From assembly GCF_000820505.1 (NCBI RefSeq), contig NZ_JWJD01000001.1, forward strand, positions 1 through 64,000: a stretch of DNA of 64,000 nucleotides, given 5' to 3'. This document shows, one piece after another, positions 1-64,000 of this stretch. A program made the position numbers and the translations under genes. The DNA comes from Geoalkalibacter ferrihydriticus DSM 17813 (lineage in GTDB: Bacteria > Desulfobacterota > Desulfuromonadia > Desulfuromonadales > Geoalkalibacteraceae). Every line of letters begins with the position of its first letter. Position 1 is the stretch's first letter. A model generated the notes under the pieces. The model was not told where the DNA came from, made no database searches, and saw nothing but the letters and a program-made list of their open reading frames with translations.

Positions 1-461
1 AGTGGTCTGTTGCCATCGTACCGAAGGGATGCCGGGGGTGGTCAATTTTGGGTAATCACAGGGCCCCTTAACTGGTCAAATTTAGATTATCAAAACCAAA
101 ATCCTTGTCTACAGTAATCCGCCAGGTTTTCGGGTTCGTTTTAAGAATGTCCTTTCCCCTTTAATGGAGACTGGCAAGGCAGTTTTCCTTTAACTGGGGT
201 ATGCACTTGCCTCCACCTATCACAAAATGTTGTGGGGCGGAGCAACCGAAAAGCCTCCAGTCCCCGCCCGAGAGTCCCGGTGGGAACCCCGGAAAGCGGG
301 GGAGGCGGAGGACGAAAACCGGGGCGAAACTTGGGCGGTCCCCCGGTACCCGGTACAATACCCTCCCGGCAACTACTCACGTCGCCAATTCCTCATTACC
401 TCGCACTCACCGCGCCAACTGCACAATCTGATTCAGCCGTGCGCAGCATTCGACAAACAGC
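1..461. other. Non-coding left edge with two IS21-like short repeats
   Basis: I see no convincing gene here. Two copies of a TGGTCAA(A)TTT element lie at 39-49 and 73-83. Similar spaced repeats occur at the ends of IS21-family insertion sequences, so this may be the outer end of an element lying left of the window. The short open frames in this stretch are proline/glycine-rich and look random. Confidence 0.3.
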
Positions 462-735
462 TTGTCGTCAAGACGCTTGAGAGAGTGCGGTGCGCCGTTG
501 CGGGCGCTGGGCGAGGATATCTACCAGGTCGGCGACTTCGTCTTCCACTTCTGTCGCTGGCAGATCGACGGCATCATGGTGGACATCATGCCTACAGATA
601 AGCGTATACTTGGTTTCAACAACAGATGGTACTTGTCGGCTATGCGCCATGCGGTCCGGACCAGGCGCGGAAGCGGGGTGACGATTCGCACTGTTATGGC
701 CCCATTCTTTCTTATCGCCCTTTGCAAAGCTAATT
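462..735 (+). pseudogene. Remnant of an AbiEii-like nucleotidyltransferase
   Basis: The frame contains CRWQIDGIMVDIMPTD followed by a GFNNRWY-like segment (about 550-640). It later shows VTIRTVMAPFFLI (about 680-720). This order matches the nucleotidyltransferase (AbiEii/AbiGii toxin-like) family, where a D-x-D pair in a VDVMPTD-like strand binds metal and an 'IR-V-APyFLA-KLEAF' helix follows. After FFLI the frame turns into unrelated low-quality sequence, and no proper N-terminus is visible, so the gene is truncated at both ends. If intact it would be the toxin half of an abortive-infection or toxin-antitoxin pair, but no partner is visible. The family call is from memory of the motif only. 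Confidence 0.55.
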
Positions 736-979
736 CTAGTTTTGCAATTTTTCCCGGAATTAACCCGCGCTGTGACCCCTTCCTTTTTTGCTCGGGAAAG
801 AAGATATGGGGCGAGATACTGCGGAGACTTTCATCGAACTTTCATCAAATCAACCAGTATGACCCGGTATGAGGCAGATTTTTGCGGACAAGACTCATAG
901 AGAGGGTCACGGATAAATTATTGTAATTATTGGGTTTTATCGAAAAATGCTGAGTCCTTAGTAGGTTGGGTCGTTAAAT

Positions 980-1001
980 TTGATTCCCGCCACCTCCACC
1001 A
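980..1001 (+). other. tmRNA (ssrA) 3'-end-like sequence, candidate att site
   Basis: The sequence TTGATTCCCGCCACCTCCACCA equals the T-arm and acceptor 3' end, including CCA, that is typical of bacterial tmRNA genes. No tmRNA body or proteolysis-tag coding segment can be read upstream, and the T-stem before it is degenerate (GGGTCGTTAAA). Integrases often recombine at the 3' end of ssrA, so this is best read as an att half-site marking the edge of a past or present island. The broken defence gene just upstream fits that reading. Confidence 0.5.
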
Positions 1002-1032
1002 GTTGATAGTCGGATACACTCCGACAAAGTGC

Positions 1033-1067
1033 AAAAGGCCCTGGAAAAACAAAGCCTTTTCCTTTTT
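1033..1067 (+). terminator. Weak hairpin followed by a pyrimidine run
   Basis: AAAAGGC (1033-1039) pairs with GCCTTTT (1054-1060) across a 14-nt loop and is followed by CCTTTTT. It could be the terminator of the tmRNA gene whose 3' end remains at 980-1001. The stem is short, so this is tentative. Confidence 0.35.
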
Positions 1068-1355
1068 GGTTGTCCGGATCGGTCTCCTCCGATCTGCCCA
1101 AATCCGTTGTTTTCGCGTCGAGGACATTCTCGCCCTGATCGAGGACACCTTCGAGGCGAAGGGCTCCGAGGCTGAGCAATCGGTGAAGAACTGAGGAGAC
1201 CGCGGTCAAACCGGCAGGTTGCCGCTCTCCCGGTGGAGTTTTCTCGGCCGCTGCCACTTCCCTGGCGACCGCCACGCCTTGCCGTGTTTTTATGCTTTGG
1301 TTTATAGTGCCGAAAACCCAAAGCGCAAGGTTTGCGAGATCAGGATGTTTATTCA

Positions 1356-2882
1356 ATGTTTGATTCCGGCCCCGCCGTTCAGCCCGGTGCTCCACCACTG
1401 AGCGCTTCGCAGCTGCCTGCGTACTGCGTTGTCCTTGATCTTGAAACCACCGGCACCAGCCCCACGCATAACCGCATCATCGAGGTCGGTCTGTGCGAGA
1501 TCGAAAACGGCCAGGTGGTGGAGGAGTGGTCGAGCCTGGTCAACCCGCAGGTGCCCATCTCGCCCTTCATCGCCCAGTACACCGGCATCAGCAATGAGCT
1601 GGTGGCCGATGCCCCGCTGTTTGATGAGATTGGAGAAGATCTCTACAACCGTCTGCGCGGCAAGGTGCTCATCGCCCACAACGCGCGCTTTGACTACGGC
1701 TTTCTCAAAAACGAGTTCGCCCGCCTGGGCTTTGACTACCAGGAGAAAACCCTCTGCACCCTCAAGCTCTCGCGCCGCCTGTATCCCGAGCATCGGCGCC
1801 ACGGCCTTGATGCCCTCATCGAGCGCCATGGCCTGAGCAGCCAGGCGCGCCACCGCGCGCTCGGCGATGTGCGCATGACCTGGGAGTTTGTCTGCAAGGC
1901 GCTTGCTGAACACCAGCCCGAGACGGTCGCGCCCGTTCTTGCCAAAATACTCGGCCGCCCGAGCCTGCCGCCCAACCTGCCGCCTGAGGAGATCGAGGCC
2001 CTGCCCAGCGCTCCCGGGGTCTATCTGTTCTTCGGCGAAAACGACACCGCGCTCTACGTTGGCAAAAGCGTGGATCTGCGCACCCGGGTCCTCTCGCATT
2101 TTTCCGGCGATCACCGGCGGCACAAGGACATGCGCCTCTCCCAGCAGATCCATCGCCTGGAGTTTATCGAGACCGCAGGCGAGCTGGGTGCCTTGCTACT
2201 TGAGGCGCGACTGGTCAAGGAGCTCTCGCCCGTGCATAACCGCCGCCTGCGCCGCACGCGCGAACTGCACATACTGCGCCTCGCGCCCGATCCCTCTCAA
2301 GGCACTATTGAAATCCTCTCCCTCACGCATGTGGCACCAAAGGATCTGGCGCACATCCACGGATTGTTTCGCAGCCCGCGCGAAGCCCAGAAAGCTTTGC
2401 GAGAGATCGCCTCGGAACACAATCTGTGTCTCAAAGTCATGGGCCTGGAAAAGGGCAGGGGCGCCTGCTTTGCCTATCAGCTCAAGAAATGCCGTGGCGC
2501 CTGCCTCGGTGAAGAGCCGCCCGCGCTGCACCGGGCGCGCCTGCAGATGGCGCTCTCGGCGCTGAAACTGCGCACCTGGCCGTTTGCCGGAACGGTCGGC
2601 TTTCGGGAAAGATCTGCCACCGGACGCACCGCCGTGCACGTCTTTGATCAGTGGTGCCACCTGGGCACCGCTCAGGATGAGACCGAACTTGCCGATATCC
2701 TTGAATGCAGCAGCGAGCCGCTTGGCTTTGATCTCGATGGCTACAAGATCCTCTGCCGCTATCTGGAGAAAAAGCACGGCAAGCTTGACGTCGTGCCCCT
2801 GGCTGGAAAGACCGCGGCAAAATTGATTGCCGAGGATGAAACCGCGATCCGACTCGAGACCGATGGATTATGTAGCTGCTGA
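1356..2882 (+). CDS. DnaQ-like 3'-5' exonuclease fused to GIY-YIG nuclease
   Basis: Two nuclease modules sit in one chain. Residues of roughly 20-190 form a DEDDh exonuclease like the DNA polymerase III epsilon subunit: VVLDLETTGTSP (Exo I), IAHNARFDYGFL (Exo II) and HRALGDVRMTW (Exo III). Residues of roughly 215-300 form a GIY-YIG domain like the N-terminus of UvrC/Cho, with PGVYLFF and ALYVGKSVDLRTRV. The remaining C-terminal 200 residues contain a Cys-containing segment (about KKCRGACLGEE) seen in this family. The fusion is known in many bacteria and is presumed to act in DNA repair, incising and then trimming. I prefer ATG 1356 because AGGA lies nine bases upstream; an in-frame TTG at 1332 is possible. 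The gene stands alone on its strand. Confidence 0.88.
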   Translation: MFDSGPAVQPGAPPLSASQLPAYCVVLDLETTGTSPTHNRIIEVGLCEIENGQVVEEWSSLVNPQVPISPFIAQYTGISNELVADAPLFDEIGEDLYNRLRGKVLIAHNARFDYGFLKNEFARLGFDYQEKTLCTLKLSRRLYPEHRRHGLDALIERHGLSSQARHRALGDVRMTWEFVCKALAEHQPETVAPVLAKILGRPSLPPNLPPEEIEALPSAPGVYLFFGENDTALYVGKSVDLRTRVLSHFSGDHRRHKDMRLSQQIHRLEFIETAGELGALLLEARLVKELSPVHNRRLRRTRELHILRLAPDPSQGTIEILSLTHVAPKDLAHIHGLFRSPREAQKALREIASEHNLCLKVMGLEKGRGACFAYQLKKCRGACLGEEPPALHRARLQMALSALKLRTWPFAGTVGFRERSATGRTAVHVFDQWCHLGTAQDETELADILECSSEPLGFDLDGYKILCRYLEKKHGKLDVVPLAGKTAAKLIAEDETAIRLETDGLCSC

Positions 2883-3268
2883 TGATCTACACCGAACATT
2901 TTGCGTATCAGCATACATTCATTCTTGAACATTCTTGCCGCGAATGCGGATTCCCAGCATACCGAGAAAAATTGCAACTTACACTTTGATACGGCCGCCG
3001 CATAAGACAGCTTTGTCGCATATGACGACTGATCATTACAGATTTTTCTCCAACCTTTCCGTTGAATTCCAAATTTACTAACTATTATCAATACGTTGCA
3101 CAAGAACAATCTGCTGTTTTTTCTGGCATGCTAGTTGCCATATACCTATACAACAGCCTGTGCTGGAGTAATTTGATAGTAGACAACAGAAAGGTTGAGG
3201 AAGGAGTAAATCGTTACCTATTCCAGGTAGCTGGTTACTTGCAACAAAAACATCTAAAGGAGAAATGT
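2883..3268. other. AT-rich intergenic region
   Basis: No gene is recognised. The sequence is AT-richer than its surroundings and presumably carries the promoter of the PRC-barrel gene downstream. An open frame runs through it in phase with that gene from 3062, but it lacks a ribosome-binding site and its amino-acid sequence does not look like a leader. Confidence 0.4.
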
Positions 3269-4030
3269 ATGAAAAGACTAACTTTTTTTACAGTGGTTTT
3301 GTTTGCGTTCGGACTTTACATGGTCCCTGCGACTTTCGCAACTGGTGCTGCTACCGACAGCAAGGATAAGCAATCCGGCCAGAGTGAATATCAAAAGGAT
3401 CAGCCGGATCAGTCCAGGTCCCTAGGGGCCCAACAGGGTCTGAGTTCACCGACCCAGCAGGAACGACAGACTTTCCCCGGTCAACTGCACGAGCAGGACC
3501 ATCGGACTCAACCGGGTCAACCAGGTCAACAGGCACAGCAGACTCAAAAATTTCAGCAGCAGAATCTTATGCTGGTCGATAATCTGATCGGCACGGAAGT
3601 TCAGAACCAGCAGGGCGAAAATATCGGTGAGATCGACAGCGTTCTGGTGGATACCAACAGTGGTCGGATTGGTTTTGTGACCTTGAAGAGCGGCGGCGTC
3701 CTTGGTATGGGTGAGGATAAGTACATTGTACCATTCAATGCGCTGCAGAAAAAAATGCCCGTAGGTACGGAAGCTCGGACTGGTATTAGTCAACAACGTC
3801 AGGTCGTATTCACCCTCGATAAGCAAAAAGAACAATTGAAAGCGGTTCCTGAAGGTGATATCGAAGAGTTTTTAACGCAAGAGAGTCAGGTCAGGGGAAT
3901 CAATGAGCATTATGGCGTATCCCCCTATTGGGAACAAGATCAGACCCAGCAACAACGCCAAGGCGATACCCAGCGTCCAGGACAAGAAAAAAAACAAATG
4001 ATGGATATGAAGGATAAGCAGAGAAAATAG
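3269..4030 (+). CDS. Secreted PRC-barrel domain protein
   Basis: The start at 3269 has AAAGGAG eight bases upstream and gives a clear signal peptide (MKRLTFFTVVLFAFGLYMVP, cleavage near ATFA). A long glutamine/serine-rich linker (about residues 30-100, many QPGQ/QQ repeats) follows. A PRC-barrel domain comes next (about residues 105-180): LIGTEVQNQQGENIGEIDSV, then FVTLKSGG and YIVPFNAL. The C-terminal tail is again Q-rich and charged. PRC barrels are small beta-barrels found in the photosynthetic reaction centre H subunit and RimM, and in many periplasmic proteins of bacteria under envelope stress. The substrate is unknown. A strong terminator follows, and no operon partner is evident. Confidence 0.8.
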   Translation: MKRLTFFTVVLFAFGLYMVPATFATGAATDSKDKQSGQSEYQKDQPDQSRSLGAQQGLSSPTQQERQTFPGQLHEQDHRTQPGQPGQQAQQTQKFQQQNLMLVDNLIGTEVQNQQGENIGEIDSVLVDTNSGRIGFVTLKSGGVLGMGEDKYIVPFNALQKKMPVGTEARTGISQQRQVVFTLDKQKEQLKAVPEGDIEEFLTQESQVRGINEHYGVSPYWEQDQTQQQRQGDTQRPGQEKKQMMDMKDKQRK

Positions 4031-4108
4031 CAGGATTAATGATTTTCAGCTTGTCACCATTAACTCACATTAAACCGATAGTAGCCAGCACATAGCCAGA
4101 TTACATGC

Positions 4109-4148
4109 AAGCCGACCGGGAGTCCTCAACGCCCGATCGGCTTTTTTT
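4109..4148 (+). terminator. Rho-independent terminator of the PRC-barrel gene
   Basis: AAGCCGACCGGG (4109-4120) pairs with CCCGATCGGCTT (4131-4142) with one mismatch and an 11-nt loop, and a run of seven T follows. It lies 79 bases after the stop codon of the PRC-barrel gene. Confidence 0.85.
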
Positions 4149-4469
4149 ATTCGACCTTAAACCCCTGATCGAGGCCTTTTAGGGGGCGGAGAAATGTTTG
4201 CAGAAGGGACGCGCATCTTTCCGCCCCGAAAGGCACAACCGAAAAAACTAATATTTTCACAGCAGGAAGAGCTGCGGACCATGTGCGCCGTCGGTGGCTA
4301 TCACCCTCTTAGAAAAAACGAAGGCCATTTTCAGGTTTTTCCTGACGCAAAATCAGGGTTTTCCTGATGGTAAACGTCAAAAAGATTTGTTGCATTTAAC
4401 TATTCGGTTTTTGCTTTCTTCTCTTTCCTCTTGGAAGATCAGCACCGCCAACCTTTGTTGTGGGGGATC
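4149..4469. other. Intergenic, no gene seen
   Basis: The only structure noticed is a short direct repeat, CAGG(G)TTTTTCCTGA-like, near 4333 and 4355. No ribosome-binding site with a credible frame is present until 4470. Confidence 0.4.
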
Positions 4470-4643
4470 ATGTCCACCGGCATCTGGCCGCTTTCACAAC
4501 CCAGACCCACGGATTCCCACGCTGAACAGCGTGTCCATGACGTCCTCAAGCGTCAGCTGCCATCCGGTTGGCGTGCATGGCATTCCCTGCGCATCCGTGC
4601 GAAGCAAGACGTCGTCGATATTGAGTTCCAGTTTATCCCTTGA
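4470..4643 (+). pseudogene. Truncated NERD-domain protein (N-terminus only)
   Basis: ATG 4470 is preceded by GGGGG at a good distance. The product begins MSTGIWPLSQPRP, then AEQRVHDVLKRQLPSGW and RAWHSLRIRAK. This is the start of the nuclease-related (NERD) domain found at the N-terminus of UvrD-type helicases and other accessory proteins: an 'E-RV-d-L...LP-gW-awHSLr-R' pattern followed by a catalytic strand. The catalytic D/E-x-K part is missing; after residue 45 the frame ends in unrelated sequence. It is a 3'-truncated relic. An opposite-strand frame (4494-4721) overlaps it and I do not recognise it. Confidence 0.55.
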
Positions 4644-4917
4644 GGTTGGTTTTTTTCGCGGTTCAGTGACGCCGATATCGTCTTTTGGGGAGATGAGAAT
4701 GTTATTCCCGGAATAGGTCAAATTGGTGTTTGGCCCTGAGGCAGAATGCGTCGGCGAAGGCGCGGCGGCTGGTTATCAGGGTGACCGGCCGATATCTCCC
4801 ATTTTGCCCTCGAAAATCGAGATATAAGCGCTTTATTGCAGGGTATTTTAAGTGGTTAGGTCGTAATTTCAGCAATTTAATTTGGTCCGACCCCGACGCT
4901 AACCAGGTGCATGTTCC

Positions 4918-6024
4918 TCACTTCATCCAAACACAATTTTTTCCAGCCTCTTTAGCGTCATAAAGACTACGGTCAGCGGCTTTGATCAGGTCTTCAATGC
5001 TTTTCATTTCAATCTGCCGAACGGCCACACCGATACTGACACTGCCTTGCCAGAAACCTTCGCCGGCGGGAACCTGCAAGGCGGCGATGTGCCTGTGCAG
5101 CATTTCCGCTAGATACAGCGCCCCAGCGGCGTCGGTTGCCGGGCAAATCACCATGAATTCATCTCCGCCGAGGCGGCAGACGGTGTCGTCGGTTCGTACC
5201 TCATGGGTCATTTCCCGCGCCAGGACACGCAACACTTCATCGCCGGCATCGTGGCCGTAGTGATCATTGATCTGCTTGAAGTTATCGGCATCAATCATCA
5301 TACAGGCCAGCTGTTGGCCGTCTGTTGTGGGCTCTTGCCAGAGTAGCCGGAGTATCTCCATGGCCCGGCGACGATTGACCAGCCCGGTCAGGGAATCAGT
5401 AGACGCCAGGTTTTCAAGATGGGTGTTGGCTATTTCGAGTTCACGGGTGCGTTGCCTGACTTTTTCTTCGAGGGACTGGTTCAGCTCGGTCAGTTGCTGA
5501 TTGCGCTGTGAGACCTGCTCAAGCAGGTTTTTCAGCGAGCGCAGCAAAAGCGCTGTTCTTTTATCACCGTGGCGGCCTTCTTGCTCATAGGCCGCTTGCG
5601 GACATGTGCCGGTATCGATTGCCTGAAGCTGTCTGGCCATCGACATATCGGTTCCCATGATGTGGTAAATCAACCAGTTAAGAAGAAAGTCGAACAGGTT
5701 ACTGCCATCCTCTTGATGGGTAGAATGGTTACTCTGGTAAAGACGACCGACTTCGGTGATAAAGTTTTGATGCATACGGGTGTGCGGGTTAACATGACGG
5801 GAGTCGATATTGAACTGAACCATCAGCCGCTCTTCTTCTTCAAAGTGATAACGGGTGTAATCAACCAGTTCATGATAGATGCTGATGACATCAGCCTCAT
5901 TGAGGTGGTTGTTAGCAAGTGTCTCGCCGAAGGAGTTGATCAGGTTCAATAGGTGCTGGTGTTGTCGATCCGATTCTTTAAGACCGGTATCAAACAGCTT
6001 ATTCCATCCAAAAATCGCTCCCAT
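4918..6024 (-). CDS. Bacteriohemerythrin-GGDEF diguanylate cyclase
   Basis: Residues 1-130 are a hemerythrin domain with the complete di-iron ligand set: H22, H60 and E64 (HFEEE), H81 and H85 (HTRMH), H121 and D126 (HIMGTD). A coiled coil spans about residues 150-205, and a GGDEF domain occupies about residues 205-368. RLGGDEF is intact and DADNFKQINDHYGHDAGDE supplies the metal-binding Asp. The protein is cytoplasmic, with no signal peptide. The expected activity is synthesis of c-di-GMP from two GTP, tuned by O2 or redox state at the di-iron site. No RxxD inhibitory site is seen five residues before the GGDEF motif. A GGGAG ribosome-binding site precedes the ATG. It is monocistronic; an EAL fragment lies just upstream on the same strand. 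Confidence 0.92.
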   Translation of the reverse strand: MGAIFGWNKLFDTGLKESDRQHQHLLNLINSFGETLANNHLNEADVISIYHELVDYTRYHFEEEERLMVQFNIDSRHVNPHTRMHQNFITEVGRLYQSNHSTHQEDGSNLFDFLLNWLIYHIMGTDMSMARQLQAIDTGTCPQAAYEQEGRHGDKRTALLLRSLKNLLEQVSQRNQQLTELNQSLEEKVRQRTRELEIANTHLENLASTDSLTGLVNRRRAMEILRLLWQEPTTDGQQLACMMIDADNFKQINDHYGHDAGDEVLRVLAREMTHEVRTDDTVCRLGGDEFMVICPATDAAGALYLAEMLHRHIAALQVPAGEGFWQGSVSIGVAVRQIEMKSIEDLIKAADRSLYDAKEAGKNCVWMK

Positions 6025-6103
6025 AATTACTCCCGTTCGATGACTGTCTGGTTGTTTTAACCGGTCTGTAAATCCATCCGGTTACGCATCCTGATAATTA
6101 TAA

Positions 6104-6436
6104 TCAACAGCCTTCCAGCTCTTCCCCTGCTGCAACAGAGCGATAAGGTCCGATCGGCAGGGGCTTACTGAACAGATACCCCTGCGTCACATCACATTTG
6201 TTGACAACAAGAAAATCCAGTTGCGCATGTGTTTCCACCCCTTCGGCAATCGCCGGCAATTTAAGGTTGTAGGCGATATCAATAATGCTAGACACAACGG
6301 CGGTGCGGGTGTTTGATGTTGCGATGTCGAGAATAAAACTCTGATCCATTTTAAGACGGTCGACCTGGAAGTCGCTTAAATTTTTCAGACTCGAATAGCC
6401 GGTACCAAAGTCATCCAAGCTCAACGAAACCCCCAT
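6104..6436 (-). pseudogene. C-terminal half of an EAL (c-di-GMP phosphodiesterase) domain
   Basis: The frame contains SLDDFGTGYSSL, VDRLKMDQSFI and IAEGVET, then GYLFSKPLP, which are the ordered C-terminal motifs of an EAL domain. The N-terminal half, including the E-A-L motif itself, is missing. The upstream sequence from 6437 is AT-rich and non-coding, so the gene has lost its 5' part. It was probably the tail of a larger GGDEF-EAL or REC-EAL protein. Catalysis is not expected. The break point lies within about 150 bases of the 143-bp repeat that starts at 6579. Confidence 0.8.
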
Positions 6437-6578
6437 TTTTATCAGCGCAATAAGCTATAGCTTTGCCACTTAAGGATAGATTGCCAAACACGGTTATAGC
6501 AACAAGTAAATTATTATAAAATAATTGGCAACTTCTTATTATGCTCATTAAAATCCTTCGAACTCATAGCCTTCTATT

Positions 6579-6721
6579 CAGCACCCGCGAGTCACTCAAA
6601 GACCCCTACCGCTTCGATTGGTGAAGGGCTACAGCGTCAAATTGCTCATTCTATGCCTGGTGTCTTCCGATCTGGCGGCGGCGGAAATCGGGGAGAGTAC
6701 TGAAAGATGCCTTCGCGAAGG
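6579..6721 (+). repeat. 143-bp direct repeat, copy 1
   Basis: This stretch recurs at 15274-15416 in the same orientation and at the same length, with about eight mismatches by eye. Both copies contain a reading RESLKDPYRFDW-stop at their left end. Both copies abut fragments of accessory genes: hsdR here and SRAP/hipBA at copy 2. It may be a decayed gene segment carried with mobile DNA or a recombination scar. Confidence 0.8.
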
Positions 6722-7126
6722 GTGGAGCAGTTGCGTATTTACCAGACTCATCCGCAAGGTTGGGAAAAGCGCGCGCCGGATGAATTTTGGGCCGCTTATC
6801 AGAAATTGCAGGCAAGCAAGGTACGGGGTGCTGCAGGGAATCACATCCTGACCGATCTGGTGTTGCTGGTGCGTTTCGCCATGCAGCAGAACAATGAACT
6901 GGCGCCGTTCCTGGAGAAGGTTCAGGTTAACTTCCGCGCCTGGGTCGAGCAGCATCAAGCGAGCGGCAAAAGTTTTACCGCTGAACAGCGCAAATGGCTG
7001 GAGATGATTCGCGATCATATCGCCGCTAATTTGTTGATCGAGACGGATGATTTTGATTATGCGCCCTTTGCGCAGGCGGGTGGGATAGGGAAGGTTTGGC
7101 GGTCTCTATATTTGAGGCCTGCCTGA
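6707..7126 (+). pseudogene. hsdR: C-terminal fragment of type I restriction subunit R (EcoEI_R_C-like)
   Basis: The frame reads EFWAAYQKLQASKVRGA, then LTDLVLLVRFAMQ, then FTAEQRKWLEMIRDHIAANL and FDYAPFAQAGGIGK. These are the characteristic C-terminal motifs of HsdR subunits with the EcoEI_R_C domain. The nuclease and the Swi2/Snf2-type motor domains are absent because the frame starts directly after the 143-bp repeat. The last dozen residues after GGIGK differ from the family, because the DNA there belongs to an integrase relic on the other strand. Restriction activity is impossible from this piece, and no hsdM or hsdS is present. Confidence 0.8.
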
Positions 7127-7209
7127 TTCAGAGCTTTCTTCCAAGCATTTTTCCGAAGGGGCTCTCCATTGAAGTGGGCTCCTTTCTTGTTTCGCCTCAG
7201 CCGGAAGTG
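7089..7209 (-). pseudogene. Tyrosine recombinase (phage-type integrase) fragment
   Basis: The minus-strand frame contains GAHFNGEPLRKNAWKKALNQ followed by AGLKYRDRQTF. This resembles the segment of tyrosine integrases just before the catalytic H-x-x-R box ('...W-pALk-AGLkyR-pyqtRHTFA'). The catalytic residues themselves are not retained. It sits exactly between the end of the hsdR relic and the start of the truncated transporter, consistent with a multi-step deletion at an integration site. Confidence 0.45.
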
Positions 7210-7214
7210 GAGAA

Positions 7215-8738
7215 TTGGCCCTATTGACACCACCGCAGTTGCCGTCACCCGGCGACGGGCTGGTTATCGCACCCCAGATGCAAGATCCCACCGCTCCCGG
7301 TGGTCCAACGGCAGAGGTTGCCCGGATTGACTTCAGCGGCAACAGCGTCTTTAATACTGCACAGCTTGAGCAGGTTGTTGAGCCGTTGCTGAATCAATCC
7401 TACGACCTGGCGGGCATGCGCGATATCGCCTGGCAGATCACCCGCTACTATCAGAGCAACGGTTACCCCTTTGCCCGTGCTTTTTTGCCCGCCCAGACCT
7501 TGAGCGACGGCGCCTTGCGGATTGAGGTTGTCGAAGGACGCTATGGTCAAATTGTCACCCAGGGAGATGACAAGCTGGCCGCTAGTGCCCAGCGCCACCT
7601 TGGTAGCCTTAAGCCTGGGGACGTCATTGCCTCTGCCCCTTTAGAGCGCGCCACCCTGATTCTCGATGATCTGCCCGGCTTGCGCACCGCCCCTTTGATC
7701 CGACCCGGTCAGGAGCTTGGCAGCGGCGATCTGCTGGTGGCGGTCGAAGCCGATCAGCGCTATAGCGGTGATATCGCCGTGGATAATCATGGCAACCGCT
7801 ACACCGGCGCATACCGCACCCGCTTGGGACTCAACATCAACCCCCTGCTGCTGGTCGGCGATCAATTACAACTGCGCGCGATGGTCACCAGCGAAACCCT
7901 GTTGTTTGGCTCCGCTACCTACAGCGTTCCCCTCGGCTATTCGGGACTGCGTGGCCAGGTGGGTTACGCCCATACCGACTACGAGCTCTGCAAGGAATAT
8001 TCCTCCCTCGACAGTACCGGCAAGGCCCACATCACCAGCGCCGGTTTGAGTTATCCGCTGGTCCGCTCCCAGCGCAGTAACCTGACCTTGAGCGCCATCT
8101 ATCAGCATAAACGCCTGACCGATGAAAGCCTCTCCGATCGCACCCGCCGTACCAGCGACAGTGTTCCCGTCAGTCTGTTGTTTGATCATCGTGACGGCCT
8201 CTTCGGTGCCGGCATCACCTACGGCAGCCTGACCTGGACCCCGGGACGGGTTAAATTCAACAATAATGTCACAGACCGCCCCGAGGGCACCTTCCACAAA
8301 ATCACCCTTGATGTTGCCCGCTTGCAGCAGATCACCAGCAACCTGACCCTGTTTGCCCGCATCAGCGGCCAGAAGAGCGACAGCAACCTTGATTCATCGG
8401 AAGACTTCGGTGTCGGTGGGGTCTATGGGGTCAGAGCCTACCCCAGTGGCGAAGGCTACGGCGATCAGGGGGTTCTTGCCCAGATCGAACTACGCTACCG
8501 CATCAAGCAGCTCAGCCCCTATCTGTTCTATGACATCGGTCATGTCCGCATCAACAAGTTCGCTGACAGTGCCGACAATCATCGCCGTATTGACGGCGCA
8601 GGGATGGGTGTGCGCGCCAACTACAAAAATTTCACCACCGACATCGCCGTCGCCTGGGGTACCCGAGGTGGTGAGCCGCTGTCCGACAGCAAAGATCGTG
8701 ACCCGCGAGTTTGGGCGACCTTGGGGTATAGCTTCTGA
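7215..8738 (+). pseudogene. Two-partner secretion outer-membrane transporter (TpsB/ShlB-FhaC type), 5'-truncated
   Basis: The 507-residue frame has a proline-rich N-terminal linker, a POTRA_2 domain (about residues 30-110: IDFSGNSVFNTAQLEQVVEP, YYQSNGYPFARAFLP, LRIEVVEGRYG), a second POTRA-like region, and a C-terminal 16-strand-type barrel. The barrel is rich in alternating aromatic strands and ends in YSF, as outer-membrane proteins do. The conserved VRAYPSGEG-like loop motif (residues near 400) is present. The family exports one large TpsA exoprotein. No signal peptide is encoded: the first possible start is a TTG without a ribosome-binding site, and a stop lies 45 bases further upstream. 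No TpsA gene is adjacent. I therefore treat it as truncated, although the body is intact. Confidence 0.75.
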
Positions 8739-8740
8739 CC

Positions 8741-9219
8741 TTAGAATGGCAGCATCAGGGCCGCGATGGCTGCAGTCATGCTGGTGGCCAGGGTTCCGGC
8801 GAGGAGTGATTTCAAGCCGAGGCTGACAATCTCGTGCCGACGCTCCGGGGCCATTGCGCCCATGCCACTGCGCGTGTGGGTATCAGGCAGAAGTGCGCCG
8901 AAGGTGCTCTCCTCAATTTCCGGAACCATGATCTTGGCGATCACCACCGAAGCCGGGGCGCTGATCAGCGATGCGGTCAGAATATGGCCCATGATATCCG
9001 GCAGAACCGGGCCGTAGCGTTCTCAAGCGCCAGTACTAATTTGTTCAGCATGAGAAACAGGCTCTGAAACAATTGCACATGAAACAGCAGGATGGCCAAC
9101 AGCAGTTGCAACGCCAATCCAACAATGACTAACTTCACTGGAAAGCGGCGGCGCTGTTCACTGATCAACCAGGACAAGAGAATGAAGATGCCAAGGCCGA
9201 GAATAGGTTGAATGAGCAT
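8741..9219 (-). pseudogene. nupC: Internally deleted concentrative nucleoside transporter (NupC/CNT)
   Basis: The N-terminal part (9219 down to about 9000) reads MLIQPILGLGIFILLSWLIS and LFLMLNKLVLALENATA, typical of the first helices of CNT transporters. A shifted frame (about 8992-8744) reads GHILTASLISAPASVVIAK IMVPE-like and ends LLAGTLATSMTAAIAALML, the last third of the same family. The central ~250 residues, including substrate-binding motifs, are gone, and the two parts are out of frame. It cannot make a transporter. It converges with the TpsB relic, whose stop is two bases away. Confidence 0.75.
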
Positions 9220-9428
9220 TTATGTGTCTCCGATTCAAAGACAGTTTCACGGAACCCTGTGTCTTTCACCGAAGGGCTGTCACAGAATACCGAATCGTTT
9301 AAGGCGACTTTCATATCAGGATTCAGACACAAAGCGGTCACTCCATAAAGTATTCAGCCGTCGTCTTGACCGACTTAATCCCAACCGAGATGGTCGAGCC
9401 ATCGACCTTTCTACCGTGCAGGACAAAC

Positions 9429-10022
9429 TCACTTAAGCCAACAGGATTGCTGCTCGGTCGTAGGTATAGCCAAGCCGGGTCCAGGGGTAGTGAAAATCAT
9501 GTTCTCCTCACTTTTATATCCCCTCGTCATCCTCATGATCAGTTCCGCATGCTGCGGATAGCGATCGCAGAGATGCCCTGCTTGCGCCATCTCAAAATCG
9601 GCAAAAACGAATCCTGGGGCAACAGTGCATCCGACCAGTGCGAACCCTTCAGGCGCCAGCTCTGCCCCGAACCAGCAACCTGCCGGTACGACCACCTGGA
9701 ACTGTTCCCCCGCCGCCGGGTTTGTTCCCAGGCGCAGCTCCTGATAACTGCCATCCGGCCACAGACAATGGATCTGCAGCGCTGAGCCGGCGTAAAAGTG
9801 CCACACTTCATCGGATTTGATGCGGTGCAGAACCGATATGTCACCGGACTCCAGCAGATAATAGATGGCAGTGGAGAAAGGCCGATCGCCTCCAAAACGC
9901 TCAGGCAAAGCACGGGTGGGCACCGTCTCGCTGGAGCGATAAGTCTCCCGGAACCAGCCCCCTTCCGGATGCCGGACAAGCTCCAGCCGCTTGATTAACT
10001 CCTGAACAGTGGCAGTGCACAT
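9429..10022 (-). CDS. DUF985 (Cupin_5) family protein
   Basis: The product is a single cupin-fold protein of 197 residues. Recognisable segments are LVRHPEGGWFRETYRS, STAIYYLLESGDIS, LHRIKSDEVWHFYAG and VVPAGCWFGAEL, then VAPGFVFADFEMA. These are the hallmark of the DUF985 family, whose members bind sugar-like ligands or metal but have no settled enzymatic role. The usual length is about 160 residues. The last 25 residues (from MTRGYKSEE) look like an addition. AAGGA precedes the ATG. No neighbour suggests a pathway. About 200 bases downstream to the nupC relic contain nothing recognised. Confidence 0.85.
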   Translation of the reverse strand: MCTATVQELIKRLELVRHPEGGWFRETYRSSETVPTRALPERFGGDRPFSTAIYYLLESGDISVLHRIKSDEVWHFYAGSALQIHCLWPDGSYQELRLGTNPAAGEQFQVVVPAGCWFGAELAPEGFALVGCTVAPGFVFADFEMAQAGHLCDRYPQHAELIMRMTRGYKSEENMIFTTPGPGLAIPTTEQQSCWLK

Positions 10023-10093
10023 GATCTAATTTCCTTCGATTGATGAATATTCATATCGCTTCAAGAATCCGATATCACCGGCTCTTGTATCGA

Positions 10094-10885
10094 TTATTCC
10101 AGCTGGATGCCCACCAGCCGCCAATCGACTCCATACGAGGACACGCTCGTCCAGTACGCAATTTTGTCGACATCAGCGCCGCTAATGTCATCCCTTTTGA
10201 AGCGGTAAACACCGTCACCCTGCGGAGTAGCAGCTATCTTTTGCGCCAGCTCGACAAATTCGGTATAGGGCTGAAATATTTCTGAAGTGAAGATGTTAAG
10301 GCCAATCTGCGCCGGGTCGCTGTCGTAAAGGGTTCGTCCCTCCAGATCCATCACCGAGATAGCCAACTGTGTCCCCTTTACCAGAGGTTGAATGATCTCT
10401 CTCAGAAATCTTTCCGGCTTAAACAGGACGCTCAACGCACCGATAAACCGACCCTCAGCATTGACAACCGGATATTGCGCAACAACCGCGTCATCCCCCT
10501 CCACCGCACGAAAAACACCACTTAGTACCGGTTTATTAAGACTCAGCATCTGTTTGACCTGTTCCTGCGCTGAAATATCGGTACCTTCAACATGACGGTA
10601 TGCGGCAGGCTCGATCATTTTCAGCACTCCGTGTGTATCGATGGTGGCGCAATTAACGGCATAGCTGACCTCCTGACAGAGCGCCGTTAAAATTTCCCTG
10701 GCATCATCACCGGTCAAACCAACTTCTCCGAGTTTTTCTGCTGCGGTGTTGATGCCAGAGTCAAGCCGCTCAAAGGCGGCTGTTACCTGCTGCTCGGCAA
10801 TTGCCAGCTTGTCCGGCTGCGTTGCCGCCTGTGCGGTAGAGACAACAAACAGAAAACTAAAAATCACCAGACACAGTTTTTTCAT
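10094..10885 (-). CDS. Periplasmic Cache-domain sensor protein
   Basis: ATG 10885 follows GAGGAGTG and starts a clean signal peptide (MKKLCLVIFSFLFVVSTAQA). The rest is one double-Cache-like sensor domain. An N-terminal helix (QQVTAAFERLDSGI) is followed by a PAS-like fold with SVLFKPERFLREII, VMDLEGRTLYDSDPAQIG and YWTSVSSYGVDWRLVGIQ. Such domains usually form the periplasmic part of chemoreceptors or histidine kinases. Here no membrane anchor or signalling domain follows, so it is a free periplasmic binding protein. It is likely co-transcribed with the small upstream gene (29-base overlap). The hybrid kinase and NtrC-type regulator 470 bases upstream could be its signalling partners; that link is inferred. 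Confidence 0.82.
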   Translation of the reverse strand: MKKLCLVIFSFLFVVSTAQAATQPDKLAIAEQQVTAAFERLDSGINTAAEKLGEVGLTGDDAREILTALCQEVSYAVNCATIDTHGVLKMIEPAAYRHVEGTDISAQEQVKQMLSLNKPVLSGVFRAVEGDDAVVAQYPVVNAEGRFIGALSVLFKPERFLREIIQPLVKGTQLAISVMDLEGRTLYDSDPAQIGLNIFTSEIFQPYTEFVELAQKIAATPQGDGVYRFKRDDISGADVDKIAYWTSVSSYGVDWRLVGIQLE

Positions 10886-11150
10886 AAAAACACTCCTCAT
10901 GATATGTTGCCGACTCAAAGGGTGGGGGGTATTGCCGGGACGTCACGGCCCGACAGAGACCGGGGTCCAGCTGAGCTGCAACCTCGTTGATGACCTGCAG
11001 TTTTAGACTGCAGAGCAGATCATGTTCTGTCTTGGTCAACGAATAGCCGTGCTGCATACACGCCTTTTCCAGTGACTTTTTGGCCAAACGTCGGAATCGC
11101 TCGTCGGTCAACAGTCTTCCTAATACGCGTTCGACAGCATCCTGTGGCAT
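10857..11150 (-). CDS. Small NHLP/Os1348-like protein
   Basis: The start at 11150 follows AAGGGAG. The 97-residue product begins MPQDAVERVLGRLLTDERFR, then KSLEKACMQHGYSLT, a leucine-rich helix and LDPGLCR. This pattern ('avErvlGrLltD-eFR...GY-LT..E...L..l......LD..l') is the one I associate with the Os1348/Franean1_4349 group of nitrile-hydratase-like leader (NHLP) small proteins, some of which are RiPP precursors. The 29-residue tail runs into the next gene and overlaps it by 29 bases. No RiPP maturase lies nearby, so a structural or regulatory role is equally possible. The family call is pattern memory without a search. Confidence 0.55.
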   Translation of the reverse strand: MPQDAVERVLGRLLTDERFRRLAKKSLEKACMQHGYSLTKTEHDLLCSLKLQVINEVAAQLDPGLCRAVTSRQYPPPFESATYHEECFYEKTVSGDF

Positions 11151-11287
11151 GTCTCCCTTCTGCAGAAGATATCTGTCTGGATTTGGATAATCGTGTCCGG
11201 AAAACAACAACCGTTCACTTGTTTAGCGAAATCCGTGCCAAAAATTTTATCAAGTATTTTCAGGGATTAACTAAATATTGCGAAACG

Positions 11288-11330
11288 CACTTGTCCCTTG
11301 GGGGACAGGCTGTCCCCCAAGGGACAAGTG
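11288..11330. repeat. Perfect 21-bp inverted repeat (TTGTCCC.. palindrome)
   Basis: Positions 11288-11308 (CACTTGTCCCTTGGGGGACAG) are the exact reverse complement of 11310-11330, with a single central base. It lies between the NtrC-type regulator (stop at 11352) and the small NHLP-like gene. It is not followed by a T-run in either direction. It looks like a REP/MITE-type intergenic palindrome, or alternatively a bidirectional transcription stop. Confidence 0.85.
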
Positions 11331-11351
11331 GTGGGATAGAAAAGGACAGGA

Positions 11352-12710
11352 TCAATAAAACAGCTTGCGGGAGGCCTTCAGCAAACGGGCAGCAGAAGAT
11401 TTATTGTTGTTACTCTGATTAAGGGCCCACTCTATGACCTGGCGGTTGACCGCAGCGAGTGAGAATTCTTCAGGGGAGAAGGTGAAATTAAGAGAAATAC
11501 GCCCATGGTCCAACTCTTTATTGTTCCCTTGCTCCTGCTTTTGCAGTCGCAGGTGTTTTGGTTGAATCAGGTCGCCATTGGAGATGATGGCGGCGTATTC
11601 CAGCAGGTTTCGCAATTCACGGATATTGCCGGGCCAGTCGTAGGCGAGGAGTTGATCAAGGGCTGCCTGTGAAAGACCAGGCTGTTTCTTGCCCTGGTGC
11701 TGTCGGAAAATATTCAGAAAAAATTCCGCCAGATGGGGAATGTCTTCGCGTCGCTCACGCAAGGGGGGGATCGTGATAGGAAAGACGTTCAGGCGATGGT
11801 ACAGATCGCGGCGGAAGCTCCCCTCAAGGCAGCATTGATCAAGGCTGCGGTGGGTAGCGACAATGACCCTGAAATCGGCAGCTACCTGGGTATCGGAGCC
11901 CACTTTTTCATAGATCCGTTCTTCCAGCAAACGCAGCAGCTTGGGCTGCAGCGACAGGGGCATATCACCGATTTCATCGAGGAACAGGGTGCCGCCTTGC
12001 GCCCGACAGCATTTGCCGCCACGGTCACGGTCTGCGCCGGTAAAGGCTCCTTTGACATGGCCGAACAGTTCACTTTCAAGCAGGGTTTCCGGGATGGCAG
12101 CGCAGTTGACGGCAACAAAGCTGGTTAGGTTATGCCCGCCGGCGACGTGAATGGCTCGTGCCAGCACCTCTTTCCCCACGCCACTTTCACCATAGATGGC
12201 AATGGTGGTGCGAGCAGAAGCAGCAACCTGCTGGGCCACGGCGAGGGTTTCCCCCATGACCGATGAATCTGAGCTGATGTTCTGGAAGCTGTACTGCTCC
12301 CGCTCGCAATTCACCATGCGCTCGTAGTTAACGCGCAGCTGTGCATGATCGAGCAGGCGCTTTACGACAATCAACAGCTCTTCCCAGTTCAGTGGTTTCA
12401 GCAGATAATCATCCGCCCCTTCTTTCATCGCAGCTACGGCACTGTCGACGCTGCCGTGAGCGGTAATCAGAACAAATGGCAATTGCGGATAACGCGCGCG
12501 GATCTGATACAGCAGCTCAAGTCCGTCCATCTCCGGCATGACCATATCGGACAGCACCAGGTCAAAGGGGGACCGTTCCACTGCCGCCAAGGCTTCGGTT
12601 CCACTGGCCACACAGGTCACCTGGTAGCCGCCATCATCCAGGTACCCCTTGACCATGAAGCGGAAGCTCTGGGTATCGTCAACCACCAGTATGCGTGCAC
12701 CAAGGCTCAT
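11352..12710 (-). CDS. NtrC-family sigma-54-dependent response regulator
   Basis: The domains are REC (residues 5-120, acidic pocket and phosphoacceptor in [13 protein letters not shown]), AAA+ (about 145-380) and a Fis-type HTH (about 415-452). The AAA+ domain has Walker A GESGVGKE, the sigma-54 contact loop GAFTGA, Walker [13 protein letters not shown] and an arginine-finger region [14 protein letters not shown]. The HTH ends [15 protein letters not shown], several residues shorter than usual, but the recognition helix seems complete. It should activate sigma-54 promoters when phosphorylated. The start codon overlaps the stop of the upstream hybrid kinase (ATGA), so the two form a cognate pair. 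Target genes are not apparent in the window. Confidence 0.93.
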
Positions 12711-14752
12711 ACGGTTTTCTCCTGCAGTGATTTAAGGTCGCCAGCAACGATGGCAGGAAGTTGCTCCACCATCGTGCGTAATTCTTCAACGGTTGCCGTG
12801 GACGCATGGTCATGAAGCCAGGCCGCCAATTCAACCGGAGCCCGGTATGCCAGATGTCCATACAACCCTTTCAAGGTATGCGCTACGCGGCCCAATTCGT
12901 GACGGTCACCTCGTTCGAGGGCGGCGCGCAGGCAGCGCAGTTGCGTGTCAATATCTGTCAGCAACAAATGCTGATAATTGTGAATACGCTCGGGGTTGTT
13001 GTTAAGACCGGTCAGGGCCTGTGCTGTCAACTGGAACGTCTGGTTTGAAGAGATATTATTGACTCCTTCAGCCTGCATCCCGATGGCTTGCGCCAATTGT
13101 TCCGGGATCACCGGTTTTGGCAACACGGCACTGATGCCTGCAGCATAGCAGGCCTCGCGGGTGGCTTTATCGGTATCGGCGGTGATGGCGATGATCGGCA
13201 CCGCAGCGTCTGAGCGCTTTTGCTCCTGCAACCGTATTCTGCGGGCCACCTCGATACCATCGATGCCCGGCATGCGGATATCCAACAGAATCAGATCAAA
13301 AGGCTGCTGCGCCGCCAATGCCAGCGCTTGTTGACCATCTTCAGTCAGTGAGACCCGATGTCCCCATGAGGTCAGGATGTCACCCAGTAGTTGCCGGTTA
13401 AAGCTGTTATCCTCGACCACCATCATGGACGATGGGGGAAGAGTTATCGGGGCGGCAAAACGCTCTTCGGGCAAGGGATCTGCTTCCTGAAGGGGTAAGT
13501 CGACCACAAAACAACTGCCGGCCCCTTCCGTACTCTTAACCGTAATCGTCCCCTTCATTAATTCCACCAGGCTGTTGACAATCGCCAACCCCAGACCGGT
13601 GCCGCCAAATTTACGCGAAATGCTTGGATCAAGCTGATGAAACGGGCTGAAGATATTCGCCAAAAAGGATTCAGGGATACCGATGCCGGTGTCCTGCACC
13701 TCAAAGCGGATAAACTGATCCGTGCCCTGGTCATGGCGGCTGATGGTGTAGGAGACTTCTCCGCTTGCAGTAAATTTCAGGGCATTGGCAAGCAGATTGG
13801 TCAGGATCTGGCGCAGACGGATCGGATCACCCAGAATCCAGCTTGGGATGCTGTCGTCTATAGTGACCCGAAAGGCCAACATCTTCTGCGTTGCCAGGTG
13901 ATGGTACTGGTCTTCAAGGCTGGCGATCAGCTGACGCAGATTGATAGGCATCGCCTCAAGCTCCAATCGCCCGGCATCGGTCTTGCTGATATCCAGGATG
14001 TCATTGACCAGATCCATCAGGGCACGGGAGGATTGTTCCAGGATCGACAGGTACTGATTGATTTTGGCAGGATCTGTTGCTTTGCTCGCCAGGGTGCTGA
14101 AGCCTACCAGGGCATTGAGCGGTGTGCGGATCTCATGACTAATGGTAGCGAGAAATTGACTCTTGGCTTTACTCGCTTCTTCAGCCGCAGCCCTGGCCCG
14201 GCGGGTCTCATCCTCTGCCCGCTTGCGCTCGGTGATTTCCCTGGTGATCCCATGAAAGCCAATGGTTTTACCGTTTGCGTCACGCTCAGCGGAGTAGCGA
14301 ATTTCTGCCCACAGCCAGCTGCCATCCTTGCAGCGATGTTCCGCCTCAAAGGTTATGATGTCCGTTTGCATTCCGCGCTGTTCTGCCTCAAGACGCTGTT
14401 GCGCCATTTTTTTTACCGCCGCAATCCCTTCCTCGTTAAACATCTCAAACACATGGCGACCAATGATTTCGTCAGCTTTGTAGCCACGAAGCCGTTCATC
14501 CGCCGGACTGATATAGGTAAAGCGATACTCACTGTCCAGCCGCCATACTACATCAGAGGCGTTTTCAGTTAACAGGCGGTATTTTCTCTCGCTCTCATGC
14601 AGCGCTTCTGAAATCTGCCGCTGTTCGGCAATTGTTCTTTGTAGTTCATCACTGATGCGTTTGAGTTTGCTGTTTGCTTCGCAAAGTTCAGCTGATTGCT
14701 TTGCAAGCTGTGTTTCGAGTTGCCGGATGATCTGATGGTCGTTTGTTTCCAT
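12707..14752 (-). CDS. PAS hybrid histidine kinase with REC and HPt domains
   Basis: The protein has 681 residues and is cytoplasmic, with no membrane segments. The order is an N-terminal coiled coil (1-50), a PAS domain with PAC (about 55-175), HisKA with FLATISHEIRTPLNAL (phospho-His near 201) and HATPase_c with NLLANALKF and the G boxes DTGIGIP and GGTGLGLAI. It continues with REC (about 430-550, LILLDIRMPGIDG) and a C-terminal HPt domain with AHTLKGLYGHLA. A complete His-Asp-His relay is thus present, with the NtrC-type regulator encoded next as the terminal Asp. It shares an ATGA junction with that gene. The ligand of the PAS domain is unknown. It may take input from the Cache protein downstream in the cluster. 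Confidence 0.93.
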   Translation of the reverse strand: METNDHQIIRQLETQLAKQSAELCEANSKLKRISDELQRTIAEQRQISEALHESERKYRLLTENASDVVWRLDSEYRFTYISPADERLRGYKADEIIGRHVFEMFNEEGIAAVKKMAQQRLEAEQRGMQTDIITFEAEHRCKDGSWLWAEIRYSAERDANGKTIGFHGITREITERKRAEDETRRARAAAEEASKAKSQFLATISHEIRTPLNALVGFSTLASKATDPAKINQYLSILEQSSRALMDLVNDILDISKTDAGRLELEAMPINLRQLIASLEDQYHHLATQKMLAFRVTIDDSIPSWILGDPIRLRQILTNLLANALKFTASGEVSYTISRHDQGTDQFIRFEVQDTGIGIPESFLANIFSPFHQLDPSISRKFGGTGLGLAIVNSLVELMKGTITVKSTEGAGSCFVVDLPLQEADPLPEERFAAPITLPPSSMMVVEDNSFNRQLLGDILTSWGHRVSLTEDGQQALALAAQQPFDLILLDIRMPGIDGIEVARRIRLQEQKRSDAAVPIIAITADTDKATREACYAAGISAVLPKPVIPEQLAQAIGMQAEGVNNISSNQTFQLTAQALTGLNNNPERIHNYQHLLLTDIDTQLRCLRAALERGDRHELGRVAHTLKGLYGHLAYRAPVELAAWLHDHASTATVEELRTMVEQLPAIVAGDLKSLQEKTV

Positions 14753-15080
14753 TAAGCGGTGCCTGCTTGTAAGATGTCGGTTAGCTTTGCGGTTCAGGCT
14801 CCGATACCCGAACGCTTATGGGTGTTATTGGGCCCAGTGGGTGATCCTTGGGGAATCGTGCTTCCGGAGTGATATAAGTGAACATGGCCTGCTGTTTTTT
14901 CTTCTTCGCACTTAACAGTGTCCCTTGAAATCGTCTTATCATGCGTGGAGCATATCAAACTCAAAGGGCCAATCCTAGTAATTTGAAAGTGTTGATAAAA
15001 TGACATTTTCAACAGCCTGTTATAGGTTCCCCTGATCGCTGCCACATTGGCTGCACGGATATCGGCATGAACGCCTGCGG
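14753..15080. other. Intergenic, no gene seen
   Basis: Upstream region of the hybrid kinase. No credible frame on either strand. The right end leads into the 24-bp tandem repeats. Confidence 0.4.
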
Positions 15081-15199
15081 ATTCCGGAGGGATCCGGCCA
15101 CCGATTCCGCTGCAAACTGGACCGCCTGTTCCAGAGCAAACTGGACCAGTCATTCCGCTGTAAACTGGATCACTGATTCCAATCCAAACTGGGCCTCTG
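15081..15199 (+). repeat. Degenerate 24-bp tandem repeat (five units), IS21-end-like
   Basis: Units start at 15081, 15104, 15128, 15152 and 15176, with a period of 24 (the first is 23). The consensus is close to ATTCCgctgcAAACTGGaccactg, best kept in units 2-5. Arrays of this kind, with ATTCC and AAACTGG cores, are seen at the terminal inverted repeats of IS21-family elements. No istA or istB gene is nearby, so only the end would remain. It is not a CRISPR: there are no spacers. Confidence 0.65.
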
Positions 15200-15200
15200 T

Positions 15201-15276
15201 CAGAACGTCGACGGAATTCGCCGCCTCAATCCTTTCGCTGGGGTCTGATCCCTCACTGGGCCAAGGATGCCGACAG
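15201..15276 (+). pseudogene. SRAP-domain (YedK/HMCES-type) fragment
   Basis: The plus-strand frame reads SFRWGLIPHWAKDADSA. RWGLIPxWAKD is the signature of SOS-response-associated peptidases, which crosslink to abasic sites in single-stranded DNA. The N-terminal catalytic Cys2 and the later H/E residues are absent. The match ends where the 143-bp repeat starts, so this is a recombination junction. Confidence 0.5.
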
Positions 15277-15416
15277 CGCCCGCGAGTCACTCAAAGACCC
15301 CTACCGCTTCGATTGGTGAAGGACTACAGCGTCAAATTGCTCTTTCTATGTCTGGTGTCTTCCGATCTGGCGGCGGCGGAAATCGAGGAGAGTACTAAAA
15401 GATCTCTTCGCGAAGG
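15274..15416 (+). repeat. 143-bp direct repeat, copy 2
   Basis: Second copy of the repeat at 6579-6721, same orientation. It begins within the SRAP fragment and ends at CGAAGG. The left end encodes RESLKDPYRFDW then a stop, faintly like the 'LKDPYxFDF' motif of DUF1016/YhcG nucleases; that similarity is weak. Confidence 0.8.
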
Positions 15417-15587
15417 CTTTCGTTTGAGGAGTCTGCCGCTTCTCGCCAATGTTGAAAAAGCGCTCAAGCGGGCGGCCAAAACGGCACAGCTCATTTTTGT
15501 GCCCTATTGACTCGTGCCTTGATAATGAATACTGTGGTGAGCATAAAGAATCTTGGTGATCACCATAGAAGTCAAAAGAGGTTGGTT

Positions 15588-15920
15588 ATGTCTTCACGAA
15601 AACGAACTTACTCCCGCATAACCCGAGATGCAACAGAACTCTTGGGAAAACTCATCCGGCTCAGGAGAAAAGAGCGCAAAATGACAGAGAACGACTTAGC
15701 CGGCAGGGCAGGGATATCCAGAAGGACCTTGCAAAAAATCGAGCAAGGTGACCTGAAGGTAGAGGTTGGTCTGTTTTTCGAGGTGGCCACCTTGGTGGGG
15801 GTCAATCTGTTCGGCGACCACCCACCGGCGATTTCAATGCATCTCTCACAAATTAACGACAAACTTGCCCTGCTACCCCAAAGCGTTCGCACACCTGTGA
15901 AGGTTGATGATGAATTCTGA
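15588..15920 (+). CDS. hipB: HipB-like XRE-family antitoxin
   Basis: ATG 15588 has AGAGG eight bases upstream. The 110-residue product has a helix-turn-helix at about residues 15-70: LGKLIRLRRKERKMTENDLA, GRAGISRRTLQKIEQGD. A C-terminal tail with VGVNLFGDHPP follows. It overlaps hipA by a few codons, as in hipBA operons. The expected role is to bind the operon promoter as a dimer and neutralise the HipA kinase. Longer in-frame starts exist upstream (15507) but have no ribosome-binding site. Confidence 0.82.
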   Translation: MSSRKRTYSRITRDATELLGKLIRLRRKERKMTENDLAGRAGISRRTLQKIEQGDLKVEVGLFFEVATLVGVNLFGDHPPAISMHLSQINDKLALLPQSVRTPVKVDDEF

Positions 15921-17205
15921 GTATTCCGAAGTATTTGTGTGGATTTGGCTTCCCGAAGAAACAATGCCGGTGGTGGCGGGAAAACTCACCTCCCTAGGCC
16001 GGGCATATAACTTCAACTACGGTAAAAGCTATCTGCAACGCGATAACGCAATTGCAATTTACGACGCCGAACTGCCCCTACGCCCGGGTCTAATCCCCCT
16101 GCTTACGGGCCTTAGTATTCCCGGCTGTTTGCGGGATGCGGCACCAGATGCTTGGGGGCGCCGTGTAATATTAAACAAGAGATTCGGGCACAAAGGGACT
16201 GGTGTTGATCCAGCAGCCCTCGGTGAACTCACGTATTTTATTGAGTCGGGGTCTGACCGCATCGGAGCTTTGGATTTTCAACTCTCGCCTACGCAGTACG
16301 AACCTAGACAACCCACTGGTGCATCACTTGAAGAACTTGCTGAGGCAACAGAACGAGTAGAAAAGGGCATACCGTTGACAGAGGAGCTTGCTCAAGCTCT
16401 GCAACATGGCACATCCATAGGAGGAGCGCGGCCCAAAGCCGTTGTTCAGAATGATACTCAGAAATTCATCGCTAAGTTTTCCGCCTCTTCCGACCTCTAT
16501 TCCGTGGTCAAGGCAGAGTTCATTGCCATGCGCCTAGCTGCTATTGCGGGATTGAATGTGGCACCGGTTTCGTTGCAGAGCGTCGCTGGCAAGGATGTAT
16601 TGCTTGTGGAGCGATTTGACCGGACGGCTACATATAAAGGATGGCAGCGCAAGAGTATTGTTTCGGCATTGACCATTTTGGAACTGGACGAAATGATGGC
16701 CCGCTATGCTAGCTACGAAATCCTAACTGAGCATATTAGAACTAAATTCAAGGATGCGCCCACGACACTTAGGGAGTTGTTTTCACGCCTCGTCTTCAAC
16801 ATCCTAGTTGGCAATACCGATGATCATGCCCGTAACCACGCAGCTTACTGGGACGGACAGATGCTATCGCTTACCCCCGCTTACGACGTTTGCCCACAAT
16901 CTCGGCATGGGCAAATTGCCTCTCAGGCAATGCTGATCATAGGTAATGATCGATCAAGCAGGATTGGTACCTGTCTGGAAGCCGCGCATAATTTTCTGAT
17001 CTCGGAAGAGGAAGCCATGCAGATTGTTGAGAATCAGATAGTCTGCATAGTGGAGAATTGGCCCATGGTCTGCGACGAGGCCTCTTTAAGTGAAGTAGAT
17101 CGGAATCTTCTTTGGGGAAATCAGATTCTAAACCCATTCGTTTTCGATGGTTTAGAATCTGCCAACCTGCAGGACATTGCAAATACTACAAATCGTAAAC
17201 AGTAG
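15907..17205 (+). CDS. hipA: HipA-like serine/threonine kinase toxin
   Basis: The product is about 430 residues with the HipA N-terminal domain (FVWIWLPEETMPVVAGKL, then DAELPLRPGLIPLLTGLSIP and RDAAPDAWGRR). The HipA_C kinase domain carries GTSIGGARPK (Gly-rich/phospho-Ser loop), LVERFDR, VGNTDDHARNHA (catalytic Asp and Asn) and LTPAYDVCP. All kinase motifs look intact. HipA toxins phosphorylate glutamyl- or other tRNA synthetases and stall growth. The gene begins inside the end of hipB, AAGG lying upstream of the ATGATG start. Its location next to a repeat and gene fragments suggests arrival on mobile DNA. Confidence 0.9.
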   Translation: MMNSEYSEVFVWIWLPEETMPVVAGKLTSLGRAYNFNYGKSYLQRDNAIAIYDAELPLRPGLIPLLTGLSIPGCLRDAAPDAWGRRVILNKRFGHKGTGVDPAALGELTYFIESGSDRIGALDFQLSPTQYEPRQPTGASLEELAEATERVEKGIPLTEELAQALQHGTSIGGARPKAVVQNDTQKFIAKFSASSDLYSVVKAEFIAMRLAAIAGLNVAPVSLQSVAGKDVLLVERFDRTATYKGWQRKSIVSALTILELDEMMARYASYEILTEHIRTKFKDAPTTLRELFSRLVFNILVGNTDDHARNHAAYWDGQMLSLTPAYDVCPQSRHGQIASQAMLIIGNDRSSRIGTCLEAAHNFLISEEEAMQIVENQIVCIVENWPMVCDEASLSEVDRNLLWGNQILNPFVFDGLESANLQDIANTTNRKQ

Positions 17206-17460
17206 ATCAAAGTTCAGTTGTCCTCGCTTCTAGCAGATCCAGCATCGAAAGCTCTGTTTGCCGCAAACCCTCATGCAAGGCGAACTCACGATCAATCTTT
17301 CCGAGTTCCGGCGCGAAGCCCGCCTTATGAAGTAGACGAGGGCTAAGCAAAGAAAAAAGCTATCAGCTAGGGGAGTGCTTGGTATAACTCAAAATTTTGA
17401 AGGAGGGATCGCAGCGGCTTACCCCGGATTCTTCCATGACAAAGGAGGCGTTCAATAGCC
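17206..17460. other. Gap with a possible unidentified coding relic on the minus strand
   Basis: On the minus strand (about 17345-17213) a stretch reads LLHKAGFAPELGKIDREFAL and ELSMLDLLEAR without a start or end. It looks like real protein sequence, but I do not recognise a family. Nothing else is seen. Confidence 0.3.
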
Positions 17461-17583
17461 CGAGCGCCTCCCTTGACCTATTTCTCGTCTCATATCAGCA
17501 AAACATTAATTGCCGAACATTATGGCATCAGCCGCTCATCAGTCTATCGGTTGTATGCGGAGAACCGATCGCAGGCTGTCTGA
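17461..17583 (+). pseudogene. Resolvase-type helix-turn-helix fragment
   Basis: The frame ends with SHISKTLIAEHYGISRSSVY, RLYAENRSQAV and a stop. This matches the C-terminal HTH of serine recombinases (Hin/Tn3 resolvase type: 'kG.S...iA..lGISRsSVYRyl'). The catalytic serine domain is missing. Confidence 0.45.
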
Positions 17584-17598
17584 AAAATTGCGCATTAC

Positions 17599-17636
17599 AC
17601 GAAACGCCCGCGGGGTCGTTATCGCGGGCGTTTCGT
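17599..17636. terminator. 14-bp perfect hairpin
   Basis: ACGAAACGCCCGCG (17599-17612) and CGCGGGCGTTTCGT (17623-17636) are perfect inverted repeats around a 10-base loop. No long T-run follows; T-rich bases do occur (TATTCTATAG). It may terminate transcription from the left, or be the end of the vanished resolvase element. Confidence 0.5.
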
Positions 17637-17700
17637 ATTCTATAGAGAGTGACATTTGAGTCTCAAGCTGTAAACTCTCTGAAAGCGAGGCTGCTAACAC

Positions 17701-17880
17701 ATGACGTCAGAGAATAGACCGAAAACCGAACAGAAATCCCAATGGGACAAGGTGTTCCTTGAGGAGATAGCCTTCTTCGGACAGGAGCCCGGTGACGTTG
17801 CGAAAAAATCCCTGGAACTATTCCGGCGCGAGGCGGTGCGCTCGGTGCTGGAGCTTGGCTGCGGGACACAGCCGGTTGCG
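17701..17880 (+). pseudogene. N-terminal fragment of an SAM-dependent methyltransferase
   Basis: The product starts MTSENRPKTEQKSQWDKVFL and then EEIAFFGQEPGDVAKKSLEL, FRREAVRSVLELGCG. The last part is motif I of class I methyltransferases (VLELGCGxG), and the preceding sequence matches small methyltransferases that begin 'W-evF.e...FG.ePS..A..al..F...g...vLELGCGqGRD'. Just after GCG the sequence switches to a fragment of a different gene, so no functional enzyme remains. Confidence 0.6.
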
Positions 17881-17990
17881 TGCAGGGCTGTGCATCGATC
17901 ATGCGGGACGTGACGGGGCAGTGGAAAAAGGAAAAAGAACTGCGCAAGCGCCTGGCCGCCTGCAAAGAAGCGAGCGGAGCCCCTGCCTAG
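17881..17990 (+). pseudogene. C-terminal fragment of a PAS-type sensor protein
   Basis: In another frame the segment reads CASIMRDVTGQWKKEKELRK, RLAACKEASGAPA and a stop. 'aImRDVTerw..E..LR.rl' is the usual end of a PAS domain (PAC motif) leading into a coiled coil. The rest of the PAS gene is missing. Together with the methyltransferase piece it forms a chimeric scar. Confidence 0.45.
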
Positions 17991-18035
17991 TCGCGCGCGA
18001 TTGGAAAAATTGGTCCGTTAGGGCGAGGAAAAATT

Positions 18036-19286
18036 ATGGCGAGGAAAAAGGTTGCCATCGTGGGCATGGGATTTGGGGGGATTCGTGCGGCACGTATTCT
18101 GGCAGGCCATGGACTCGATGTCACTCTCGTGGACCGGAACAATTATCACTTGTTCCAGCCGCTGCTCTACCAGGTGGCAACCGCCGGTCTCGAACAGGAA
18201 TCCATCGCTTATCCCATACGTGCCATGGCTCGACACTGGCCAGATACCCGTTTCCTTCTGGCCGAGGTCACTGCCATCGATATCGACGCTCGCCGAATAC
18301 GGACGGTCACTGGAGACATATCGTACGACTATCTGGTTGTCGGAGCCGGAAGCATAACAAATTTCTTCGGTCTGCAATCCGTTGAACGCCACGCTTTCGA
18401 TCTCAAGGAACTGGCACATGCGGAAGAGTTGCGCAACCATATCCTGACCGCCTTTGAACGGGCGGTCAGGGAGCCGGACCCTGCCAGAAAACGTGCTCTG
18501 ATGACTTTCGTAATCGTCGGGGGGGGACCGACCGGCGTCGAATTCGCCGGGGCCCTTATCGAGTTGGTCCATTTCGTTCTCGCTAAGGATTACCCGGAAC
18601 TCAGTACACAGGCGGCCAGAGTGGTGCTAGTGGAGGCCAACGATCAGCTATTGGCAGCCATGCCTGAAAAACAGCGCCTGTATACACTTAAGAAGCTGCG
18701 CAGCATGTCGGTGGAGGTCCTACTCAACGCGAGCGTGGTCGACGCTAGCCAGGAGCGGGTGACTCTCGCGGACGGGGCGGTCATCCCGGCCCACACCCTG
18801 TTCTGGTCGGCGGGCGTCAAGGCGGCCCCGATAGCCGCTCATCTGGGGACCTCTCGAAAACACGGAGGGCGCGTTCCCGTCGAACCGGATCTCTCCCTGC
18901 CAGGTCATCCGGAGGTTTTTGTCATCGGCGATATGGCTTATCTGGAACAGGACGGCTCTGCTCTCCCCATGACAGCTCCTGTCGCCATGCAGATGGGAAT
19001 CTACGCGGGGAAAGCGATTCTGGCCAGAGAAGATAGACAGTCTCTGCGGCCTTTCCATTATCGAGATAAAGGGAGTATGGCCACGATTGGCCGCAGCGCT
19101 GCCGTCGCCAGCGCTTTCGGCATGCAATTTCGAGGTCATTTGGCCTGGCTGGTCTGGTTGCTGTTGCATCTTTATTACCTGATTGGTTTTCGCAATCGTA
19201 CTGTCGTCATGCTCAACTGGATCTGGTATTACTGGTTCCATGAACGTCAGGTTCGGCTGATTACCCGGCGGCGATCCTCTCCGTAA
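18036..19286 (+). CDS. ndh: Type II NADH:quinone oxidoreductase
   Basis: The product is a 416-residue flavoprotein with two Rossmann folds. The FAD-binding IVGMGFGGIRAARIL lies at residues 8-22. The NAD(P)H-binding VIVGGGPTGVEFAG lies near residue 165. A second FAD contact, VFVIGDMAYLE, is followed by PMTAPVAMQMGIYAGKAI. The C-terminus (LLLHLYYLIGFRNR and WIWYYWFHERQ) is the aromatic, amphipathic membrane-binding region of NDH-2. It oxidises NADH and reduces quinone at the inner face of the membrane without pumping protons. It stands alone; the weak upstream region is the chimeric scar. Family assignment is firm, and substrate preference between NADH and NADPH cannot be read. Confidence 0.92.
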   Translation: MARKKVAIVGMGFGGIRAARILAGHGLDVTLVDRNNYHLFQPLLYQVATAGLEQESIAYPIRAMARHWPDTRFLLAEVTAIDIDARRIRTVTGDISYDYLVVGAGSITNFFGLQSVERHAFDLKELAHAEELRNHILTAFERAVREPDPARKRALMTFVIVGGGPTGVEFAGALIELVHFVLAKDYPELSTQAARVVLVEANDQLLAAMPEKQRLYTLKKLRSMSVEVLLNASVVDASQERVTLADGAVIPAHTLFWSAGVKAAPIAAHLGTSRKHGGRVPVEPDLSLPGHPEVFVIGDMAYLEQDGSALPMTAPVAMQMGIYAGKAILAREDRQSLRPFHYRDKGSMATIGRSAAVASAFGMQFRGHLAWLVWLLLHLYYLIGFRNRTVVMLNWIWYYWFHERQVRLITRRRSSP

Positions 19287-19732
19287 AAGCCCTTGTCCCA
19301 CACACGAGACGGTGGCTTGCTCGAAGGCCCGCATATTTTGTTGAAAAACCAGGTTGCAAAGCCCGCACCGCCGACCGCACCGCCTGCCGCCATATTTTCG
19401 AGCGCCAGACGGGCAAGGTGTATCTCTATCGATGCAATGGGGTGCGAAAGTTGAGCCATTAATATATATAATCGTAGATTAAATGAGGATGGCTTCGTTA
19501 TGAAAATTAAGATAATTCTTTCAGATGACCCTAAAAGCATGCGTGAGTGTCCTGACAATTTTGTGTGATTCTGTACTGTATTTCTGTACTGTATTCCTGA
19601 CAGACAGAAATGGATGAAAATGTTATTTGAATGCAAAAAGGGGACGCGATGCAAAGCAGGGTCATTAGTGGATGTCAAAAACAATAAGAGCATTTCGGCT
19701 GCGGCCAGACTGCGGCGACTAGGGAAGAAAAC
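19287..19732. other. Intergenic region upstream of the two-component pair
   Basis: Contains no convincing gene. It carries two tandem TTCTGTACTGTATT-like boxes (about 19569 and 19583), the second leading into the 23-bp repeat that recurs at 21665. These could be regulator-binding sites for the NarL-like protein encoded downstream. Confidence 0.4.
19585..19607 (+). repeat. 23-bp repeat flanking the NarX/NarL-like pair, copy 1
   Basis: TGTACTGT followed by three bases and then CCTGACAGACAG recurs at 21665-21687 in the same orientation. Only the three bases between the two blocks show any difference. The two copies bracket the kinase and regulator genes. Confidence 0.75.
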
Positions 19733-20884
19733 GTGAAGGATAAAACGTCTGACGTGGAATTAATGACTGGTGAGACACAAAGACTCCTTCACGAACTTGA
19801 AGTCAGCCGAGCCGAACTGGAGATGCAAAATGTGGAGCTTCGTCAGTCCAGGGATGATGCGGAGAGGTTTCTTGAAAAATACTCCGACCTCTACGAATTT
19901 GCTCCGGTAGGCTACTTAACCCTTGACCGTAAAGGAACCATCACCTCCGTAAACCTCAGAGGCGCGAGCTTGTTGGGTGTTGCACGCCCTCGTCTGCTCG
20001 GCCAGCGTTTTGGATCATTAATTACGGGCCAAGACGGTCAAATTTTTACAGAATTCCTCGAATACTCATTTTGCAACCAGGATAAAACATCTTGCGAAGT
20101 CGCATTGAAAAACGAGGAAAATCGTTCGTTTTTCGTACAACTCGAAGCCATGGCAACTATTTCGGGGGAGGAGTGCGGACTTGCTCTGTTAGACATCACC
20201 GAACGCAAACTTGCCGCGGCAAATATGCGCGAATATGCAAGTCGACTGATAGCAATGGAGGAGCAGCTCAGGGTTAAACTTGCCGCGGAGTTGCACGACG
20301 AGATATGTCGCGATCTGACGGTCCTTGGCTTGAATATGGCGATCATCAACGACGCCATGACCGCTACCGCGCCGAAGAAACTCATTTCAAGAATCAAGGA
20401 CTCAGTAAAAATAGTCAAAGGCATAAGCCACACAGTCAGAAACATAATGGTGGGCCTTCGACCGCCGATGCTGGACGATTTTGGCCTGCTGGCCGCCGTG
20501 CGCTGGCACGCTGATCTGTTTTCAAAACGCACAGGCGTTGAGGTTTCTATCCAAGCTGACGAACCTTTCCCACGGTTTATGGTTGAAAAGGAAACAGCTC
20601 TCTTTCGCATATCGCAAGAGGCCCTCATGAATGTTTCCAAGCATGCAAATACACAGACCGTGACGATTATGCTGAAAAACACAAACGGTATCATTTTGTT
20701 TGATATTGTAGATCAAGGAAAAGGGTTTTTAGCTGAAAAATCATCACTTAACCAGACCGGTTGCGGATGGGGAATGACAATTATGCGTGAGCGTGCCGAG
20801 TTGAATGGTGGACATTTCCATGTAGATTCTGCACCTGGAAAAGGCACCAGGATTTCTGTTGTAATGCCCTCGGAAGTTATGTAA
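19733..20884 (+). CDS. PAS-containing NarX/DegS-type sensor histidine kinase
   Basis: Start is GTG 19733 after GGGAAG. The 383-residue protein is cytoplasmic. It has an N-terminal coiled coil (SRAELEMQNVELRQSRDDAE), a PAS domain (about residues 52-165, FAPVGYLTLDRKGTI) and a HisKA_3 dimerisation domain with AAELHDEICRDLTVLG (phospho-His). A HATPase_c domain follows, with ISQEALMNVSKHA (N box), DQGKGF and GWGMTIMRERAEL. This is the architecture of kinases pairing with LuxR-type regulators, and such a regulator follows directly (stop TAA and next ATG abut). The signal is unknown. The base composition is slightly more AT-rich than the neighbouring che operon. Confidence 0.92.
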   Translation: MKDKTSDVELMTGETQRLLHELEVSRAELEMQNVELRQSRDDAERFLEKYSDLYEFAPVGYLTLDRKGTITSVNLRGASLLGVARPRLLGQRFGSLITGQDGQIFTEFLEYSFCNQDKTSCEVALKNEENRSFFVQLEAMATISGEECGLALLDITERKLAAANMREYASRLIAMEEQLRVKLAAELHDEICRDLTVLGLNMAIINDAMTATAPKKLISRIKDSVKIVKGISHTVRNIMVGLRPPMLDDFGLLAAVRWHADLFSKRTGVEVSIQADEPFPRFMVEKETALFRISQEALMNVSKHANTQTVTIMLKNTNGIILFDIVDQGKGFLAEKSSLNQTGCGWGMTIMRERAELNGGHFHVDSAPGKGTRISVVMPSEVM

Positions 20885-21529
20885 ATGCCGATAAGAATCC
20901 TACTTGCCGATGACCATGCAGTCGTACGGGAAGGCCTCCGGACGCTACTCGAAGCTCAGGGCGATATGAAAGTTGTCGGTGAAGCCGGAAACGGTCGCGA
21001 AGCGCTGAATAAAGCTGTATTGCTGAACCCGAATATTATCCTTATGGACATCGCGATGCCGGAAGTAAGTGGGATCGACGCGACGCGAATGATACTCTTG
21101 CAAGTACCTGCGGCCAAAATACTTGTTCTTTCCACGTATCATACCACTGAGTATGTAAGTCGCGCGATGCAGGCCGGGGCTCGGGCCTTTATCCACAAGG
21201 CATCGGCGGGATTCAGCGTTGTCAATGCGGTACGAGCGGTCATGAAAGGCCGTCTATATTTCAGTGATGAAATTGTTGCACCGAAATTAAAACGCACCGG
21301 GAGTCCGGTTTGCCCTAAAACGCCCCTGGAAAGCTTGAGCCGACGTGAACGCGAGACCTTACAGTTGGTCGTGGAAGGTAATACGAATGCAACGATTGCC
21401 GAAAAACTTAATGTCTCTCAAAAAAGTGTTGAAACCTATCGCAGCAGGCTTATGGTGAAACTTGACATCGATAACGTTCCCGCCCTGGTCATCTTCGCAC
21501 TTCAGCACGGCGTCATCTCCCTTCCATGA
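20885..21529 (+). CDS. NarL/FixJ-family response regulator
   Basis: The 214-residue protein has a REC domain (residues 1-120: LLADDHAVVREGL acidic pair, LMDIAMPEVSG phospho-Asp, LSTYH Thr/Ser, FIHKASA Lys) and a LuxR-type HTH (about 148-205: LSRRERETLQLVVEGNTNAT, IAEKLNVSQKSVETYRSRL). It binds DNA as a dimer upon phosphorylation by the kinase encoded immediately upstream. Candidate targets are the TGTACTGT-type repeats on either side of the pair, possibly including the che operon promoter region at 21530-21759. Confidence 0.93.
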   Translation: MPIRILLADDHAVVREGLRTLLEAQGDMKVVGEAGNGREALNKAVLLNPNIILMDIAMPEVSGIDATRMILLQVPAAKILVLSTYHTTEYVSRAMQAGARAFIHKASAGFSVVNAVRAVMKGRLYFSDEIVAPKLKRTGSPVCPKTPLESLSRRERETLQLVVEGNTNATIAEKLNVSQKSVETYRSRLMVKLDIDNVPALVIFALQHGVISLP

Positions 21530-21664
21530 AACCTGTTTTCGTCAGCTAGGTTACTGATTCTCGCTTAGGTTCATAGAAACCGATCCCATACCACTGCCCC
21601 TCTCCAGTCCCAGCCAATATTTTCTGTCGTTCACCATCATCTCCCTGCAAAAAAAACCTATGTT

Positions 21665-21687
21665 TGTACTGTTTACCTGACAGACAG
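21665..21687 (+). repeat. 23-bp repeat flanking the NarX/NarL-like pair, copy 2
   Basis: Second copy of the element at 19585, with the CCTGACAGACAG core identical. It sits 73 bases upstream of the first che-operon gene, a position suited to an activator site. Confidence 0.75.
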
Positions 21688-21759
21688 TCATTCGGAATTA
21701 AACTAATTTCATTTAAAATATGCAGCCTTCCGGCAGCAAAACCTTAAGGAGATTATTCC

Positions 21760-23679
21760 ATGGCCCTGGTGAAAAAATCTAACGCCCAGTTTCAAGGCAC
21801 TTCCACCACTGAAGGTAAAACCTCTGCCGTTGCCGCCCGCGAGGCTGAGGCACAGCGCAAGAAGGCCCGCACCCTGGCCAAGCAGCAACAAGCTGCCGAG
21901 CGGATTGCCGCCGCCACGGGTCAGTTGTCCGCAGGGATCAATGAAGCAGCTTCCGCATCAGAAGAGTTAAAGCGCGCCTCCGACCAGATTGCAGCAGGCG
22001 CTGAAGAAGCTTCCGGCGCTGCCCAGGAATGCCTGGCCGCCTTCAAGCAAGTGGCGGTCGCCATTACCCGACAGTTGCAAAATGCAGAAGTAAGCCAGAC
22101 CAAGGCTGAGGGAACACAGCAACTGGTTGCCAGAACCAGCGGTGATATCAGCCTGATGGTGACCAATGTCGGCGTTGCTGCCCAGCGTCAGAACGCTTCG
22201 GTACAGTTGGTGGCGGAACTGGAAAAACAGGCTGCCAACATTGGCGAAATCATCAAAGCGGTGGTGCGCATTGCCGACCAGACCAACCTGCTGGCCTTAA
22301 ACGCCGCCATTGAAGCGGCGCGGGCCGGAAAACATGGCAAAGGCTTTGCCGTGGTGGCTGATGAAGTGAGAACCCTGGCCGAAACCTCCGAAAAAAGCGC
22401 CAAGCAGATCTCGGACCTGGTGGGACAGATCCAGCAGGAAGTACAAGTCATTGCTGAAGGGATCAGCAGTTCAGCCAAGAGTGTGGAAGGTGAGGTTGAA
22501 AACGGCAAGATCATTTCCCAGCAACTGGATCAGGTACGGCTTGACGCCCAGGAGATCGTTAAAGGCGTTGTGGAGATCGCCACGGGTGCAGCCCAATCCA
22601 GTGTTGCGGCAGAGCAGGCCCTGAAAGGTACCGAGGCCATTGCCGCAGCAGCAGAGGAACAATCAGCCGCATCGGAAGAGTCGTCCAAAACCGTTGACGA
22701 ACAGACCAAAGCTTTAGCTGAGTGTGAGCAAACCGCTAAGAGCCTCTCGGAGTTAACCGAAGACCTGAAAAATTCTACCGATGTGGCCAAAAGCGCCGAG
22801 GAAGTTGCCTCAGCCGCCGAAGAGCTTTCCTCTGCCGTGTCGGAAATCAACCGCTCCGGCACCCAGATCATGGTGGCCATTGAGCAGATTCGTAAGGGAG
22901 CCGAAGTCCAGTCCTCGGCCTCAGAAGAATCAGCCGCTGCCATCTCCCAGATCGAAAAGGGAGCAGAGATCGCTCAGAACCGCGCCACCAACGGCGTGGA
23001 AAAAATTGCGGCCATTAAAAACCTGCTGGACACCAACAAAACCTCCGTTGACTCACTGATAGCAGGTATTTCCGCATCCGCCGCCAGTTCACGGGACAGC
23101 ATCAGACAGATCAAGGAACTGGAACTGGTTGCCCGACGCATCGACAAGATCGTCGACGCCATCACCACTGTTTCCATCCAGACCAACATGCTGGCGGTAA
23201 ACGGCTCCATCGAAGCGGCCCGGGCCGGCGAATTTGGCAAGGGTTTTGTGGTGGTGGCCACCGATATCCGCAACCTGGCCCATGATTCCGCTGAAAATGC
23301 CGACCGGATCAAGGATCTGGTCAAGGCGGTGCAGGATCAGATCGGCATGGTAGGGCGCGACCTGGACGAGATTGTCGCCACCGCCAATGCTGAAGTGGAA
23401 AAGGCCAAATCCTCAACAGCCAACCTGATCCTGATTGAAGACGACATCGCCACGGTAGAAAGCGGTCAGAAAGAAATTCTGTCTGCCTCCACCGAGATCG
23501 CCGTTGCCATAGGCCAAGTGAAAAAAGGGATCGAGCAGATCGCCTCGGCCGCCCAGGAAGCCGACAAGGCAGCAACCGAGTCAGCCACAGCAGCCAAGCA
23601 GCAGTCCCAGGGTGCAGAAGAGTTGGCAGCTGCCATAGAAGAGATTGCTTCCCTTGCCGACGAACTGCAAAGCGCCTGA
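21760..23679 (+). CDS. Soluble chemoreceptor with two MCP signalling tips
   Basis: The 639-residue protein has no membrane segment or sensor domain and is almost wholly heptad-repeat helix. Two complete receptor hairpin tips are present: [20 protein letters not shown] (about residue 172) with [12 protein letters not shown], and [20 protein letters not shown] (about residue 473) with [15 protein letters not shown]. Each tip binds CheA and CheW in normal receptors, so one chain carries two signalling units, the second with diverged residues. Multiple A-A-E-E-S/Q motifs between them resemble methylation sites ([10 protein letters not shown]-type). AAGGAG precedes the ATG. It heads the operon. 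Cytoplasmic arrays are normally positioned by ParA-type proteins, and one is encoded downstream. Confidence 0.9.
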
Positions 23680-23694
23680 TAGGAGTGTGACAAC

Positions 23695-25263
23695 ATGACA
23701 ACAGTTAAGCTGGAAGAACCGGAAAATCGGGAACATACCGATAATGATGAAAGCGATGATACTCAGGACTCCGATACCCGTCAGTTTGTCACCTTCATTG
23801 CCGGAGATGAGGTCTTTGCTGTGGACATGACGCCGGTTCAGGAGATCATCCGGGTACCGGACGTGGTGCGGGTTCCGTTGGCCCCGCACACTCTGGAAGG
23901 ACTGGCCAATCTGCGTGGCAAGGTGCTGCCAATCATCTCCCTGCGCCGCATTTTCGGCTTCGATGAATGTGACTACAATGATTCAACCCGGGCCATCGTC
24001 ATTGATCTCGGCCAACCGCTAGGGTTTGTCGTTGACCGGGTCGCAAGTGTTGTTGGTGTGGAAACGGGCAAAATTGAAGGAGTGGAGTCCATCCGCAGTA
24101 CGGTGAACACCGAACTGCTCTCCGGGCTGATCAAGGATGTTGGCGGACACGCCATGATCATGGTGCTGGATTTTGCCAAACTGATCGCTCAAGAGTTTGC
24201 GGAGATAGCAGCTGTTTCCAAAAACTCGGACCTTTCCACGACCCGTTCGCAAACAACGGAAGCAGACGACGAGAAGAGCGACGACGAATTACAACTGGTC
24301 AGCTTTGAAGTGGCCGGTCAAGAATATGCCATGGCCATCGAAGATGTACAGGAGATCGTCCAGATTCCGGAAGAGATCATCCATGTGCCCCATGCAGAAT
24401 CCCATGTCATGGGGGTCATGACCCTGCGTAACCGGCTGTTGCCCCTGGTCAATCTGCGCCGCATGTTTGATTTGCCCAGCCGCGAAAACGACGACCATAG
24501 CCGTATTGTTGTGGTGTCATTGGGAGCATCGTCGGTTGGCGTCGTCATGGATAGCGTCAATGAAGTTTTAAGGGTGGCAAAGACAGATGTGGACGCCATG
24601 CCGGGTCTTTTGGCCCGTGATGGTGATCTTGCGGACATTACCGAGATCTGCCGTTTGAATAATGGCAAGCGCCTGGTGTCAATCATCTCGGCCAACAACC
24701 TGTTTCGGCATTCCGCTGTGAAGGAGGCCATGACAACCGTGGAAACGATGGATAACAACAAGAATCCGGGGCACGACCCGGATAACGATGAACTGACTTC
24801 TGACGATGATGAGCAGGTGGTTGTGTTTCGGCTGGGTAAGGAAGAGTTCGGGGTGCCGATCGACAGTGTCCAGGAAATTGTCCGGGTACCTGAAGAGCTG
24901 ACCCATGTGCCCAAAGCCCCCCCATTTGTGGAAGGGGTTATCAACCTTCGCGGTTCGGTGCTGCCGGTGATTGATCTGCGACGTCGCCTCGGCATGCCGG
25001 CGGTTGAACGTTCTGATAGGCAGCGTGTCATGGTGTTCCTGATTTCCGACATAAGAACCGGTTTTATCGTGGACCTGGTGGCCGAAGTACTCAAAATCCC
25101 CAAGAACGCCATTGAGCCGGCGCCGATGCTTTCCAGTGAACAGGCACGACTTGTGGCGCGCATGGCCAATCTTGAAAAACTGAAACGGATGGTTCAAATG
25201 ATTGAACCTTCTCACCTGATCGACAGCGGTGATATGGCGCAGTTGGCTCAATTGGGAGGGTAA
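23695..25263 (+). CDS. cheW: Triple-domain CheW adaptor
   Basis: Three CheW domains lie in tandem: about residues 28-170 (FVTFIAGDEVFAVDMTPVQE, IIRVPD, LANLRGKVLPIISLRR), 192-345 (LVSFEVAGQEYAMAIEDVQE, MTLRNRLLPLVNLRR) and 375-515 (VVFRLGKEEFGVPIDSVQE, INLRGSVLPVIDLRRRLG). They are joined by acidic linkers rich in D and E. Each carries the LRG/LRN-lP-i-LRR motif that contacts receptor and CheA, though the second has LRN instead of LRG. Normal CheW has one domain of about 160 residues. It follows the receptor gene by 15 bases with GGAGTG upstream. A trivalent adaptor could crosslink receptor arrays. Confidence 0.92.
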   Translation: MTTVKLEEPENREHTDNDESDDTQDSDTRQFVTFIAGDEVFAVDMTPVQEIIRVPDVVRVPLAPHTLEGLANLRGKVLPIISLRRIFGFDECDYNDSTRAIVIDLGQPLGFVVDRVASVVGVETGKIEGVESIRSTVNTELLSGLIKDVGGHAMIMVLDFAKLIAQEFAEIAAVSKNSDLSTTRSQTTEADDEKSDDELQLVSFEVAGQEYAMAIEDVQEIVQIPEEIIHVPHAESHVMGVMTLRNRLLPLVNLRRMFDLPSRENDDHSRIVVVSLGASSVGVVMDSVNEVLRVAKTDVDAMPGLLARDGDLADITEICRLNNGKRLVSIISANNLFRHSAVKEAMTTVETMDNNKNPGHDPDNDELTSDDDEQVVVFRLGKEEFGVPIDSVQEIVRVPEELTHVPKAPPFVEGVINLRGSVLPVIDLRRRLGMPAVERSDRQRVMVFLISDIRTGFIVDLVAEVLKIPKNAIEPAPMLSSEQARLVARMANLEKLKRMVQMIEPSHLIDSGDMAQLAQLGG

Positions 25264-25269
25264 CAATCT

Positions 25270-26337
25270 ATGATCAAACTTCTCATTGTTGACGATTCAG
25301 CCCTGATGCGACGTCTGTTGAATACGCTGTTCCAGGCTGAGGGCGATTTTACGATCCAGATAGCGCATAACGGCAAAGAGGCAGTGGCGCTGAATCGTGA
25401 CTTTATGCCCGATGTGGTGACCCTGGATATCAACATGCCGGAGATGGACGGCATTACCGCCCTGTCACTGATTATGGCGGAACGACCCGTGCCGGTGGTC
25501 ATGGTCTCGTCCCTCACGGAAAAGGGGGCCCTGGCAACCTTTGAAGCCCTGCATCTGGGAGCTGTTGATTATGTGACCAAGCCTGGAGGGACAATTTCAT
25601 TATCCCTTGAAGAGATCAGTAAAACGTTGATCAGCAAAGTGCGCGCAGCGGCCGGATCCAAGGTCAAAGGTAAGTCTTCGGCGAGGGGCCTAGCTCAGCG
25701 CTTGCGTGAAGAACGGGAAAAACCACCGACACGGCAACCGGTCATCCGACGTGGACCGGGTAACGAGGGGTTGGTGATCATCGGTGTTTCCACCGGTGGC
25801 CCCCGGACTCTTGAAGATGTTCTGCCTCTGTTGCCGGCGGACTTTCCCTGGCCGGTATTGGTGGCCCAGCATATGCCGTCTACATTTACCCGCCCTTTTG
25901 CCGACCGTATGAACGGTTTGTGTCCTCTTGCGGTTGTGGAAGCCAGCCAACCGATGCCTGTGGAGCCGGGAAAAATCTATATCGGCAAGGGCGGAGCGGA
26001 CATGGTGCTGGGAAACCGCAGCGGCACATTGACGGTATTAGCCAAACCGGAACACAAAGACTACATGTGGCACCCTTCGGTGGAACTTCTGGGGCGTTCC
26101 GCTCTTGAATGTTGCGATCCATCTCGTGTGGTCGGGGTGATGCTGACCGGCATGGGGCACGACGGCGCTGATGTTTTTGCCGAGATAAAAAAACGGGGTG
26201 GGCGCACCATTGCCGAATCAGAAGAATCGTCCGTGGTTTTCGGGATGCCTGCCGAACTGATCGCACGGGGCGGGGCAAGCATTGTATTACCTTCGGATAA
26301 GGTGGCGAGACAACTGATCACCTGGGCTGGACGGTAA
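25270..26337 (+). CDS. cheB: CheB protein-glutamate methylesterase
   Basis: Residues 1-120 form REC (LLIVDDSALMRRLL, VTLDINMPEMDG, MVSSLT, YVTKPGG). A linker rich in basic residues follows, and the methylesterase domain spans about 165-350. The catalytic triad is visible: Ser in GVSTGGPRTL, His in AQHMPSTFT and Asp in MLTGMGHDGADV. The enzyme removes methyl groups from receptor glutamates (and deamidates glutamines) when phosphorylated by CheA, giving adaptation. It begins six bases after the triple CheW gene. Confidence 0.95.
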   Translation: MIKLLIVDDSALMRRLLNTLFQAEGDFTIQIAHNGKEAVALNRDFMPDVVTLDINMPEMDGITALSLIMAERPVPVVMVSSLTEKGALATFEALHLGAVDYVTKPGGTISLSLEEISKTLISKVRAAAGSKVKGKSSARGLAQRLREEREKPPTRQPVIRRGPGNEGLVIIGVSTGGPRTLEDVLPLLPADFPWPVLVAQHMPSTFTRPFADRMNGLCPLAVVEASQPMPVEPGKIYIGKGGADMVLGNRSGTLTVLAKPEHKDYMWHPSVELLGRSALECCDPSRVVGVMLTGMGHDGADVFAEIKKRGGRTIAESEESSVVFGMPAELIARGGASIVLPSDKVARQLITWAGR

Positions 26338-26404
26338 GCTGGATGCAAATATCGATGATGCTTTTTAGATTTTGAATAGTATTTAAAATCACTAAAGGAA
26401 CAAA

Positions 26405-27028
26405 ATGGCATTCATTAAACAGCAATCGAGCCAAATAATAGAACAGAATGAGCGAAAACACGATCGTGACTGCGCCAATCTGGTACTACAGCTTTCCGAT
26501 CCCAGTCCAACAGCAAGGCGCTGGGCGGCGCGGGATCTGGCTGATTGTCCCGATTCTTCCGGCGCTCTTGTAGAACAATTACAGCGCGAACAGGACAGCT
26601 CGGTACGGGGAATAATCCTCACGACCCTTACACACTTGGGTGACGAGGAAGCTGTTTCAGGGCTGGTGAACTGTCTGCGCAGCGAAGACGCTTCGTTGCG
26701 CAACGAGGCGATTGAGGCTATGAAATTTTTACCTTCTGAAGTTGCGCCCATCATGGGCCAGCTACTCAAAGATCCGGACCCGGATGTGCGCATTTTTGCG
26801 GTCAATGTCCTTGAGTCACTGCGGCACGAACAGGTTGAGGAGTGGTTAAGAGAAGTTATTGAACATGACGCCCATGTCAATGTTTGTGCTTCAGCAGTAG
26901 ATCTGCTTGGTGAAGTCGGGTCCACATATTCATGGGAAGCCTTGGAAAATCTGAAAGTAAGGTTTCCAGACGAACCATTCATCAGCTTTGCGGCCGACCT
27001 GGCCCTGAAGCGCATCCGTAGCACCTGA
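26405..27028 (+). CDS. HEAT-repeat protein of the chemosensory operon
   Basis: The 207-residue protein is built of about five HEAT-like helical repeats: LVLQLSDPSPTARRWAARDL, LVEQLQREQDSSVRGIILTT, LVNCLRSEDASLRNEAIEAM, LLKDPDPDVRIFAVNVLESL and a last diverged one. There is no catalytic motif. HEAT proteins occur in several non-flagellar chemosensory operons, where they are thought to be scaffolds or coupling factors. ATG follows AAAGGAAC. It lies between cheB and cheR, with six bases to cheR. Confidence 0.85.
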   Translation: MAFIKQQSSQIIEQNERKHDRDCANLVLQLSDPSPTARRWAARDLADCPDSSGALVEQLQREQDSSVRGIILTTLTHLGDEEAVSGLVNCLRSEDASLRNEAIEAMKFLPSEVAPIMGQLLKDPDPDVRIFAVNVLESLRHEQVEEWLREVIEHDAHVNVCASAVDLLGEVGSTYSWEALENLKVRFPDEPFISFAADLALKRIRST

Positions 27029-27034
27029 CCCAAT

Positions 27035-27877
27035 ATGATTACGAAAACGATCAGTCAGGAAGAATTCTTGAAATTCAGGGAGTTCTTCTATCGTAAGACC
27101 GGCATCCAGTTTGAGGATTCAAAACGCTACTTCGTGGACAAGCGCCTGATCGAGCGAATCGAGGAAACGGATTCCGGCAATTTCCGCAATTATTTCATCA
27201 CCCTGCGCTTTGAGGCGACCGGTGAGGAGTTTCAGAAGCTGACCAACCTGATGACGGTCAACGAGACCTATTTTTTTCGGGAGGAATACCAGTTCAAGTG
27301 TCTGGTGAACTCCATACTTCCGGAGATAACGGCAATCAAGAAAAACAAAGGACCGGTTCGAATCTGGTCGGTACCCTCTTCGTCAGGGGAAGAGCCGTAC
27401 TCCATCGCCATGTATTTATTGGAATACTGGTCCGGCATCAACCAGTGGGATGTCGAGATCATCTCGTCTGATATCGATACCAGCATCATTGCTCAGGCGC
27501 GTCGCGGATATTTTTCAGACCGTTCGGTAAAGACGCTTCCAAAGAAGCTGCTTGAAAAATATTTCCGTCACAGTGGTGACGGGTTTCAAATAAGCGAGGA
27601 CTTAAGGCAGTCAGTTGAATTCACCAAGGTCAATCTGATGAAACCGTCCGATGTGCGCGGTTACCGGGGTTTTGATGTGATCTTCTGCCGCAATCTGTTG
27701 ATCTATTTTGATGATCTGTCACGTCGTCAGGCAGCTGATACTTTCTTCGACGCCTTAGCTCCTGGTGGTTTTCTCTGTCTTGGACATTCGGAATCCATGA
27801 GCCGTATTTCTTCGCTGTATCAGGTCCGCAAATTTTCTGATGCAGTGGTGTACCAAAAACCCATGGAGGTTCAATGA
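27035..27877 (+). CDS. cheR: CheR protein-glutamate methyltransferase
   Basis: The 280-residue protein has an N-terminal helical domain (FREFFYRKTGIQFEDSKRY) followed by the SAM-binding fold. Motifs are TVNETYFFREEYQF, IWSVPSSSGEEPYSIAM (SAM-binding, usually WSAACSTGEEPYSIA; here VPSS replaces AACS), IISSDIDTSII, VEFTKVNLM, FDVIFCRNLLIYF and LCLGHSESMS. It methylates receptor glutamates using SAM. The SAM motif is a mild variant, but the GEEPYS core is kept. The end overlaps the next cheY by four bases. Confidence 0.93.
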   Translation: MITKTISQEEFLKFREFFYRKTGIQFEDSKRYFVDKRLIERIEETDSGNFRNYFITLRFEATGEEFQKLTNLMTVNETYFFREEYQFKCLVNSILPEITAIKKNKGPVRIWSVPSSSGEEPYSIAMYLLEYWSGINQWDVEIISSDIDTSIIAQARRGYFSDRSVKTLPKKLLEKYFRHSGDGFQISEDLRQSVEFTKVNLMKPSDVRGYRGFDVIFCRNLLIYFDDLSRRQAADTFFDALAPGGFLCLGHSESMSRISSLYQVRKFSDAVVYQKPMEVQ

Positions 27878-28245
27878 AACGGATCCTTATCGTTGATGAC
27901 GCTGCTACGATGCGTATGTATTACCGCAGTATTCTTGAAGGATCCGGCTATCAGGTCCATGAAGCGGTAAATGGTATCGAAGCGATGGAGAAGTTTCTAC
28001 AAGAGCCCTTTGACCTGTGCATCGTTGACGTCAACATGCCAAAGCAGGACGGATACAGTTTTTTAAGCGAACTGCGCAGCAGAGATATTTCCCAAGCTCC
28101 GGCACTGATGATCTCTACTGAAGCTGCTGCCAGTGACAGAACACGCGCCTATGCAGCGGGAGCGAATCTCTATCTGGTTAAACCGGTCAAGCCGGATGAG
28201 TTGCTGACCAATTGCCGCCTGTTGCTCGGGGAGGCTAAGCCGTGA
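27874..28245 (+). CDS. cheY: CheY-like single-domain response regulator
   Basis: The 123-residue REC domain has ILIVDDAATMRMYY, CIVDVNMPKQDGYS (phospho-Asp), MISTEA (Thr) and LVKPVKPDEL (Lys-Pro). The ATG overlaps the cheR stop (ATGA) and its own stop overlaps the cheA GTG. The position between cheR and cheA suggests that it receives phosphate directly from this CheA. No flagellar motor genes are present, so the target may be non-flagellar. Confidence 0.93.
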   Translation: MKRILIVDDAATMRMYYRSILEGSGYQVHEAVNGIEAMEKFLQEPFDLCIVDVNMPKQDGYSFLSELRSRDISQAPALMISTEAAASDRTRAYAAGANLYLVKPVKPDELLTNCRLLLGEAKP

Positions 28246-30881
28246 ACCCATTGCTTGAACAATTTATTTCCGAGTCTCGCGAGTCGCTGCAGGGTATCGC
28301 CGAAAAACTGATGCAGCTGGAGAAAGAGCCGAAGAGCAATGTTCTGATGACGGAACTATTCCGCTTTGTCCACACTCTGAAAGGGAACAGCGGCCTCTTC
28401 GACCTGCCTGAATTGACTCGGGTACTGCATGCTGGTGAAGATCTGATGGATGCCGTACGCAACGGCAAGGTGGCCTATTCGCCCAACCTGGCTGACCGGT
28501 TACTCGATGCCATGGACTTTGTCGGTGTGCTCTGCGACGAAATTGAAACCCAAGGTAACACAGATGTCAAACATGTCAAAAATTCCGTCCATCTGGCGGA
28601 GGGCTTGCGTCAGCTGATTGTTGTTAAAATGGTACACGCCGAGGGCGTCAGCGGCACAGTGGCCGAGGTGGTTCCGATTCTGCCCGGAGATGACACTTCT
28701 TCAATCCAGTTGCCGCTGGCAGATCTCCCGGAAGAGACCCGGATGAGAGCATACCGGGCTTCCGTCACAGGTGAACCCCTTTATTGGATTGCCTACAGTC
28801 CGGTTGAAGAGTGTTTTTTCCAGGGCGACGACCCATTTTACCAGGCTCGCCAGACACCGGGAATCCTCTGGGGAGGGATAACGGCACGCACTTCCTGGCC
28901 AACACTTGCCGAGTTGGATCCCTATTGCTGCGTGCTTGATTTCAGCATTCTCAGTAAGGCGCCGTTAGAGGATCTTCAAGAGCATTACCGCTATGTGCCG
29001 GATCAAGTCCAAATCACTCCGGTACCCAGTCAATATTTGATCCTGCCTCATGGTGACCCCAATGGCGGTCCAGTGTATGAAGATTTCGTTGCCGATGCTC
29101 TTGGGCTGTTACAGACCGGTAATTTGGAGGGTTTGATTCGCGCCTCCCGCAGCATGCTGGAGTTGTCGAACCCGGATCTATGGCTTTCTGCCGCTCTACG
29201 CTGGTTGCTGCTGGTGACCGAACTTGAGCCGGACAACGCTGTTGTTTCGCAACAAATAATTATCTCACTGCGTACCCTGACGCCGACTGCGTGGCACGAA
29301 CTGGCACGAGCTGGCGATGGTACATCTGTTCCTGCACCAATCACCAACAGAAAACCGCAAGCTCCGAAATCTGAACCGACTCAACTCAGTCCGGAAGTGA
29401 AAGCAATCATCGTCGCTCAACGTGAAATACTATCAATGCCGGACAATGTCACCTGGGTGGCAGGGCGGATCAAATCTGTAGCAGCCTCTTTGTCCGCGTG
29501 CCTGCAAGCAATAGGTTGGGATGAAATCCTGCCAGGATTGGAAGCTGAGCTGCAAACGGCTCTCGCTCAGGGTTCTTCGGCTCCTCTCTTACTCTGGTTG
29601 AATAGTCAGTTTAAACATGAGCTCCCGGCAGGCAAGTCAGCTGACATCGAACAGCAAACTGACCCTGACATTAAATATGGACGACGTTCGGATGATGCCT
29701 TTGTCGGGCCAAAAAGCATCAAGGTTGATCAGACCAAGATCGATCGTCTTATGAGCCTGATTGGCGAAATGGTGGTAGCAAAGAACGCCTTGCCGTATCT
29801 GGCTGGACGTGCTGAGACCGTATTTGGGGTGCGGGATCTTTCCCGCGAGATCAAGTCTCAGTATGCAGTCATCAATCGCATCGCCGAGGAAATGCAGGAC
29901 TCCATCATGCAGGTACGCATGATGCCGGTTTCTTTTGTGTTTCAGCGTTTTCCCCGTCTGGTTCGGGATACGGCCAACAAGCTGGGAAAAGAAGTCAACC
30001 TGATCCTTGAAGGTGAGGAGACTGAAGCCGACAAGAATGTTATTGAATCTCTTGGTGATCCCCTGATGCACATCGTCAGGAACAGTCTGGATCATGGCAT
30101 CGAAATGCCGGAAATGCGCCGATCACTCGGCAAGCCTGCTGCAGGCACCATCCTTATCCGTGCTACCCAGGAAGCGGGCCGGGTAGATATTGAAATACGT
30201 GACGATGGCAAGGGTATTGATCCGGACGTCATCAAGCGAATGGCGTATGAAAAAGGGATTATTGACAGTGAACAGTTGGAACGGATTTCAGATCAAGATG
30301 CGGTAAACCTGGTTTTTGCCGCCGGATTTTCAACGGCTGAGGCTGTTTCCGATCTCTCCGGTCGTGGCGTCGGGATGGACGTGGTCAGGACCGCGATCGA
30401 GAAAGTTAACGGCACCATCAACCTGGAGAGTGAAAAGGGGAAAGGAACACGAATCCGCCTTTCCTTACCGCTTTCCATGGCGGTCACCAACGTCATGATC
30501 GTTGAATCAAATAATCAGATTTTTGGCGTTCCGATGGGAATTGTTGTTGAAACGGTGCGGATATCGAAGGCTGATATTCGAACGATTAAGAAGACTCAGG
30601 CGACGGTACTGCGTGGCCGAATTATACCGCTCAAATCACTTAACTTGTTACTAGGGCAGCATGTTCCTCCCAAGGCCAACGATGAGGATGAACTCGCCGT
30701 ATTGATCGTTAGTCTGGGAGGTGAATCTGTCGGAATTTTTGTCGATGACTTCCGTGAAACGGTGGACATCATTCTCAAACCTATGACGGGTGTATTGGCC
30801 GGGATAACAGCTTACAGCGGCTCCGCTTTACTGGGAGACGGTTCAGTGCTGATGGTGCTGGATATGAAGGAGATAATCTGA
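28242..30881 (+). CDS. cheA: CheA chemosensory histidine kinase with an unusual middle region
   Basis: Start is GTG 28242, overlapping the cheY stop. The protein has 879 residues. HPt (P1) occupies about 1-110, with the phospho-His at H44 in FVHTLKGNSG. A long region (about 130-470) lacks a classical P2 domain but contains conserved-looking blocks such as WIAYSPVEECFFQGDDPFYQ and GILWG. Then come dimerisation P3 (KIDRLMSLIGEMVVAKNALP), catalytic P4 (HIVRNSLDHGIE N box, RDDGKGID G1, GRGVGMDVVR G2) and CheW-like P5 (MIVESNNQIFGVPMG, RGRIIPLKSLNLLLG). All kinase motifs are intact. The middle region is the non-standard part and may bind the partner regulators. Confidence 0.94.
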   Translation: MNPLLEQFISESRESLQGIAEKLMQLEKEPKSNVLMTELFRFVHTLKGNSGLFDLPELTRVLHAGEDLMDAVRNGKVAYSPNLADRLLDAMDFVGVLCDEIETQGNTDVKHVKNSVHLAEGLRQLIVVKMVHAEGVSGTVAEVVPILPGDDTSSIQLPLADLPEETRMRAYRASVTGEPLYWIAYSPVEECFFQGDDPFYQARQTPGILWGGITARTSWPTLAELDPYCCVLDFSILSKAPLEDLQEHYRYVPDQVQITPVPSQYLILPHGDPNGGPVYEDFVADALGLLQTGNLEGLIRASRSMLELSNPDLWLSAALRWLLLVTELEPDNAVVSQQIIISLRTLTPTAWHELARAGDGTSVPAPITNRKPQAPKSEPTQLSPEVKAIIVAQREILSMPDNVTWVAGRIKSVAASLSACLQAIGWDEILPGLEAELQTALAQGSSAPLLLWLNSQFKHELPAGKSADIEQQTDPDIKYGRRSDDAFVGPKSIKVDQTKIDRLMSLIGEMVVAKNALPYLAGRAETVFGVRDLSREIKSQYAVINRIAEEMQDSIMQVRMMPVSFVFQRFPRLVRDTANKLGKEVNLILEGEETEADKNVIESLGDPLMHIVRNSLDHGIEMPEMRRSLGKPAAGTILIRATQEAGRVDIEIRDDGKGIDPDVIKRMAYEKGIIDSEQLERISDQDAVNLVFAAGFSTAEAVSDLSGRGVGMDVVRTAIEKVNGTINLESEKGKGTRIRLSLPLSMAVTNVMIVESNNQIFGVPMGIVVETVRISKADIRTIKKTQATVLRGRIIPLKSLNLLLGQHVPPKANDEDELAVLIVSLGGESVGIFVDDFRETVDIILKPMTGVLAGITAYSGSALLGDGSVLMVLDMKEII

Positions 30882-31120
30882 TGCCGATAACGTTCAAGAA
30901 AGACCGTGCGATTTTCAGTGAAGTCGCCGGAGGAGACGATGCGGAGAGCCTTCTGGAATGGCTGCAAAAGTACCCGAAGGGGAAAATCGACCTTAGCGCA
31001 TGCACTCACCTGCAACCAGCGAATCTGCAGGTGCTGATGGCTGCAAAATGTTCCATTGTAGCCAGACCGAAGGACGAGCATCTGGCCGCGTGGATAAATA
31101 CCGCACTGAAAACAAACTAG
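30881..31120 (+). CDS. Small STAS-like protein of the chemosensory operon
   Basis: The 79-residue product starts one base inside the cheA stop (TGATG). The sequence (MPITFKKDRAIFSEVAGGDD, AESLLEWLQKYPKGKIDLSA and HLQPANLQVLMAAKC) fits a short beta-alpha fold. The IDLSAC-thLq-aNLQVL segment resembles the STAS core 'iDlsgv..iDsaglqlLlaa'. The phosphorylatable Ser of anti-sigma antagonists is not evident. STAS-like proteins of this size accompany some alternative-function chemosensory clusters; their role is unresolved. Confidence 0.65.
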   Translation: MPITFKKDRAIFSEVAGGDDAESLLEWLQKYPKGKIDLSACTHLQPANLQVLMAAKCSIVARPKDEHLAAWINTALKTN

Positions 31121-31131
31121 GGAGCGACAGC

Positions 31132-31506
31132 ATGGCAAAGACCATTATGGTGGTTGATGATTCGGCAACAATGAGGTTGAGCCTCAAGTCAGGCCTGGAA
31201 TTGAGCGGATTTAAGGTTGAATGCGCGGGTGATGGCGTTCTGGCCCTGAATCAACTCAGGGGCGGCGTCAAGCCCGATCTGATTATTACCGATATTAACA
31301 TGCCAAATATGGGCGGACTGGAGTTCATCAAGAACCTCCGCACCCTTCCCGGGTTTCGTTTTATTCCGGTGTTGGCGCTCACAACCGAGAGTCAACAGGA
31401 GAAGAAGAATGAGGCAAAAAAATTCGGAGCAACCGGCTGGCTGGTAAAACCTGTGACCGGTCCTGATTTGGTCAAGGTCATCAGACAGGTCCTGCCAGGA
31501 GCATAA
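31132..31506 (+). CDS. cheY: CheY-like response regulator, second copy
   Basis: The start at 31132 follows AGGGAGCG. The 124-residue REC domain contains IMVVDDSATMRLSL, LIITDINMPNMGGLEFIK (phospho-Asp), LALTTES (Thr) and WLVKPVTGPDL (Lys). It is closer to standard CheY than the first one. Two single-domain REC proteins in one operon allow a phosphate sink or a second output. Three bases separate it from the membrane receptor gene. Confidence 0.94.
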   Translation: MAKTIMVVDDSATMRLSLKSGLELSGFKVECAGDGVLALNQLRGGVKPDLIITDINMPNMGGLEFIKNLRTLPGFRFIPVLALTTESQQEKKNEAKKFGATGWLVKPVTGPDLVKVIRQVLPGA

Positions 31507-31509
31507 TCC

Positions 31510-32787
31510 ATGAAAATAGACACAAACCTTCCCGGCAAGATTTTAGATTTCCCTACGGGACTTTTGAGAATGTTCGCGACCTTGCTGTGCGGCATGACAA
31601 TTGTTTCCGTATGTGCCTATTTTGTGCATCCCTGGGTTATCAGATTGAGTCCGTTGTCAAATGCATTTGATGTCGCGCTTACTGGAGCGCTGGCATCTAT
31701 TGCGACATTTACGCTGGTTGCACTTATATACAGAAAAAAACTTACGATCATCAATCAAGATACTCATTGTAAACACAACCACTGTTCGGCTCAGCATCTT
31801 CTTATTAGAGAGAACTATATCCAGACCGTCTCAGATCTCAGCCAATATAATGCTGTGCTTGGAGGTCAATTAAGGGAAACGATCGGCCAGACCGAAACGG
31901 CGGTGATGGGAGTGGTTGGAAGGATGGTGATTATTCATGAACACAGCAGTTCTCAGGTTGACCGGATCGGTTCATCTTCCCAAAAAAGCAGTGAATTGAT
32001 AACGGTTACTCAGGAACAGGTCCGTAAAAATCAACAAGTTATTCAAGCATTAAATACCTTCTCTGATAGTCAGACTGATCAATTAAGAGATAATCTTTTT
32101 CGAATTCAAAAGTTGTCAGATGAGATGGAGTTGATGCAACCGATGGTGAAAGAAATTGCGAAAATTGCCGATAACACCAATCTCTTGGCGATTAACGCGT
32201 CAGTTGAAGCTGCCCGGGCCGGAAATGCAGGCAAGGGTTTCGCGGTCGTGGCCAATGAAGTGCGCAGGCTCTCTAATCAGTCCAACAAAGTGGCGAAAGA
32301 GATTGCCGAAAGAATCACTCGTGTGACCGGACAGGCACAGATTGAGACCGAAAATGCCAGGCGGTCAATTGCCAATAATGAAGATTCACAAAAATTTACA
32401 GCTCTGGCAGGCAATTTGTCTGACATTGAAGGACGATTTAAAAACGCATCGGTTCACCTTGAAGAAATGATCAAAGGTATTGATGAAGCCAACCGGTTAA
32501 TCGTCGAAGAGGTGTCGATTGTGTTGGGCGAAATACAGTTTCAGGATGTTCTTCGACAACGTTTGGAGAATGTCAACAATGGCCTTGAATGTCAGAGTGA
32601 ATTTGCCGGGCAGACTCGGCTATGGCTGGAAGGGAATGCAGAATTTCCCGCCAAAAGATTGAATGATCATCTCACCGAGTTGAAGAGTAGGTATGTCATG
32701 CAGGAACAGCAGACAACCCACAATGCGATTTTGGGGGGACAAGCAGATGCGGAGTGCGGCTCCAATCAAAAAATCGAGCTTTTCTGA
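31510..32787 (+). CDS. Membrane-bound methyl-accepting chemotaxis protein
   Basis: The 425-residue protein has two hydrophobic helices near the N-terminus (about residues 18-40 [19 protein letters not shown] and 52-75 [20 protein letters not shown]) with almost no periplasmic loop. A cytoplasmic signalling domain follows (about 200-330) with [20 protein letters not shown] and [19 protein letters not shown], an intact tip. No HAMP or ligand domain is seen, so it may sense membrane or cytoplasmic state. A CxxHxHC-like cluster ([11 protein letters not shown], about residue 85-95) just after the second helix could bind metal. The end overlaps the ParA-like gene by one base. Confidence 0.88.
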
Positions 32788-33590
32788 TGAATGGGCCAGC
32801 CGAAATTATCGTCGTGACCAACCGGAAAGGCGGCACCGGGAAAACAACGACATCGGTTAATCTTGCAGCGGAATTCGCGGCACAAGGCCAACCCGTATTG
32901 TTGATTGATATGGACACCCAGGGACATTGTGCGGTAGGCGTCGATGTTACCAAACCAAAGGATTCACCAACCGTTCACAACTTGTTCCTATCGGATGATT
33001 TCCTTCTTGCCGAGGCTGTGTGTCCGACCGCCTGGCCCAATCTTCATCTCATTCCCGCCAATCCGTTATTTGAACACGGTTCCGGTGATGGAGATCAGAC
33101 ACGCCTTGCCAGGGCCCTGCACGATGAAGGACTGACGAAACAGTATGATCTGATCATCATAGACACCCCTCCGTCGTTTGACGGCCTCCTGATGAACGCC
33201 CTCTGTGCAGCCAGAAGCGTATTGATCCCTTTCGTGCCCCACCATCTGTCCGGAGAAGGGATCCGCAATCTGGCCCGGATCCTTTTCAGGGTAGCATCAG
33301 GACCGAATCCTGATCTGAAACTGCTGGGCCTTCTTCCGATCATGCTTGACCGGCGTATTGGTCAACACCGAAACGTCACGGATGGGGCAGCCCTTCAGTT
33401 CGGGCAGGGAAGAATGCTTTCCGGAATCCGCACCGATATCAAGCTGGCTGAATCCTTTGCTCATCGTCAACCAGTTCGTTCCTATATGCCTAATTGCAGA
33501 GGCACCGAAGATTATGCCATGGTAGCCCGTGAAATTGGTGAACGGTTGAAATCGCGTTACGAACTCCACTCAACTAAGCAAACTACGTGA
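32787..33590 (+). CDS. ParA/Soj-like ATPase of the chemosensory operon
   Basis: The ATG overlaps the receptor stop (TGATG). The 267-residue protein has a deviant Walker A with both lysines (VTNRKGGTGKTTTSVNLA), switch I/Walker A' (LIDMDTQGHCAVG), Walker B (IIIDTPPSFDGLL) and a C-terminal helix. It is a chromosome-partition-type ATPase without an N-terminal HTH. Within che operons such proteins (ParC, PpfA) place and segregate chemosensory arrays, PpfA for cytoplasmic clusters. This fits the soluble receptor at the operon's head. The four-base overlap with the next gene indicates translational coupling. Confidence 0.9.
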   Translation: MNGPAEIIVVTNRKGGTGKTTTSVNLAAEFAAQGQPVLLIDMDTQGHCAVGVDVTKPKDSPTVHNLFLSDDFLLAEAVCPTAWPNLHLIPANPLFEHGSGDGDQTRLARALHDEGLTKQYDLIIIDTPPSFDGLLMNALCAARSVLIPFVPHHLSGEGIRNLARILFRVASGPNPDLKLLGLLPIMLDRRIGQHRNVTDGAALQFGQGRMLSGIRTDIKLAESFAHRQPVRSYMPNCRGTEDYAMVAREIGERLKSRYELHSTKQTT

Positions 33591-34735
33591 GCTCCTGTAT
33601 GAATACTTTAGCCGAGTTCGTACCTGAAACACAAAATGCACGGATTGTTATTGTGGACGATGATCCGGACTGTCTTAATTTTTTAAAACTTAGGTTGTTG
33701 GACTGCGGACACGAAGTTTTTTCGTTCACCAATGGTGCGGATGCTCTGGATGCTGTTGTCAGGGAACCGATCGATATTATTCTGCTGGATATCTCCATGC
33801 CGGAAGTGGATGGTATCCCGGTGTGTGATAGGATCAAACAAAATCCCAAACTCAACGGTATACCCGTCATTTTTTTGAGCGGCCAGGGCACCCCCGAAAA
33901 CATAATGCGCGGATTCCGTTCCGGTGGGGTGGACTTCATCACGAAACCGTTTCAACTTGAAGAGGTGCTGGCCAGGGTCAGCGCTCACATCAGTCGGGGA
34001 CGGGCAGAGGCACTGCTTCGGCAGAAGAATGATTTTCTTGAACGGATCGTCTTGGAACGTACCACCGAATTGCAAAAAGACATTGAAGAACGCCAACGTG
34101 TTGAGGCGATCCTCGCTCAGCAGATCAGGGATAATGGGGAGGCGTTCAGCTACACAATCTATGCTCTTGCAAGGGCGGCAGAAGCGAATGACGAAGACAC
34201 CGGTAACCACGTACTCAGGGTTGGAGAATTCTCCGCAATCATTGCGTCTCAGCTTGGGCTTGACGACACCTTTGTTCAAGACATACATCTCCAGGCAATA
34301 CTGCACGACGTAGGGAAAATACATTCTCATCCGGATATATTTAAAAAACCCGGAAAATTAACGGATGAGGAGTTCACGAAAATGAAGGAACATACGTATT
34401 CCGGAACAATGATTATCGGCACCAACGAAAAGCTGAGAGTCGGGCGCAATATTGCACTCACGCACCATGAAAAATGGGATGGCAGCGGCTATCCCCGCGG
34501 ACTTGTCGGCGAGCAGATACCGATTGAGGGGAGAATTACGGCTATTGCTGATATCTACGACGCACTCAGGAGCGCACGCTCTTACAAGGCACCATTTGAC
34601 CATGTTACAGCTTACAAGATCATTACGGAAGGAGACGGCCGGACCATGCCTGAACATTTTGATCCTGCGGTCTTGCAAGCCTTCAGGGAAACCGGTGACC
34701 AGTTCGAGGAAACATACGAAAGATTAAAAGGATAA
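33587..34735 (+). CDS. REC-HD-GYP response regulator (c-di-GMP phosphodiesterase)
   Basis: The first start is GTG 33587, overlapping the ParA stop; an ATG 12 bases later is also possible. The product of about 382 residues has REC (IVIVDDDPDCLNFL, IILLDISMPEVDG, FITKPFQ), a coiled coil (about 140-180) and an HD-GYP domain. The latter shows EDTGNHVLRVGEFS, AILHDVGKIHSHPDIF, MKEHTYSGTMI, LTHHEKWDGSGYPRGL and AIADIYDALRSARSYK. Metal-binding His/Asp residues and the GYP loop are intact. It should hydrolyse c-di-GMP to GMP or pGpG under CheA control, making c-di-GMP a likely output of the array. Confidence 0.93.
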   Translation: MSSCMNTLAEFVPETQNARIVIVDDDPDCLNFLKLRLLDCGHEVFSFTNGADALDAVVREPIDIILLDISMPEVDGIPVCDRIKQNPKLNGIPVIFLSGQGTPENIMRGFRSGGVDFITKPFQLEEVLARVSAHISRGRAEALLRQKNDFLERIVLERTTELQKDIEERQRVEAILAQQIRDNGEAFSYTIYALARAAEANDEDTGNHVLRVGEFSAIIASQLGLDDTFVQDIHLQAILHDVGKIHSHPDIFKKPGKLTDEEFTKMKEHTYSGTMIIGTNEKLRVGRNIALTHHEKWDGSGYPRGLVGEQIPIEGRITAIADIYDALRSARSYKAPFDHVTAYKIITEGDGRTMPEHFDPAVLQAFRETGDQFEETYERLKG

Positions 34736-34781
34736 GGCAAAATAGTTAGCTTAATAACATATGTAGAGAGAGGTAGAATTT

Positions 34782-35180
34782 ATGAAGTGTTTAATAGTTG
34801 AAGATGATCATCCTTCTAGCCTGATAATGGGGAAAATGATATCCAGATACGGCTCCTTTGATGCCGTTGTTAACGGCACTGAGGCGATTGAGCGGTTCCG
34901 GATTGCCCATGAGTCCGGCAGCCCCTATGACCTGATTTTAATGGACATAATGATGCCTGAAACCGATGGCTTGCGGTCCGCGCTGGCGATCAGGGAAATT
35001 GAAGCACACAGAAACATCTCTTTGACGGACAGGGTAAAGGTCATCATGACGACTGCACTGGATGACCCTCGCACGGTCATGAAAGCATTATACGAGTCAG
35101 ATGCCAATTCGTATCTTGTCAAACCTATCAGATTGCAGAAACTTGAGGATGAATTGCGGGCGCTAAATCTTATTTCTTAA
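34782..35180 (+). CDS. Stand-alone REC-domain response regulator
   Basis: The 132-residue protein has CLIVEDDHPSSLIM (acidic pair), LILMDIMMPETDGLRSA (phospho-Asp), VIMTTALDDPR (Thr) and YLVKPIRLQKLED (Lys). The long insert around SPYDL/EIEAHRNIS is typical of REC proteins linked to PilZ or HD-GYP outputs. AGAGAGG precedes the ATG. It follows the HD-GYP gene by 46 bases, so it is the last gene of the che operon or a sub-operon with the haem-oxygenase-like gene. Confidence 0.9.
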   Translation: MKCLIVEDDHPSSLIMGKMISRYGSFDAVVNGTEAIERFRIAHESGSPYDLILMDIMMPETDGLRSALAIREIEAHRNISLTDRVKVIMTTALDDPRTVMKALYESDANSYLVKPIRLQKLEDELRALNLIS

Positions 35181-35259
35181 AATCACTATTGATTTCGCCC
35201 CGTAATGTTTTATATTTGGTCTAATTTAAGCAAATCTTTGCAAAACTAGGTGGTTAGCC

Positions 35260-36540
35260 ATGGAGTATAAGCCTCAAAATTTGATGGACCGTCTAAAACA
35301 TGAGACGCAACTGCTACACACCCGGCTGGAAAATCTACCATTTTTTGCGGCCCTCGCTAATGGAACCCTACCGCTTGCCTCATACATGAATCAACTCCGA
35401 GCATTCGCAACAGCATTCGGTACACTCGAGCATGCAAAAACATCCTTACAGGAGCCGGCCATTCGTGCACTGCTTGAAGTCGGAGAGAGTCGGTTCACGC
35501 ATCTTCTGCGCGACCTTGGTTGTTTTGGCGATAAGATGATTCCGGAAATCATCGGCGTAAAGTGCCATGCTGATGCCATGGCAGCCAGAATACGGCTTCT
35601 GGGTTTAGAAGACCCAGTAGCCTTGCTGGGTTATGTGTATGTCCTGCAAGGTACCACACTGGGCAACCGGGTTCACCTTCCGGACATACAACGAATATGC
35701 ACTGTAGAAAAGACAGGTGGAGATGAGTTTTATACAGGATATGGCGATCGAACCGATGAATTTTGGCATGTCTTTGCCAGTCTCATGAACAGTTTTGGCT
35801 GGGGGGATGAAACAAACGAACGGATTCTCACCGCAGCCCGTGAGGCATTCTGTTTTCTGGAAGACATCCACACCGCTCTCTTTCCGTTGCCTGAAGCCGA
35901 CAGCATGATGTTTTCTGCTACCAGCATAAATCCGGAAGCAGGAAACCATGCCGTGCCATCTGATAAACGAGAACTGGTGGCGGCACTAACGGCAGGACGT
36001 TTATGCCGCGAGGAATTCCCCTATTTTGAAGCACGATATGGTGATCGCGGGAATCGTTTCACTGATAGTGATGCCGCCTGGCTGGCAACACTTGCACAAC
36101 TCACCCCTCCACTCATAATCTCTCAAACTGCCTGGCTCGGAGGCGTTCTTGCCAGTCGGGGCATGCCACGCATCACCTTGGAGCGCCAGCTTATCTACCT
36201 TTATGAAGAATTGGTAAAGGCTGTTCCTGACAAACAGTCTGACTATAGCCGGCTCATGGAAGCGGTACTGTGGCTTAAAAATGAACGTCTCAGGCACATC
36301 TCCGCAGAAACGTTCGACACTTTATGTCATGCCTTTGCTGCGATGACGGATGGTGAATCAGGCGGAAGAATGAAAGGAACGGGTTTAATCATCGTTTCGG
36401 CTGTCAGCGATGAAAAAGCCGGAATAGCCGCAGCTGTTGCAAGTGTCGAGTCGTGGCTGACAGATGTTGAACGTTTCAGCGCGAAATGGTGTACGGCGGT
36501 GCGAGAGACAATTGCCCAGGCTCGATCAGTTGCGGTTTAG
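35260..36540 (+). CDS. Haem-oxygenase-like protein with an unidentified C-terminal domain
   Basis: The first ~200 residues match the biliverdin-producing haem oxygenase (BphO-like) fold: LKHETQLLHTRLENLPFF with candidate proximal ligand H20, and LLGYVYVLQGTTLGNRV, corresponding to the distal helix Gly-rich segment (usually YVLEGSTLGG). The remaining ~200 residues (YFEARYGDRGNRFT, WLGGVLASRGMPRITLERQL, IYLYEELVKAVPDKQ) are helical and I cannot name their family. The fold's two functions could be haem cleavage to biliverdin, CO and iron, or haem/tetrapyrrole binding for sensing. It follows the chemosensory operon by 79 bases and may provide a redox/light/CO signal. No phytochrome gene is in the window. 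Confidence 0.72.
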   Translation: MEYKPQNLMDRLKHETQLLHTRLENLPFFAALANGTLPLASYMNQLRAFATAFGTLEHAKTSLQEPAIRALLEVGESRFTHLLRDLGCFGDKMIPEIIGVKCHADAMAARIRLLGLEDPVALLGYVYVLQGTTLGNRVHLPDIQRICTVEKTGGDEFYTGYGDRTDEFWHVFASLMNSFGWGDETNERILTAAREAFCFLEDIHTALFPLPEADSMMFSATSINPEAGNHAVPSDKRELVAALTAGRLCREEFPYFEARYGDRGNRFTDSDAAWLATLAQLTPPLIISQTAWLGGVLASRGMPRITLERQLIYLYEELVKAVPDKQSDYSRLMEAVLWLKNERLRHISAETFDTLCHAFAAMTDGESGGRMKGTGLIIVSAVSDEKAGIAAAVASVESWLTDVERFSAKWCTAVRETIAQARSVAV

Positions 36541-36959
36541 AGGGGTTGCGCTTGAAAACAGAAACCGTAACTGGACATTCGAAACGAGAGTGTGAGGCAT
36601 GATTGACGAATTACTCGCCAGTTGTCCCAACCTCCCTAAAGTATCATCTGAACCTCCGAAGCCTATTCAAGTGCGACTGACTGACTGCTGGAACATGTGA
36701 ACCGCCAGTTCGAAAAGAATCTGAAAATCAAGGAACTGATCGGGCGCAACCCTCTCGATTTGATGCGGGGCAATCATTTCAACCACGCCCACTCATGAGC
36801 CTCAAGCCAATTAACCCGAACAACGTACCGGATCAATTTGAAACAGCAGCGCTGAAAGCGTTTGAAGATGGCGAACTTGAAGTCAATTTTCGGTCGGCAT
36901 TTCGATACCCTGAGGGTCATTCAATTAAAGCAGTCTCTCCAGGGCGTTTCCGAGAATGA
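36541..36959 (+). other. Three overlapping tiny open frames, probably a decayed locus
   Basis: Frames at 36599-36700 (MIDELLASCPNLPKVS...), 36697-36798 (VNRQFEKNLKIKELIGRNPL...) and 36795-36959 (MSLKPINPNNVPDQFETAAL...) each overlap the next by four bases. The second and third look like genuine protein sequence, but none belongs to a family I know. A frameshifted relic is likelier than three real genes. The last overlaps the end of the small minus-strand gene at 36925. Confidence 0.35.
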
Positions 36960-37170
36960 CATTGTTGACGCCCATTCCAATGTACCCTGTCTGGCCATAG
37001 GTGTCGTATAGGGTGATTTTTTCGGCCAGATCGGCCAGTTCGTTCTCCCTGCCACTGTAATTCTCTTGATTCTCAATAAGATACCTTATCTGCTGTGCCA
37101 GGTAGTCCGGCAAGTCCTGTTCGGCCTGGGCGGCGTCCAAGGCCTCCTTTAAACGGTCAAATACGGTCAT
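36925..37170 (-). CDS. Small protein B of the DndA-like operon
   Basis: The 81-residue acidic protein (MTVFDRLKEALDAAQAEQDL, PDYLAQQIRYLIENQENYSG, YDTYGQTGYIGMGVNN) has no known domain that I recognise. It is clearly related to the 85-residue protein encoded just upstream: both share a 'LP-yLA..I......N.E.Y...E' block and 'YD-Y...G'. Its ATG overlaps the stop of that gene (ATGA), so the two are translationally coupled, and both are coupled to the desulfurase. Ligand residues such as Cys are absent here but present in the partner (GCCK). Function unknown. Confidence 0.75.
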   Translation of the reverse strand: MTVFDRLKEALDAAQAEQDLPDYLAQQIRYLIENQENYSGRENELADLAEKITLYDTYGQTGYIGMGVNNVILGNALERLL

Positions 37171-37424
37171 TTTTCCTCCTCCAGCCAGCGCAAGGTTCGG
37201 GCGATGTCCTCATGGTCGTATGCCCATTTGCAACAGCCGGCCTCAGCGTACACATCGTATTCGCGAACCTGCGCCAAGAGAATTTCGACCAAATATTCCT
37301 TCTCCTGATAGGTTTCAGGATTACCGGCAACCGCCAGCACCGGGTCGGCAAGCCATTTAGGTAGTTCCCCATGCCGGTATTGCTGGTTTGTTGCTTCTTC
37401 CAGATCTCTGAATAGCTGACTCAT
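37167..37424 (-). CDS. Small protein A of the DndA-like operon
   Basis: The 85-residue acidic protein (MSQLFRDLEEATNQQYRHGE, LPKWLADPVLAVAGNPETYQ, YDVYAEAGCCKWAYDHED) starts in the stop codon of the desulfurase gene (ATGA) and ends in the start of protein B. It carries a CC pair in AEAGCCKW, at the point where B has GQTGYIG, which could accept persulfide sulfur from the desulfurase. I do not recognise a family. A GGAAAGGAG-like site precedes it within the desulfurase gene end. Confidence 0.75.
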   Translation of the reverse strand: MSQLFRDLEEATNQQYRHGELPKWLADPVLAVAGNPETYQEKEYLVEILLAQVREYDVYAEAGCCKWAYDHEDIARTLRWLEEEK

Positions 37425-38572
37425 GGTGTGCTCCTTTCCTTGTTGCGCAGTGCGCTTAGAATGTCCGTGACCGCATTCCAGTCCACGTCCGGCGTCATGT
37501 GGCACCAGGACAGGCGTATCGAACTCTCCACCTGCCCGGGAGAACGCCCCATCGCCATCAGCACGTGGCTTGGCAAGCGTGTGTGGGAAGTGCAGGCCGA
37601 GGTGCTGGATACGGCAATGATGCGCTTTAGCGCATTGATAGCCATATCCGAACTGATGCCCGGCAGCGAAACATTGATGACATGCGGTAAGGTGCAGGCA
37701 TCGTCGCCATTTTGTTCCGCTCCGAGCGAAGCAAGCGCAGTGCGCACCCTGTTGCGGAAGGTGAGGCACTTGGCGCGGCGCTCGTCATGGTCCCGTACGG
37801 CCAGTTTGGCTGCCTCGCCCAACCCGGCGATGAGGGGGACCGGCAGGGTACCCGGTCTCAACCCCTGCTCCTGGTCTCCGCCGAACATGAGGGAGCGCAA
37901 GGGGGGAAACTGCTTGTCGATCTTGCGCGCAATCAGCGCGCCGATGCCCTTGGGGCCATAGATCTTGTGTCCGCTGAGCGAGATCATATTGATGCGGCGA
38001 TTGCGTAACGGCTCGAAGTCCTTGCCGAACCCCTGGGCCGCATCCACGTGCCACCAGGCATCATGGTCGGCAAGGATATGGGCCGCTGCCGCGAGCGGCT
38101 GCAAAACCCCGGTCTCATTGTTGGCCTGCATGGTCGACACGAGAAGGGTGTCGAGCCGAAGAGCATCAGCCAGATGCTGCGGGTCGAAGCGTCCGTCCGT
38201 TCCGACCGGCAGGATCTCCACATCAAAGCCTTGGCTCGCCAACTCTTCGCACGGCTCAAGTACCGCCTTGTGTTCGATGGCCGTGGTGATGATGTGCCGG
38301 CGCCCGCTCAACCTGCCTGCCTGCGCCAGGCCGAGAATGGCGAGATTGTTGCTTTCCGTGGCGCCGCTGGTAAAGAGCACCTCGTCGGGTCGCGCGTCGA
38401 CCACCTGGGCCACCTGACGACGAGCGTGCTCGACCGCGGTTAAGGCGAAGACCCCGTAGTCGTGGATGGGGCTGGCGGCATTACCGAAATCCCTTTCCAC
38501 AAACCTGGTTACGATTGCCGTAACGGAAGGTTCTACCGGCGTGGTTGCATTACAGTCGAGATATATTGCCAT
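37421..38572 (-). CDS. DndA-like cysteine desulfurase
   Basis: The 383-residue PLP enzyme (class V aminotransferase fold) frees sulfur from cysteine as a persulfide. Visible features are YLDCNATTPVEPSV, FTSGATESNNLAILGLA, TTAIEHKAVLEPCEEL, NNETGVLQPL, DAAQGFGK, SGHKIYGPKGIGALIAR (PLP-lysine) and SACTSHTRLPSHVLMAMG with catalytic Cys327. The wording of several blocks (AIEHKAVLEP, DAAQGFGKD, RPGTLPVPLIAGLG) fits the DndA branch used in DNA phosphorothioation better than generic IscS/NifS, though this is from memory. No dndB, C, D or E lies in the window. It heads a coupled operon with two small proteins and is divergent from a LysR gene. Confidence 0.85.
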   Translation of the reverse strand: MAIYLDCNATTPVEPSVTAIVTRFVERDFGNAASPIHDYGVFALTAVEHARRQVAQVVDARPDEVLFTSGATESNNLAILGLAQAGRLSGRRHIITTAIEHKAVLEPCEELASQGFDVEILPVGTDGRFDPQHLADALRLDTLLVSTMQANNETGVLQPLAAAAHILADHDAWWHVDAAQGFGKDFEPLRNRRINMISLSGHKIYGPKGIGALIARKIDKQFPPLRSLMFGGDQEQGLRPGTLPVPLIAGLGEAAKLAVRDHDERRAKCLTFRNRVRTALASLGAEQNGDDACTLPHVINVSLPGISSDMAINALKRIIAVSSTSACTSHTRLPSHVLMAMGRSPGQVESSIRLSWCHMTPDVDWNAVTDILSALRNKERSTP

Positions 38573-38684
38573 GCGCTAACCTCCATCTGTTTGCAGTCAT
38601 GATAAGCGATAGCTGTGTATATTGAAAATATATTGTTTATATGATAACGATCTGTTTAATAGATCTGAAAAAGGAATGACCGAA
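38573..38684. promoter_or_regulatory. Divergent control region of the desulfurase operon and lysR gene
   Basis: The 112-base gap holds a palindrome TATATTGAAAATATA (38618-38632), matching the T-N11-A style of LysR operators, flanked by a direct repeat ATGATAAGCGAT (38599) and ATGATAACGAT (38641). The palindrome lies near the middle, where a LysR regulator would control both promoters. No strict -35/-10 pair was assigned. Confidence 0.5.
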
Positions 38685-39568
38685 ATGGACCTGCGACAAT
38701 TGAAATTTTTTCTCGAGGTGGCGCACTCTGAAGGTTTTACGAAAGCGGCCGAGAGACTTCACATCGCCCAGTCAGCCCTCAGCATTGCCATTAAAAAGCT
38801 CGAGGATGAGTTGGAGGTTGAACTCTTCAATCGCCGGAACAGAAGGGTCTCTCTCACAGCAGAAGGCGAAGCGCTTGCGTTTCACGCCAAAGAGATTTTT
38901 CAGGGTGTCGCCAGGGCCCGCCAGGAGATTGCCGATCTTCGCGGGCTGCTCAAAGGGGAGGTGCGGGTCGGACTGACACCGATGCTGAGTAGTTTTTTCT
39001 TTCCGAAAATCATTTCATCCTTCAAGCAGAGGTATCCTGCTCTCCAGATATCCATAGACGGGGAGAGCGCTGGGACGATCCAGCGCAAGATCGAAACGGG
39101 CGAGATTGACATGGGGATCATCGCGGGCAGCGTACCGGAAGGTTTGGATTCCCACCATCTGGTGCGAGAGGAAGTGGTGGCCGCCGTATGCGGCAGCCAC
39201 CCCTATGCAAAGATGAAGAAATGTGCCCTGGACAAATTGCTCTCCGAACCCATGATCCAGTTCAAGAGCGGCTATTATCTGCGGGAAATGATCGATGAGC
39301 TGGCTGCCAAGGAGGGGATAGCGCCGCTTATCATGGCCGAATCCAATCTCTTCTACATGGTCAGAAATCTGGTCAAAGAAGAGCTTGGGCTTGCTTTCCT
39401 GCTCAAGATGGCCGTTGCCAAGGAAGCCGATCTGGCGGTGGTCTCCTGTGATCCCCCGCTTTTTTTGGATCTCTTCATCGCCTGGAAGAAGAACGGTCGA
39501 CTTTCTCCGGCCAATCGGGCTTTTGTGAATTATCTCATCCAGGAGGTGGATGAATATTACCAGCTAAT

Positions 39569-41698
<2,130 letters not shown>

Positions 41699-41921
41699 AG
41701 GTTCTTGTTTGCCAAATGCAGGTTGCCTGCTTCAAAAACCGCGGCTTGCCGAGTCTGCGTAAAATCTGGAATGGACCGACTTTGTCGCGCTGGCTGGGTG
41801 TGCATTTTTTACGCAGTTTCTGATGAATGTCAAATTCGTTATGACAAGGCGCGGGGCACGGGGGATCAGCGCCGTTGATTGCCAGGCTCCCAAAGGGCGT
41901 TGCGCAGCGACTCTGATAGAG

Positions 41922-43778
41922 TTACGGGGTTTCTGTTTCTTCCTCAGTGGCGGTTGCCGTTACCTTGCCGTTCTTGAGCGCCATCTCGATTTCTTTACGG
42001 TAGCGTTGGTAGTCCGGCGAGTCCGGCCGTGAATAGTTGAGGTTTTTGAACAGACCGGTCAGGCGGGTGTAGAACTGACGAACAGCGTCCTTGTCGGGCA
42101 GATCCGGCACTTGGTCGATGGCCCGCACCAAAAGGCTGAAGTCTTTCTTCTGGCGCTCAAGGGGCACCGAGACATCCACCGGGTCGAAGGCATCCTGCTG
42201 CAGGTACACCATGTCCACAAACCTGGTCTGCTGGTGGATGATGAAATCTTCCAGCGAGACACCTTCCTCGCCGGTGACCTGCATCATTTGCTGCACGGCG
42301 TCGCCGGTCTTGAGCAGCGCGATCATGCGTTCGACGCGCTCGGTCCAGTCGGAAGCGATCTCGCGATTGAACCAGGGGGCCAGCTGTTGCAGGTAGCGCG
42401 ACCAGGACTGCAGCGGGTCCACCGCCGGGTAGAAGCGCTTGTAGGCCCGGTCGGAGGAGAGGCCGAGAAACGTTTTGACGGTGGCGAGGGTGGATTGCGT
42501 GACCGGCTCCTCGAAATTACCACCTGCCGGCGAAACGGTGCCGATCATGGTCAGGCTGCCTTCGCGGTCGTCGGCCGTGCGAATGATGCCGGCACGCTCG
42601 TAGACCCCGCGGATGGCGGAGTCCAGGTAGGCAGGAAAGGCTTCTTCCCCGGGGATCTCCTCCATGCGCCCCGATGTCTCGCGCATGGCCTGGGCCCACC
42701 GCGAGGTGGAGTCGGCGATCACCAGGACGTTCAGGCCCATCTGGCGATAGTACTCGCCCAGGGTGATGCCGGTGTAGATGGAGGCCTCGCGGGCAGCCAC
42801 GGGCATGGAGGAGGTGTTGCAGATGATGACGGTGCGGTCCATCAGCGGACCTCCGGTGAGCGGATCTTTGAGCTTGGGAAATTCGTGGATGGTTTCCACC
42901 ACTTCGCCGGCGCGTTCCCCGCAGGCCACGACGATCACGATGTCGACTGCGGAAAAGCGGCTGATGAGATTTTGCAGGACGGTTTTGCCGGCGCCGAAAG
43001 GACCGGGAATGCAGGCGGTGCCGCCCAGGGCGATGGGAAAGAAGGTGTCGATGAGGCGCAGGGAAGTCACCAGGGGTTTGCTGGGATACTGACGCTGACA
43101 GCGGTTGGTGCGCAGCAGATCCTCCGGAATGGGGCGGCGCACCGGCCAACGCTGCATCATTGACAGCGAGCGCTCCGGTGCATTGGCTCTGCCTGTCTCG
43201 CGGATACTGGCAATCGGTGCGTCCACCGTCAGGTTGCCTTGCTGGATCCAGGTCACTTCCACTTCGCCGCGCTGGTCGAAAGGCACCATGATGCGATGAG
43301 TGAAACGGCCTTCCTGCACGGTGCCCAGGGTATCGCCCGCCCGCAGGCGGTCGCCGGTTTTCACGCAGGAGACAAAGGACCACTTTTGCTGACGGTCGAG
43401 GGCGTCGATGGAGGCACCGCGCGGCAGGAACACGCCATGGCGTTCTGCGATCTTCACCAGCGGGTTCTGTAACCCGTCAAATACCTGTGCAAGCAAACCC
43501 GGCCCCAGTTCGACCGACAACATTTCCCCGCTCAACTCCACGCGATCCCCTACCGCCAGGCCACGGGTTTCCTCGAACACCTGTACCGTGGCAATCCGAC
43601 CGCGTACCCTGAGCACTTCCGCCTGCAGCTTTTCGCCGCTCTGGGGCGTCAGATACACCACCTCGTTTTTCATCAGATCGATGCGCTCTTCAGCCGCTCC
43701 GACCTCGATATCCACAATATTGCCGGAGACCGCACGCACCCTGACGTTGATGTCAATCTGTTCACTTGCGGGATTCAT
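41922..43778 (-). CDS. atpA: V/A-type ATPase subunit A (catalytic)
   Basis: The 618-residue catalytic subunit has the A-type N-terminal barrel (INVRVRAVSGNIVDIEVGAA), the long bulge domain and the nucleotide fold with P-loop GPFGAGKTVLQ. Walker B-type and catalytic residues are in VVACGERAGEV, VLIVADSTSRWAQAMRE-like and EIPGEEAFPAYLDS. It is the last gene of the operon and overlaps the DUF2764 gene by four bases (ATGA). The P-loop reading GPFGAGK, where archaeal A subunits have GAFGCGK, is typical of the bacterial DUF2764 type. In the usual operon this gene is third; here it is seventh. Confidence 0.95.
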   Translation of the reverse strand: MNPASEQIDINVRVRAVSGNIVDIEVGAAEERIDLMKNEVVYLTPQSGEKLQAEVLRVRGRIATVQVFEETRGLAVGDRVELSGEMLSVELGPGLLAQVFDGLQNPLVKIAERHGVFLPRGASIDALDRQQKWSFVSCVKTGDRLRAGDTLGTVQEGRFTHRIMVPFDQRGEVEVTWIQQGNLTVDAPIASIRETGRANAPERSLSMMQRWPVRRPIPEDLLRTNRCQRQYPSKPLVTSLRLIDTFFPIALGGTACIPGPFGAGKTVLQNLISRFSAVDIVIVVACGERAGEVVETIHEFPKLKDPLTGGPLMDRTVIICNTSSMPVAAREASIYTGITLGEYYRQMGLNVLVIADSTSRWAQAMRETSGRMEEIPGEEAFPAYLDSAIRGVYERAGIIRTADDREGSLTMIGTVSPAGGNFEEPVTQSTLATVKTFLGLSSDRAYKRFYPAVDPLQSWSRYLQQLAPWFNREIASDWTERVERMIALLKTGDAVQQMMQVTGEEGVSLEDFIIHQQTRFVDMVYLQQDAFDPVDVSVPLERQKKDFSLLVRAIDQVPDLPDKDAVRQFYTRLTGLFKNLNYSRPDSPDYQRYRKEIEMALKNGKVTATATEEETETP

Positions 43779-44464
43779 GTCAGGGCCTCCAGGGAGATGG
43801 GTGAGTCCTCCAGGGCATGAGCGACCAGCGAATCGAAATGCGTCAAGGCTTTCTCGGTCTGTCGGTGGATATAGCGGTGCAGAATTTCCCAGCGCATGAC
43901 GTACAGTGCGACGGCGTCAAAGCCAAAGCCATGACGGTCATCGACGCGGTCGAGTCTTTTCCAGGACTCCATGATCATCAGGTTCTCCAGTGCCATCGGT
44001 TCATTGGCTTGCAGATGCTTGCTTGCCTGTGCGATCCAAGGGTAGAGATGCTCCAGGCCAAAAGAGGGGTCGCTGAAGTGATTTTCGATGTGCTTTACAA
44101 AACGTCCGATTCCCCAGGGCTGGTCGCGTGGCAGCGGCTCGTTACGGACCCGGCGCCGCAGGGCTGCGGCAAAGGTGCGCATTTCCAGCCGCTCAAGAAT
44201 AATCACCCGCAAAAAATCGCTGTCGACCGCCTCCAGGGCAGTGCTTGCCCGTTCGATCATCTGCGCGTCGCTCAGGTCGATGGGCAGATGCACCCAGTGC
44301 AGAGCGATATCCAGAGTGTGCAGCCGGTCTCTGTCCTCAGGCGTCAGCCATTTCAGGTGGTTTTTGAGCTTCAGGCGCGTGATCGGCAACTGCGTTCTCG
44401 CTCCCGGAACCGGCAGATGCGGCAGGCTGGCCAGCAACGTGGTGTAGGGTTCGTCGACAGGCAT
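43775..44464 (-). CDS. DUF2764-family V-ATPase accessory subunit
   Basis: The 229-residue protein (YTTLLASLPHLPVPGARTQL, PITRLKLKNHLKWLTPEDRD) is mostly helical. The DUF2764 family is encoded in V-ATPase operons of Chlamydia, Treponema and Bacteroidetes that lack a recognisable C subunit, and is thought to fill its place between rotor and Vo. It overlaps atpE by one base and atpA by four. Confidence 0.82.
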   Translation of the reverse strand: MPVDEPYTTLLASLPHLPVPGARTQLPITRLKLKNHLKWLTPEDRDRLHTLDIALHWVHLPIDLSDAQMIERASTALEAVDSDFLRVIILERLEMRTFAAALRRRVRNEPLPRDQPWGIGRFVKHIENHFSDPSFGLEHLYPWIAQASKHLQANEPMALENLMIMESWKRLDRVDDRHGFGFDAVALYVMRWEILHRYIHRQTEKALTHFDSLVAHALEDSPISLEALT

Positions 44465-45156
44465 TAGTGCACGATTCCTTCGAGCAGCGCACGAAAGCGT
44501 GGTTGCAGATGCGCCATCAGCAGGGCGGTTACCGCGTCGACGGTCAGGTCGATCTCCATCTCGCCTTCGTTCAGACGTAGGCGCAGCCCCTTCTGTTCGT
44601 CTTCAGACACCGAAAAAGTGATGCCCTCACGCAACATTTCTTCGGCCATGACCAGGACGAAGTGGCTGAGGGTGCCTTCTTTGAGTTGTTCGGGATGGCG
44701 GCGCAGTTCCTCAATCCCGATCACGTCGCGCGGCAGCACCACTTCGCCGCGCTGGGCCTCGTCCAGTTGCACGCCTTCGCGCACGCGCCCGACGAGTTCC
44801 AGGATGAGTTTTTCCAGCAGGGCCTCGTCGGAAAGTTCGCGGCTGACCAGGCGGCCCACCTGTGCGGTGAACTGTGCCGAGAGGTGGGCCTTGAGATCGA
44901 GAACCGTATCGCGCGCGGCCACCTGCAGGGCTTCGTGCGTAGAGCGTTTCAGGCGTTCGCTCGCTTCGCGGGCTTTGGCAAGAATCCGGTCGGCTTCCTC
45001 CTGCGCCTGACCCACCAGCCACTCGGCCCGGTGTTCGGCATCGTGAACGATAAGTTCGGCCTCCTGCCGACCCTTTGCGATACCCTCATCGCGCAAGCGC
45101 TCGATCAGGGTCTCGACGCCGTTGCTTAAAGGCATGGCGTGAGTGTTGTTGCTCAT
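44464..45156 (-). CDS. atpE: V/A-type ATPase subunit E (peripheral stalk)
   Basis: The 230-residue protein starts with a helical stalk of alternating charge (LIERLRDEGIAKGRQEAELI, VGQAQEEADRILAKAREASE) and ends in a globular domain (DLTVDAVTALLMAHLQPRFR). This is the E-subunit layout: the N-terminal coiled coil pairs with a partner helix and the C-terminus binds the A/B head. No separate G/H subunit gene is seen. Confidence 0.87.
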   Translation of the reverse strand: MSNNTHAMPLSNGVETLIERLRDEGIAKGRQEAELIVHDAEHRAEWLVGQAQEEADRILAKAREASERLKRSTHEALQVAARDTVLDLKAHLSAQFTAQVGRLVSRELSDEALLEKLILELVGRVREGVQLDEAQRGEVVLPRDVIGIEELRRHPEQLKEGTLSHFVLVMAEEMLREGITFSVSEDEQKGLRLRLNEGEMEIDLTVDAVTALLMAHLQPRFRALLEGIVH

Positions 45157-45170
45157 GGCTGTCTCCTTTT

Positions 45171-45620
45171 TCAGGATCCGGGAATCCCGGCGCTGATGAC
45201 CAGGGCGAAGATAAAGGCAAAGACCGCAAAACCCTCGACGATGGCAGAGGGGGCCAGGGACAGGCCGAAGATCTCGGGTTTGGCCTTGGAGGCATTAATC
45301 GCCGAGGCGCAGGCCTTGCCCTGGTAGACGGCGCTGGCAAGCAGGGCCAGGCCGGCCAGCAGGCCGATGCCGAAAACACCGGGCGCGGTGGCTTCGGTGA
45401 TTTCCCGGTTGAGGGTAAACATCACCACAATCCCATAGATTACCTGGGATGAGGGCATGACCGAAACACCCAGGAATCTGCCGTGTCCTGATTCGGTTTC
45501 GAGCATCGCCCCGATGGCGGCCTGCCCGGCCAGGGAACAGCCGATCATGCTGCCTATGGCACCCAGGGCCATGGGAGCGTACAAACCGAGCCAGCCGAGG
45601 GATAGGACCAAATCATTCAT
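45171..45620 (-). CDS. atpK: V/A-type ATPase rotor-ring subunit K
   Basis: The 149-residue proteolipid has four helices in two hairpins. The ion-binding Glu is E129 in SAIVEGFAVFAF. Compared with the Na+-transporting NtpK of Enterococcus, the Q59 (SSQVIYG, with S58 in place of Thr and Y62 kept), Q100 (YQGK) and E129 positions correspond to Q65, Q110 and E139, with identical 29-residue spacing between the last two. This suggests Na+ coupling. The start overlaps the end of atpI by eight bases. Confidence 0.9.
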   Translation of the reverse strand: MNDLVLSLGWLGLYAPMALGAIGSMIGCSLAGQAAIGAMLETESGHGRFLGVSVMPSSQVIYGIVVMFTLNREITEATAPGVFGIGLLAGLALLASAVYQGKACASAINASKAKPEIFGLSLAPSAIVEGFAVFAFIFALVISAGIPGS

Positions 45621-47418
45621 GGTGAATCTCCTTTTTGCAAAACGGTCGAAAGGGATAGCCCTCCTCGGAGAGTCCCCAGTTGTAGAACTCGATAAAATTC
45701 AAGCGCAGGCCGTGTACAACGCCGGAAACGATGGCCAGCGCCAGATTGAGGGCATGACCCAGCACCAGGATCATGGCGGCCAGAAACAGCCCTGTGCCGG
45801 GCAGGGCCGCAGCCGTGGCCGAGGAAATCTGGTTGAAAGTGAGGGCCAGCGCGGCGCTGGCCAAACCCAGGGCGAAGAGACGCATATAGCTGAGCACGTC
45901 GCCGAAGGCCCGGGTGAGACGCGTCAGGGCGCCGAGACCATCCAACATCCGCAATGCGGCACCCTTGGCGCTGTTGATCGGCCGGTTTGAGGACCAGACA
46001 AAGATGGCCGATCCCGAGCCGATTCCCAGCACCCAGCACAGAGGCAGCAGAGCCTCGGGCAGCACTCCGGATGCGGCGAGCCAACCGCTGAAGCCGGCCA
46101 CCAACATGCCGTTCCAGCCCAGAGCCACCCTGGCCGAGCTGCCCGGCCAGTAACGGATGGCACGAAAGCCGTTGGCAAGCAGGAGGTGAGCCACGCCGAT
46201 AAAAACCGACAACCTGAGCATGGTGTCGAAGTCGTTGAGATCGATGACCTGGAGCGCCGCCGCCAGGGAGCCGGCCGGTGGCGAGACACCAAAATAGTTA
46301 CCCACCAGCACGCCGTAGGTGACAGCGGCGCCCAGCATGGCCGCGGCCAGGGTGCGCAGCCGGCGCGTCATGGGCTTGCGGCCCAGTTTTTTCCAGAAGG
46401 CCACAAGCCCGAGCGAAAGCAGCAGCGCATAGCCGGCGTCGGCTATGATCATGGCGAAGAAGGCGGCGAAAGAGAAGAACAATACCCGCGAGGGATCCCA
46501 GTCGGCATAACCCGGAGTCTGGAAGAAGCGGGCCAGATCCTCCCCCGCGGCAACCTTCGGCGGATTGGAAAGCAGCGTCGGTGGTTGGTCATCCGCCGCG
46601 GGTGGTTCGAAAAAGGCGGCGATACCCTGCTGCTCGACAAATTTCTCCACCCGCGCGCGGTCTTTTTGCGCCAGCCAGCCGTGCAGAACGAAAAGATCGG
46701 ATTCGTCGCGGGTGAGGTTTGCGGCGTGGTTCAAGGCGGCTCGGTCCTCGGCGCGCGCCAGCTCGCGGAGGATCAGGCTGATCCAGCGCGTCTGCCACAT
46801 TCGCTGGAATTCCAGCTCTTGGATGCGCTGCCGAACGGAACGGATCTGAACGTCGAGTTTTTTCAGGGACAGGTGACCGATGGGCACCGGCGGAAGTGCA
46901 ATGCGCTCTTTGGGAGGCTGCTTCTCGGATATTACGATCAGATAAACCTGACGCTGGTCGCGTTTGACCACGGCCCAGGTCAGGCCCTCCTTGTCCATCT
47001 GCGCGAACTGATGCAGTGGCACCACATAATACCAGAAGTGCAAGCCGCTGAAATGGTCGGGGGTCGGGGGATCGAACTGCCCCCAGGGTTCGAGCAGCTT
47101 GCGCTGAGCCAGCAGGGTCTCAAGGTGGTTACGGGTCTCGGTCAGGGCATAACGGTTGTGTCGGACCGCAGCAACCACGGCATCGAAGTCGAATTCCTGG
47201 TCGTCGGTGACCTGTATGAATCGTTGCGGATTGTCCACAAGCCAGCGCAGTGCCTGATAAGCTCCTTCGGGGCGCTGCGGGGCTTTCTCGCCCCAGCCTT
47301 CAGCCGGCCGCAACGACACAAGGTGCACCAGTCCCAGGGCCTGCAGAGCGGCGAGAAAGGCGGATTTATCCTGGTTGGGACCGCAAAAGGTGACCTTTTC
47401 CAGAGCGACGATGGCCAT
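45613..47418 (-). CDS. atpI: V/A-type ATPase subunit I (membrane stator)
   Basis: The 601-residue subunit has a soluble N-terminal half (about 1-300) with coiled coils (LSLKKLDVQIRSVRQRIQEL) and a C-terminal membrane half of about seven helices (from ADWDPSRVLFFSFAAFFAMI). The essential Arg for ion passage is in VLSYMRLFALGLASAAL, and the final helices carry AMILVLGHALNLAL and NFIEFYNWG. It works with the K ring to conduct ions and anchors the peripheral stalk. Confidence 0.92.
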   Translation of the reverse strand: MAIVALEKVTFCGPNQDKSAFLAALQALGLVHLVSLRPAEGWGEKAPQRPEGAYQALRWLVDNPQRFIQVTDDQEFDFDAVVAAVRHNRYALTETRNHLETLLAQRKLLEPWGQFDPPTPDHFSGLHFWYYVVPLHQFAQMDKEGLTWAVVKRDQRQVYLIVISEKQPPKERIALPPVPIGHLSLKKLDVQIRSVRQRIQELEFQRMWQTRWISLILRELARAEDRAALNHAANLTRDESDLFVLHGWLAQKDRARVEKFVEQQGIAAFFEPPAADDQPPTLLSNPPKVAAGEDLARFFQTPGYADWDPSRVLFFSFAAFFAMIIADAGYALLLSLGLVAFWKKLGRKPMTRRLRTLAAAMLGAAVTYGVLVGNYFGVSPPAGSLAAALQVIDLNDFDTMLRLSVFIGVAHLLLANGFRAIRYWPGSSARVALGWNGMLVAGFSGWLAASGVLPEALLPLCWVLGIGSGSAIFVWSSNRPINSAKGAALRMLDGLGALTRLTRAFGDVLSYMRLFALGLASAALALTFNQISSATAAALPGTGLFLAAMILVLGHALNLALAIVSGVVHGLRLNFIEFYNWGLSEEGYPFRPFCKKEIHHE

Positions 47419-47420
47419 TC

Positions 47421-48026
47421 TCAGGTCTCCGCAACATTAAACCGGCGTTTTTTTGCGATTTTAGCCCTGACTACCGCCGCGCGCTCGGCGTCGCCTAAAT
47501 GGATGCGGATTTCCCGGATCCGTGCCTCGGTGCGGGGGATCAGAACCTTGTCGAACAAATTCACGCGCTGGGTGATTTTCTGGACGGCTGCCTCCAGGCG
47601 TTCAAGCCGGATCTGTTGAATGCGCTCGGTGACTTTGAGCGTAATCATTTCGGCCATCTTGTCCGCCAGGGTGTCGACCCAAGGGGGGCGCACCAGAAAA
47701 GAGTAGGGGCGCCGAGTGATTTTGACTTTGCCCACCACCGGCAACAGGGTGCCGAGAAGGTTTTGTTCCTCCAGTGCCACGCCCTCGAGGCGGACAAGTT
47801 TCGGCAGGTCCACATCATGGTTGGAGAGCATGGGCAGTTCCCGGCCGACGTAGGCGCGCAGTTCCTCCTGTGCCTTATGCGTTTCGGCCAGTTGTCCTCG
47901 CGCCTTGGCCCGCTCAGCGATGAGCTGAAGCCGTTTGAGCTCCAGGGAGGGCAGGTAGCGTCGGTAGATTTTCAGTTGCCGCGTTTCGTGCAGAAGAGCG
48001 GATTTACTCAGGGACTTTCTAGCCAT
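47421..48026 (-). CDS. atpD: V/A-type ATPase subunit D (central rotor)
   Basis: The 201-residue protein is a long antiparallel coiled coil (LLHETRQLKIYRRYLPSLEL, KRLQLIAERAKARGQLAETH; near the C-terminus LERLEAAVQKITQRVNLFDK and IPRTEARIREIRIHLGDAER). It is the equivalent of F-type gamma and forms the axle inside the A3B3 head. Its start overlaps the atpB stop by one base, and two bases separate it from atpI. Confidence 0.92.
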   Translation of the reverse strand: MARKSLSKSALLHETRQLKIYRRYLPSLELKRLQLIAERAKARGQLAETHKAQEELRAYVGRELPMLSNHDVDLPKLVRLEGVALEEQNLLGTLLPVVGKVKITRRPYSFLVRPPWVDTLADKMAEMITLKVTERIQQIRLERLEAAVQKITQRVNLFDKVLIPRTEARIREIRIHLGDAERAAVVRAKIAKKRRFNVAET

Positions 48027-49429
48027 CAGGCTACCTCGCCGGGTTCGCTATTCTGAGCATCCTGCTCGGCGCCCTGGCGCTGTTTGCGCACATCTTGCGG
48101 AAAATATTTATCCACCAGGGCCTCCTTCATAAGAAGTTCCTCGGGATCGAAGCATTCAGCAAGGGTTCGCCAGCACAGGTCCAGCGCGTCTTCCAGCGGC
48201 AAGGAAACATTGATATTCATGAAGCGCTCTTTGAAGAGGTCGCCAAAAACCAGAAGGCGTTCATCGAAGGCTGTGAGCTCGAAGGCCATGGACTTTTTCT
48301 GGTGGGCATCGCGGGCGGCAGAGTAGAGACGGATCATGGTGTTCATGACCTGGGCATGATCTTCGCGCGTGACCTTGCCGATCACGTGCTGCTTGAGGCG
48401 CGAAAGCGACCCGAAGGGATCGAGCACCCCTTCGTGCAGATAGAACTGCCCCTCGGTGATATAGCCGGTGTTGTCGGGCACCGGGTGGGTTACGTCATCG
48501 CCCGGCATGGTGGTGACCGAGAGAATGGTGACCGAGCCGGCTCCCTTGAAGTCGCAGGCCTTTTCGTAGCGGCGGGCCAGTTGGGAATACAGATCGCCCA
48601 TGTATCCGCGGTTGGAAGGGACCTGATCCATGGCGACGCCGATTTCTTTCAGCGCATCGGCAAAGGCGGTCATATCGGTCAGAAGAACCAGGACCCGCTT
48701 GGATTCCTCCACCGCGAAGCGCTCGGCCACCGCCAGCGCCATGTCCGGTACCAGCAGGCGTTCGATCACCGGGTCGGACGCCTGGTTGACGAACATCACC
48801 GTGCGGCCGAATACCCCTGCATCTTCGAAGGCACTGCGAAACAGGTGGTAATCATCGAAGATCAATCCCATGCCGCCGAAGACCACCACGTCGGCATCCG
48901 CCTGGATACCGATACGGGCCAGAAAGTTGTTGTAGGGTTCACCCGAGACCGAAAAAATCGGAATTTTCTGGCTCTCGACCAGCGTGTTGAACACGTCGAT
49001 CATGGGTACGTCGGTGCGAATCATGCGCGAAGCCAGCAGCCGGCGCATGGGATTGACCGGAGGTCCGGCGATTTCGACCTTGGTATCGGCGGACAGATCC
49101 GGGCCGCCATCAAGCGGCCGACCGACGCCGTTGAAGACTCTGCCGAGGATGTTTTCCGAGTAGGTCGCCTGCATCGGGTGGCCGAGAAAACGCACCGTGC
49201 AGCGGGTGGACAGCCCTTTGGTGCCGGCAAAGACCTGCAGGGTGACCACATCGCGCTCCAGACCGATCACCTGCGCCAGAGACTGGCGCTCATCGATGTT
49301 TTCCACCAGCGCCAAATCTCCGAAACGGGCCGGTCCGCCCGCTTCGCCGTCCGAACCGACAACACGGACCCGCAGAATATCCCCGACGATTTCCAGAACC
49401 CTTGAGTAACGAACCAGACTTTCAATCAC
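48026..49429 (-). CDS. atpB: V/A-type ATPase subunit B (non-catalytic)
   Basis: Start is GTG 49429 with AAAGGA upstream. The 467-residue subunit has the B-type beta-barrel (ENIDERQSLAQVIGLERDVV), the fold core with IPIFSVSGEPYNNFLARIG in place of a P-loop, MTAFADALKEIGVAMDQVPS NRGYMGDLYS-type and GSVTILSVTTMPGDDVTHPV. It is the first gene of the operon here, whereas it is normally fourth. The upstream 250 bases hold a GGCCTTTT...AAAAGGCC inverted repeat (about 49488-49525) and the promoter. Confidence 0.94.
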   Translation of the reverse strand: MIESLVRYSRVLEIVGDILRVRVVGSDGEAGGPARFGDLALVENIDERQSLAQVIGLERDVVTLQVFAGTKGLSTRCTVRFLGHPMQATYSENILGRVFNGVGRPLDGGPDLSADTKVEIAGPPVNPMRRLLASRMIRTDVPMIDVFNTLVESQKIPIFSVSGEPYNNFLARIGIQADADVVVFGGMGLIFDDYHLFRSAFEDAGVFGRTVMFVNQASDPVIERLLVPDMALAVAERFAVEESKRVLVLLTDMTAFADALKEIGVAMDQVPSNRGYMGDLYSQLARRYEKACDFKGAGSVTILSVTTMPGDDVTHPVPDNTGYITEGQFYLHEGVLDPFGSLSRLKQHVIGKVTREDHAQVMNTMIRLYSAARDAHQKKSMAFELTAFDERLLVFGDLFKERFMNINVSLPLEDALDLCWRTLAECFDPEELLMKEALVDKYFPQDVRKQRQGAEQDAQNSEPGEVA

Positions 49430-49686
49430 GCTTTCGCATTTCCTTTGATTGTGGCGCCGAACCCTGCGCCGTCCTTGTCAGAAAAAGAGGCCTTTTGGTG
49501 TGTGGGATCTGATACTCGGGAAAAGGCCGCAACGTGAGGATAATCTTAACGGAGTACAGAAAAAAAGCCAGCGCGGATTCACGTGTCATATCGGTACGCT
49601 ATTGGATTCAGGCTGAATTAGGCAGGGAGATTAGCCGGCAGAGTGATTGGCAGATTCTTCCCTTGTCTCTGTGTAGCGCCAGCCCG

Positions 49687-50034
49687 TCAGCGTCGTGCAA
49701 GCATACGGATCAGATCGTACTCCGCTTGCCGCCCAAGCGTTTGCAGAGCTTCCAATGCCGTGTCGCGATGTTCGCCGGCGCTACCCGTGAGGCAGGCAGC
49801 GAAAAATGAGGCGAGGTCGGCACGGGCCGATGCGGCGCGCAGCTCTGGGGTGACGCGCTGCTGCGCGTGCCAGATGTCAGCAGAGCGTTTCTCGTGATGG
49901 TTTCGCAGAGCATTAATGCGCTGCAGCGTCTCATCAAAATTGATCTGCCGTTCGCTTGACAGCAACATTTCGGGCAGCTCCCCGGGGGCGTCTTCCTGAA
50001 TGATTTCGGCAAGGCGGATGAAGCGGTTGCGCAT
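49687..50034 (-). CDS. Conserved-looking small helical protein, unknown function
   Basis: The 115-residue product (MRNRFIRLAEIIQEDAPGEL, PEMLLSSERQINFDETLQRI, RRNHHEKR-like and VTPELRAASARADLASFFAA) is predicted to be all helical. It has a good AGGAG site. No family is recognised. It is transcribed in the same direction as the V-ATPase operon, 250 bases upstream of atpB. Confidence 0.6.
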   Translation of the reverse strand: MRNRFIRLAEIIQEDAPGELPEMLLSSERQINFDETLQRINALRNHHEKRSADIWHAQQRVTPELRAASARADLASFFAACLTGSAGEHRDTALEALQTLGRQAEYDLIRMLARR

Positions 50035-50248
50035 TCTGGTCTCCTGTCAAAAAAAATCACCCTATCACGGATCGCTGGCGTTTTTCTACAATCTGAGACT
50101 GAGGCCTGGATGGTGCTTGTGAGAAAAATTGGTATTAATTCAGGACTCTGTGGATAGGGGCCTATTGAGGGGCTCTTGAGGGGCGCGTATGTCCTGGCAT
50201 GGACCTGATAAGTCCATGCGCCCGGGCCTGGGCAGATGAAAGGGCGGG

Positions 50249-51412
50249 CTAGGCACCGGCCGCGGGGGTAGGGGCAAGGCGCTGCCCCAGGCGCAAGACC
50301 GCGGCCACGTTGCGTGCCGACATGCGCAGGTTGACGGCGGCGTTCTCCAGGGCCTCGCTGAGAGTGCCGATTTCGCGCAGCACGCTGAAAACCGCTTCGA
50401 TGCCCTGTTGGTGAACACTGTCCATATCCGCGGCCAAGCTGCCGGCAATGGCAATCACCGGTTTGCCCCGACGTTGCGCCAGGCGCGCCACCCCCAGAGG
50501 TGCCTTGCCCTGAAGGCTTTGGCTGTCCATGCGGCCTTCACCGACAAGGATCAGATCCGCCTGCATGATCGCCTGCTCAAGACCAAGCGTTTCACTGACG
50601 ATGTCGATCCCAGGACGCAGGCCGGCGTCAAGAAAAGCCCGTAGTGCCGCGCCCAGGCCGCCGGCCGCTCCGCCTCCTGGCGTCGCGGCAATGTCGACAC
50701 CCAGTGCGCCTTTGACAATCTCGGCAAAGTGCCCCAGGTTTGCTTCAAGCTGCGCCACCATCTCCGCAGTGGCGCCTTTTTGCGGGGCAAAGACTGCTGC
50801 CGCTCCTTTCTCACCCAGCAGCGGATTATCCACATCGCAGGCTGCCTCAATCCGGCAATGGCGCAGGCGCTCATCCAGAGTTGTGACATCGATGCGCGCG
50901 AGATCGGCCAACGCTGCTCCGCCCGGGCCGATCTGGCGGCCATGGCGATCCAGCAGTTTGGCTCCCAGAGCCTGCAGCATGCCCGCGCCGCCATCACAGG
51001 TGGCGCTGCCGCCGAGGCCGATAATCAGGTGCCGCGCCCCTCTGTCAAGCGCAGCACGGATAAGCTGGCCGCTGCCAAAGGTGGTGGTCCGCAAGGGGTT
51101 GCGCGACGCCTGAGGCACCAGTTCCAGGCCGCTGGCTGCGGCGATTTCGATGACCGCGCTCTGTCCAGAGTTGAAACTGCCGAAAAATGCGCGCACTTTT
51201 TCGCTCAAAGGCCCGCTGACCGCAACCTCAACGATCTTTCCGCCTGTGGCCGCCACCAAGGCCTCGACGGTACCTTCGCCGCCGTCGGCCAAGGGCAGCC
51301 GGCGGTAGTCGGCAAGAGGGAAGATTTCGCGGAAGCCGGCTTCGATCTGCTCCGCCACCTGTGCTGCCGAGAGGCTTTCTTTGTATGAATCCGGGGCAAT
51401 GAGAATTTTCAT
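50249..51412 (-). CDS. glxK: Glycerate kinase
   Basis: The 387-residue enzyme phosphorylates D-glycerate with ATP. Hallmarks are MKILIAPDSYKESLSAAQVA, LPLADGGEGTVEALVAATGG, LIIGLGGSATCDGGAGMLQA, GGGAAGGLGAAL and VGEGRMDSQSLQGKAPLGVA. This is the type 1 (GarK/GlxK) family. The product is 2-phosphoglycerate or 3-phosphoglycerate depending on subtype, feeding glycolysis. It is a single gene with a GGGGAGC site. Confidence 0.94.
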   Translation of the reverse strand: MKILIAPDSYKESLSAAQVAEQIEAGFREIFPLADYRRLPLADGGEGTVEALVAATGGKIVEVAVSGPLSEKVRAFFGSFNSGQSAVIEIAAASGLELVPQASRNPLRTTTFGSGQLIRAALDRGARHLIIGLGGSATCDGGAGMLQALGAKLLDRHGRQIGPGGAALADLARIDVTTLDERLRHCRIEAACDVDNPLLGEKGAAAVFAPQKGATAEMVAQLEANLGHFAEIVKGALGVDIAATPGGGAAGGLGAALRAFLDAGLRPGIDIVSETLGLEQAIMQADLILVGEGRMDSQSLQGKAPLGVARLAQRRGKPVIAIAGSLAADMDSVHQQGIEAVFSVLREIGTLSEALENAAVNLRMSARNVAAVLRLGQRLAPTPAAGA

Positions 51413-51706
51413 GAGGATGCTCCCCTGGGTTGGAAAATATTCTGAGGCCCAACCAAACTAACCTATCCTGATTCCGGAAGCCATTGGAACTGCCCTCTTT
51501 CGACACCGGCTGTCGCCAGGGAAAGACACTCTGGAGGGATTTTTTTGCCGACAGTTGGCCTTCCTTCGGTTATCCTGTTGCCACAAGACCCTGGTCAGGG
51601 GTGAAACGCTCTTCACCAGCAGTCCTGATTGTGGAAAAAAAACGAACCGGCACATGAATTGCTTGGATTATTGCCAGCCTAATTATTTTTCTTGAGGATG
51701 TTTTTT

Positions 51707-52390
51707 ATGCAACTGAAAATCTGTTTGTCCGCTTGTCTCTTGTGTCATCTGCTCATGGCCACGGTCGCTTTGGCCGAAACCCGTTTTGTCACGGACGAAT
51801 TGACGATTAATTTACGCCGGGGTATGGGAAATGAGTACCGGATTTTGAAGATGCTCCCAACCGGGACGCCCGTTGAGATCCTTGAAAGGCATGGCCAGTA
51901 CGCCAAGGTCCGCGAACCGGCTGGAACCGAAGGTTATGTGCTCACCCAGTTTCTCACCACGGAAACTCCCAAGGGGCAGGTCGCTGCCCGCCTGGAAAAA
52001 GAAAATGCCCGTCTGCTCAACGAGCTTAACCGGGTGAAAGAGAGCTACCAGGATGTCGATACTCAGATCAACCAACTCCAAGCCGAGATCGACGCCCTGG
52101 AAAAAGCCCGAAGCGAGGCGGAAAGCGGCTTTAGAGAATTTCAGCACAAATACGAAAGGTTGCGTGAGGATGCCGGCAACGTTCTCAAGCTGCAAGAGGA
52201 GCGTGATCACCTGAAAAGTGAAAACCTGGCGCTGGAGACCGAAGTCATCGCCTTGCGCGAAGCGAGCAGCGCGGCTCTACGCACCGGCATGATCCGATGG
52301 TTCGTCGCCGGTGCCGGAGTTCTTTTCACGGGGTGGATCCTTGGCAGCATCTCGCGGAATAAGCGTAAAAAGTCTTCGCTGAGCTGGTGA
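51707..52390 (+). CDS. SH3-domain and membrane-anchor protein (TIGR04211-like)
   Basis: ATG 51707 has GAGG at a normal distance. The order of domains is signal peptide (MQLKICLSACLLCHLLMATV ending near ALA), bacterial SH3 domain (about residues 25-85: DELTINLRRGMGNEYRILKM), a long coiled coil (about 95-190), a C-terminal transmembrane helix (WFVAGAGVLFTGWILGSI) and a basic tail. The protein is thus anchored in the inner membrane with a periplasmic coiled-coil arm and an SH3 tip. The family probably binds peptidoglycan. It is monocistronic. Confidence 0.87.
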   Translation: MQLKICLSACLLCHLLMATVALAETRFVTDELTINLRRGMGNEYRILKMLPTGTPVEILERHGQYAKVREPAGTEGYVLTQFLTTETPKGQVAARLEKENARLLNELNRVKESYQDVDTQINQLQAEIDALEKARSEAESGFREFQHKYERLREDAGNVLKLQEERDHLKSENLALETEVIALREASSAALRTGMIRWFVAGAGVLFTGWILGSISRNKRKKSSLSW

Positions 52391-52471
52391 TCGATTGGTG
52401 TGCAAGAAGGGGAATAATACCGAAACCGCTTTCATTGCATGACCTTTCCGATCAAAAGGGATTTGGACAAA

Positions 52472-53005
52472 ATGTCGATCTATATGACCCCCGATTGCGC
52501 CGAAGCGATGCGGGCCGAGTTGCGCGATCTGCTTTACAAGAAACGCCCGGAGATGGCCAAGACGGCCGAATGGGCCGCCAGTAACGGCGACCGCAGCGAA
52601 AACGCCGATTATCAGTATGCCAAACGGGCCCTGCGTCGTTTTGATGGGCGCATTCGTTTCCTGTCCAAACGTCTGGAAGCCGCGCAGATCATTGAGCCGG
52701 TGAGCCAGGCCCAGGTGGCGGGCGGTCGGGTGCTGTTCGGGGCCACGGTGACCGTCGACGAGGACGGGGAGGAGAAAGCCTACAGTATCGTCGGGGTCGA
52801 CGAGACGGCCCCGGGGCGCGGGGTGATCAGTTGGGTATCGCCCCTCGGCAAGGCCCTGCTCGGCAAGCGGGTGGGCGATGTGGTGACCTTTATGACACCT
52901 AAGGGAGAGCGCGAGCTGGAACTCGTCAAGGTTGAATACGTGCCGATTGCTACCGGTGTCCTGCCGCCGGCTGAGGAGGACGACGGCGAAGCCGAGGAAT
53001 CATGA
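52472..53005 (+). CDS. greB: Transcript cleavage factor GreB
   Basis: ATG 52472 follows AAGGGA; an ATG at 52439 lacks a site. The 177-residue product has the N-terminal coiled coil (YMTPDCAEAMRAELRDLLYK, RPEMAKTAEWAASNGDRSEN) with the acidic tip residues in NGDRSENADYQY that enter the RNA polymerase secondary channel. The C-terminal GreA_GreB domain contains VFSIVG-like and ISWVSPLGKALLGKRVGDVV. It rescues backtracked polymerase by activating transcript cleavage. The acidic tail EEDDGEAEES is an addition. Confidence 0.94.
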   Translation: MSIYMTPDCAEAMRAELRDLLYKKRPEMAKTAEWAASNGDRSENADYQYAKRALRRFDGRIRFLSKRLEAAQIIEPVSQAQVAGGRVLFGATVTVDEDGEEKAYSIVGVDETAPGRGVISWVSPLGKALLGKRVGDVVTFMTPKGERELELVKVEYVPIATGVLPPAEEDDGEAEES

Positions 53006-53249
53006 TCCGCCAATCACTCGCTTTTATTTCACCGTGATGATTCAATTCTCCTTTCCTTATTTCTTTCACATTTGATCGCGGCCAACTCAGCCGTCAGGAA
53101 CCCCGCGAAAATTTTCGAGCCCAGGGACGTTCGGGCGGTGCTGATCCACGGGCTCGCAATGACCGGGGGCGCAACTGGCCCTTGGTCGGACGGTTAACTC
53201 GCAGGGTGAGATGGGCGAATCCGGCCGCAAACCATAGAGGTTGAAAACG

Positions 53250-53816
53250 ATGCGCGGTCCGTCGCAACGAGAAAAACTCCCGAATAAATTCTTCTGCTGT
53301 CTGTTGCTTTTCCTTCTGTTGTCGGCAGGCTGCACCTCCTCCGACCGGGATTGGCGCACCGCCAGCCGTCAGTCGGCCGGGATTGCTCCCGATCCTGGGC
53401 AGACCAGCGAGGCCATACTGCAGGTGTATGCTGCTCGCGCCTGGGGCTGGCGTGGGTGGTTTGCGGTTCACACCTGGATCGCCACCAAGCGCAGCACCGA
53501 GCCGTTCTACATCGTTTATGAGGTCATCGGTTGGCGTGAAAATCGAGGCTTGCCTGTTCTTCGCATCGAAAAGGACGCACCTGACCGGTACTGGTTCGGC
53601 GAAAAGCCAAAACTGCTGGCCGATCACCGGGGAGACGGCGTGGATGCTCTGATTGAGGCCGTGGAATCGGCGGCGGCTTCCTATCCCTGGCCCCAGACCT
53701 ATCGGGTGTTTCCAGGTCCTAATAGCAACACCTTTACCGCCTGGGTCGCCAGGGAAGTTCCCGAACTCGAACTCACACTGCCTTTTTCCGCCATTGGCAG
53801 AGGGTATGCCGATTAG
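53250..53816 (+). CDS. DUF3750 lipoprotein
   Basis: The start at 53250 gives a signal peptide with lipobox LLLSAGC; the mature protein begins at the Cys. The body (LQVYAARAWGWRGWFAVHTW, IATKRSTEPFYIVYEVIGWR, YPWPQTYRVFPGPNSNTFTA and LPFSAIGRGY) matches the DUF3750 family. Conserved H, W and PGPNSNTF residues suggest an enzymatic pocket, but no function is established. It is probably attached to the membrane, facing the periplasm. Confidence 0.85.
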   Translation: MRGPSQREKLPNKFFCCLLLFLLLSAGCTSSDRDWRTASRQSAGIAPDPGQTSEAILQVYAARAWGWRGWFAVHTWIATKRSTEPFYIVYEVIGWRENRGLPVLRIEKDAPDRYWFGEKPKLLADHRGDGVDALIEAVESAAASYPWPQTYRVFPGPNSNTFTAWVAREVPELELTLPFSAIGRGYAD

Positions 53817-54027
53817 CGCACCAGGAGTCTGCATTTGGTATCCCCTCAGCATTCAAGGAACTCAATTCGTGGCGTTGATTTAAATCAATAACCTCGACGG
53901 TGTTGACGCCGGGCAGGGTGATGAACATTGCGGGTCGCCTCGGCCGCCAGGTGCGGCTGGAACAGGAACGAATCGGGTTTGAGTGGGTGCGTGAGGCGCT
54001 TAGCCGTGCGTACTAATCAGGATTGTC

Positions 54028-54483
54028 TCAGGGCACCATGCCTTTTTGCGCCAATTCAGACAGGGCCTCCTGGGTTTTTCCCAGTCCCTCCATTGCCATG
54101 CCCCGCAGGATGTGGGGTGCCTTGGTAAACTGAATGCCCTGGTATTCGACGACCTGCACGTGATTGCCCCAGGGATCAAGAAAATCAAGCCCCTGACTGG
54201 GTAGAATTTTAACTCCCGTCGCCTCGACCGCTCTACGCACCGCTTCCCGATCATCGACAACCAGACCGAAATGTCGTGCTGTGTCGGGGCCTTGGCTGCG
54301 CCCCGCGGAGAGGTTTATGAACTGATCGCCCAGGTCGATGAAGGCCATGTTGTCGTGACGCCCACGCAGCTTGAGCTCGAACAGGCTGCCGAAGAATTCA
54401 AGGGCCGCCTCAATGTCGGCAACTTCCAGGGCGATGTGATTGATGCCCACCGCGCGGGCTTTTTTTGATGGAGAGGAATTCAT
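54028..54483 (-). CDS. Glyoxalase/VOC-superfamily protein
   Basis: ATG 54483 follows AGGAGG. The 151-residue product has a single VOC domain (VGINHIALEVADIEAALEFF, SLFELKLRG, FIDLGDQFINLSAG, HFGLVVDDREAVRRAV, FLDPWGNHVQVVEYQG). Conserved H in NHIALEV, H in RHFGLVV and E in VVEYQG are candidate metal ligands. The C-terminal 30 residues form a helical extension. The substrate is not identifiable. Confidence 0.87.
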   Translation of the reverse strand: MNSSPSKKARAVGINHIALEVADIEAALEFFGSLFELKLRGRHDNMAFIDLGDQFINLSAGRSQGPDTARHFGLVVDDREAVRRAVEATGVKILPSQGLDFLDPWGNHVQVVEYQGIQFTKAPHILRGMAMEGLGKTQEALSELAQKGMVP

Positions 54484-54674
54484 GACCGACCTCCTCGCTA
54501 CATAGTGGGTTGTGATAGGTTTCGAGTCATAATTCAGCAGTGGTTGTCTTGACTTTATCGCCTCCGCTCCCGATTGCAACCTGTGATAGGCTTGACGAAA
54601 GCGCATGGCCAAACGCGATTTTTCACCAGGGCCGCCGGCGCGCCGCAACTTAAGAGATTGGGTGAGAAAACCTT

Positions 54675-55646
54675 ATGATGATGCCGATTATTGCGGTTCT
54701 TTTCGGCTTGGCGCTTCTTGTCTGGAGCGCGGATCGCTTCGTCGAGGGCGCGGCGTGCACGGCGCGTCATTTCGGCATGTCGCCGCTGTTGATCGGCATG
54801 GTAATCGTCGGATTCGGTACCTCCGCGCCTGAGATGCTGGTTTCGGCACTCTCTGCCTATCAAGGTAATCCGGGGATTGCCCTCGGCAATGCCTATGGTT
54901 CAAACATCACCAATATCGCCTTGATCCTGGGGATCGCGGCCTTGATCCGGCCCCTTGCCGTTCATTCGCAGGTGCTGCGCAAGGAATTACCGATCTTGGC
55001 GGGCGTCACGGGTTTGGCCGCCTGGCAGATCTGGGACGGTGTAATCAGCCGTGCGGATGCCTGGGCACTGTTGGGCGTATTTGCCGTGCTGATGACCTGG
55101 ACCATCCGGCAGGGGTTGCAGAAACAGCCGGATGCCCTGGGGAGCCAGATCGCGGAACAACTCGAAGACCATCCGCTGCCTTTGAGGCGTGCCGGTCTGT
55201 GGCTTGTCGTCGGTCTGGTTCTTTTGATTGTCAGCTCCCGAATTCTGGTCTGGGGCGCGGTCAAAATCGCCCAGGGCTTCGGCATCAGCGATCTGATTAT
55301 CGGCTTGACCATTGTGGCCGTCGGTACCTCACTGCCTGAGCTGGCCTCAACCGTCATGGCCGCGCGTAGGGGTGAGCACGATCTTGCCTTGGGCAATATC
55401 CTCGGCTCCAACCTGTTCAATACCCTGGCGGTCGTGGGGATCGCCGGCATGATTCATCCGATGGCGGTCGGTCCGGACGTTCTTGTGCGTGACCTGCTGG
55501 TGATGGCGGTGTTGACCCTGTCGCTTTTTGCCCTTGGCTACGGGTTTCGCGGCATCGGCCGCATCAACCGCTTTGAAGGCGCAGCACTGCTTTTGAGCTA
55601 TGTTGCCTATGTGGTTTATTTGGTGGTGGGTGTTGCCGGCAGTTGA
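54675..55646 (+). CDS. Calcium/sodium antiporter (CaCA family, YrbG-like)
   Basis: The 323-residue membrane protein has ten expected helices with the two inverted alpha-repeats of the cation/Ca2+ exchanger family: VGFGTSAPEMLVSALSAYQG with LGNAYGSNITNIAL, and VAVGTSLPELASTVMAARRG with LGNILGSNLFNTLAV. The Glu of each repeat coordinates the ion. A cytoplasmic loop (QKQPDALGSQIAEQLEDHPL) links them. It exports Ca2+ in exchange for Na+ or K+. Confidence 0.93.
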   Translation: MMMPIIAVLFGLALLVWSADRFVEGAACTARHFGMSPLLIGMVIVGFGTSAPEMLVSALSAYQGNPGIALGNAYGSNITNIALILGIAALIRPLAVHSQVLRKELPILAGVTGLAAWQIWDGVISRADAWALLGVFAVLMTWTIRQGLQKQPDALGSQIAEQLEDHPLPLRRAGLWLVVGLVLLIVSSRILVWGAVKIAQGFGISDLIIGLTIVAVGTSLPELASTVMAARRGEHDLALGNILGSNLFNTLAVVGIAGMIHPMAVGPDVLVRDLLVMAVLTLSLFALGYGFRGIGRINRFEGAALLLSYVAYVVYLVVGVAGS

Positions 55647-55727
55647 TTGTTTGGGTGATTCTTCGCCGAATCCCTGGGTGTGCGCAATTTGACCTTTGCG
55701 TCTGCCGGTTAAAGAAAAGGGTCTATC

Positions 55728-56873
55728 ATGCTGCTGTGGCTTGGCGTTGCATTACTGATGGTTTATTTGCTCATCGGTTTCGAGGTTGGCGCCGGTGGGC
55801 GGAAAATCCGCTTTTTGCGCGATATCGCCCCCATTGATGCCGAAAATGCTCCACCGGTGACGATCATTGCCGCAGCGCGCAATGAGGAGCGCAACATCCG
55901 CGCGGCGCTTCAATCGCTGCTTCGTCTCAATTATCCCCATTACCAGATCCTTGTCGTCAATGATCGATCCACCGACCGGACCGGGACGATTCTCGAAGAA
56001 ATGGCCAAGGATGATCATCGCTTGGAAGTCCTGCATGTCAGCGAGCTTCCAGCCGGCTGGTTGGGGAAAAACCACGCGCTGTGGGAGGCCGGCTGCCGCG
56101 CCCGCGGCGCGTTGCTGCTTTTTACCGATGCTGATGTCGTGTTGGCTCCTGACGTTTTGTCCCGTGCCGTCAGCTGTTTGCAGCAAGAAGGGCTCGACCA
56201 TCTGGCGGCCACGCCTGAAGTCCGCATGCCGGGCACCATTCTCAACATGCTCGGCCTGACTTTCGGGTTTTTCCTCGGACTTTTCACCCGACCCTGGAAA
56301 GCCGCCGACCCCAAAAGCCACTGCCACATCGGCATCGGCGCCTTCAATCTGGTGCGAGCCGCCGCCTATCGCCAGGTCGGTGGCCACCGCGCCATCGCCC
56401 TGCGCCCCGACGACGATCTCAAGCTCGGCAAGATTATAAAAAAGGGCGGTTTTCGCCAGCAGTTGGTCTATGGCAACGGACTCATCGCGGTTGAGTGGTA
56501 CGCCAGTGTCCGTGAAATGGTCATCGGCTTGGAGAAGAACATCTTCGCCGGGTTCGATTACCGGCTTGGACTTGCTGTGGGTGCCGTGGTTTTTCAGCTG
56601 GTGGCCGGCCTTTGGCCTTATCTGGCCTTGCTCCTCACCACGGGCCCCACTTTCGCGGTTTATGCGGCGACGGTGGTGGTCATCAGCCTGATTGTCGCCG
56701 ACGGCGCCCGTTTGCACGGCTACAGTCCCTGGTACGCTCTGGGCTTTCCCCTGACCGTGGGGCTTCTTGCCTTTATTATCGTCCGCACCCTGATCTGCAC
56801 TCTGAGCAGAGGGGGCATCTACTGGCGCGGCACCTTCTATCCGCTCTGCGAACTGCGCAAAAATCGGGTTTGA
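55728..56873 (+). CDS. Membrane-anchored family-2 glycosyltransferase
   Basis: The 381-residue protein starts with a transmembrane helix (LLWLGVALLMVYLLIGFEVG). A GT-A domain follows (TIIAAARNEERNIRAALQSL, LVVNDRSTDRTGTIL, LFTDADVVLAPD with the DxD metal site, GIGAFNLVR and RPDDDLKLG). Three C-terminal helices complete it (AVGAVVFQLVAGLWPYLALL and later). It resembles CrtQ/hopanoid-type transferases that glycosylate lipids at the membrane; the acceptor is unknown. It is 82 bases after the antiporter gene and may be its partner transcript. Confidence 0.9.
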   Translation: MLLWLGVALLMVYLLIGFEVGAGGRKIRFLRDIAPIDAENAPPVTIIAAARNEERNIRAALQSLLRLNYPHYQILVVNDRSTDRTGTILEEMAKDDHRLEVLHVSELPAGWLGKNHALWEAGCRARGALLLFTDADVVLAPDVLSRAVSCLQQEGLDHLAATPEVRMPGTILNMLGLTFGFFLGLFTRPWKAADPKSHCHIGIGAFNLVRAAAYRQVGGHRAIALRPDDDLKLGKIIKKGGFRQQLVYGNGLIAVEWYASVREMVIGLEKNIFAGFDYRLGLAVGAVVFQLVAGLWPYLALLLTTGPTFAVYAATVVVISLIVADGARLHGYSPWYALGFPLTVGLLAFIIVRTLICTLSRGGIYWRGTFYPLCELRKNRV

Positions 56874-56914
56874 GAAGGATGGCGCTTTTTCTGTTCTGTC
56901 ACCGTATAAAGCAA

Positions 56915-56944
56915 GGGCGAAAACACCTTGAGGTATTTTCGCCC
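56915..56944. terminator. Bidirectional hairpin between convergent genes
   Basis: GGGCGAAAACACC (56915-56927) pairs with GGTATTTTCGCCC (56932-56944) with one mismatch and a four-base loop. It lies between the glycosyltransferase and the small membrane protein gene, and suits both directions. Confidence 0.7.
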
Positions 56945-56975
56945 GGGTCGAGGTTTTTCGGCAACGATGTGCTGG

Positions 56976-57188
56976 TTAGTTGAGCTGCTGATGTCCTTGT
57001 GCAAAGCTTCTGACGACGCCGGCGAGGATCAGGGCTGCCGGGACCAGTTGCGCAACCACGATCAAGCCGAAGAAACCGATGAAGGCCCAGACCAGGATGC
57101 CGCTGTGTGTCTGTGCGCCGGCGGCGGCGAAAGCAGGAGAAGCAAAGCTGAGCAGCAGGGCGAGAGAGGTCAACAGAGTCGCTTTCAT
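56976..57188 (-). CDS. Small secreted/membrane protein
   Basis: ATG 57188 follows AAGGAGAA. The 70-residue product has a signal peptide (MKATLLTSLALLLSFASPAF, cleavage near AFA) and one hydrophobic helix (ILVWAFIGFFGLIVVAQLVP AALIL-type). No domain is recognised. Single-helix small proteins of this kind occur widely in this group of bacteria, often as parts of respiratory complexes, but nothing here shows the partner. Confidence 0.75.
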   Translation of the reverse strand: MKATLLTSLALLLSFASPAFAAAGAQTHSGILVWAFIGFFGLIVVAQLVPAALILAGVVRSFAQGHQQLN

Positions 57189-57564
57189 GATGGTTTCTCC
57201 TTTTTTGGGGTTTATTCCAGCCAGTGGCGAAGTCCACTTTGTGTTGTGCGTCATTTGTCTTTTTATACAGCATCAGACGTGCCAAGTCTGAAAAGTCCCT
57301 CGAGAAAGGTTGTAACTATTCTAAAATGTTGAGGAATAATTTTTTTCGAAGAGATTTTTTAGAAATGCTTGCTGCACGCAGGAAATAATTTTTTCATACA
57401 GATGAATCCTTGGCGAAAGGGCTCAAGAGTCCATAGAATTTCTTCAACATCCTTAAATTATTTGGGAAAAACGCTTTTCCCAAGGTGTATGAATTAACCA
57501 TGCGTTGAATGGAGAAAACATTCCTGCAACCTTTCGTTTCTTGTCTTTCCTGCGCCGCTCTCTC
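57189..57564. other. AT-rich intergenic region
   Basis: No gene is seen. It contains AT-rich stretches (for example around 57340-57400) that are likely promoter regions for the small membrane protein and for lexA. Confidence 0.4.
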
Positions 57565-57593
57565 TTGACATACGCAAAACTTACGCATATCGT
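57565..57593 (+). promoter_or_regulatory. lexA promoter with a direct-repeat operator in the spacer
   Basis: TTGACA (57565-57570) is a consensus -35. The 17-base spacer TACGCAAAACTTACGCA (57571-57587) consists of two TACGCA repeats separated by five bases. TATCGT (57588-57593) is a -10-like box. LexA dimers bind about such half-site spacing, so this is probably the autoregulatory site of the operon. It does not match the known Geobacter LexA box (GGTT-N2-C-N4-G-N3-ACC, recalled). Confidence 0.7.
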
Positions 57594-57619
57594 GGAGCCA
57601 CCGCAAGGAGGTGGTTGCC

Positions 57620-58228
57620 ATGAGTCCCCTGACGCCCAAACAAAAAGCTCTGCTCGATTTCATCGTCGCCTTTACCGAGCGCGAGGGATATCCGCCCTCG
57701 CAGCAGGAGATCGCCAAATCCTTCGGCTTTCGCTCCCTGGGCACGGTGCAGAATTATCTGGTGCGCCTGGAGCGCGAAGGCGTCCTGGCCAAGGACTGGA
57801 ACGCCAAGCGCGGCCTGCGGGTGCTGCAACCCCAGGCGCCGCCTCGGGCGCTGGAGTTGCCCCTGGCGGGGATCGTCGCCGCGGGCAAGCCCATTGAGGC
57901 GGTAAGCAACCCGGACACCATTGAGGTGCCGGCCTCCATGGTCGGCGCCGGCGAGAATTTCGTGCTGCGGGTGCAGGGCGACTCCATGGTCGGCGACGGC
58001 ATCCTCGACGGTGACTTCGTGGTCGTGCGCAAGCAACCCCACGCCGAATCGGGGCAGACCGTGGTCGCCCTGATTCGCGGCGAGGCCACCGTCAAGCGTT
58101 TGGTGCGTAAAGCCGATCACATCGAACTGCATCCGGCCAATCCGACCATGCAGCCCCTGGTGGTTTCCGGCGAGGAGGATTTTCGCATCGAGGGCGTGGT
58201 GGTCGGACTTATCCGCCATTGCCAGTAA
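57620..58228 (+). CDS. lexA: LexA repressor of the mutagenesis cassette
   Basis: ATG 57620 has AGGAGG at spacing 8. The 202-residue product has a winged HTH (residues 1-75: LTPKQKALLDFIVAFTEREG, SQQEIAKSFGFRSLGTVQNY) and an S24 self-cleavage domain. The scissile Ala-Gly is in IVAAGKPIEA, the catalytic Ser in GDSMVGDGI and the Lys in EATVKRLV. RecA filaments trigger cleavage and derepression. It is the first gene of a lexA-imuB-dnaE2 operon (imuB begins six bases after the stop), so this LexA, often a second copy called LexA2, controls translesion synthesis. Confidence 0.95.
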   Translation: MSPLTPKQKALLDFIVAFTEREGYPPSQQEIAKSFGFRSLGTVQNYLVRLEREGVLAKDWNAKRGLRVLQPQAPPRALELPLAGIVAAGKPIEAVSNPDTIEVPASMVGAGENFVLRVQGDSMVGDGILDGDFVVVRKQPHAESGQTVVALIRGEATVKRLVRKADHIELHPANPTMQPLVVSGEEDFRIEGVVVGLIRHCQ

Positions 58229-58234
58229 GCCGTC

Positions 58235-59401
58235 ATGGAGCGCGACATCCTGCACCTGGTCGTCCCGGCTTTTGCCATTTCCCTGGCGCGGGTCATCGAT
58301 GCGTCCCTGCGCGAGCGCCCCGTAGCCATCGCTGCCGCCCATTCAGGGCGGGCCCTGCTGCAATGCGTTTCGCGCGAGGCGGCGGCCGAGGGACTGCGCG
58401 AAGGCATGCCCGTGCATCACGCGCGTCGTCTCTGTCCCGCACTAAGTCTGCTGTCCCCCGATCCGCAACTGCTCGCGCGCGGCAGCCGGGCCCTGCATCG
58501 GCTGGTTTGCGACTACACGCCGCTCGTTGAACCGAATGCCGGCGGTCGGTTGTTTCTTGATCTCACCGGTTGCCGGCGCCTGCTCGGGCCGGGCCGCGAC
58601 GTGGCCGCACGCCTGGAAAAAGATCTGGAGCGGCGCCTGCGCCTGACCGGCACTGTCGGCGTGGCGGGCAACAAGCTGGTGGCGCGCATCGCCGCCGGGT
58701 GTCTGGAGCGCCCCGGAGTGTGCGACGTGCTGCGCGGCGCCGAGCGCAGTTTTATCGGGCCGCTGCCGGTGGCGGTTTTGCCGGGCATCGGCCCGGCGCG
58801 GCAGGCGGCGCTGCTGCAGGATCTCAATCTACGTGTCGTGCAGGAGCTTGCCGCTCTTTCTCTGGCGCAATTGCGCCTTGCCGTCGGGCCCTTTGCGCCG
58901 TTGCTGCACCAACGGGCCAACGGTATCGACCCCAGCCCGGTGTGCCTGCCGCAAAAAGCGCCCGAAGTGATCGAGGAAAGCTTTCTGGACCAGGAAGACA
59001 ACGACGATGCGGTGCTGCTCGCCGAACTCTGTCGCCTGGTGGAAGCCTGCGGCCAGCGCCTGCGTCGCATGGGACAGGCGGCCGGGCAGCTCACGCTGTA
59101 TCTCTCTTATGCCGATGGGGTAAACAGCAAACGCAGTGTGGTGCTGCCTGCGCCCCGGGATCATGACCTGGAGTTGTATGCCGCCGCCGAGCCGCTGTTT
59201 GTTGCGGCCTGCGAGAGACGGGTGCGGGTCAAGGGGCTGCGCCTGGAGTGCGCGCGGTTGGGTGCAGCGGCTGCGCAGCTCGATCTGTTTGCGCCGGCGG
59301 GTCTCGCCCCCCGTCACATTTCTTTGCAGCAGGCCATTGATCAGGTGCGCGACAAATACGGCATGGCGGCCGTGCGGCGCGGCCGCACCTTGTGCGCATG
59401 A
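58235..59401 (+). CDS. imuB: ImuB, catalytically dead Y-family polymerase homologue
   Basis: The 388-residue protein has the Y-family palm/fingers fold (HLVVPAFAISLARVIDASLR, QCVSREAAAEGLREGMPV, GTVGVAGNKLVARIAA, LPGIGPARQAALLQDLN). The first catalytic Asp is Val (LVVPAF where active enzymes have IDMDAF), and the later SIDE-type catalytic pair is absent (GGRLFLDLTGC). ImuB does not polymerise; it recruits DnaE2 and the sliding clamp. A beta-clamp-type motif could be in AQLDLFAP (near residue 350). It ends in a four-base overlap with dnaE2. Confidence 0.93.
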   Translation: MERDILHLVVPAFAISLARVIDASLRERPVAIAAAHSGRALLQCVSREAAAEGLREGMPVHHARRLCPALSLLSPDPQLLARGSRALHRLVCDYTPLVEPNAGGRLFLDLTGCRRLLGPGRDVAARLEKDLERRLRLTGTVGVAGNKLVARIAAGCLERPGVCDVLRGAERSFIGPLPVAVLPGIGPARQAALLQDLNLRVVQELAALSLAQLRLAVGPFAPLLHQRANGIDPSPVCLPQKAPEVIEESFLDQEDNDDAVLLAELCRLVEACGQRLRRMGQAAGQLTLYLSYADGVNSKRSVVLPAPRDHDLELYAAAEPLFVAACERRVRVKGLRLECARLGAAAAQLDLFAPAGLAPRHISLQQAIDQVRDKYGMAAVRRGRTLCA

Positions 59402-62400
59402 GCTACGCGGCTCTGCACGTCCACTCGGCCTTTTCTCCCCAGTGGGGAGTGCGCTCGGTGGAGGATATCTGCGCCGCGGCCCGCGCTCTGGGTCTCAGGC
59501 ACCTGGCCCTGACCGACCGCAATGGGCTCTACGGTGTGCCGCATTTTCTTGAGGTCGCCAAGGCACACGGCCTGCTCCCGCTCATCGGCGCCGAAACCGT
59601 CAAGGGCGGGCAGCGCGCGGTGTTGCTGGCCCGCGATGCTGAAGGCTATGCCAATCTCTGCCGCCTGTTGTCCGATCTGCATTGCCGCGCGGATTTCGAT
59701 CTGGCGCAAAGCCTCTGCGTCTTGCGGCGTGGGCTGACGGTGCTCAGCGACGATGCGGCGGTGCTCATGCCCCTGCGCCGGCAGAGCCGCGCGAATCTTT
59801 ATGTGGAACTCTCCCCCGGACATCAGATGCATCGCGCCCTGGCGTTGTCGCGTGAACTGGGTCTGCCGCCGGTGGCCACCAGTCGTGCGGTGCTGCTCGA
59901 GCCGCAGGATTATGAAATTCATCGGGTGTTGCGCGCCATTGCCCTCAACACCAAGCTCAGCCGTCTCTCGCCTGACGAACTGGCGGGGGAGGGCGACCGA
60001 TTGCTCTCGCCGCAACATTTGGCCGATTTTTTCCCTCATTGTCCGCAAGCCTTGGACAATACCCTGGTCGTCGCCGCGGACTGCCGCAGCGACTGGGACT
60101 TCTCCGCCTCGATCTTTCCCGCCTTTCGCGGCCTGGCGGATGGCGAGGCATTTGCCGCGCTGGAACTCAGGGCCCGTCAGGGCGCGCTGTGGCGCTACGG
60201 GCAAATGAATGTACGCATCGAAGAGCGGCTGTGCAAGGAGCTCAGCCTCATTCGCGACAAGGGTTTTGCCCATTACTTTCTGGTCGTCGAAGAGCTCGTT
60301 CGGCAGTCGCCGCGCACTTGTGGGCGGGGCAGTGCCGCCGCATCCCTGGTTGCTTATTGCCTTGGGATTACTCACGTTGATCCAATAGCTTACAATCTTT
60401 TCTTCGAGCGATTTCTTAACGAAGGGCGGCTTGACCCGCCGGATATCGATATCGATTTTCCCTGGGATGAGCGCGACGCCGTCCTTGATTTCGCTTTCCA
60501 GCGCTACGGCGCGCGGCGCGCGGCAATGGTGGCCAACCAGGTAAAATTCAAGGGGCGCTCCTCCCTGCGCGAGGTAGCCAAAGTCTTTGGCTTTCAGGAG
60601 GACGAGATCAAGACTCTGACCGCGCGTCTCTCCGGTTACTGCACGGCGGGCCGGACCGCCGCGGCCATCGCCCGCGATCCCCAGTTCAAAGGCGAAGCCC
60701 TGAGCGACGACTGGCAGCAGGTGCTGCGCCTGGCGCAGCGTCTCGATGGCCAATTGCGCCACCTCTCTCTGCACTGCGGCGGCCTGGTGGTGGTGCCCGA
60801 CGAAATCCGCCGCTATGTGCCGGTGGAGGTGGCGGCCAAGGGCCTGCCGCTGATTCAATGGGAAAAAGATCAGGCCGAAGCCGCCGGACTGGTCAAGATC
60901 GACATTCTCGGCAATCGCTCTCTGGCGGTAATCCGCGATGCCCTGGCGGCTGTCAAACGGCACACGGGCCGCGAAATTGATTACGCCACCTGGCAACCGC
61001 TGGACGATGAGCGTACCCGGCAGCTACTGCGCTCCGGCGGGACCATGGGCTGTTTCTACATCGAATCGCCCGCCACCCGGCAACTGCTCAAGCGCATGTT
61101 CGGCGAGCGGCAGGTGACAGAGGCGGCCGATCTTTTCGAGCACCTGGTCATGGCCTCGTCGATCATCCGCCCGGCGGCCAATGTCTTTATCCGCGAATTC
61201 GTCGCACGCATGCGCGGGAAGGCCTGGACCCCTCTGCATCCCTTGCTCGATGAGGTGTTGAACGAGACCTACGGCCTGGCCGTCTATCAGGAGCAGATCA
61301 CTCAGGTGGCCATGGCGCTGGCCGACTTTTCAGCCTTCGAGGGCGATCAGTTGCGCAAGATCATCAGCAAAAAGCACAAGGCGCAAACCCTCAGGGATTA
61401 CCACGAGAAATTTCTGGCCGGCGGACGCAAGAAGTGCATCGACGGCCAAATCCTGGGCAAGGTCTGGGCGCAGATTCTCTCCTTTTCCGGCTATTCCTTC
61501 TGCAAACCGCATTCGGCCTCTTACGCCCTGGTCAGCTGCAAATCCGCCTGGCTCAAGGCCAATTACCCGGCGGAATTCATGGCGGCGGTGATCTCCAATC
61601 AGGGCGGCTTCTACAGCCCCTTGGCTTATCTGTCCGAGGCGCGGCGCATGGGCCTTGAGGTTCTGCCGCCGGACATCAACGCCGGCGATCATCCCTACAT
61701 CGGGCAGGGCAGAGAGCTGCGGGTCGGGTTTATGCAGATTCAGGGGCTTTCGGGCGCCGCCGTCAAGGCGCTGCTCGCCGCGCGCACCCAGGGTGGGGAA
61801 TTCGTCAGTTTTCGCGACTTTCTCAGGCGGGTGCGCATGGACATCGCCGATACGCGGTTGCTGATCAAAGCGGGATGTTTTGATGCGCTGGAGGGTAAGG
61901 AGCGACGCCCGGCCCTGCTTTGGGAGTTGTTGGGGCACCGGCACGCAGCCCCCGCGTCAAGCGCCTCGCTGTTTGATGAGCCAGCGCTGGAACTGCCGAC
62001 GCCGCCGGCCTACGCTGACAAGCAGGTGCTGGCCCAGGAACTCGAAACCCTGGGCCTGCTCGCGTCCTGTCATCCCTTGGTGCTTCATCGAGGCGAGATT
62101 GCGCGACTCAAGCCGGTGTTCGCCTGTCGCATGGCTGAGTGGAGCAAGCGCTACATCACTATGATCGGCTGGTGGGTGACGGGAAAGACGGTGCAGGACA
62201 AAGACGGCCGGCCCATGGAATTCGTCTCTTTTGAGGATACGACGGGTATCTTCGACGCGACCTTTTTCCCTCAGGCCTATGCGCGGTTCTGCCGCAAGCT
62301 CTCGCGCCTGCGTCCCTATGTGCTCAAGGGCAAGGTCGAGGAGGAGTTCGGTGTGACGACCCTGACGGTGGAGTGGGTAGGCTTTCTGGAGAAAAAAGAG

Positions 62401-62403
62401 TAA
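59398..62403 (+). CDS. dnaE2: Error-prone DNA polymerase DnaE2
   Basis: The 1001-residue C-family polymerase starts at ATG 59398, overlapping the imuB stop. An N-terminal PHP domain (LHVHSAFSPQWG) is followed by the palm with PPDIDIDFPWDERDAVLDFA (catalytic Asp), fingers (GRGSAAASLVAYCLGITHVD), the thumb and a helix-hairpin segment (MQIQGLSGAAVKALLAARTQ), and an OB fold near the C-terminus (ITMIGWWVTGKTVQDKDGRP). It extends mutagenic bypass products on damaged DNA. Missing imuA is notable: the usual cassette is lexA2-imuA-imuB-dnaE2. Confidence 0.94.
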   Translation: MSYAALHVHSAFSPQWGVRSVEDICAAARALGLRHLALTDRNGLYGVPHFLEVAKAHGLLPLIGAETVKGGQRAVLLARDAEGYANLCRLLSDLHCRADFDLAQSLCVLRRGLTVLSDDAAVLMPLRRQSRANLYVELSPGHQMHRALALSRELGLPPVATSRAVLLEPQDYEIHRVLRAIALNTKLSRLSPDELAGEGDRLLSPQHLADFFPHCPQALDNTLVVAADCRSDWDFSASIFPAFRGLADGEAFAALELRARQGALWRYGQMNVRIEERLCKELSLIRDKGFAHYFLVVEELVRQSPRTCGRGSAAASLVAYCLGITHVDPIAYNLFFERFLNEGRLDPPDIDIDFPWDERDAVLDFAFQRYGARRAAMVANQVKFKGRSSLREVAKVFGFQEDEIKTLTARLSGYCTAGRTAAAIARDPQFKGEALSDDWQQVLRLAQRLDGQLRHLSLHCGGLVVVPDEIRRYVPVEVAAKGLPLIQWEKDQAEAAGLVKIDILGNRSLAVIRDALAAVKRHTGREIDYATWQPLDDERTRQLLRSGGTMGCFYIESPATRQLLKRMFGERQVTEAADLFEHLVMASSIIRPAANVFIREFVARMRGKAWTPLHPLLDEVLNETYGLAVYQEQITQVAMALADFSAFEGDQLRKIISKKHKAQTLRDYHEKFLAGGRKKCIDGQILGKVWAQILSFSGYSFCKPHSASYALVSCKSAWLKANYPAEFMAAVISNQGGFYSPLAYLSEARRMGLEVLPPDINAGDHPYIGQGRELRVGFMQIQGLSGAAVKALLAARTQGGEFVSFRDFLRRVRMDIADTRLLIKAGCFDALEGKERRPALLWELLGHRHAAPASSASLFDEPALELPTPPAYADKQVLAQELETLGLLASCHPLVLHRGEIARLKPVFACRMAEWSKRYITMIGWWVTGKTVQDKDGRPMEFVSFEDTTGIFDATFFPQAYARFCRKLSRLRPYVLKGKVEEEFGVTTLTVEWVGFLEKKE

Positions 62404-62466
62404 ACGATTGAGTCTCACCCCGTCGCGTATGCCGAAGCGGGTGCGCGACACGGCGGCTTCGCGGTT

Positions 62467-64000
62467 TTATTTTTCAGGTGCCGGTGAATTTTTGCCGTTC
62501 GTGATGATTTCTTCAATGCACGCGTAAAGTTCGTTCATGCGGATAGGTTTGGTCAGAAAAGCATCCATTCCTGCGGACAGAGCTCGCTGCTCACTCTCCG
62601 GGCCGACATGGGCGGTCAAAGCAACGATGGGGATGTGGGCGCCAGTCAACTGCTCCTGCGCTCTGATGCGGCGGGCTGCTTCGAAGCCGTCGAGCAGCGG
62701 CATTTGAGCATCCATCAGAATCACATCGAAGGTTCCGTTTTTCCACTCCTCAATCACGCTCAACCCATCCTCGGCAGCGGCAAATTTCCACCCGCGTTTG
62801 GTCAGCAGAACTTCCATGAGTTTGCGCAGCGCGGGGTCGTCCTCGCCAAGTAGAATGCGCAGGTCAGATTTTGCGGTGGTAAGGCCTTCGGGTTGCCGCG
62901 CGCGGTCAAGCGCCTTTTCATTTTCTGCGGGGGGAGCTACGCGCAGGGGCAGGGTGAACGTAAAGGTGCTGCCCTGGCCGGGAATGCTTGCGGCCTCGAT
63001 GCGCCCGCCCATGCGTTCCACGATCCCCTTGCAGATCGCCAGCCCCAGTCCCGTTCCCTCTCGCTTTCTCGTCAAGGAGCTGTCGCCCTGGGAAAAACTC
63101 TCGAAAATTCGACTCATCACTTCTGTAGGGATGCCGATTCCGCTGTCATGCACGGCAAATTTCAGAGGGCAGAGATTGGTGTCTAAGACGGCCCTCGGCT
63201 CCCGGAAGATGCGCACCTTTACTGAGCCTTGTTCGGTAAATTTGATTGCGTTGCCGATCAGGTTGATCAAAACCTGCTGCAAACGGACCGGGTCGCCGAG
63301 AAAGAGCGCCGGAATTTCAGAATCGATGTCCAGAGTCAGGCTAAGACCCTTCTGCGTTGCGCTGAGTTTCAACATATCAAAGGTGTCGTCAAGGCAGGAA
63401 CGCAGTGCGAAGGCAACCTCTTTCAAGCTCAACTTTCCGGCTTCGATGCGAGAAAAATCAAGAATATCGCCGATCAGATCCATAAGGGATTTTGCGGCGT
63501 TCTCCGCCATCCGCAGGCAGCGATTGCGTTCATCGCCGAGATCGTCCTGAGCGAGGCATTCGAGGGCTCCCAGGACCGCCGCCATGGGAGTGCGGATTTC
63601 GTGGCTCATGTTGGCGAGAAACCGGCTTTTTGCCTGGGTTGCCTGTTCGGCGGCTTCCATGGCTTGACGCAGACCTTCCGCGTTTTCCTTGCGCTCGGTG
63701 ATGTCCCGGTCGACGCCGCGATAGCCGAGCAGTTGGCCTTGCTCATCAAAAAACGGAACACCGCTGGTTTCGAGGATGACAGTTCGTCCATCCTTGTGCA
63801 GGTTGATGTTCTCTAAGGAGCTGAAAGGTTCTGCTTTGGCCGCGTAGGTTTTAAACTGTTCGGCAACGCGCCGGGCTTCGTTCTCAGGCATAAGGGAAAA
63901 AGCTGATTGCCCGATAATTTCCTTCGGGGCATAGCCCAGCAGATCGCGTACTCTGGGGTTGGCGTAGGTGTAGATGCCGTTTCGGTCAATTTCCCAGACC
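62467..64000 (-). CDS. PAS hybrid histidine kinase (partial at the window edge)
   Basis: The frame runs off the right end of the window. Reading the edge, a PAS domain (VWEIDRNGIYTYANPRVRDL, LGYAPKEIIGQSAFSLMP) continues with PAC (YRGVDRDITERKENAE), HisKA with FLANMSHEIRTPMAAVLGAL (phospho-His) and HATPase_c with NLIGNAIKFTEQG and GTGLGLAICKGIVERMGG. It ends in REC (LLGEDDPALRKLMEVLLTKR, VILMDAQMPLLDGF, LTKPIRMNEL). It has no separate HPt. An N-terminal sensor must lie outside the window. Downstream (59-62 kb) is the mutagenesis operon, convergent with it and unrelated. Confidence 0.9.
   Translation of the reverse strand, partial: VWEIDRNGIYTYANPRVRDLLGYAPKEIIGQSAFSLMPENEARRVAEQFKTYAAKAEPFSSLENINLHKDGRTVILETSGVPFFDEQGQLLGYRGVDRDITERKENAEGLRQAMEAAEQATQAKSRFLANMSHEIRTPMAAVLGALECLAQDDLGDERNRCLRMAENAAKSLMDLIGDILDFSRIEAGKLSLKEVAFALRSCLDDTFDMLKLSATQKGLSLTLDIDSEIPALFLGDPVRLQQVLINLIGNAIKFTEQGSVKVRIFREPRAVLDTNLCPLKFAVHDSGIGIPTEVMSRIFESFSQGDSSLTRKREGTGLGLAICKGIVERMGGRIEAASIPGQGSTFTFTLPLRVAPPAENEKALDRARQPEGLTTAKSDLRILLGEDDPALRKLMEVLLTKRGWKFAAAEDGLSVIEEWKNGTFDVILMDAQMPLLDGFEAARRIRAQEQLTGAHIPIVALTAHVGPESEQRALSAGMDAFLTKPIRMNELYACIEEIITNGKNSPAPEK

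Follow-up and report, generated by a model that had tools for sequence, protein, structure and literature searches.

A class F9 chemosensory operon of Geoalkalibacter ferrihydriticus with CheZ-like features in its membrane receptor and an additional REC-HD-GYP gene

Background

The 64,000 nucleotides of contig NZ_JWJD01000001.1 of Geoalkalibacter ferrihydriticus DSM 17813 that were analysed here, called the window in the following, contain a chemosensory operon with several non-standard parts. The original prediction regarded this combination of genes as undescribed and assumed that a cytoplasmic array controls c-di-GMP turnover rather than a flagellum. This raises the question whether the operon represents a new type of system, and which of its parts might place the signaling complex, terminate the signal and provide the output.

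Gene content and class of the operon

Thirteen open reading frames on the + strand were confirmed at positions 21760-35180. Both the gene list and the order given by the original prediction hold, and Pfam agrees with it, the STAS gene scoring below its cut-off.

21760..23679, + strand: DosM, soluble two-tip receptor (two MCPsignal stretches in Pfam, no transmembrane window)
23695..25263, + strand: CheW3, three CheW domains in a single chain (PF01584, three stretches, E 4e-97)
25270..26337, + strand: CheB methylesterase with receiver (PF01339, PF00072)
26405..27028, + strand: HEAT-repeat protein (PF13646, HEAT_2, E 1.3e-24)
27035..27877, + strand: CheR methyltransferase (PF01739)
27874..28245, + strand: CheYa, first stand-alone receiver (PF00072)
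28242..30881, + strand: CheA, F9-type (Hpt, H-kinase_dim, HATPase_c and CheW in Pfam)
30881..31120, + strand: STAS-fold protein, CheS-like by position (predicted fold, STAS_2 below cut-off)
31132..31506, + strand: CheYb, second receiver (PF00072)
31510..32787, + strand: membrane receptor (PF00015, MCPsignal; two transmembrane segments, one signaling tip)
32787..33590, + strand: ParA-type ATPase with a KGGTGKT Walker motif (PF13614, AAA_31, E 2.9e-36, and alignment)
33587..34735, + strand: REC-HD-GYP, predicted phospho-regulated c-di-GMP phosphodiesterase (PF00072; PF13487, HD_5)
34782..35180, + strand: last stand-alone receiver (PF00072)

The junctions computed from these coordinates match the sizes reported before. 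Genes 1-7 are separated by gaps of 15, 6, 67 and 6 bases and then overlap twice by 4; an overlap of 1, gaps of 11 and 3 and an overlap of 1 follow up to gene 11 (ParA ATG at 32787), and the last two junctions are an overlap of 4 (REC-HD-GYP GTG at 33587) and a gap of 46 bases.

DosM and CheW3 are described in PMC9321776 as "unique to this class", namely F9, and since both are present, the operon of the window is almost certainly a class F9 chemosensory system. The tree agrees, as the F9-type CheAs are separate from the five other CheAs of the genome and group with those of other DosM-CheW3 loci. Moreover, the block DosM-CheW3-CheB-HEAT-CheR-CheY-CheA-STAS-CheY-membrane receptor is near-constant in 32 related loci, a recurrence far from chance. 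Among the evaluable F9 loci, DosM and CheW3 occur in 29/29 each, the HEAT gene in 30/30, the STAS gene in 31/31, CheYb in 29/29, the membrane receptor in 28/29 and an intact ParA in 19/29. These counts leave out L040 (no DosM or CheW3, CheA match covering residues 492-875 only) and L044 of genome G200 (4 kb read only), count L061 apart, and drop L015, L018, L019, L021, L026 and L039 for those genes that are cut by contig ends.

The signature and the synteny rule out that the whole cluster is new. DosM and CheW3 already define F9 in the descriptions of PMC9321776 and PMC7534058, and HEAT, STAS and ParA genes turned out by synteny to be routine in this known class, an outcome which the original prediction had itself named as speaking against it. 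The unusual part of the operon is the REC-HD-GYP gene together with the last REC.

As described in PMC7534058, the F9 cluster I of V. cholerae comprises DosM (VC1403), CheW3 (VC1402), CheA (VC1397) and a TM receptor (VC1394), and thus shares with the window a two-tip soluble receptor, a triple CheW, a CheA and a receptor with TM regions; in the window, these parts are followed by ParA, the REC-HD-GYP and a further REC. A double-layered cytoplasmic lattice, which is predicted for the window from its genes, has been observed in V. cholerae (PMC7534058, PMC7184735). The original view of DosM as a soluble array receptor agrees with the lack of a transmembrane window. With one EAARAG tip at residue 185 and the other at residue 485, it has a tip distance of exactly 300 residues, and this spacing recurs in 29/30 sequences, the second tip of L062 being missed by the pattern.

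CheZ-like features of the membrane receptor

Neither the resemblance of the membrane receptor to CheZ nor the CheS parallel of the STAS protein formed part of the original prediction. Two short segments of the receptor are of interest.

32539..32559, + strand: FQDVLRQ, receptor residues 344-350, counterpart of CheZ FQDLTGQ
32770..32784, + strand: C-terminal KIELF of the receptor, candidate CheY-docking peptide

In E. coli CheZ, the counterparts of receptor residues D346 and Q350 are D143 and Q147, and PMC7750401 describes F(Y)QDxxxQ as the hallmark of CheZ. All 30 aligned receptors contain QDxxRQ, and in alignment A3 no exchange is seen at Q135, D136, R139, Q140, L214 and F215 (30/30). The residue before the first Q of the motif is F in 25, Y in 4, S in 1 and L in 1 of 31 receptors, including one from contig C11 of the same genome. 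The receptor C-termini end in a conserved -[IMLF][EQ]LF (one residue longer in L064), compared to -SLGF in CheZ. CheYb adjoins the membrane receptor in all 28 F9 loci that have this receptor; L024 has kept CheYb and has no membrane receptor.

Of the 19 MCP frames of the window's genome, 18 were examined (all but that of L092), with L079, L084 and L085 truncated or unclear at their C-terminal ends. QDxxxQ occurs beyond the tip in two of these 18 frames, and -IELF ends are confined to the same two. The second one is the receptor on contig C11, which belongs to an MCP-CheY-STAS-CheA-CheW cluster, that is, to the CheA-STAS-CheY-receptor module of the window operon in reversed order.

As judged by profile scores, the membrane receptor nevertheless falls outside the CheZ family. 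None of eight receptor ends reached the Pfam cut-off for CheZ (PF04344, 30.7 bits; best score 17.5). Below this threshold, CheZ was the best or only match for L038, L061 and L065 and was listed for L128 and L066 (together 5/8); neither the window's own receptor nor those of L022 and L033 gave a CheZ match. A score above 5 bits with the CheZ profile was obtained for 18/30 receptors, 1/11 other MCPs, 0/30 DosM proteins and 1/150 shuffled sequences. All 18 of these receptors stem from other lineages than the window's clade, of which none of eight members passed (window, L015, L017, L023, L026, L027, L031, L033). The profile-profile comparison with CheZ gave a probability of only 7.6% (E 0.0046). 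A PDB search with the receptor profile A3 retrieved MCPs and coiled coils, with no CheZ among the 60 of 122 matches that were listed, and a tblastn search of plasmids with the Polaromonas receptor (L022) yielded nothing at E ≤ 1e-20. A search of the window's genome for CheZ gave nothing at the cut-off, the best match being the C11 receptor (E 0.003).

With CheZ, the receptor shares the FQDxxxQ motif, its helical nature, a hydrophobic C-terminus with a last F and a gene adjoining cheY (E. coli record). It differs from CheZ in its profile score below the cut-off, in the conserved T and G of DLTGQ, which are missing from its motif, and in its TM segments and signaling tip. We found no report of a chemoreceptor with CheZ features in the literature, a weak result with subscription papers thinly covered.

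Since the normal tip is kept, the membrane receptor may simply signal. The operon would then be an ordinary F9 system, in which QDxxRQ and -IELF serve another purpose, for example the tethering of CheR or CheB, or a non-catalytic docking of CheYb. Chemoreceptors are known to tether CheR and CheB by a C-terminal pentapeptide (PMC7390727), and the missing CheZ score of the window's own receptor fits as well. However, the hydrophobic windows indicate no periplasmic domain, hence no periplasmic sensor, and the motifs persist in L061 despite a distant CheR (143 bits, compared to at least 361 for the complete CheRs of the F9 loci). They also persist in the C11 cluster, and the common neighbors of both are CheA, STAS and CheY. 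We consider a true receptor a serious possibility, somewhat short of an even chance. That the membrane receptor performs a CheZ-like phosphatase step on CheYb, as its motifs suggest, appears to us evenly balanced. If true, the CheZ-like site would account for signal termination in a pathway that lacks a recognizable CheZ and would give a role to a receptor without periplasmic sensor; it also offers concrete point mutations for testing.

The STAS protein and CheA

The gene next to cheA scored 14.7 bits with Pfam STAS_2 (cut-off 29.2 bits). Its predicted fold (mean pLDDT 85) was matched best in Foldseek by four RsbV chains (probability 1.00, TM 0.62-0.69, E 0.002-0.004), followed mainly by other STAS proteins; no match reached E 0.001. 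By predicted fold and position, a STAS-only protein is therefore encoded beside cheA, as in the case of CheS. According to the description in PMC12654446, CheS of Sinorhizobium is likewise small and consists of STAS only, its gene accompanying those of CheA and two CheYs, and CheS and CheT perform the two jobs proposed here for the STAS protein and the phosphatase. CheT is described there as a DxxxQ phosphatase that distinguishes two CheYs, and DxxxQ is also found in the receptor of the window. However, CheT is a separate protein in complex with CheR (PMC12654446), whereas the DxxxQ of the window sits in the membrane receptor.

The middle region of CheA, comprising about 400 residues, is conserved across 14 sequences and has neither a Pfam match nor a solved-fold match at E ≤ 0.001. 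A P2-like nature was considered and rejected, as the T. maritima P2-CheY complex only reached rank 40 (E 0.77).

ParA and the N-terminus of DosM

The AAA_31 match and the KGGTGKT motif bear out the earlier ParA assignment, and the nearest solved chain by sequence is the ParA family protein 8ray. No member of the ParB family was found among the 16 scanned proteins of 19.7-36.5 kb, so that a KGGxGKT ParA/MinD ATPase without ParB lies in the che operon, as is typical of the PpfA/ParC type. PpfA homologs are reported for the che operons of 77/206 species (PMC2829493). CheOp3 of Rhodobacter sphaeroides (PpfA, TlpT; cytoplasmic cluster) resembles the window in that a ParA-type protein is encoded with a soluble receptor system; in contrast to the window, its description in PMC2829493 names neither a two-tip receptor nor CheW3.

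Following the membrane receptor, ParA is intact in 19, absent in 9 and decayed in 1 of the 29 evaluable F9 loci. A short peptide of DosM might be its point of contact.

21760..21777, + strand: DosM N-terminal peptide MALVKK, followed by a variable linker, candidate ParA contact

The MALVKK pattern, which was defined only after inspection of the sequences, occurs in 15/16 loci with ParA and in 2/9 without it (p 0.0005; p 0.017 once close relatives are collapsed). In addition to the loci left out above, this test omits L028, for which no start was located, L017 with its decayed ParA, and L018, L019 and L039, whose ParA state is unclear. A strict tie is ruled out, since the pattern is kept in L031 and L063, which lack ParA, and in L017. 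The association is therefore a candidate lead from sequence comparison. As an alternative, the DosM N-terminal end might bind the nucleoid directly, by analogy to the basic receptor tail of FrzCD (PMC5716589).

Output of the system

The REC-HD-GYP protein has intact HDxGK and HHExxDGxGYP motifs and aligned to the HD-domain hydrolase 4mcw. Together with the HD_5 domain, both motifs support the HD-GYP identity assigned originally. An HD-GYP gene was detected within the operon of only 2/29 other evaluable F9 loci, both from the window's CheA clade, and is thus not a feature of the class. The last REC has close kin (63-77% identical) only in L015 and L027 among the loci searched. None of the papers listed in our literature searches was identified as dealing with an HD-GYP gene in an F9 operon. 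From the gene content, a c-di-GMP output is possible as a lineage-specific trait.

The original prediction goes further and takes c-di-GMP as the main, flagella-independent output, with CheA phosphorylating the REC-HD-GYP. The gene overlaps that of ParA by 4 bases, has same-operon orthologs in L015 (76% identical) and L033 (62%), and has counterparts near two other systems: in L016, a REC-HD-GYP lies 3.8 kb past the receptor, and in L061 a second one immediately precedes the gene of a divergent F9-like CheA, an EAL-HDOD gene being located close by. The genome also has 25 GGDEF matches. However, in 27/29 evaluable F9 loci HD-GYP is outside the operon or absent, and the inspected loci have other genes at its position (for histidine kinases, a different receiver or unrelated proteins). 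REC-HD-GYP-like proteins are also common, with at least 103/395 genomes matching at E ≤ 1e-60, a lower bound as at most four candidates were scored per genome. Moreover, the genome has FliM, so that a motor output is possible. We regard c-di-GMP as main output as possible, though less likely than not.

The label 'F' of a chemosensory class does not by itself imply a flagellar output. Control of flagellum biosynthesis or rotation, as in other F classes, would fit the presence of FliM, the F9 member that governs flagellum biosynthesis in Rhodospirillum centenum (PMC7184735) and the complete flagellar gene set reported for 97% of F9 species (PMC9321776). It appears unlikely to us, as the deletion of the F9 cheA of V. 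cholerae is described as having no detectable phenotype under standard conditions (PMC7534058) and the window's genome possesses five other CheAs.

A possible mechanism

The mechanism proposed here starts from the gene content, the class signature, the conserved order, the invariant motifs and the predicted STAS fold, and is conditional in each enzymatic, binding and positioning step. DosM, CheW3 and CheA would form a double-layered cytoplasmic receptor lattice, with DosM as a ruler of fixed length bearing a signaling tip at each end, and ParA would place this lattice on the nucleoid, perhaps via MALVKK. CheA would phosphorylate both CheYs and possibly also the receiver of the HD-GYP protein. 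The STAS protein may bind CheA and sort phosphate between the two CheYs, by analogy to CheS of Sinorhizobium. The membrane receptor would be a CheZ-like phosphatase, or a receptor doubling as one, whose -IELF peptide binds CheYb and whose D346 and Q350 remove its phosphate. In this lineage, the REC-HD-GYP might add c-di-GMP breakdown as an output.

This full F9 explanation, including the CheZ-like receptor, the CheS-like STAS protein, ParA positioning and the HD-GYP output, might in our estimate equally well hold or fail. A membrane MCP turned CheY phosphatase, with a CheZ-like site and a docking tail, is suggested for F9 systems and the C11 cluster alike. It forms part of a more far-reaching reading, in which the kinase sits in a nucleoid-placed lattice and the phosphatase in the membrane, so that a gradient of phospho-CheYb would arise between both, with a CheS-like STAS protein distributing phosphate among two CheYs and, in this lineage, an HD-GYP readout into c-di-GMP. 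We put this combination forward tentatively, with less than even confidence. F9 arrays have been imaged in V. cholerae. With the HD-GYP-bearing F9 loci, a form of the system is available in which c-di-GMP might serve as a measurable output.

Regulation of the operon

Scans of the operon for promoters and terminators gave no signal above shuffled sequences. A candidate regulator is encoded upstream.

19733..21529, + strand: PAS histidine kinase and LuxR-type regulator, upstream of DosM, candidate operon regulator

Control of the operon by this pair is possible. A kinase/regulator pair is also present upstream of DosM in L027 (44% and 55% identical), and weaker pairs are found at this place in L016, L019 and L035.

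Operon content and class assignment

All 13 genes originally predicted are present, the gene junctions are as described and the domains agree with family searches, with "STAS-like" being the weakest label. The operon and its surroundings comprise:

19733-21529, PAS histidine kinase and LuxR-type regulator, upstream of the operon
21760-35180, + strand, operon: DosM (soluble two-tip receptor), CheW3 (triple CheW), CheB, HEAT protein, CheR, CheYa, CheA, STAS protein, CheYb, membrane receptor, ParA, REC-HD-GYP, REC
30881-31120, STAS gene within the operon
35260-36540, heme oxygenase-domain protein of 426 residues (domain at residues 7-200), 79 bases past the operon

The further suggestion that no cluster with these parts had been described has to be given up, since DosM together with CheW3 is the described signature of class F9; both are unique to this class according to PMC9321776, which reports a complete F9 system in 64 of 2781 species.

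A pattern scan with CheA as query (one genome per species, 84,980 species) gave 26 loci, and further searches with the CheA middle region, scoring at most four candidates per genome, added more, in at least 8 of the 395 genomes of the phylum including the window's own. We kept 32 F9 loci (25 from named species), dropped L040 and set the divergent L061 apart; presence was counted only in loci not cut by contig ends for the gene concerned. DosM (two frames in L028), CheW3 (two frames in L023 and L062) and the second CheY are each found in 29/29 evaluable loci, CheB, HEAT and CheR each in 30/30, the STAS gene in 31/31, and the membrane receptor in 28/29, L024 being without it. In a tree with long branches, the window's CheA clusters with those of the F9 loci and separates from the genome's five other CheAs. 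No F9-type CheA was found in five other genomes of the family, which is consistent with the reported sporadic spread of F9. The operon belongs to a known class, with a tail that is specific to its lineage.

The PAS kinase and LuxR-type regulator may control operon expression; L027 has a similar pair, and weaker ones occur in L016, L019 and L035. For the heme oxygenase-domain protein, tblastn over the related loci gave nothing above 45 bits.

In 29 of 30 sequences, the two DosM tips lie exactly 300 residues apart; the thirtieth is L062, whose second tip is unmatched by the pattern. With a helix rise of 0.15 nm per residue, this corresponds to about 45 nm. Such a length would be compatible with the baseplates 35 nm apart in the cytoplasmic lattice imaged for V. 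cholerae F9 (PMC7184735), if the tips extend past the baseplates.

A CheZ-like motif in the membrane receptor

A short loop separates the two hydrophobic segments of the membrane receptor, which lacks a periplasmic domain. In an alignment of 30 receptors (the window, 28 F9 loci and L061), Q135, D136, R139 and Q140 past the signalling tip and the final L214 and F215 are invariant. The window's receptor reads FQDVLRQ (D346, Q350) and ends in KIELF; the E. coli phosphatase CheZ reads FQDLTGQ (D143, Q147) and ends in SLGF, and the published CheZ pattern likewise has F or Y preceding Q (PMC7750401). Among 18 chemoreceptor frames examined (19 in the genome), both QDxxxQ past the tip and the -IELF ending occur only in the operon receptor and in a 425-residue receptor on another contig, C11.

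A score above 5 bits with the CheZ profile is reached by 18/30 receptors, compared with 1/11 other chemoreceptors (Fisher p 0.005), 0/30 DosM and 1/150 shuffled sequences. All eight receptors from the window's own clade fall outside these 18. Profile-profile comparison aligns FQD...Q to FQD...Q (E 0.0046, probability 7.6%), and Pfam CheZ (PF04344) turns up with a sub-threshold score at five of eight receptor ends and gives no match at the other three, the window's own among them. Since these statistics are weak, though controlled, our claim is limited to a receptor that may act in the manner of CheZ and does not extend to calling it a CheZ; for the window's receptor, the case rests on the invariant motif, the C-terminal ending and the gene neighbourhood. 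Our literature searches found no earlier description of such a signature in an F9 membrane receptor.

The STAS protein and the two CheYs

The STAS protein (79 residues) lies below the Pfam cut-off. Its AlphaFold2 model (alignment of 24 sequences, mean pLDDT 85) finds RsbV as the closest solved structure in Foldseek, followed mainly by other STAS proteins (best E-value 0.002). C41 and H43 are invariant in the 24 sequences, near the position of the phosphorylated Ser in other STAS proteins. Past ParA, L023 carries (at 15434-16583) a receiver and an ORF that we take to resemble a PP2C/SpoIIE-type phosphatase, of interest beside the STAS protein. A second copy of CheYb adjoins the receptor in L021 and L035.

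In Sinorhizobium, the STAS-only protein CheS binds CheA and aids its discrimination between two CheYs, and the DxxxQ protein CheT speeds dephosphorylation of one CheY only (PMC12654446). The operon likewise offers a STAS protein, two CheYs and one DxxxQ protein, which by analogy might fill these roles.

ParA and the variable tail

The operon ParA carries a ParA-type Walker motif, and the solved chain nearest to it belongs to the ParA family. Intact ParA is present in 19/29 evaluable loci and missing in nine, one of which (L067) retains a 45-bit fragment; in L017, a Desulfobulbus MAG, it has decayed to a broken match with four in-frame stops (14503-14964). The seven genomes of the nine ParA-less loci hold no comparable ParA elsewhere (best 62-125 bits, versus 257-475 bits for ParAs adjoining an F9 receptor in the other genomes searched). 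DosM begins with MALVKK and a variable linker, and this pattern occurs in 15/16 loci with ParA versus 2/9 without; because it was defined after inspection, the association is only a lead. Homologues of the R. sphaeroides ParA-type protein PpfA lie in che operons of 77/206 species (PMC2829493), and the N-terminus of the receptor TlpT contacts PpfA (PMC5706961).

REC-HD-GYP has intact motifs and overlaps ParA by 4 bases. Orthologues within the operon are restricted to L015 and L033, which with the window make up three of the seven CheAs of one clade; in L016, a REC-HD-GYP lies 3.8 kb past the receptor. In L061, from the window's taxonomic class, another REC-HD-GYP lies immediately upstream of CheA, with an EAL-HDOD gene close by. 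Elsewhere the genes after receptor or ParA vary: a receiver and a large receiver-bearing protein in L027, kinase-like proteins in L031, a receiver in L023. GGDEF gives 25 matches across the genome, in which a FliM is also present. Output through c-di-GMP is thus plausible in the window's lineage, but it is no property of class F9.

A travelling four-gene module

Two further clusters contain counterparts of part of the operon:

C11, 63.3-67.5 kb (L123 2290-6513), chemoreceptor (-IELF, FQDMATQ), CheY, STAS, CheA, then CheW
L061 (genome G098), 2166-19888, - strand, hybrid che cluster with F9-like CheA, STAS-like protein, CheY and -IELF receptor, in this order

The first, in the window's own genome, is the F9 module in reverse order. 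Neither an F9-type DosM nor CheW3 was found in the L061 stretch read (2166-19888). CheA, STAS, CheY and chemoreceptor travel as a foursome in clusters whose remaining parts differ. In L061, CheR and CheB are of another type, and the cluster also encodes CheD, several histidine kinases, REC-HD-GYP and EAL-HDOD.

Follow-up and report, generated by a model that had tools for sequence, protein, structure and literature searches.

A direct-repeat element in the lexA promoter of Geoalkalibacter ferrihydriticus as the probable operator of a lexA-imuB-dnaE2 operon

LexA is the textbook palindrome-binding global repressor, and LexA regulons usually cover recA and repair genes. Direct-repeat LexA sites are known in other groups, as the initial annotation of this locus pointed out. 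The alphaproteobacterial operator, quoted in PMC8565304 and PMC3323433 as GTTC-N7-GTTC, is a direct repeat with an 11-bp period. The Balneolaeota operator, TTACACATATTTTWTACATA, is a direct repeat that was identified in the promoters of lexA genes and then verified by EMSA, and the regulon takes in recA and several polymerases (PMC7739468). The LexA1 and LexA2 proteins of Geobacter sulfurreducens use GGTT-N10-AACC. According to PMC6511836 and PMC8565304, which cite Jara 2003, lexA is autoregulated there and heads a Y-polymerase operon, and LexA1 and LexA2 do not bind recA. The imuA-imuB-dnaE2 cassette is LexA-regulated, at times as the only LexA-regulated unit (PMC3323433), and imuA-less variants of it have been described (PMC6511836). 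Neither a direct-repeat LexA site nor a LexA regulon of one operon is therefore new as a kind.

The window analyzed here is a stretch of 64,000 nucleotides from G. ferrihydriticus DSM 17813; all coordinates refer to it unless a contig is named. In front of lexA, the order is TTGACA (57565–57570), TACGCA (57571–57576), AAACT (57577–57581), TACGCA (57582–57587) and TATCGT (57588–57593), and the TACGCA-N5-TACGCA spacer reported in the initial annotation between TTGACA and TATCGT is present letter for letter. The pair of TACGCA words is part of a longer repeat, the 9-mer halves of which, ACATACGCA (57568–57576) and ACTTACGCA (57579–57587), have a period of 11 and extend into the −35 hexamer. The resulting form, ACTTACGCA-N2-ACTTACGCA, overlaps both the −35 and the −10. 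The same segment, 57565–57593, is the best σ70-like promoter of the upstream region, with 10 of 12 consensus matches and a 17-nt spacer, and the conserved lexA ATG lies 26 bp downstream of it. The features of the locus are as follows.

57565–57570, + strand: −35 hexamer TTGACA (sequence; promoter scan 10/12); its last three bases, ACA, open the left half-site.
57568–57576, + strand: left half-site of the predicted operator, ACATACGCA (consensus ACTTACGCA), from conservation across 49 sites.
57579–57587, + strand: right half-site of the predicted operator, ACTTACGCA, in the orientation of the left half and 11 bp on (period 11 in 49/49 sites).
57588–57593, + strand: −10 hexamer TATCGT (sequence; promoter scan); the initial TA is invariant among aligned sites.
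57606–57611, + strand: ribosome-binding site AGGAGG (sequence), with the ATG 8 nt further on.
57620–58228, + strand: lexA, 202 aa (TIGR00498, 1.1e-57; PF01726 and PF00717; alignment to E. coli LexA).
57728–57760, + strand: recognition-helix region FRSLGTVQNYL, codons 37–47 (alignment to E. coli LexA); the N45 codon, 57752–57754, covaries with half-site base 8.
58235–59401, + strand: imuB-like Y-family polymerase gene, 388 aa (PF00817, 2.2e-30; after lexA in 30/30 orthologous loci).
59398–62403, + strand: dnaE2-like error-prone DNA polymerase gene (PF07733, PF17657 and PF02811; NF004225 below cut-off).

The LexA protein scores 194.9 bits against TIGR00498, above the curated cut-off of 110.95, and has both a winged-helix DNA-binding domain (PF01726) and an S24 peptidase domain (PF00717). 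Its VAAGKP, GDSM and TVKRL segments align with VAAGEP, GMSM and TVKRL of E. coli LexA; that is, the Ala-Gly cleavage site and the catalytic Ser and Lys are retained. Most orthologs start with MSP. Because this is the only LexA in the genome (E ≤ 0.001), the proposed name LexA2 does not fit. The imuB and dnaE2 genes overlap by ATGA, and no imuA lies between lexA and dnaE2. The imuB-like protein apparently lacks the polymerase acidic residues and so would be inactive as a polymerase, and its C-terminal QLDLF resembles a β-clamp motif. As the downstream polymerase falls below the cut-off of NF004225, the NCBIfam error-prone polymerase model, the DnaE2 label rests also on operon context.

As in G. 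sulfurreducens, lexA heads a Y-polymerase operon, recA is without the operator, and autoregulation is predicted. The G. sulfurreducens operator is palindromic, whereas no GGTT...AACC dyad is found here, and the operon there is lexA-imuB-C-polY rather than lexA-imuB-dnaE2. The imuA-imuB-dnaE2 cassette likewise has an imuB-like protein followed by dnaE2 under LexA control, a control predicted for this locus, but here lexA heads the operon and imuA is not adjacent. With the alphaproteobacterial operator, the element shares an 11-bp-period direct repeat that LexA binds there and is predicted to bind here; the half-site is ACTTACG(C/A) instead of GTTC. The Balneolaeota TTACACATATTTTWTACATA is also a direct repeat with a TTAC core, but its other bases differ, its period is wider (13 by our count), and its regulon has recA.

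We propose, with a probability of roughly 0.87, that the LexA encoded immediately downstream has its operator at 57568–57589 and through it represses lexA-imuB-dnaE2 as a private, autoregulated switch. A LexA dimer would bind two half-sites of consensus ACTTACGCA, pointing one way and 11 bp, or about one helical turn, apart. The half-sites occupy the interval between −35 and −10 and overlap both hexamers, so that bound LexA would block RNA polymerase and repress the operon. Upon DNA damage, activated RecA would prompt LexA self-cleavage and induction of the operon, and newly made LexA would then shut it off again. Judged from sequence comparison, the repeated word is almost certainly a LexA landing site, and there is good support for its likeness to autoregulatory LexA operators. 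The element, its conservation, its direct-repeat geometry and its exclusive association with one LexA lineage were computed here, as were the retained LexA domains, the gene order and the absence of the operator from recA promoters. Binding, repression, RecA-dependent cleavage and damage induction are the predicted consequences.

A repeat in a single genome could be due to chance, since short repeats are common once all 6-mers and spacings are counted; conservation across orthologs rules this out. Searching 136 genomes of the order yielded 30 full-length LexA orthologs at 66–100% identity, with the next match down at 44%. The repeat is found in all 29 assessable orthologous promoters, the 30th (G101) having an assembly gap of Ns, and absence from orthologous promoters, which the initial annotation had named as grounds for refutation, is thus not what was found. 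In 28 of the 29, the form is TTGA(C/T)-repeat-TA, with TTGA(C/T) adjoining the operator; G102 keeps the operator without an adjacent TTGAC. Across the aligned sites, core positions average 1.74 bits of information per base, although part of this conservation (TTGAC, TA) is that of the promoter, which the operator overlaps; the flanks, at 0.21 and 0.17, are not conserved. The imuB gene follows lexA in 30 of 30 orthologous loci, and dnaE2 comes next in most of the loci that extend far enough. In G089 (L050), the operator lies 414 bp upstream of lexA, from which it is separated by an insert of about 350 bp with inverted-repeat sequence, possibly a small mobile element. G002, a 92% complete genome of the window's own genus, has no match to this LexA at all, which suggests that the cassette has been lost or is patchily present within the genus.

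The geometry is that of a direct repeat. All 49 aligned sites have a period of 11, with 7–9 of 9 positions equal between the halves, and the best inverted match is 5–7 of 9, about the shuffled mean of 5.5. The two half-sites thus share one orientation and a fixed spacing, without dyad symmetry. Changes in one half are mirrored in the other: in G107 and G108, both halves read TACGCC. In a sister LexA clade (10 genomes from another order of the class, 45–58% identical), both halves of the operator read ACTTACGA, and residue 45 of the recognition helix has changed from N to H. The site there is TTGACTTRCGANNAACTTRCGA(G/C)TA, with unit base 8 altered in both halves, and ACTTRCGA occurs twice in 10 of 10 sister-order sites. 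Residue 45 aligns with Glu45 in the recognition helix of E. coli LexA, a residue that touches DNA. Asn at this position accompanies C/C at half-site base 8 in 36 sites, His accompanies A/A in 10, and Ser accompanies mixed halves in 2, with about two evolutionary changes underlying these counts. Such covariation is what a direct-repeat protein–DNA contact predicts, in which half-site base 8 would be recognized by residue 45.

The element is also specific to lexA. TACGCA-N5-TACGCA occurs exactly once in the 64-kb window and once in the whole 3.84-Mb genome; at up to 2 mismatches genome-wide, the motif is not commoner than its reversed control (68+68 vs. 87+89). Across 277 genomes of the class, the strict motif TACGCANAANYTACGCA has 27 exact matches, one per genome, all 27 in promoters of lexA orthologs, and the reversed control has none. 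A lexA-blind pattern run over 395 genomes of the phylum gave 13 matches, every one some 50 bp upstream of a lexA homologue; outside the genus the encoded proteins are 50–67% identical, and some matches belong to families in which the next gene is not imuB. In another 21 genomes, just one exact site was found besides those of intact lexA genes, at a truncated lexA copy. This second copy of the lexA start, in G191, lies some 2 kb upstream of the intact gene with a perfect operator of its own (L255 1501–1519; G191:C1:1012622–1012640), and was rejected as a separate target for that reason. A 2-mismatch site in G101 (L108) was also rejected, since it precedes an unrelated gene. In viral contigs, there were 30 pattern matches, at or below the chance expectation by our own estimate and none with a LexA on the stretch examined, and no phage use is shown.

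LexA genes of the class that are less closely related, at 36–45% identity, have Geobacter-kind palindromes in front where promoters were read, such as GGTTATCATTTGACAACC (L170) and GGTAGTCATATGACTACC (L155) before paralogous LexA genes. In the LexA tree, a branch with 100/100 support places all 28 palindrome-type proteins on one side and all 50 direct-repeat proteins on the other. E. coli LexA, a single long-branch row, joins beside the direct-repeat proteins, a placement that may be an artefact. G013 and G155 hold both LexA types, each with its own operator. The direct-repeat lineage and its operator occur in two orders of this class and, elsewhere in the phylum, in further families. Thus, the initial suggestion of a lineage-specific direct-repeat operator unlike the Geobacter palindrome is supported by comparison of every assessable orthologous promoter, in that the element is tied to one LexA lineage; that lineage is wider than expected.

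Another account of the element holds that a different regulator binds it, or that it is merely the conserved spacer of a strong promoter, while LexA acts elsewhere. The overlap with −35 and −10 is compatible with this. We regard it as improbable, however, as the exact motif is limited to genomes with this LexA lineage and always sits at lexA, where it stays even when the downstream genes differ (L197–L205). It also persists in G102 next to no TTGAC, its half-site changes follow the LexA recognition helix, and a plain spacer would need no such run of fixed bases. Alternatively, LexA could read a hidden Geobacter-like palindrome, the direct repeat being a coincidence; the palindromic sites of same-class relatives favor this, but the inverted matches stay at shuffled level with no fixed spacing, and GGTT-N10-AACC is absent from the conserved core of the aligned sites; this is very improbable. 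Chance is already refuted and has a negligible probability, the repeat being conserved in many families the flanks of which have diverged.

A further question for the LexA operator reading concerns the size of the regulon. The initial annotation suggested searching for copies at other SOS genes, and none were found in this or related genomes. In 27 genomes, no operator lies within 400 bp upstream of recA, where no sequence scores better than −1.0 bits; lexA sites score 24.6 or more. A relaxed 20-bp pattern allowing up to 3 mismatches found, in 32 genomes, a control-like background beyond the lexA site. In this genome, the one-mismatch matches (L002–L005) and the best looser ones (L259–L263) fall within coding sequence or have non-SOS neighbors, for example dnaA and a cold-shock-type gene, and were rejected as targets. 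With a single LexA and with recA and other loci lacking the operator, the detectable regulon is one operon, lexA-imuB-dnaE2, within the reach of 20-bp-frame scans to 3 mismatches, which weaker or single-half sites could escape. LexA would accordingly be an autoregulated switch reserved for a mutagenic polymerase cassette, and the DNA-damage switch of these genomes may control little beyond error-prone repair. A larger regulon, in which other SOS genes have weaker or differently spaced half-sites, would suit the usual inclusion of recA and repair genes in LexA regulons, and recA was read directly in the 27 genomes while other SOS genes were covered by pattern scan. The background-level counts, the low recA scores and the setting of the near-matches speak against it, and we consider it unlikely, though less so than the accounts weighed above.

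More broadly, we lean slightly towards the view that an ACTTACG(C/A) direct repeat of 11-bp period is read by a distinct LexA lineage which, within one phylum, is found in two or more orders and in several families besides. The regulon of this lineage would be a single autoregulated operon, the cargo of which varies by group, with imuB-dnaE2 in this genome and a small membrane protein in others. Residue 45 would set base 8 of each half-site, and in some genomes the lineage would coexist with a palindrome-reading LexA. Word searches, within the papers that they covered, turned up no report of the operator sequence, the phylum-wide lineage or the half-site covariation. In the present case, a widespread LexA lineage appears to recognize a direct repeat and to control essentially a single operon, that of an error-prone polymerase cassette, with recA outside. 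It would offer a natural system for studying a symmetric dimer on an asymmetric site, with matched, swappable changes in protein and DNA, and it lends support to the idea that the core task of SOS regulation is controlled mutagenesis.

In other families of the phylum (f46, f69, f109 and f118; L197–L205), the gene directly after this kind of LexA and operator is not imuB; it encodes a conserved hydrophobic protein of about 100–120 aa. This protein has a GFxxGxxW...WAG pattern and no Pfam match, and it may be a membrane protein or a division inhibitor induced in the SOS response. In the window itself, a small minus-strand ORF without a Pfam match (56976–57254) lies upstream of and divergent from lexA; it encodes 92 aa from the ATG at 57254 and has a signal-peptide-like start at an internal ATG.
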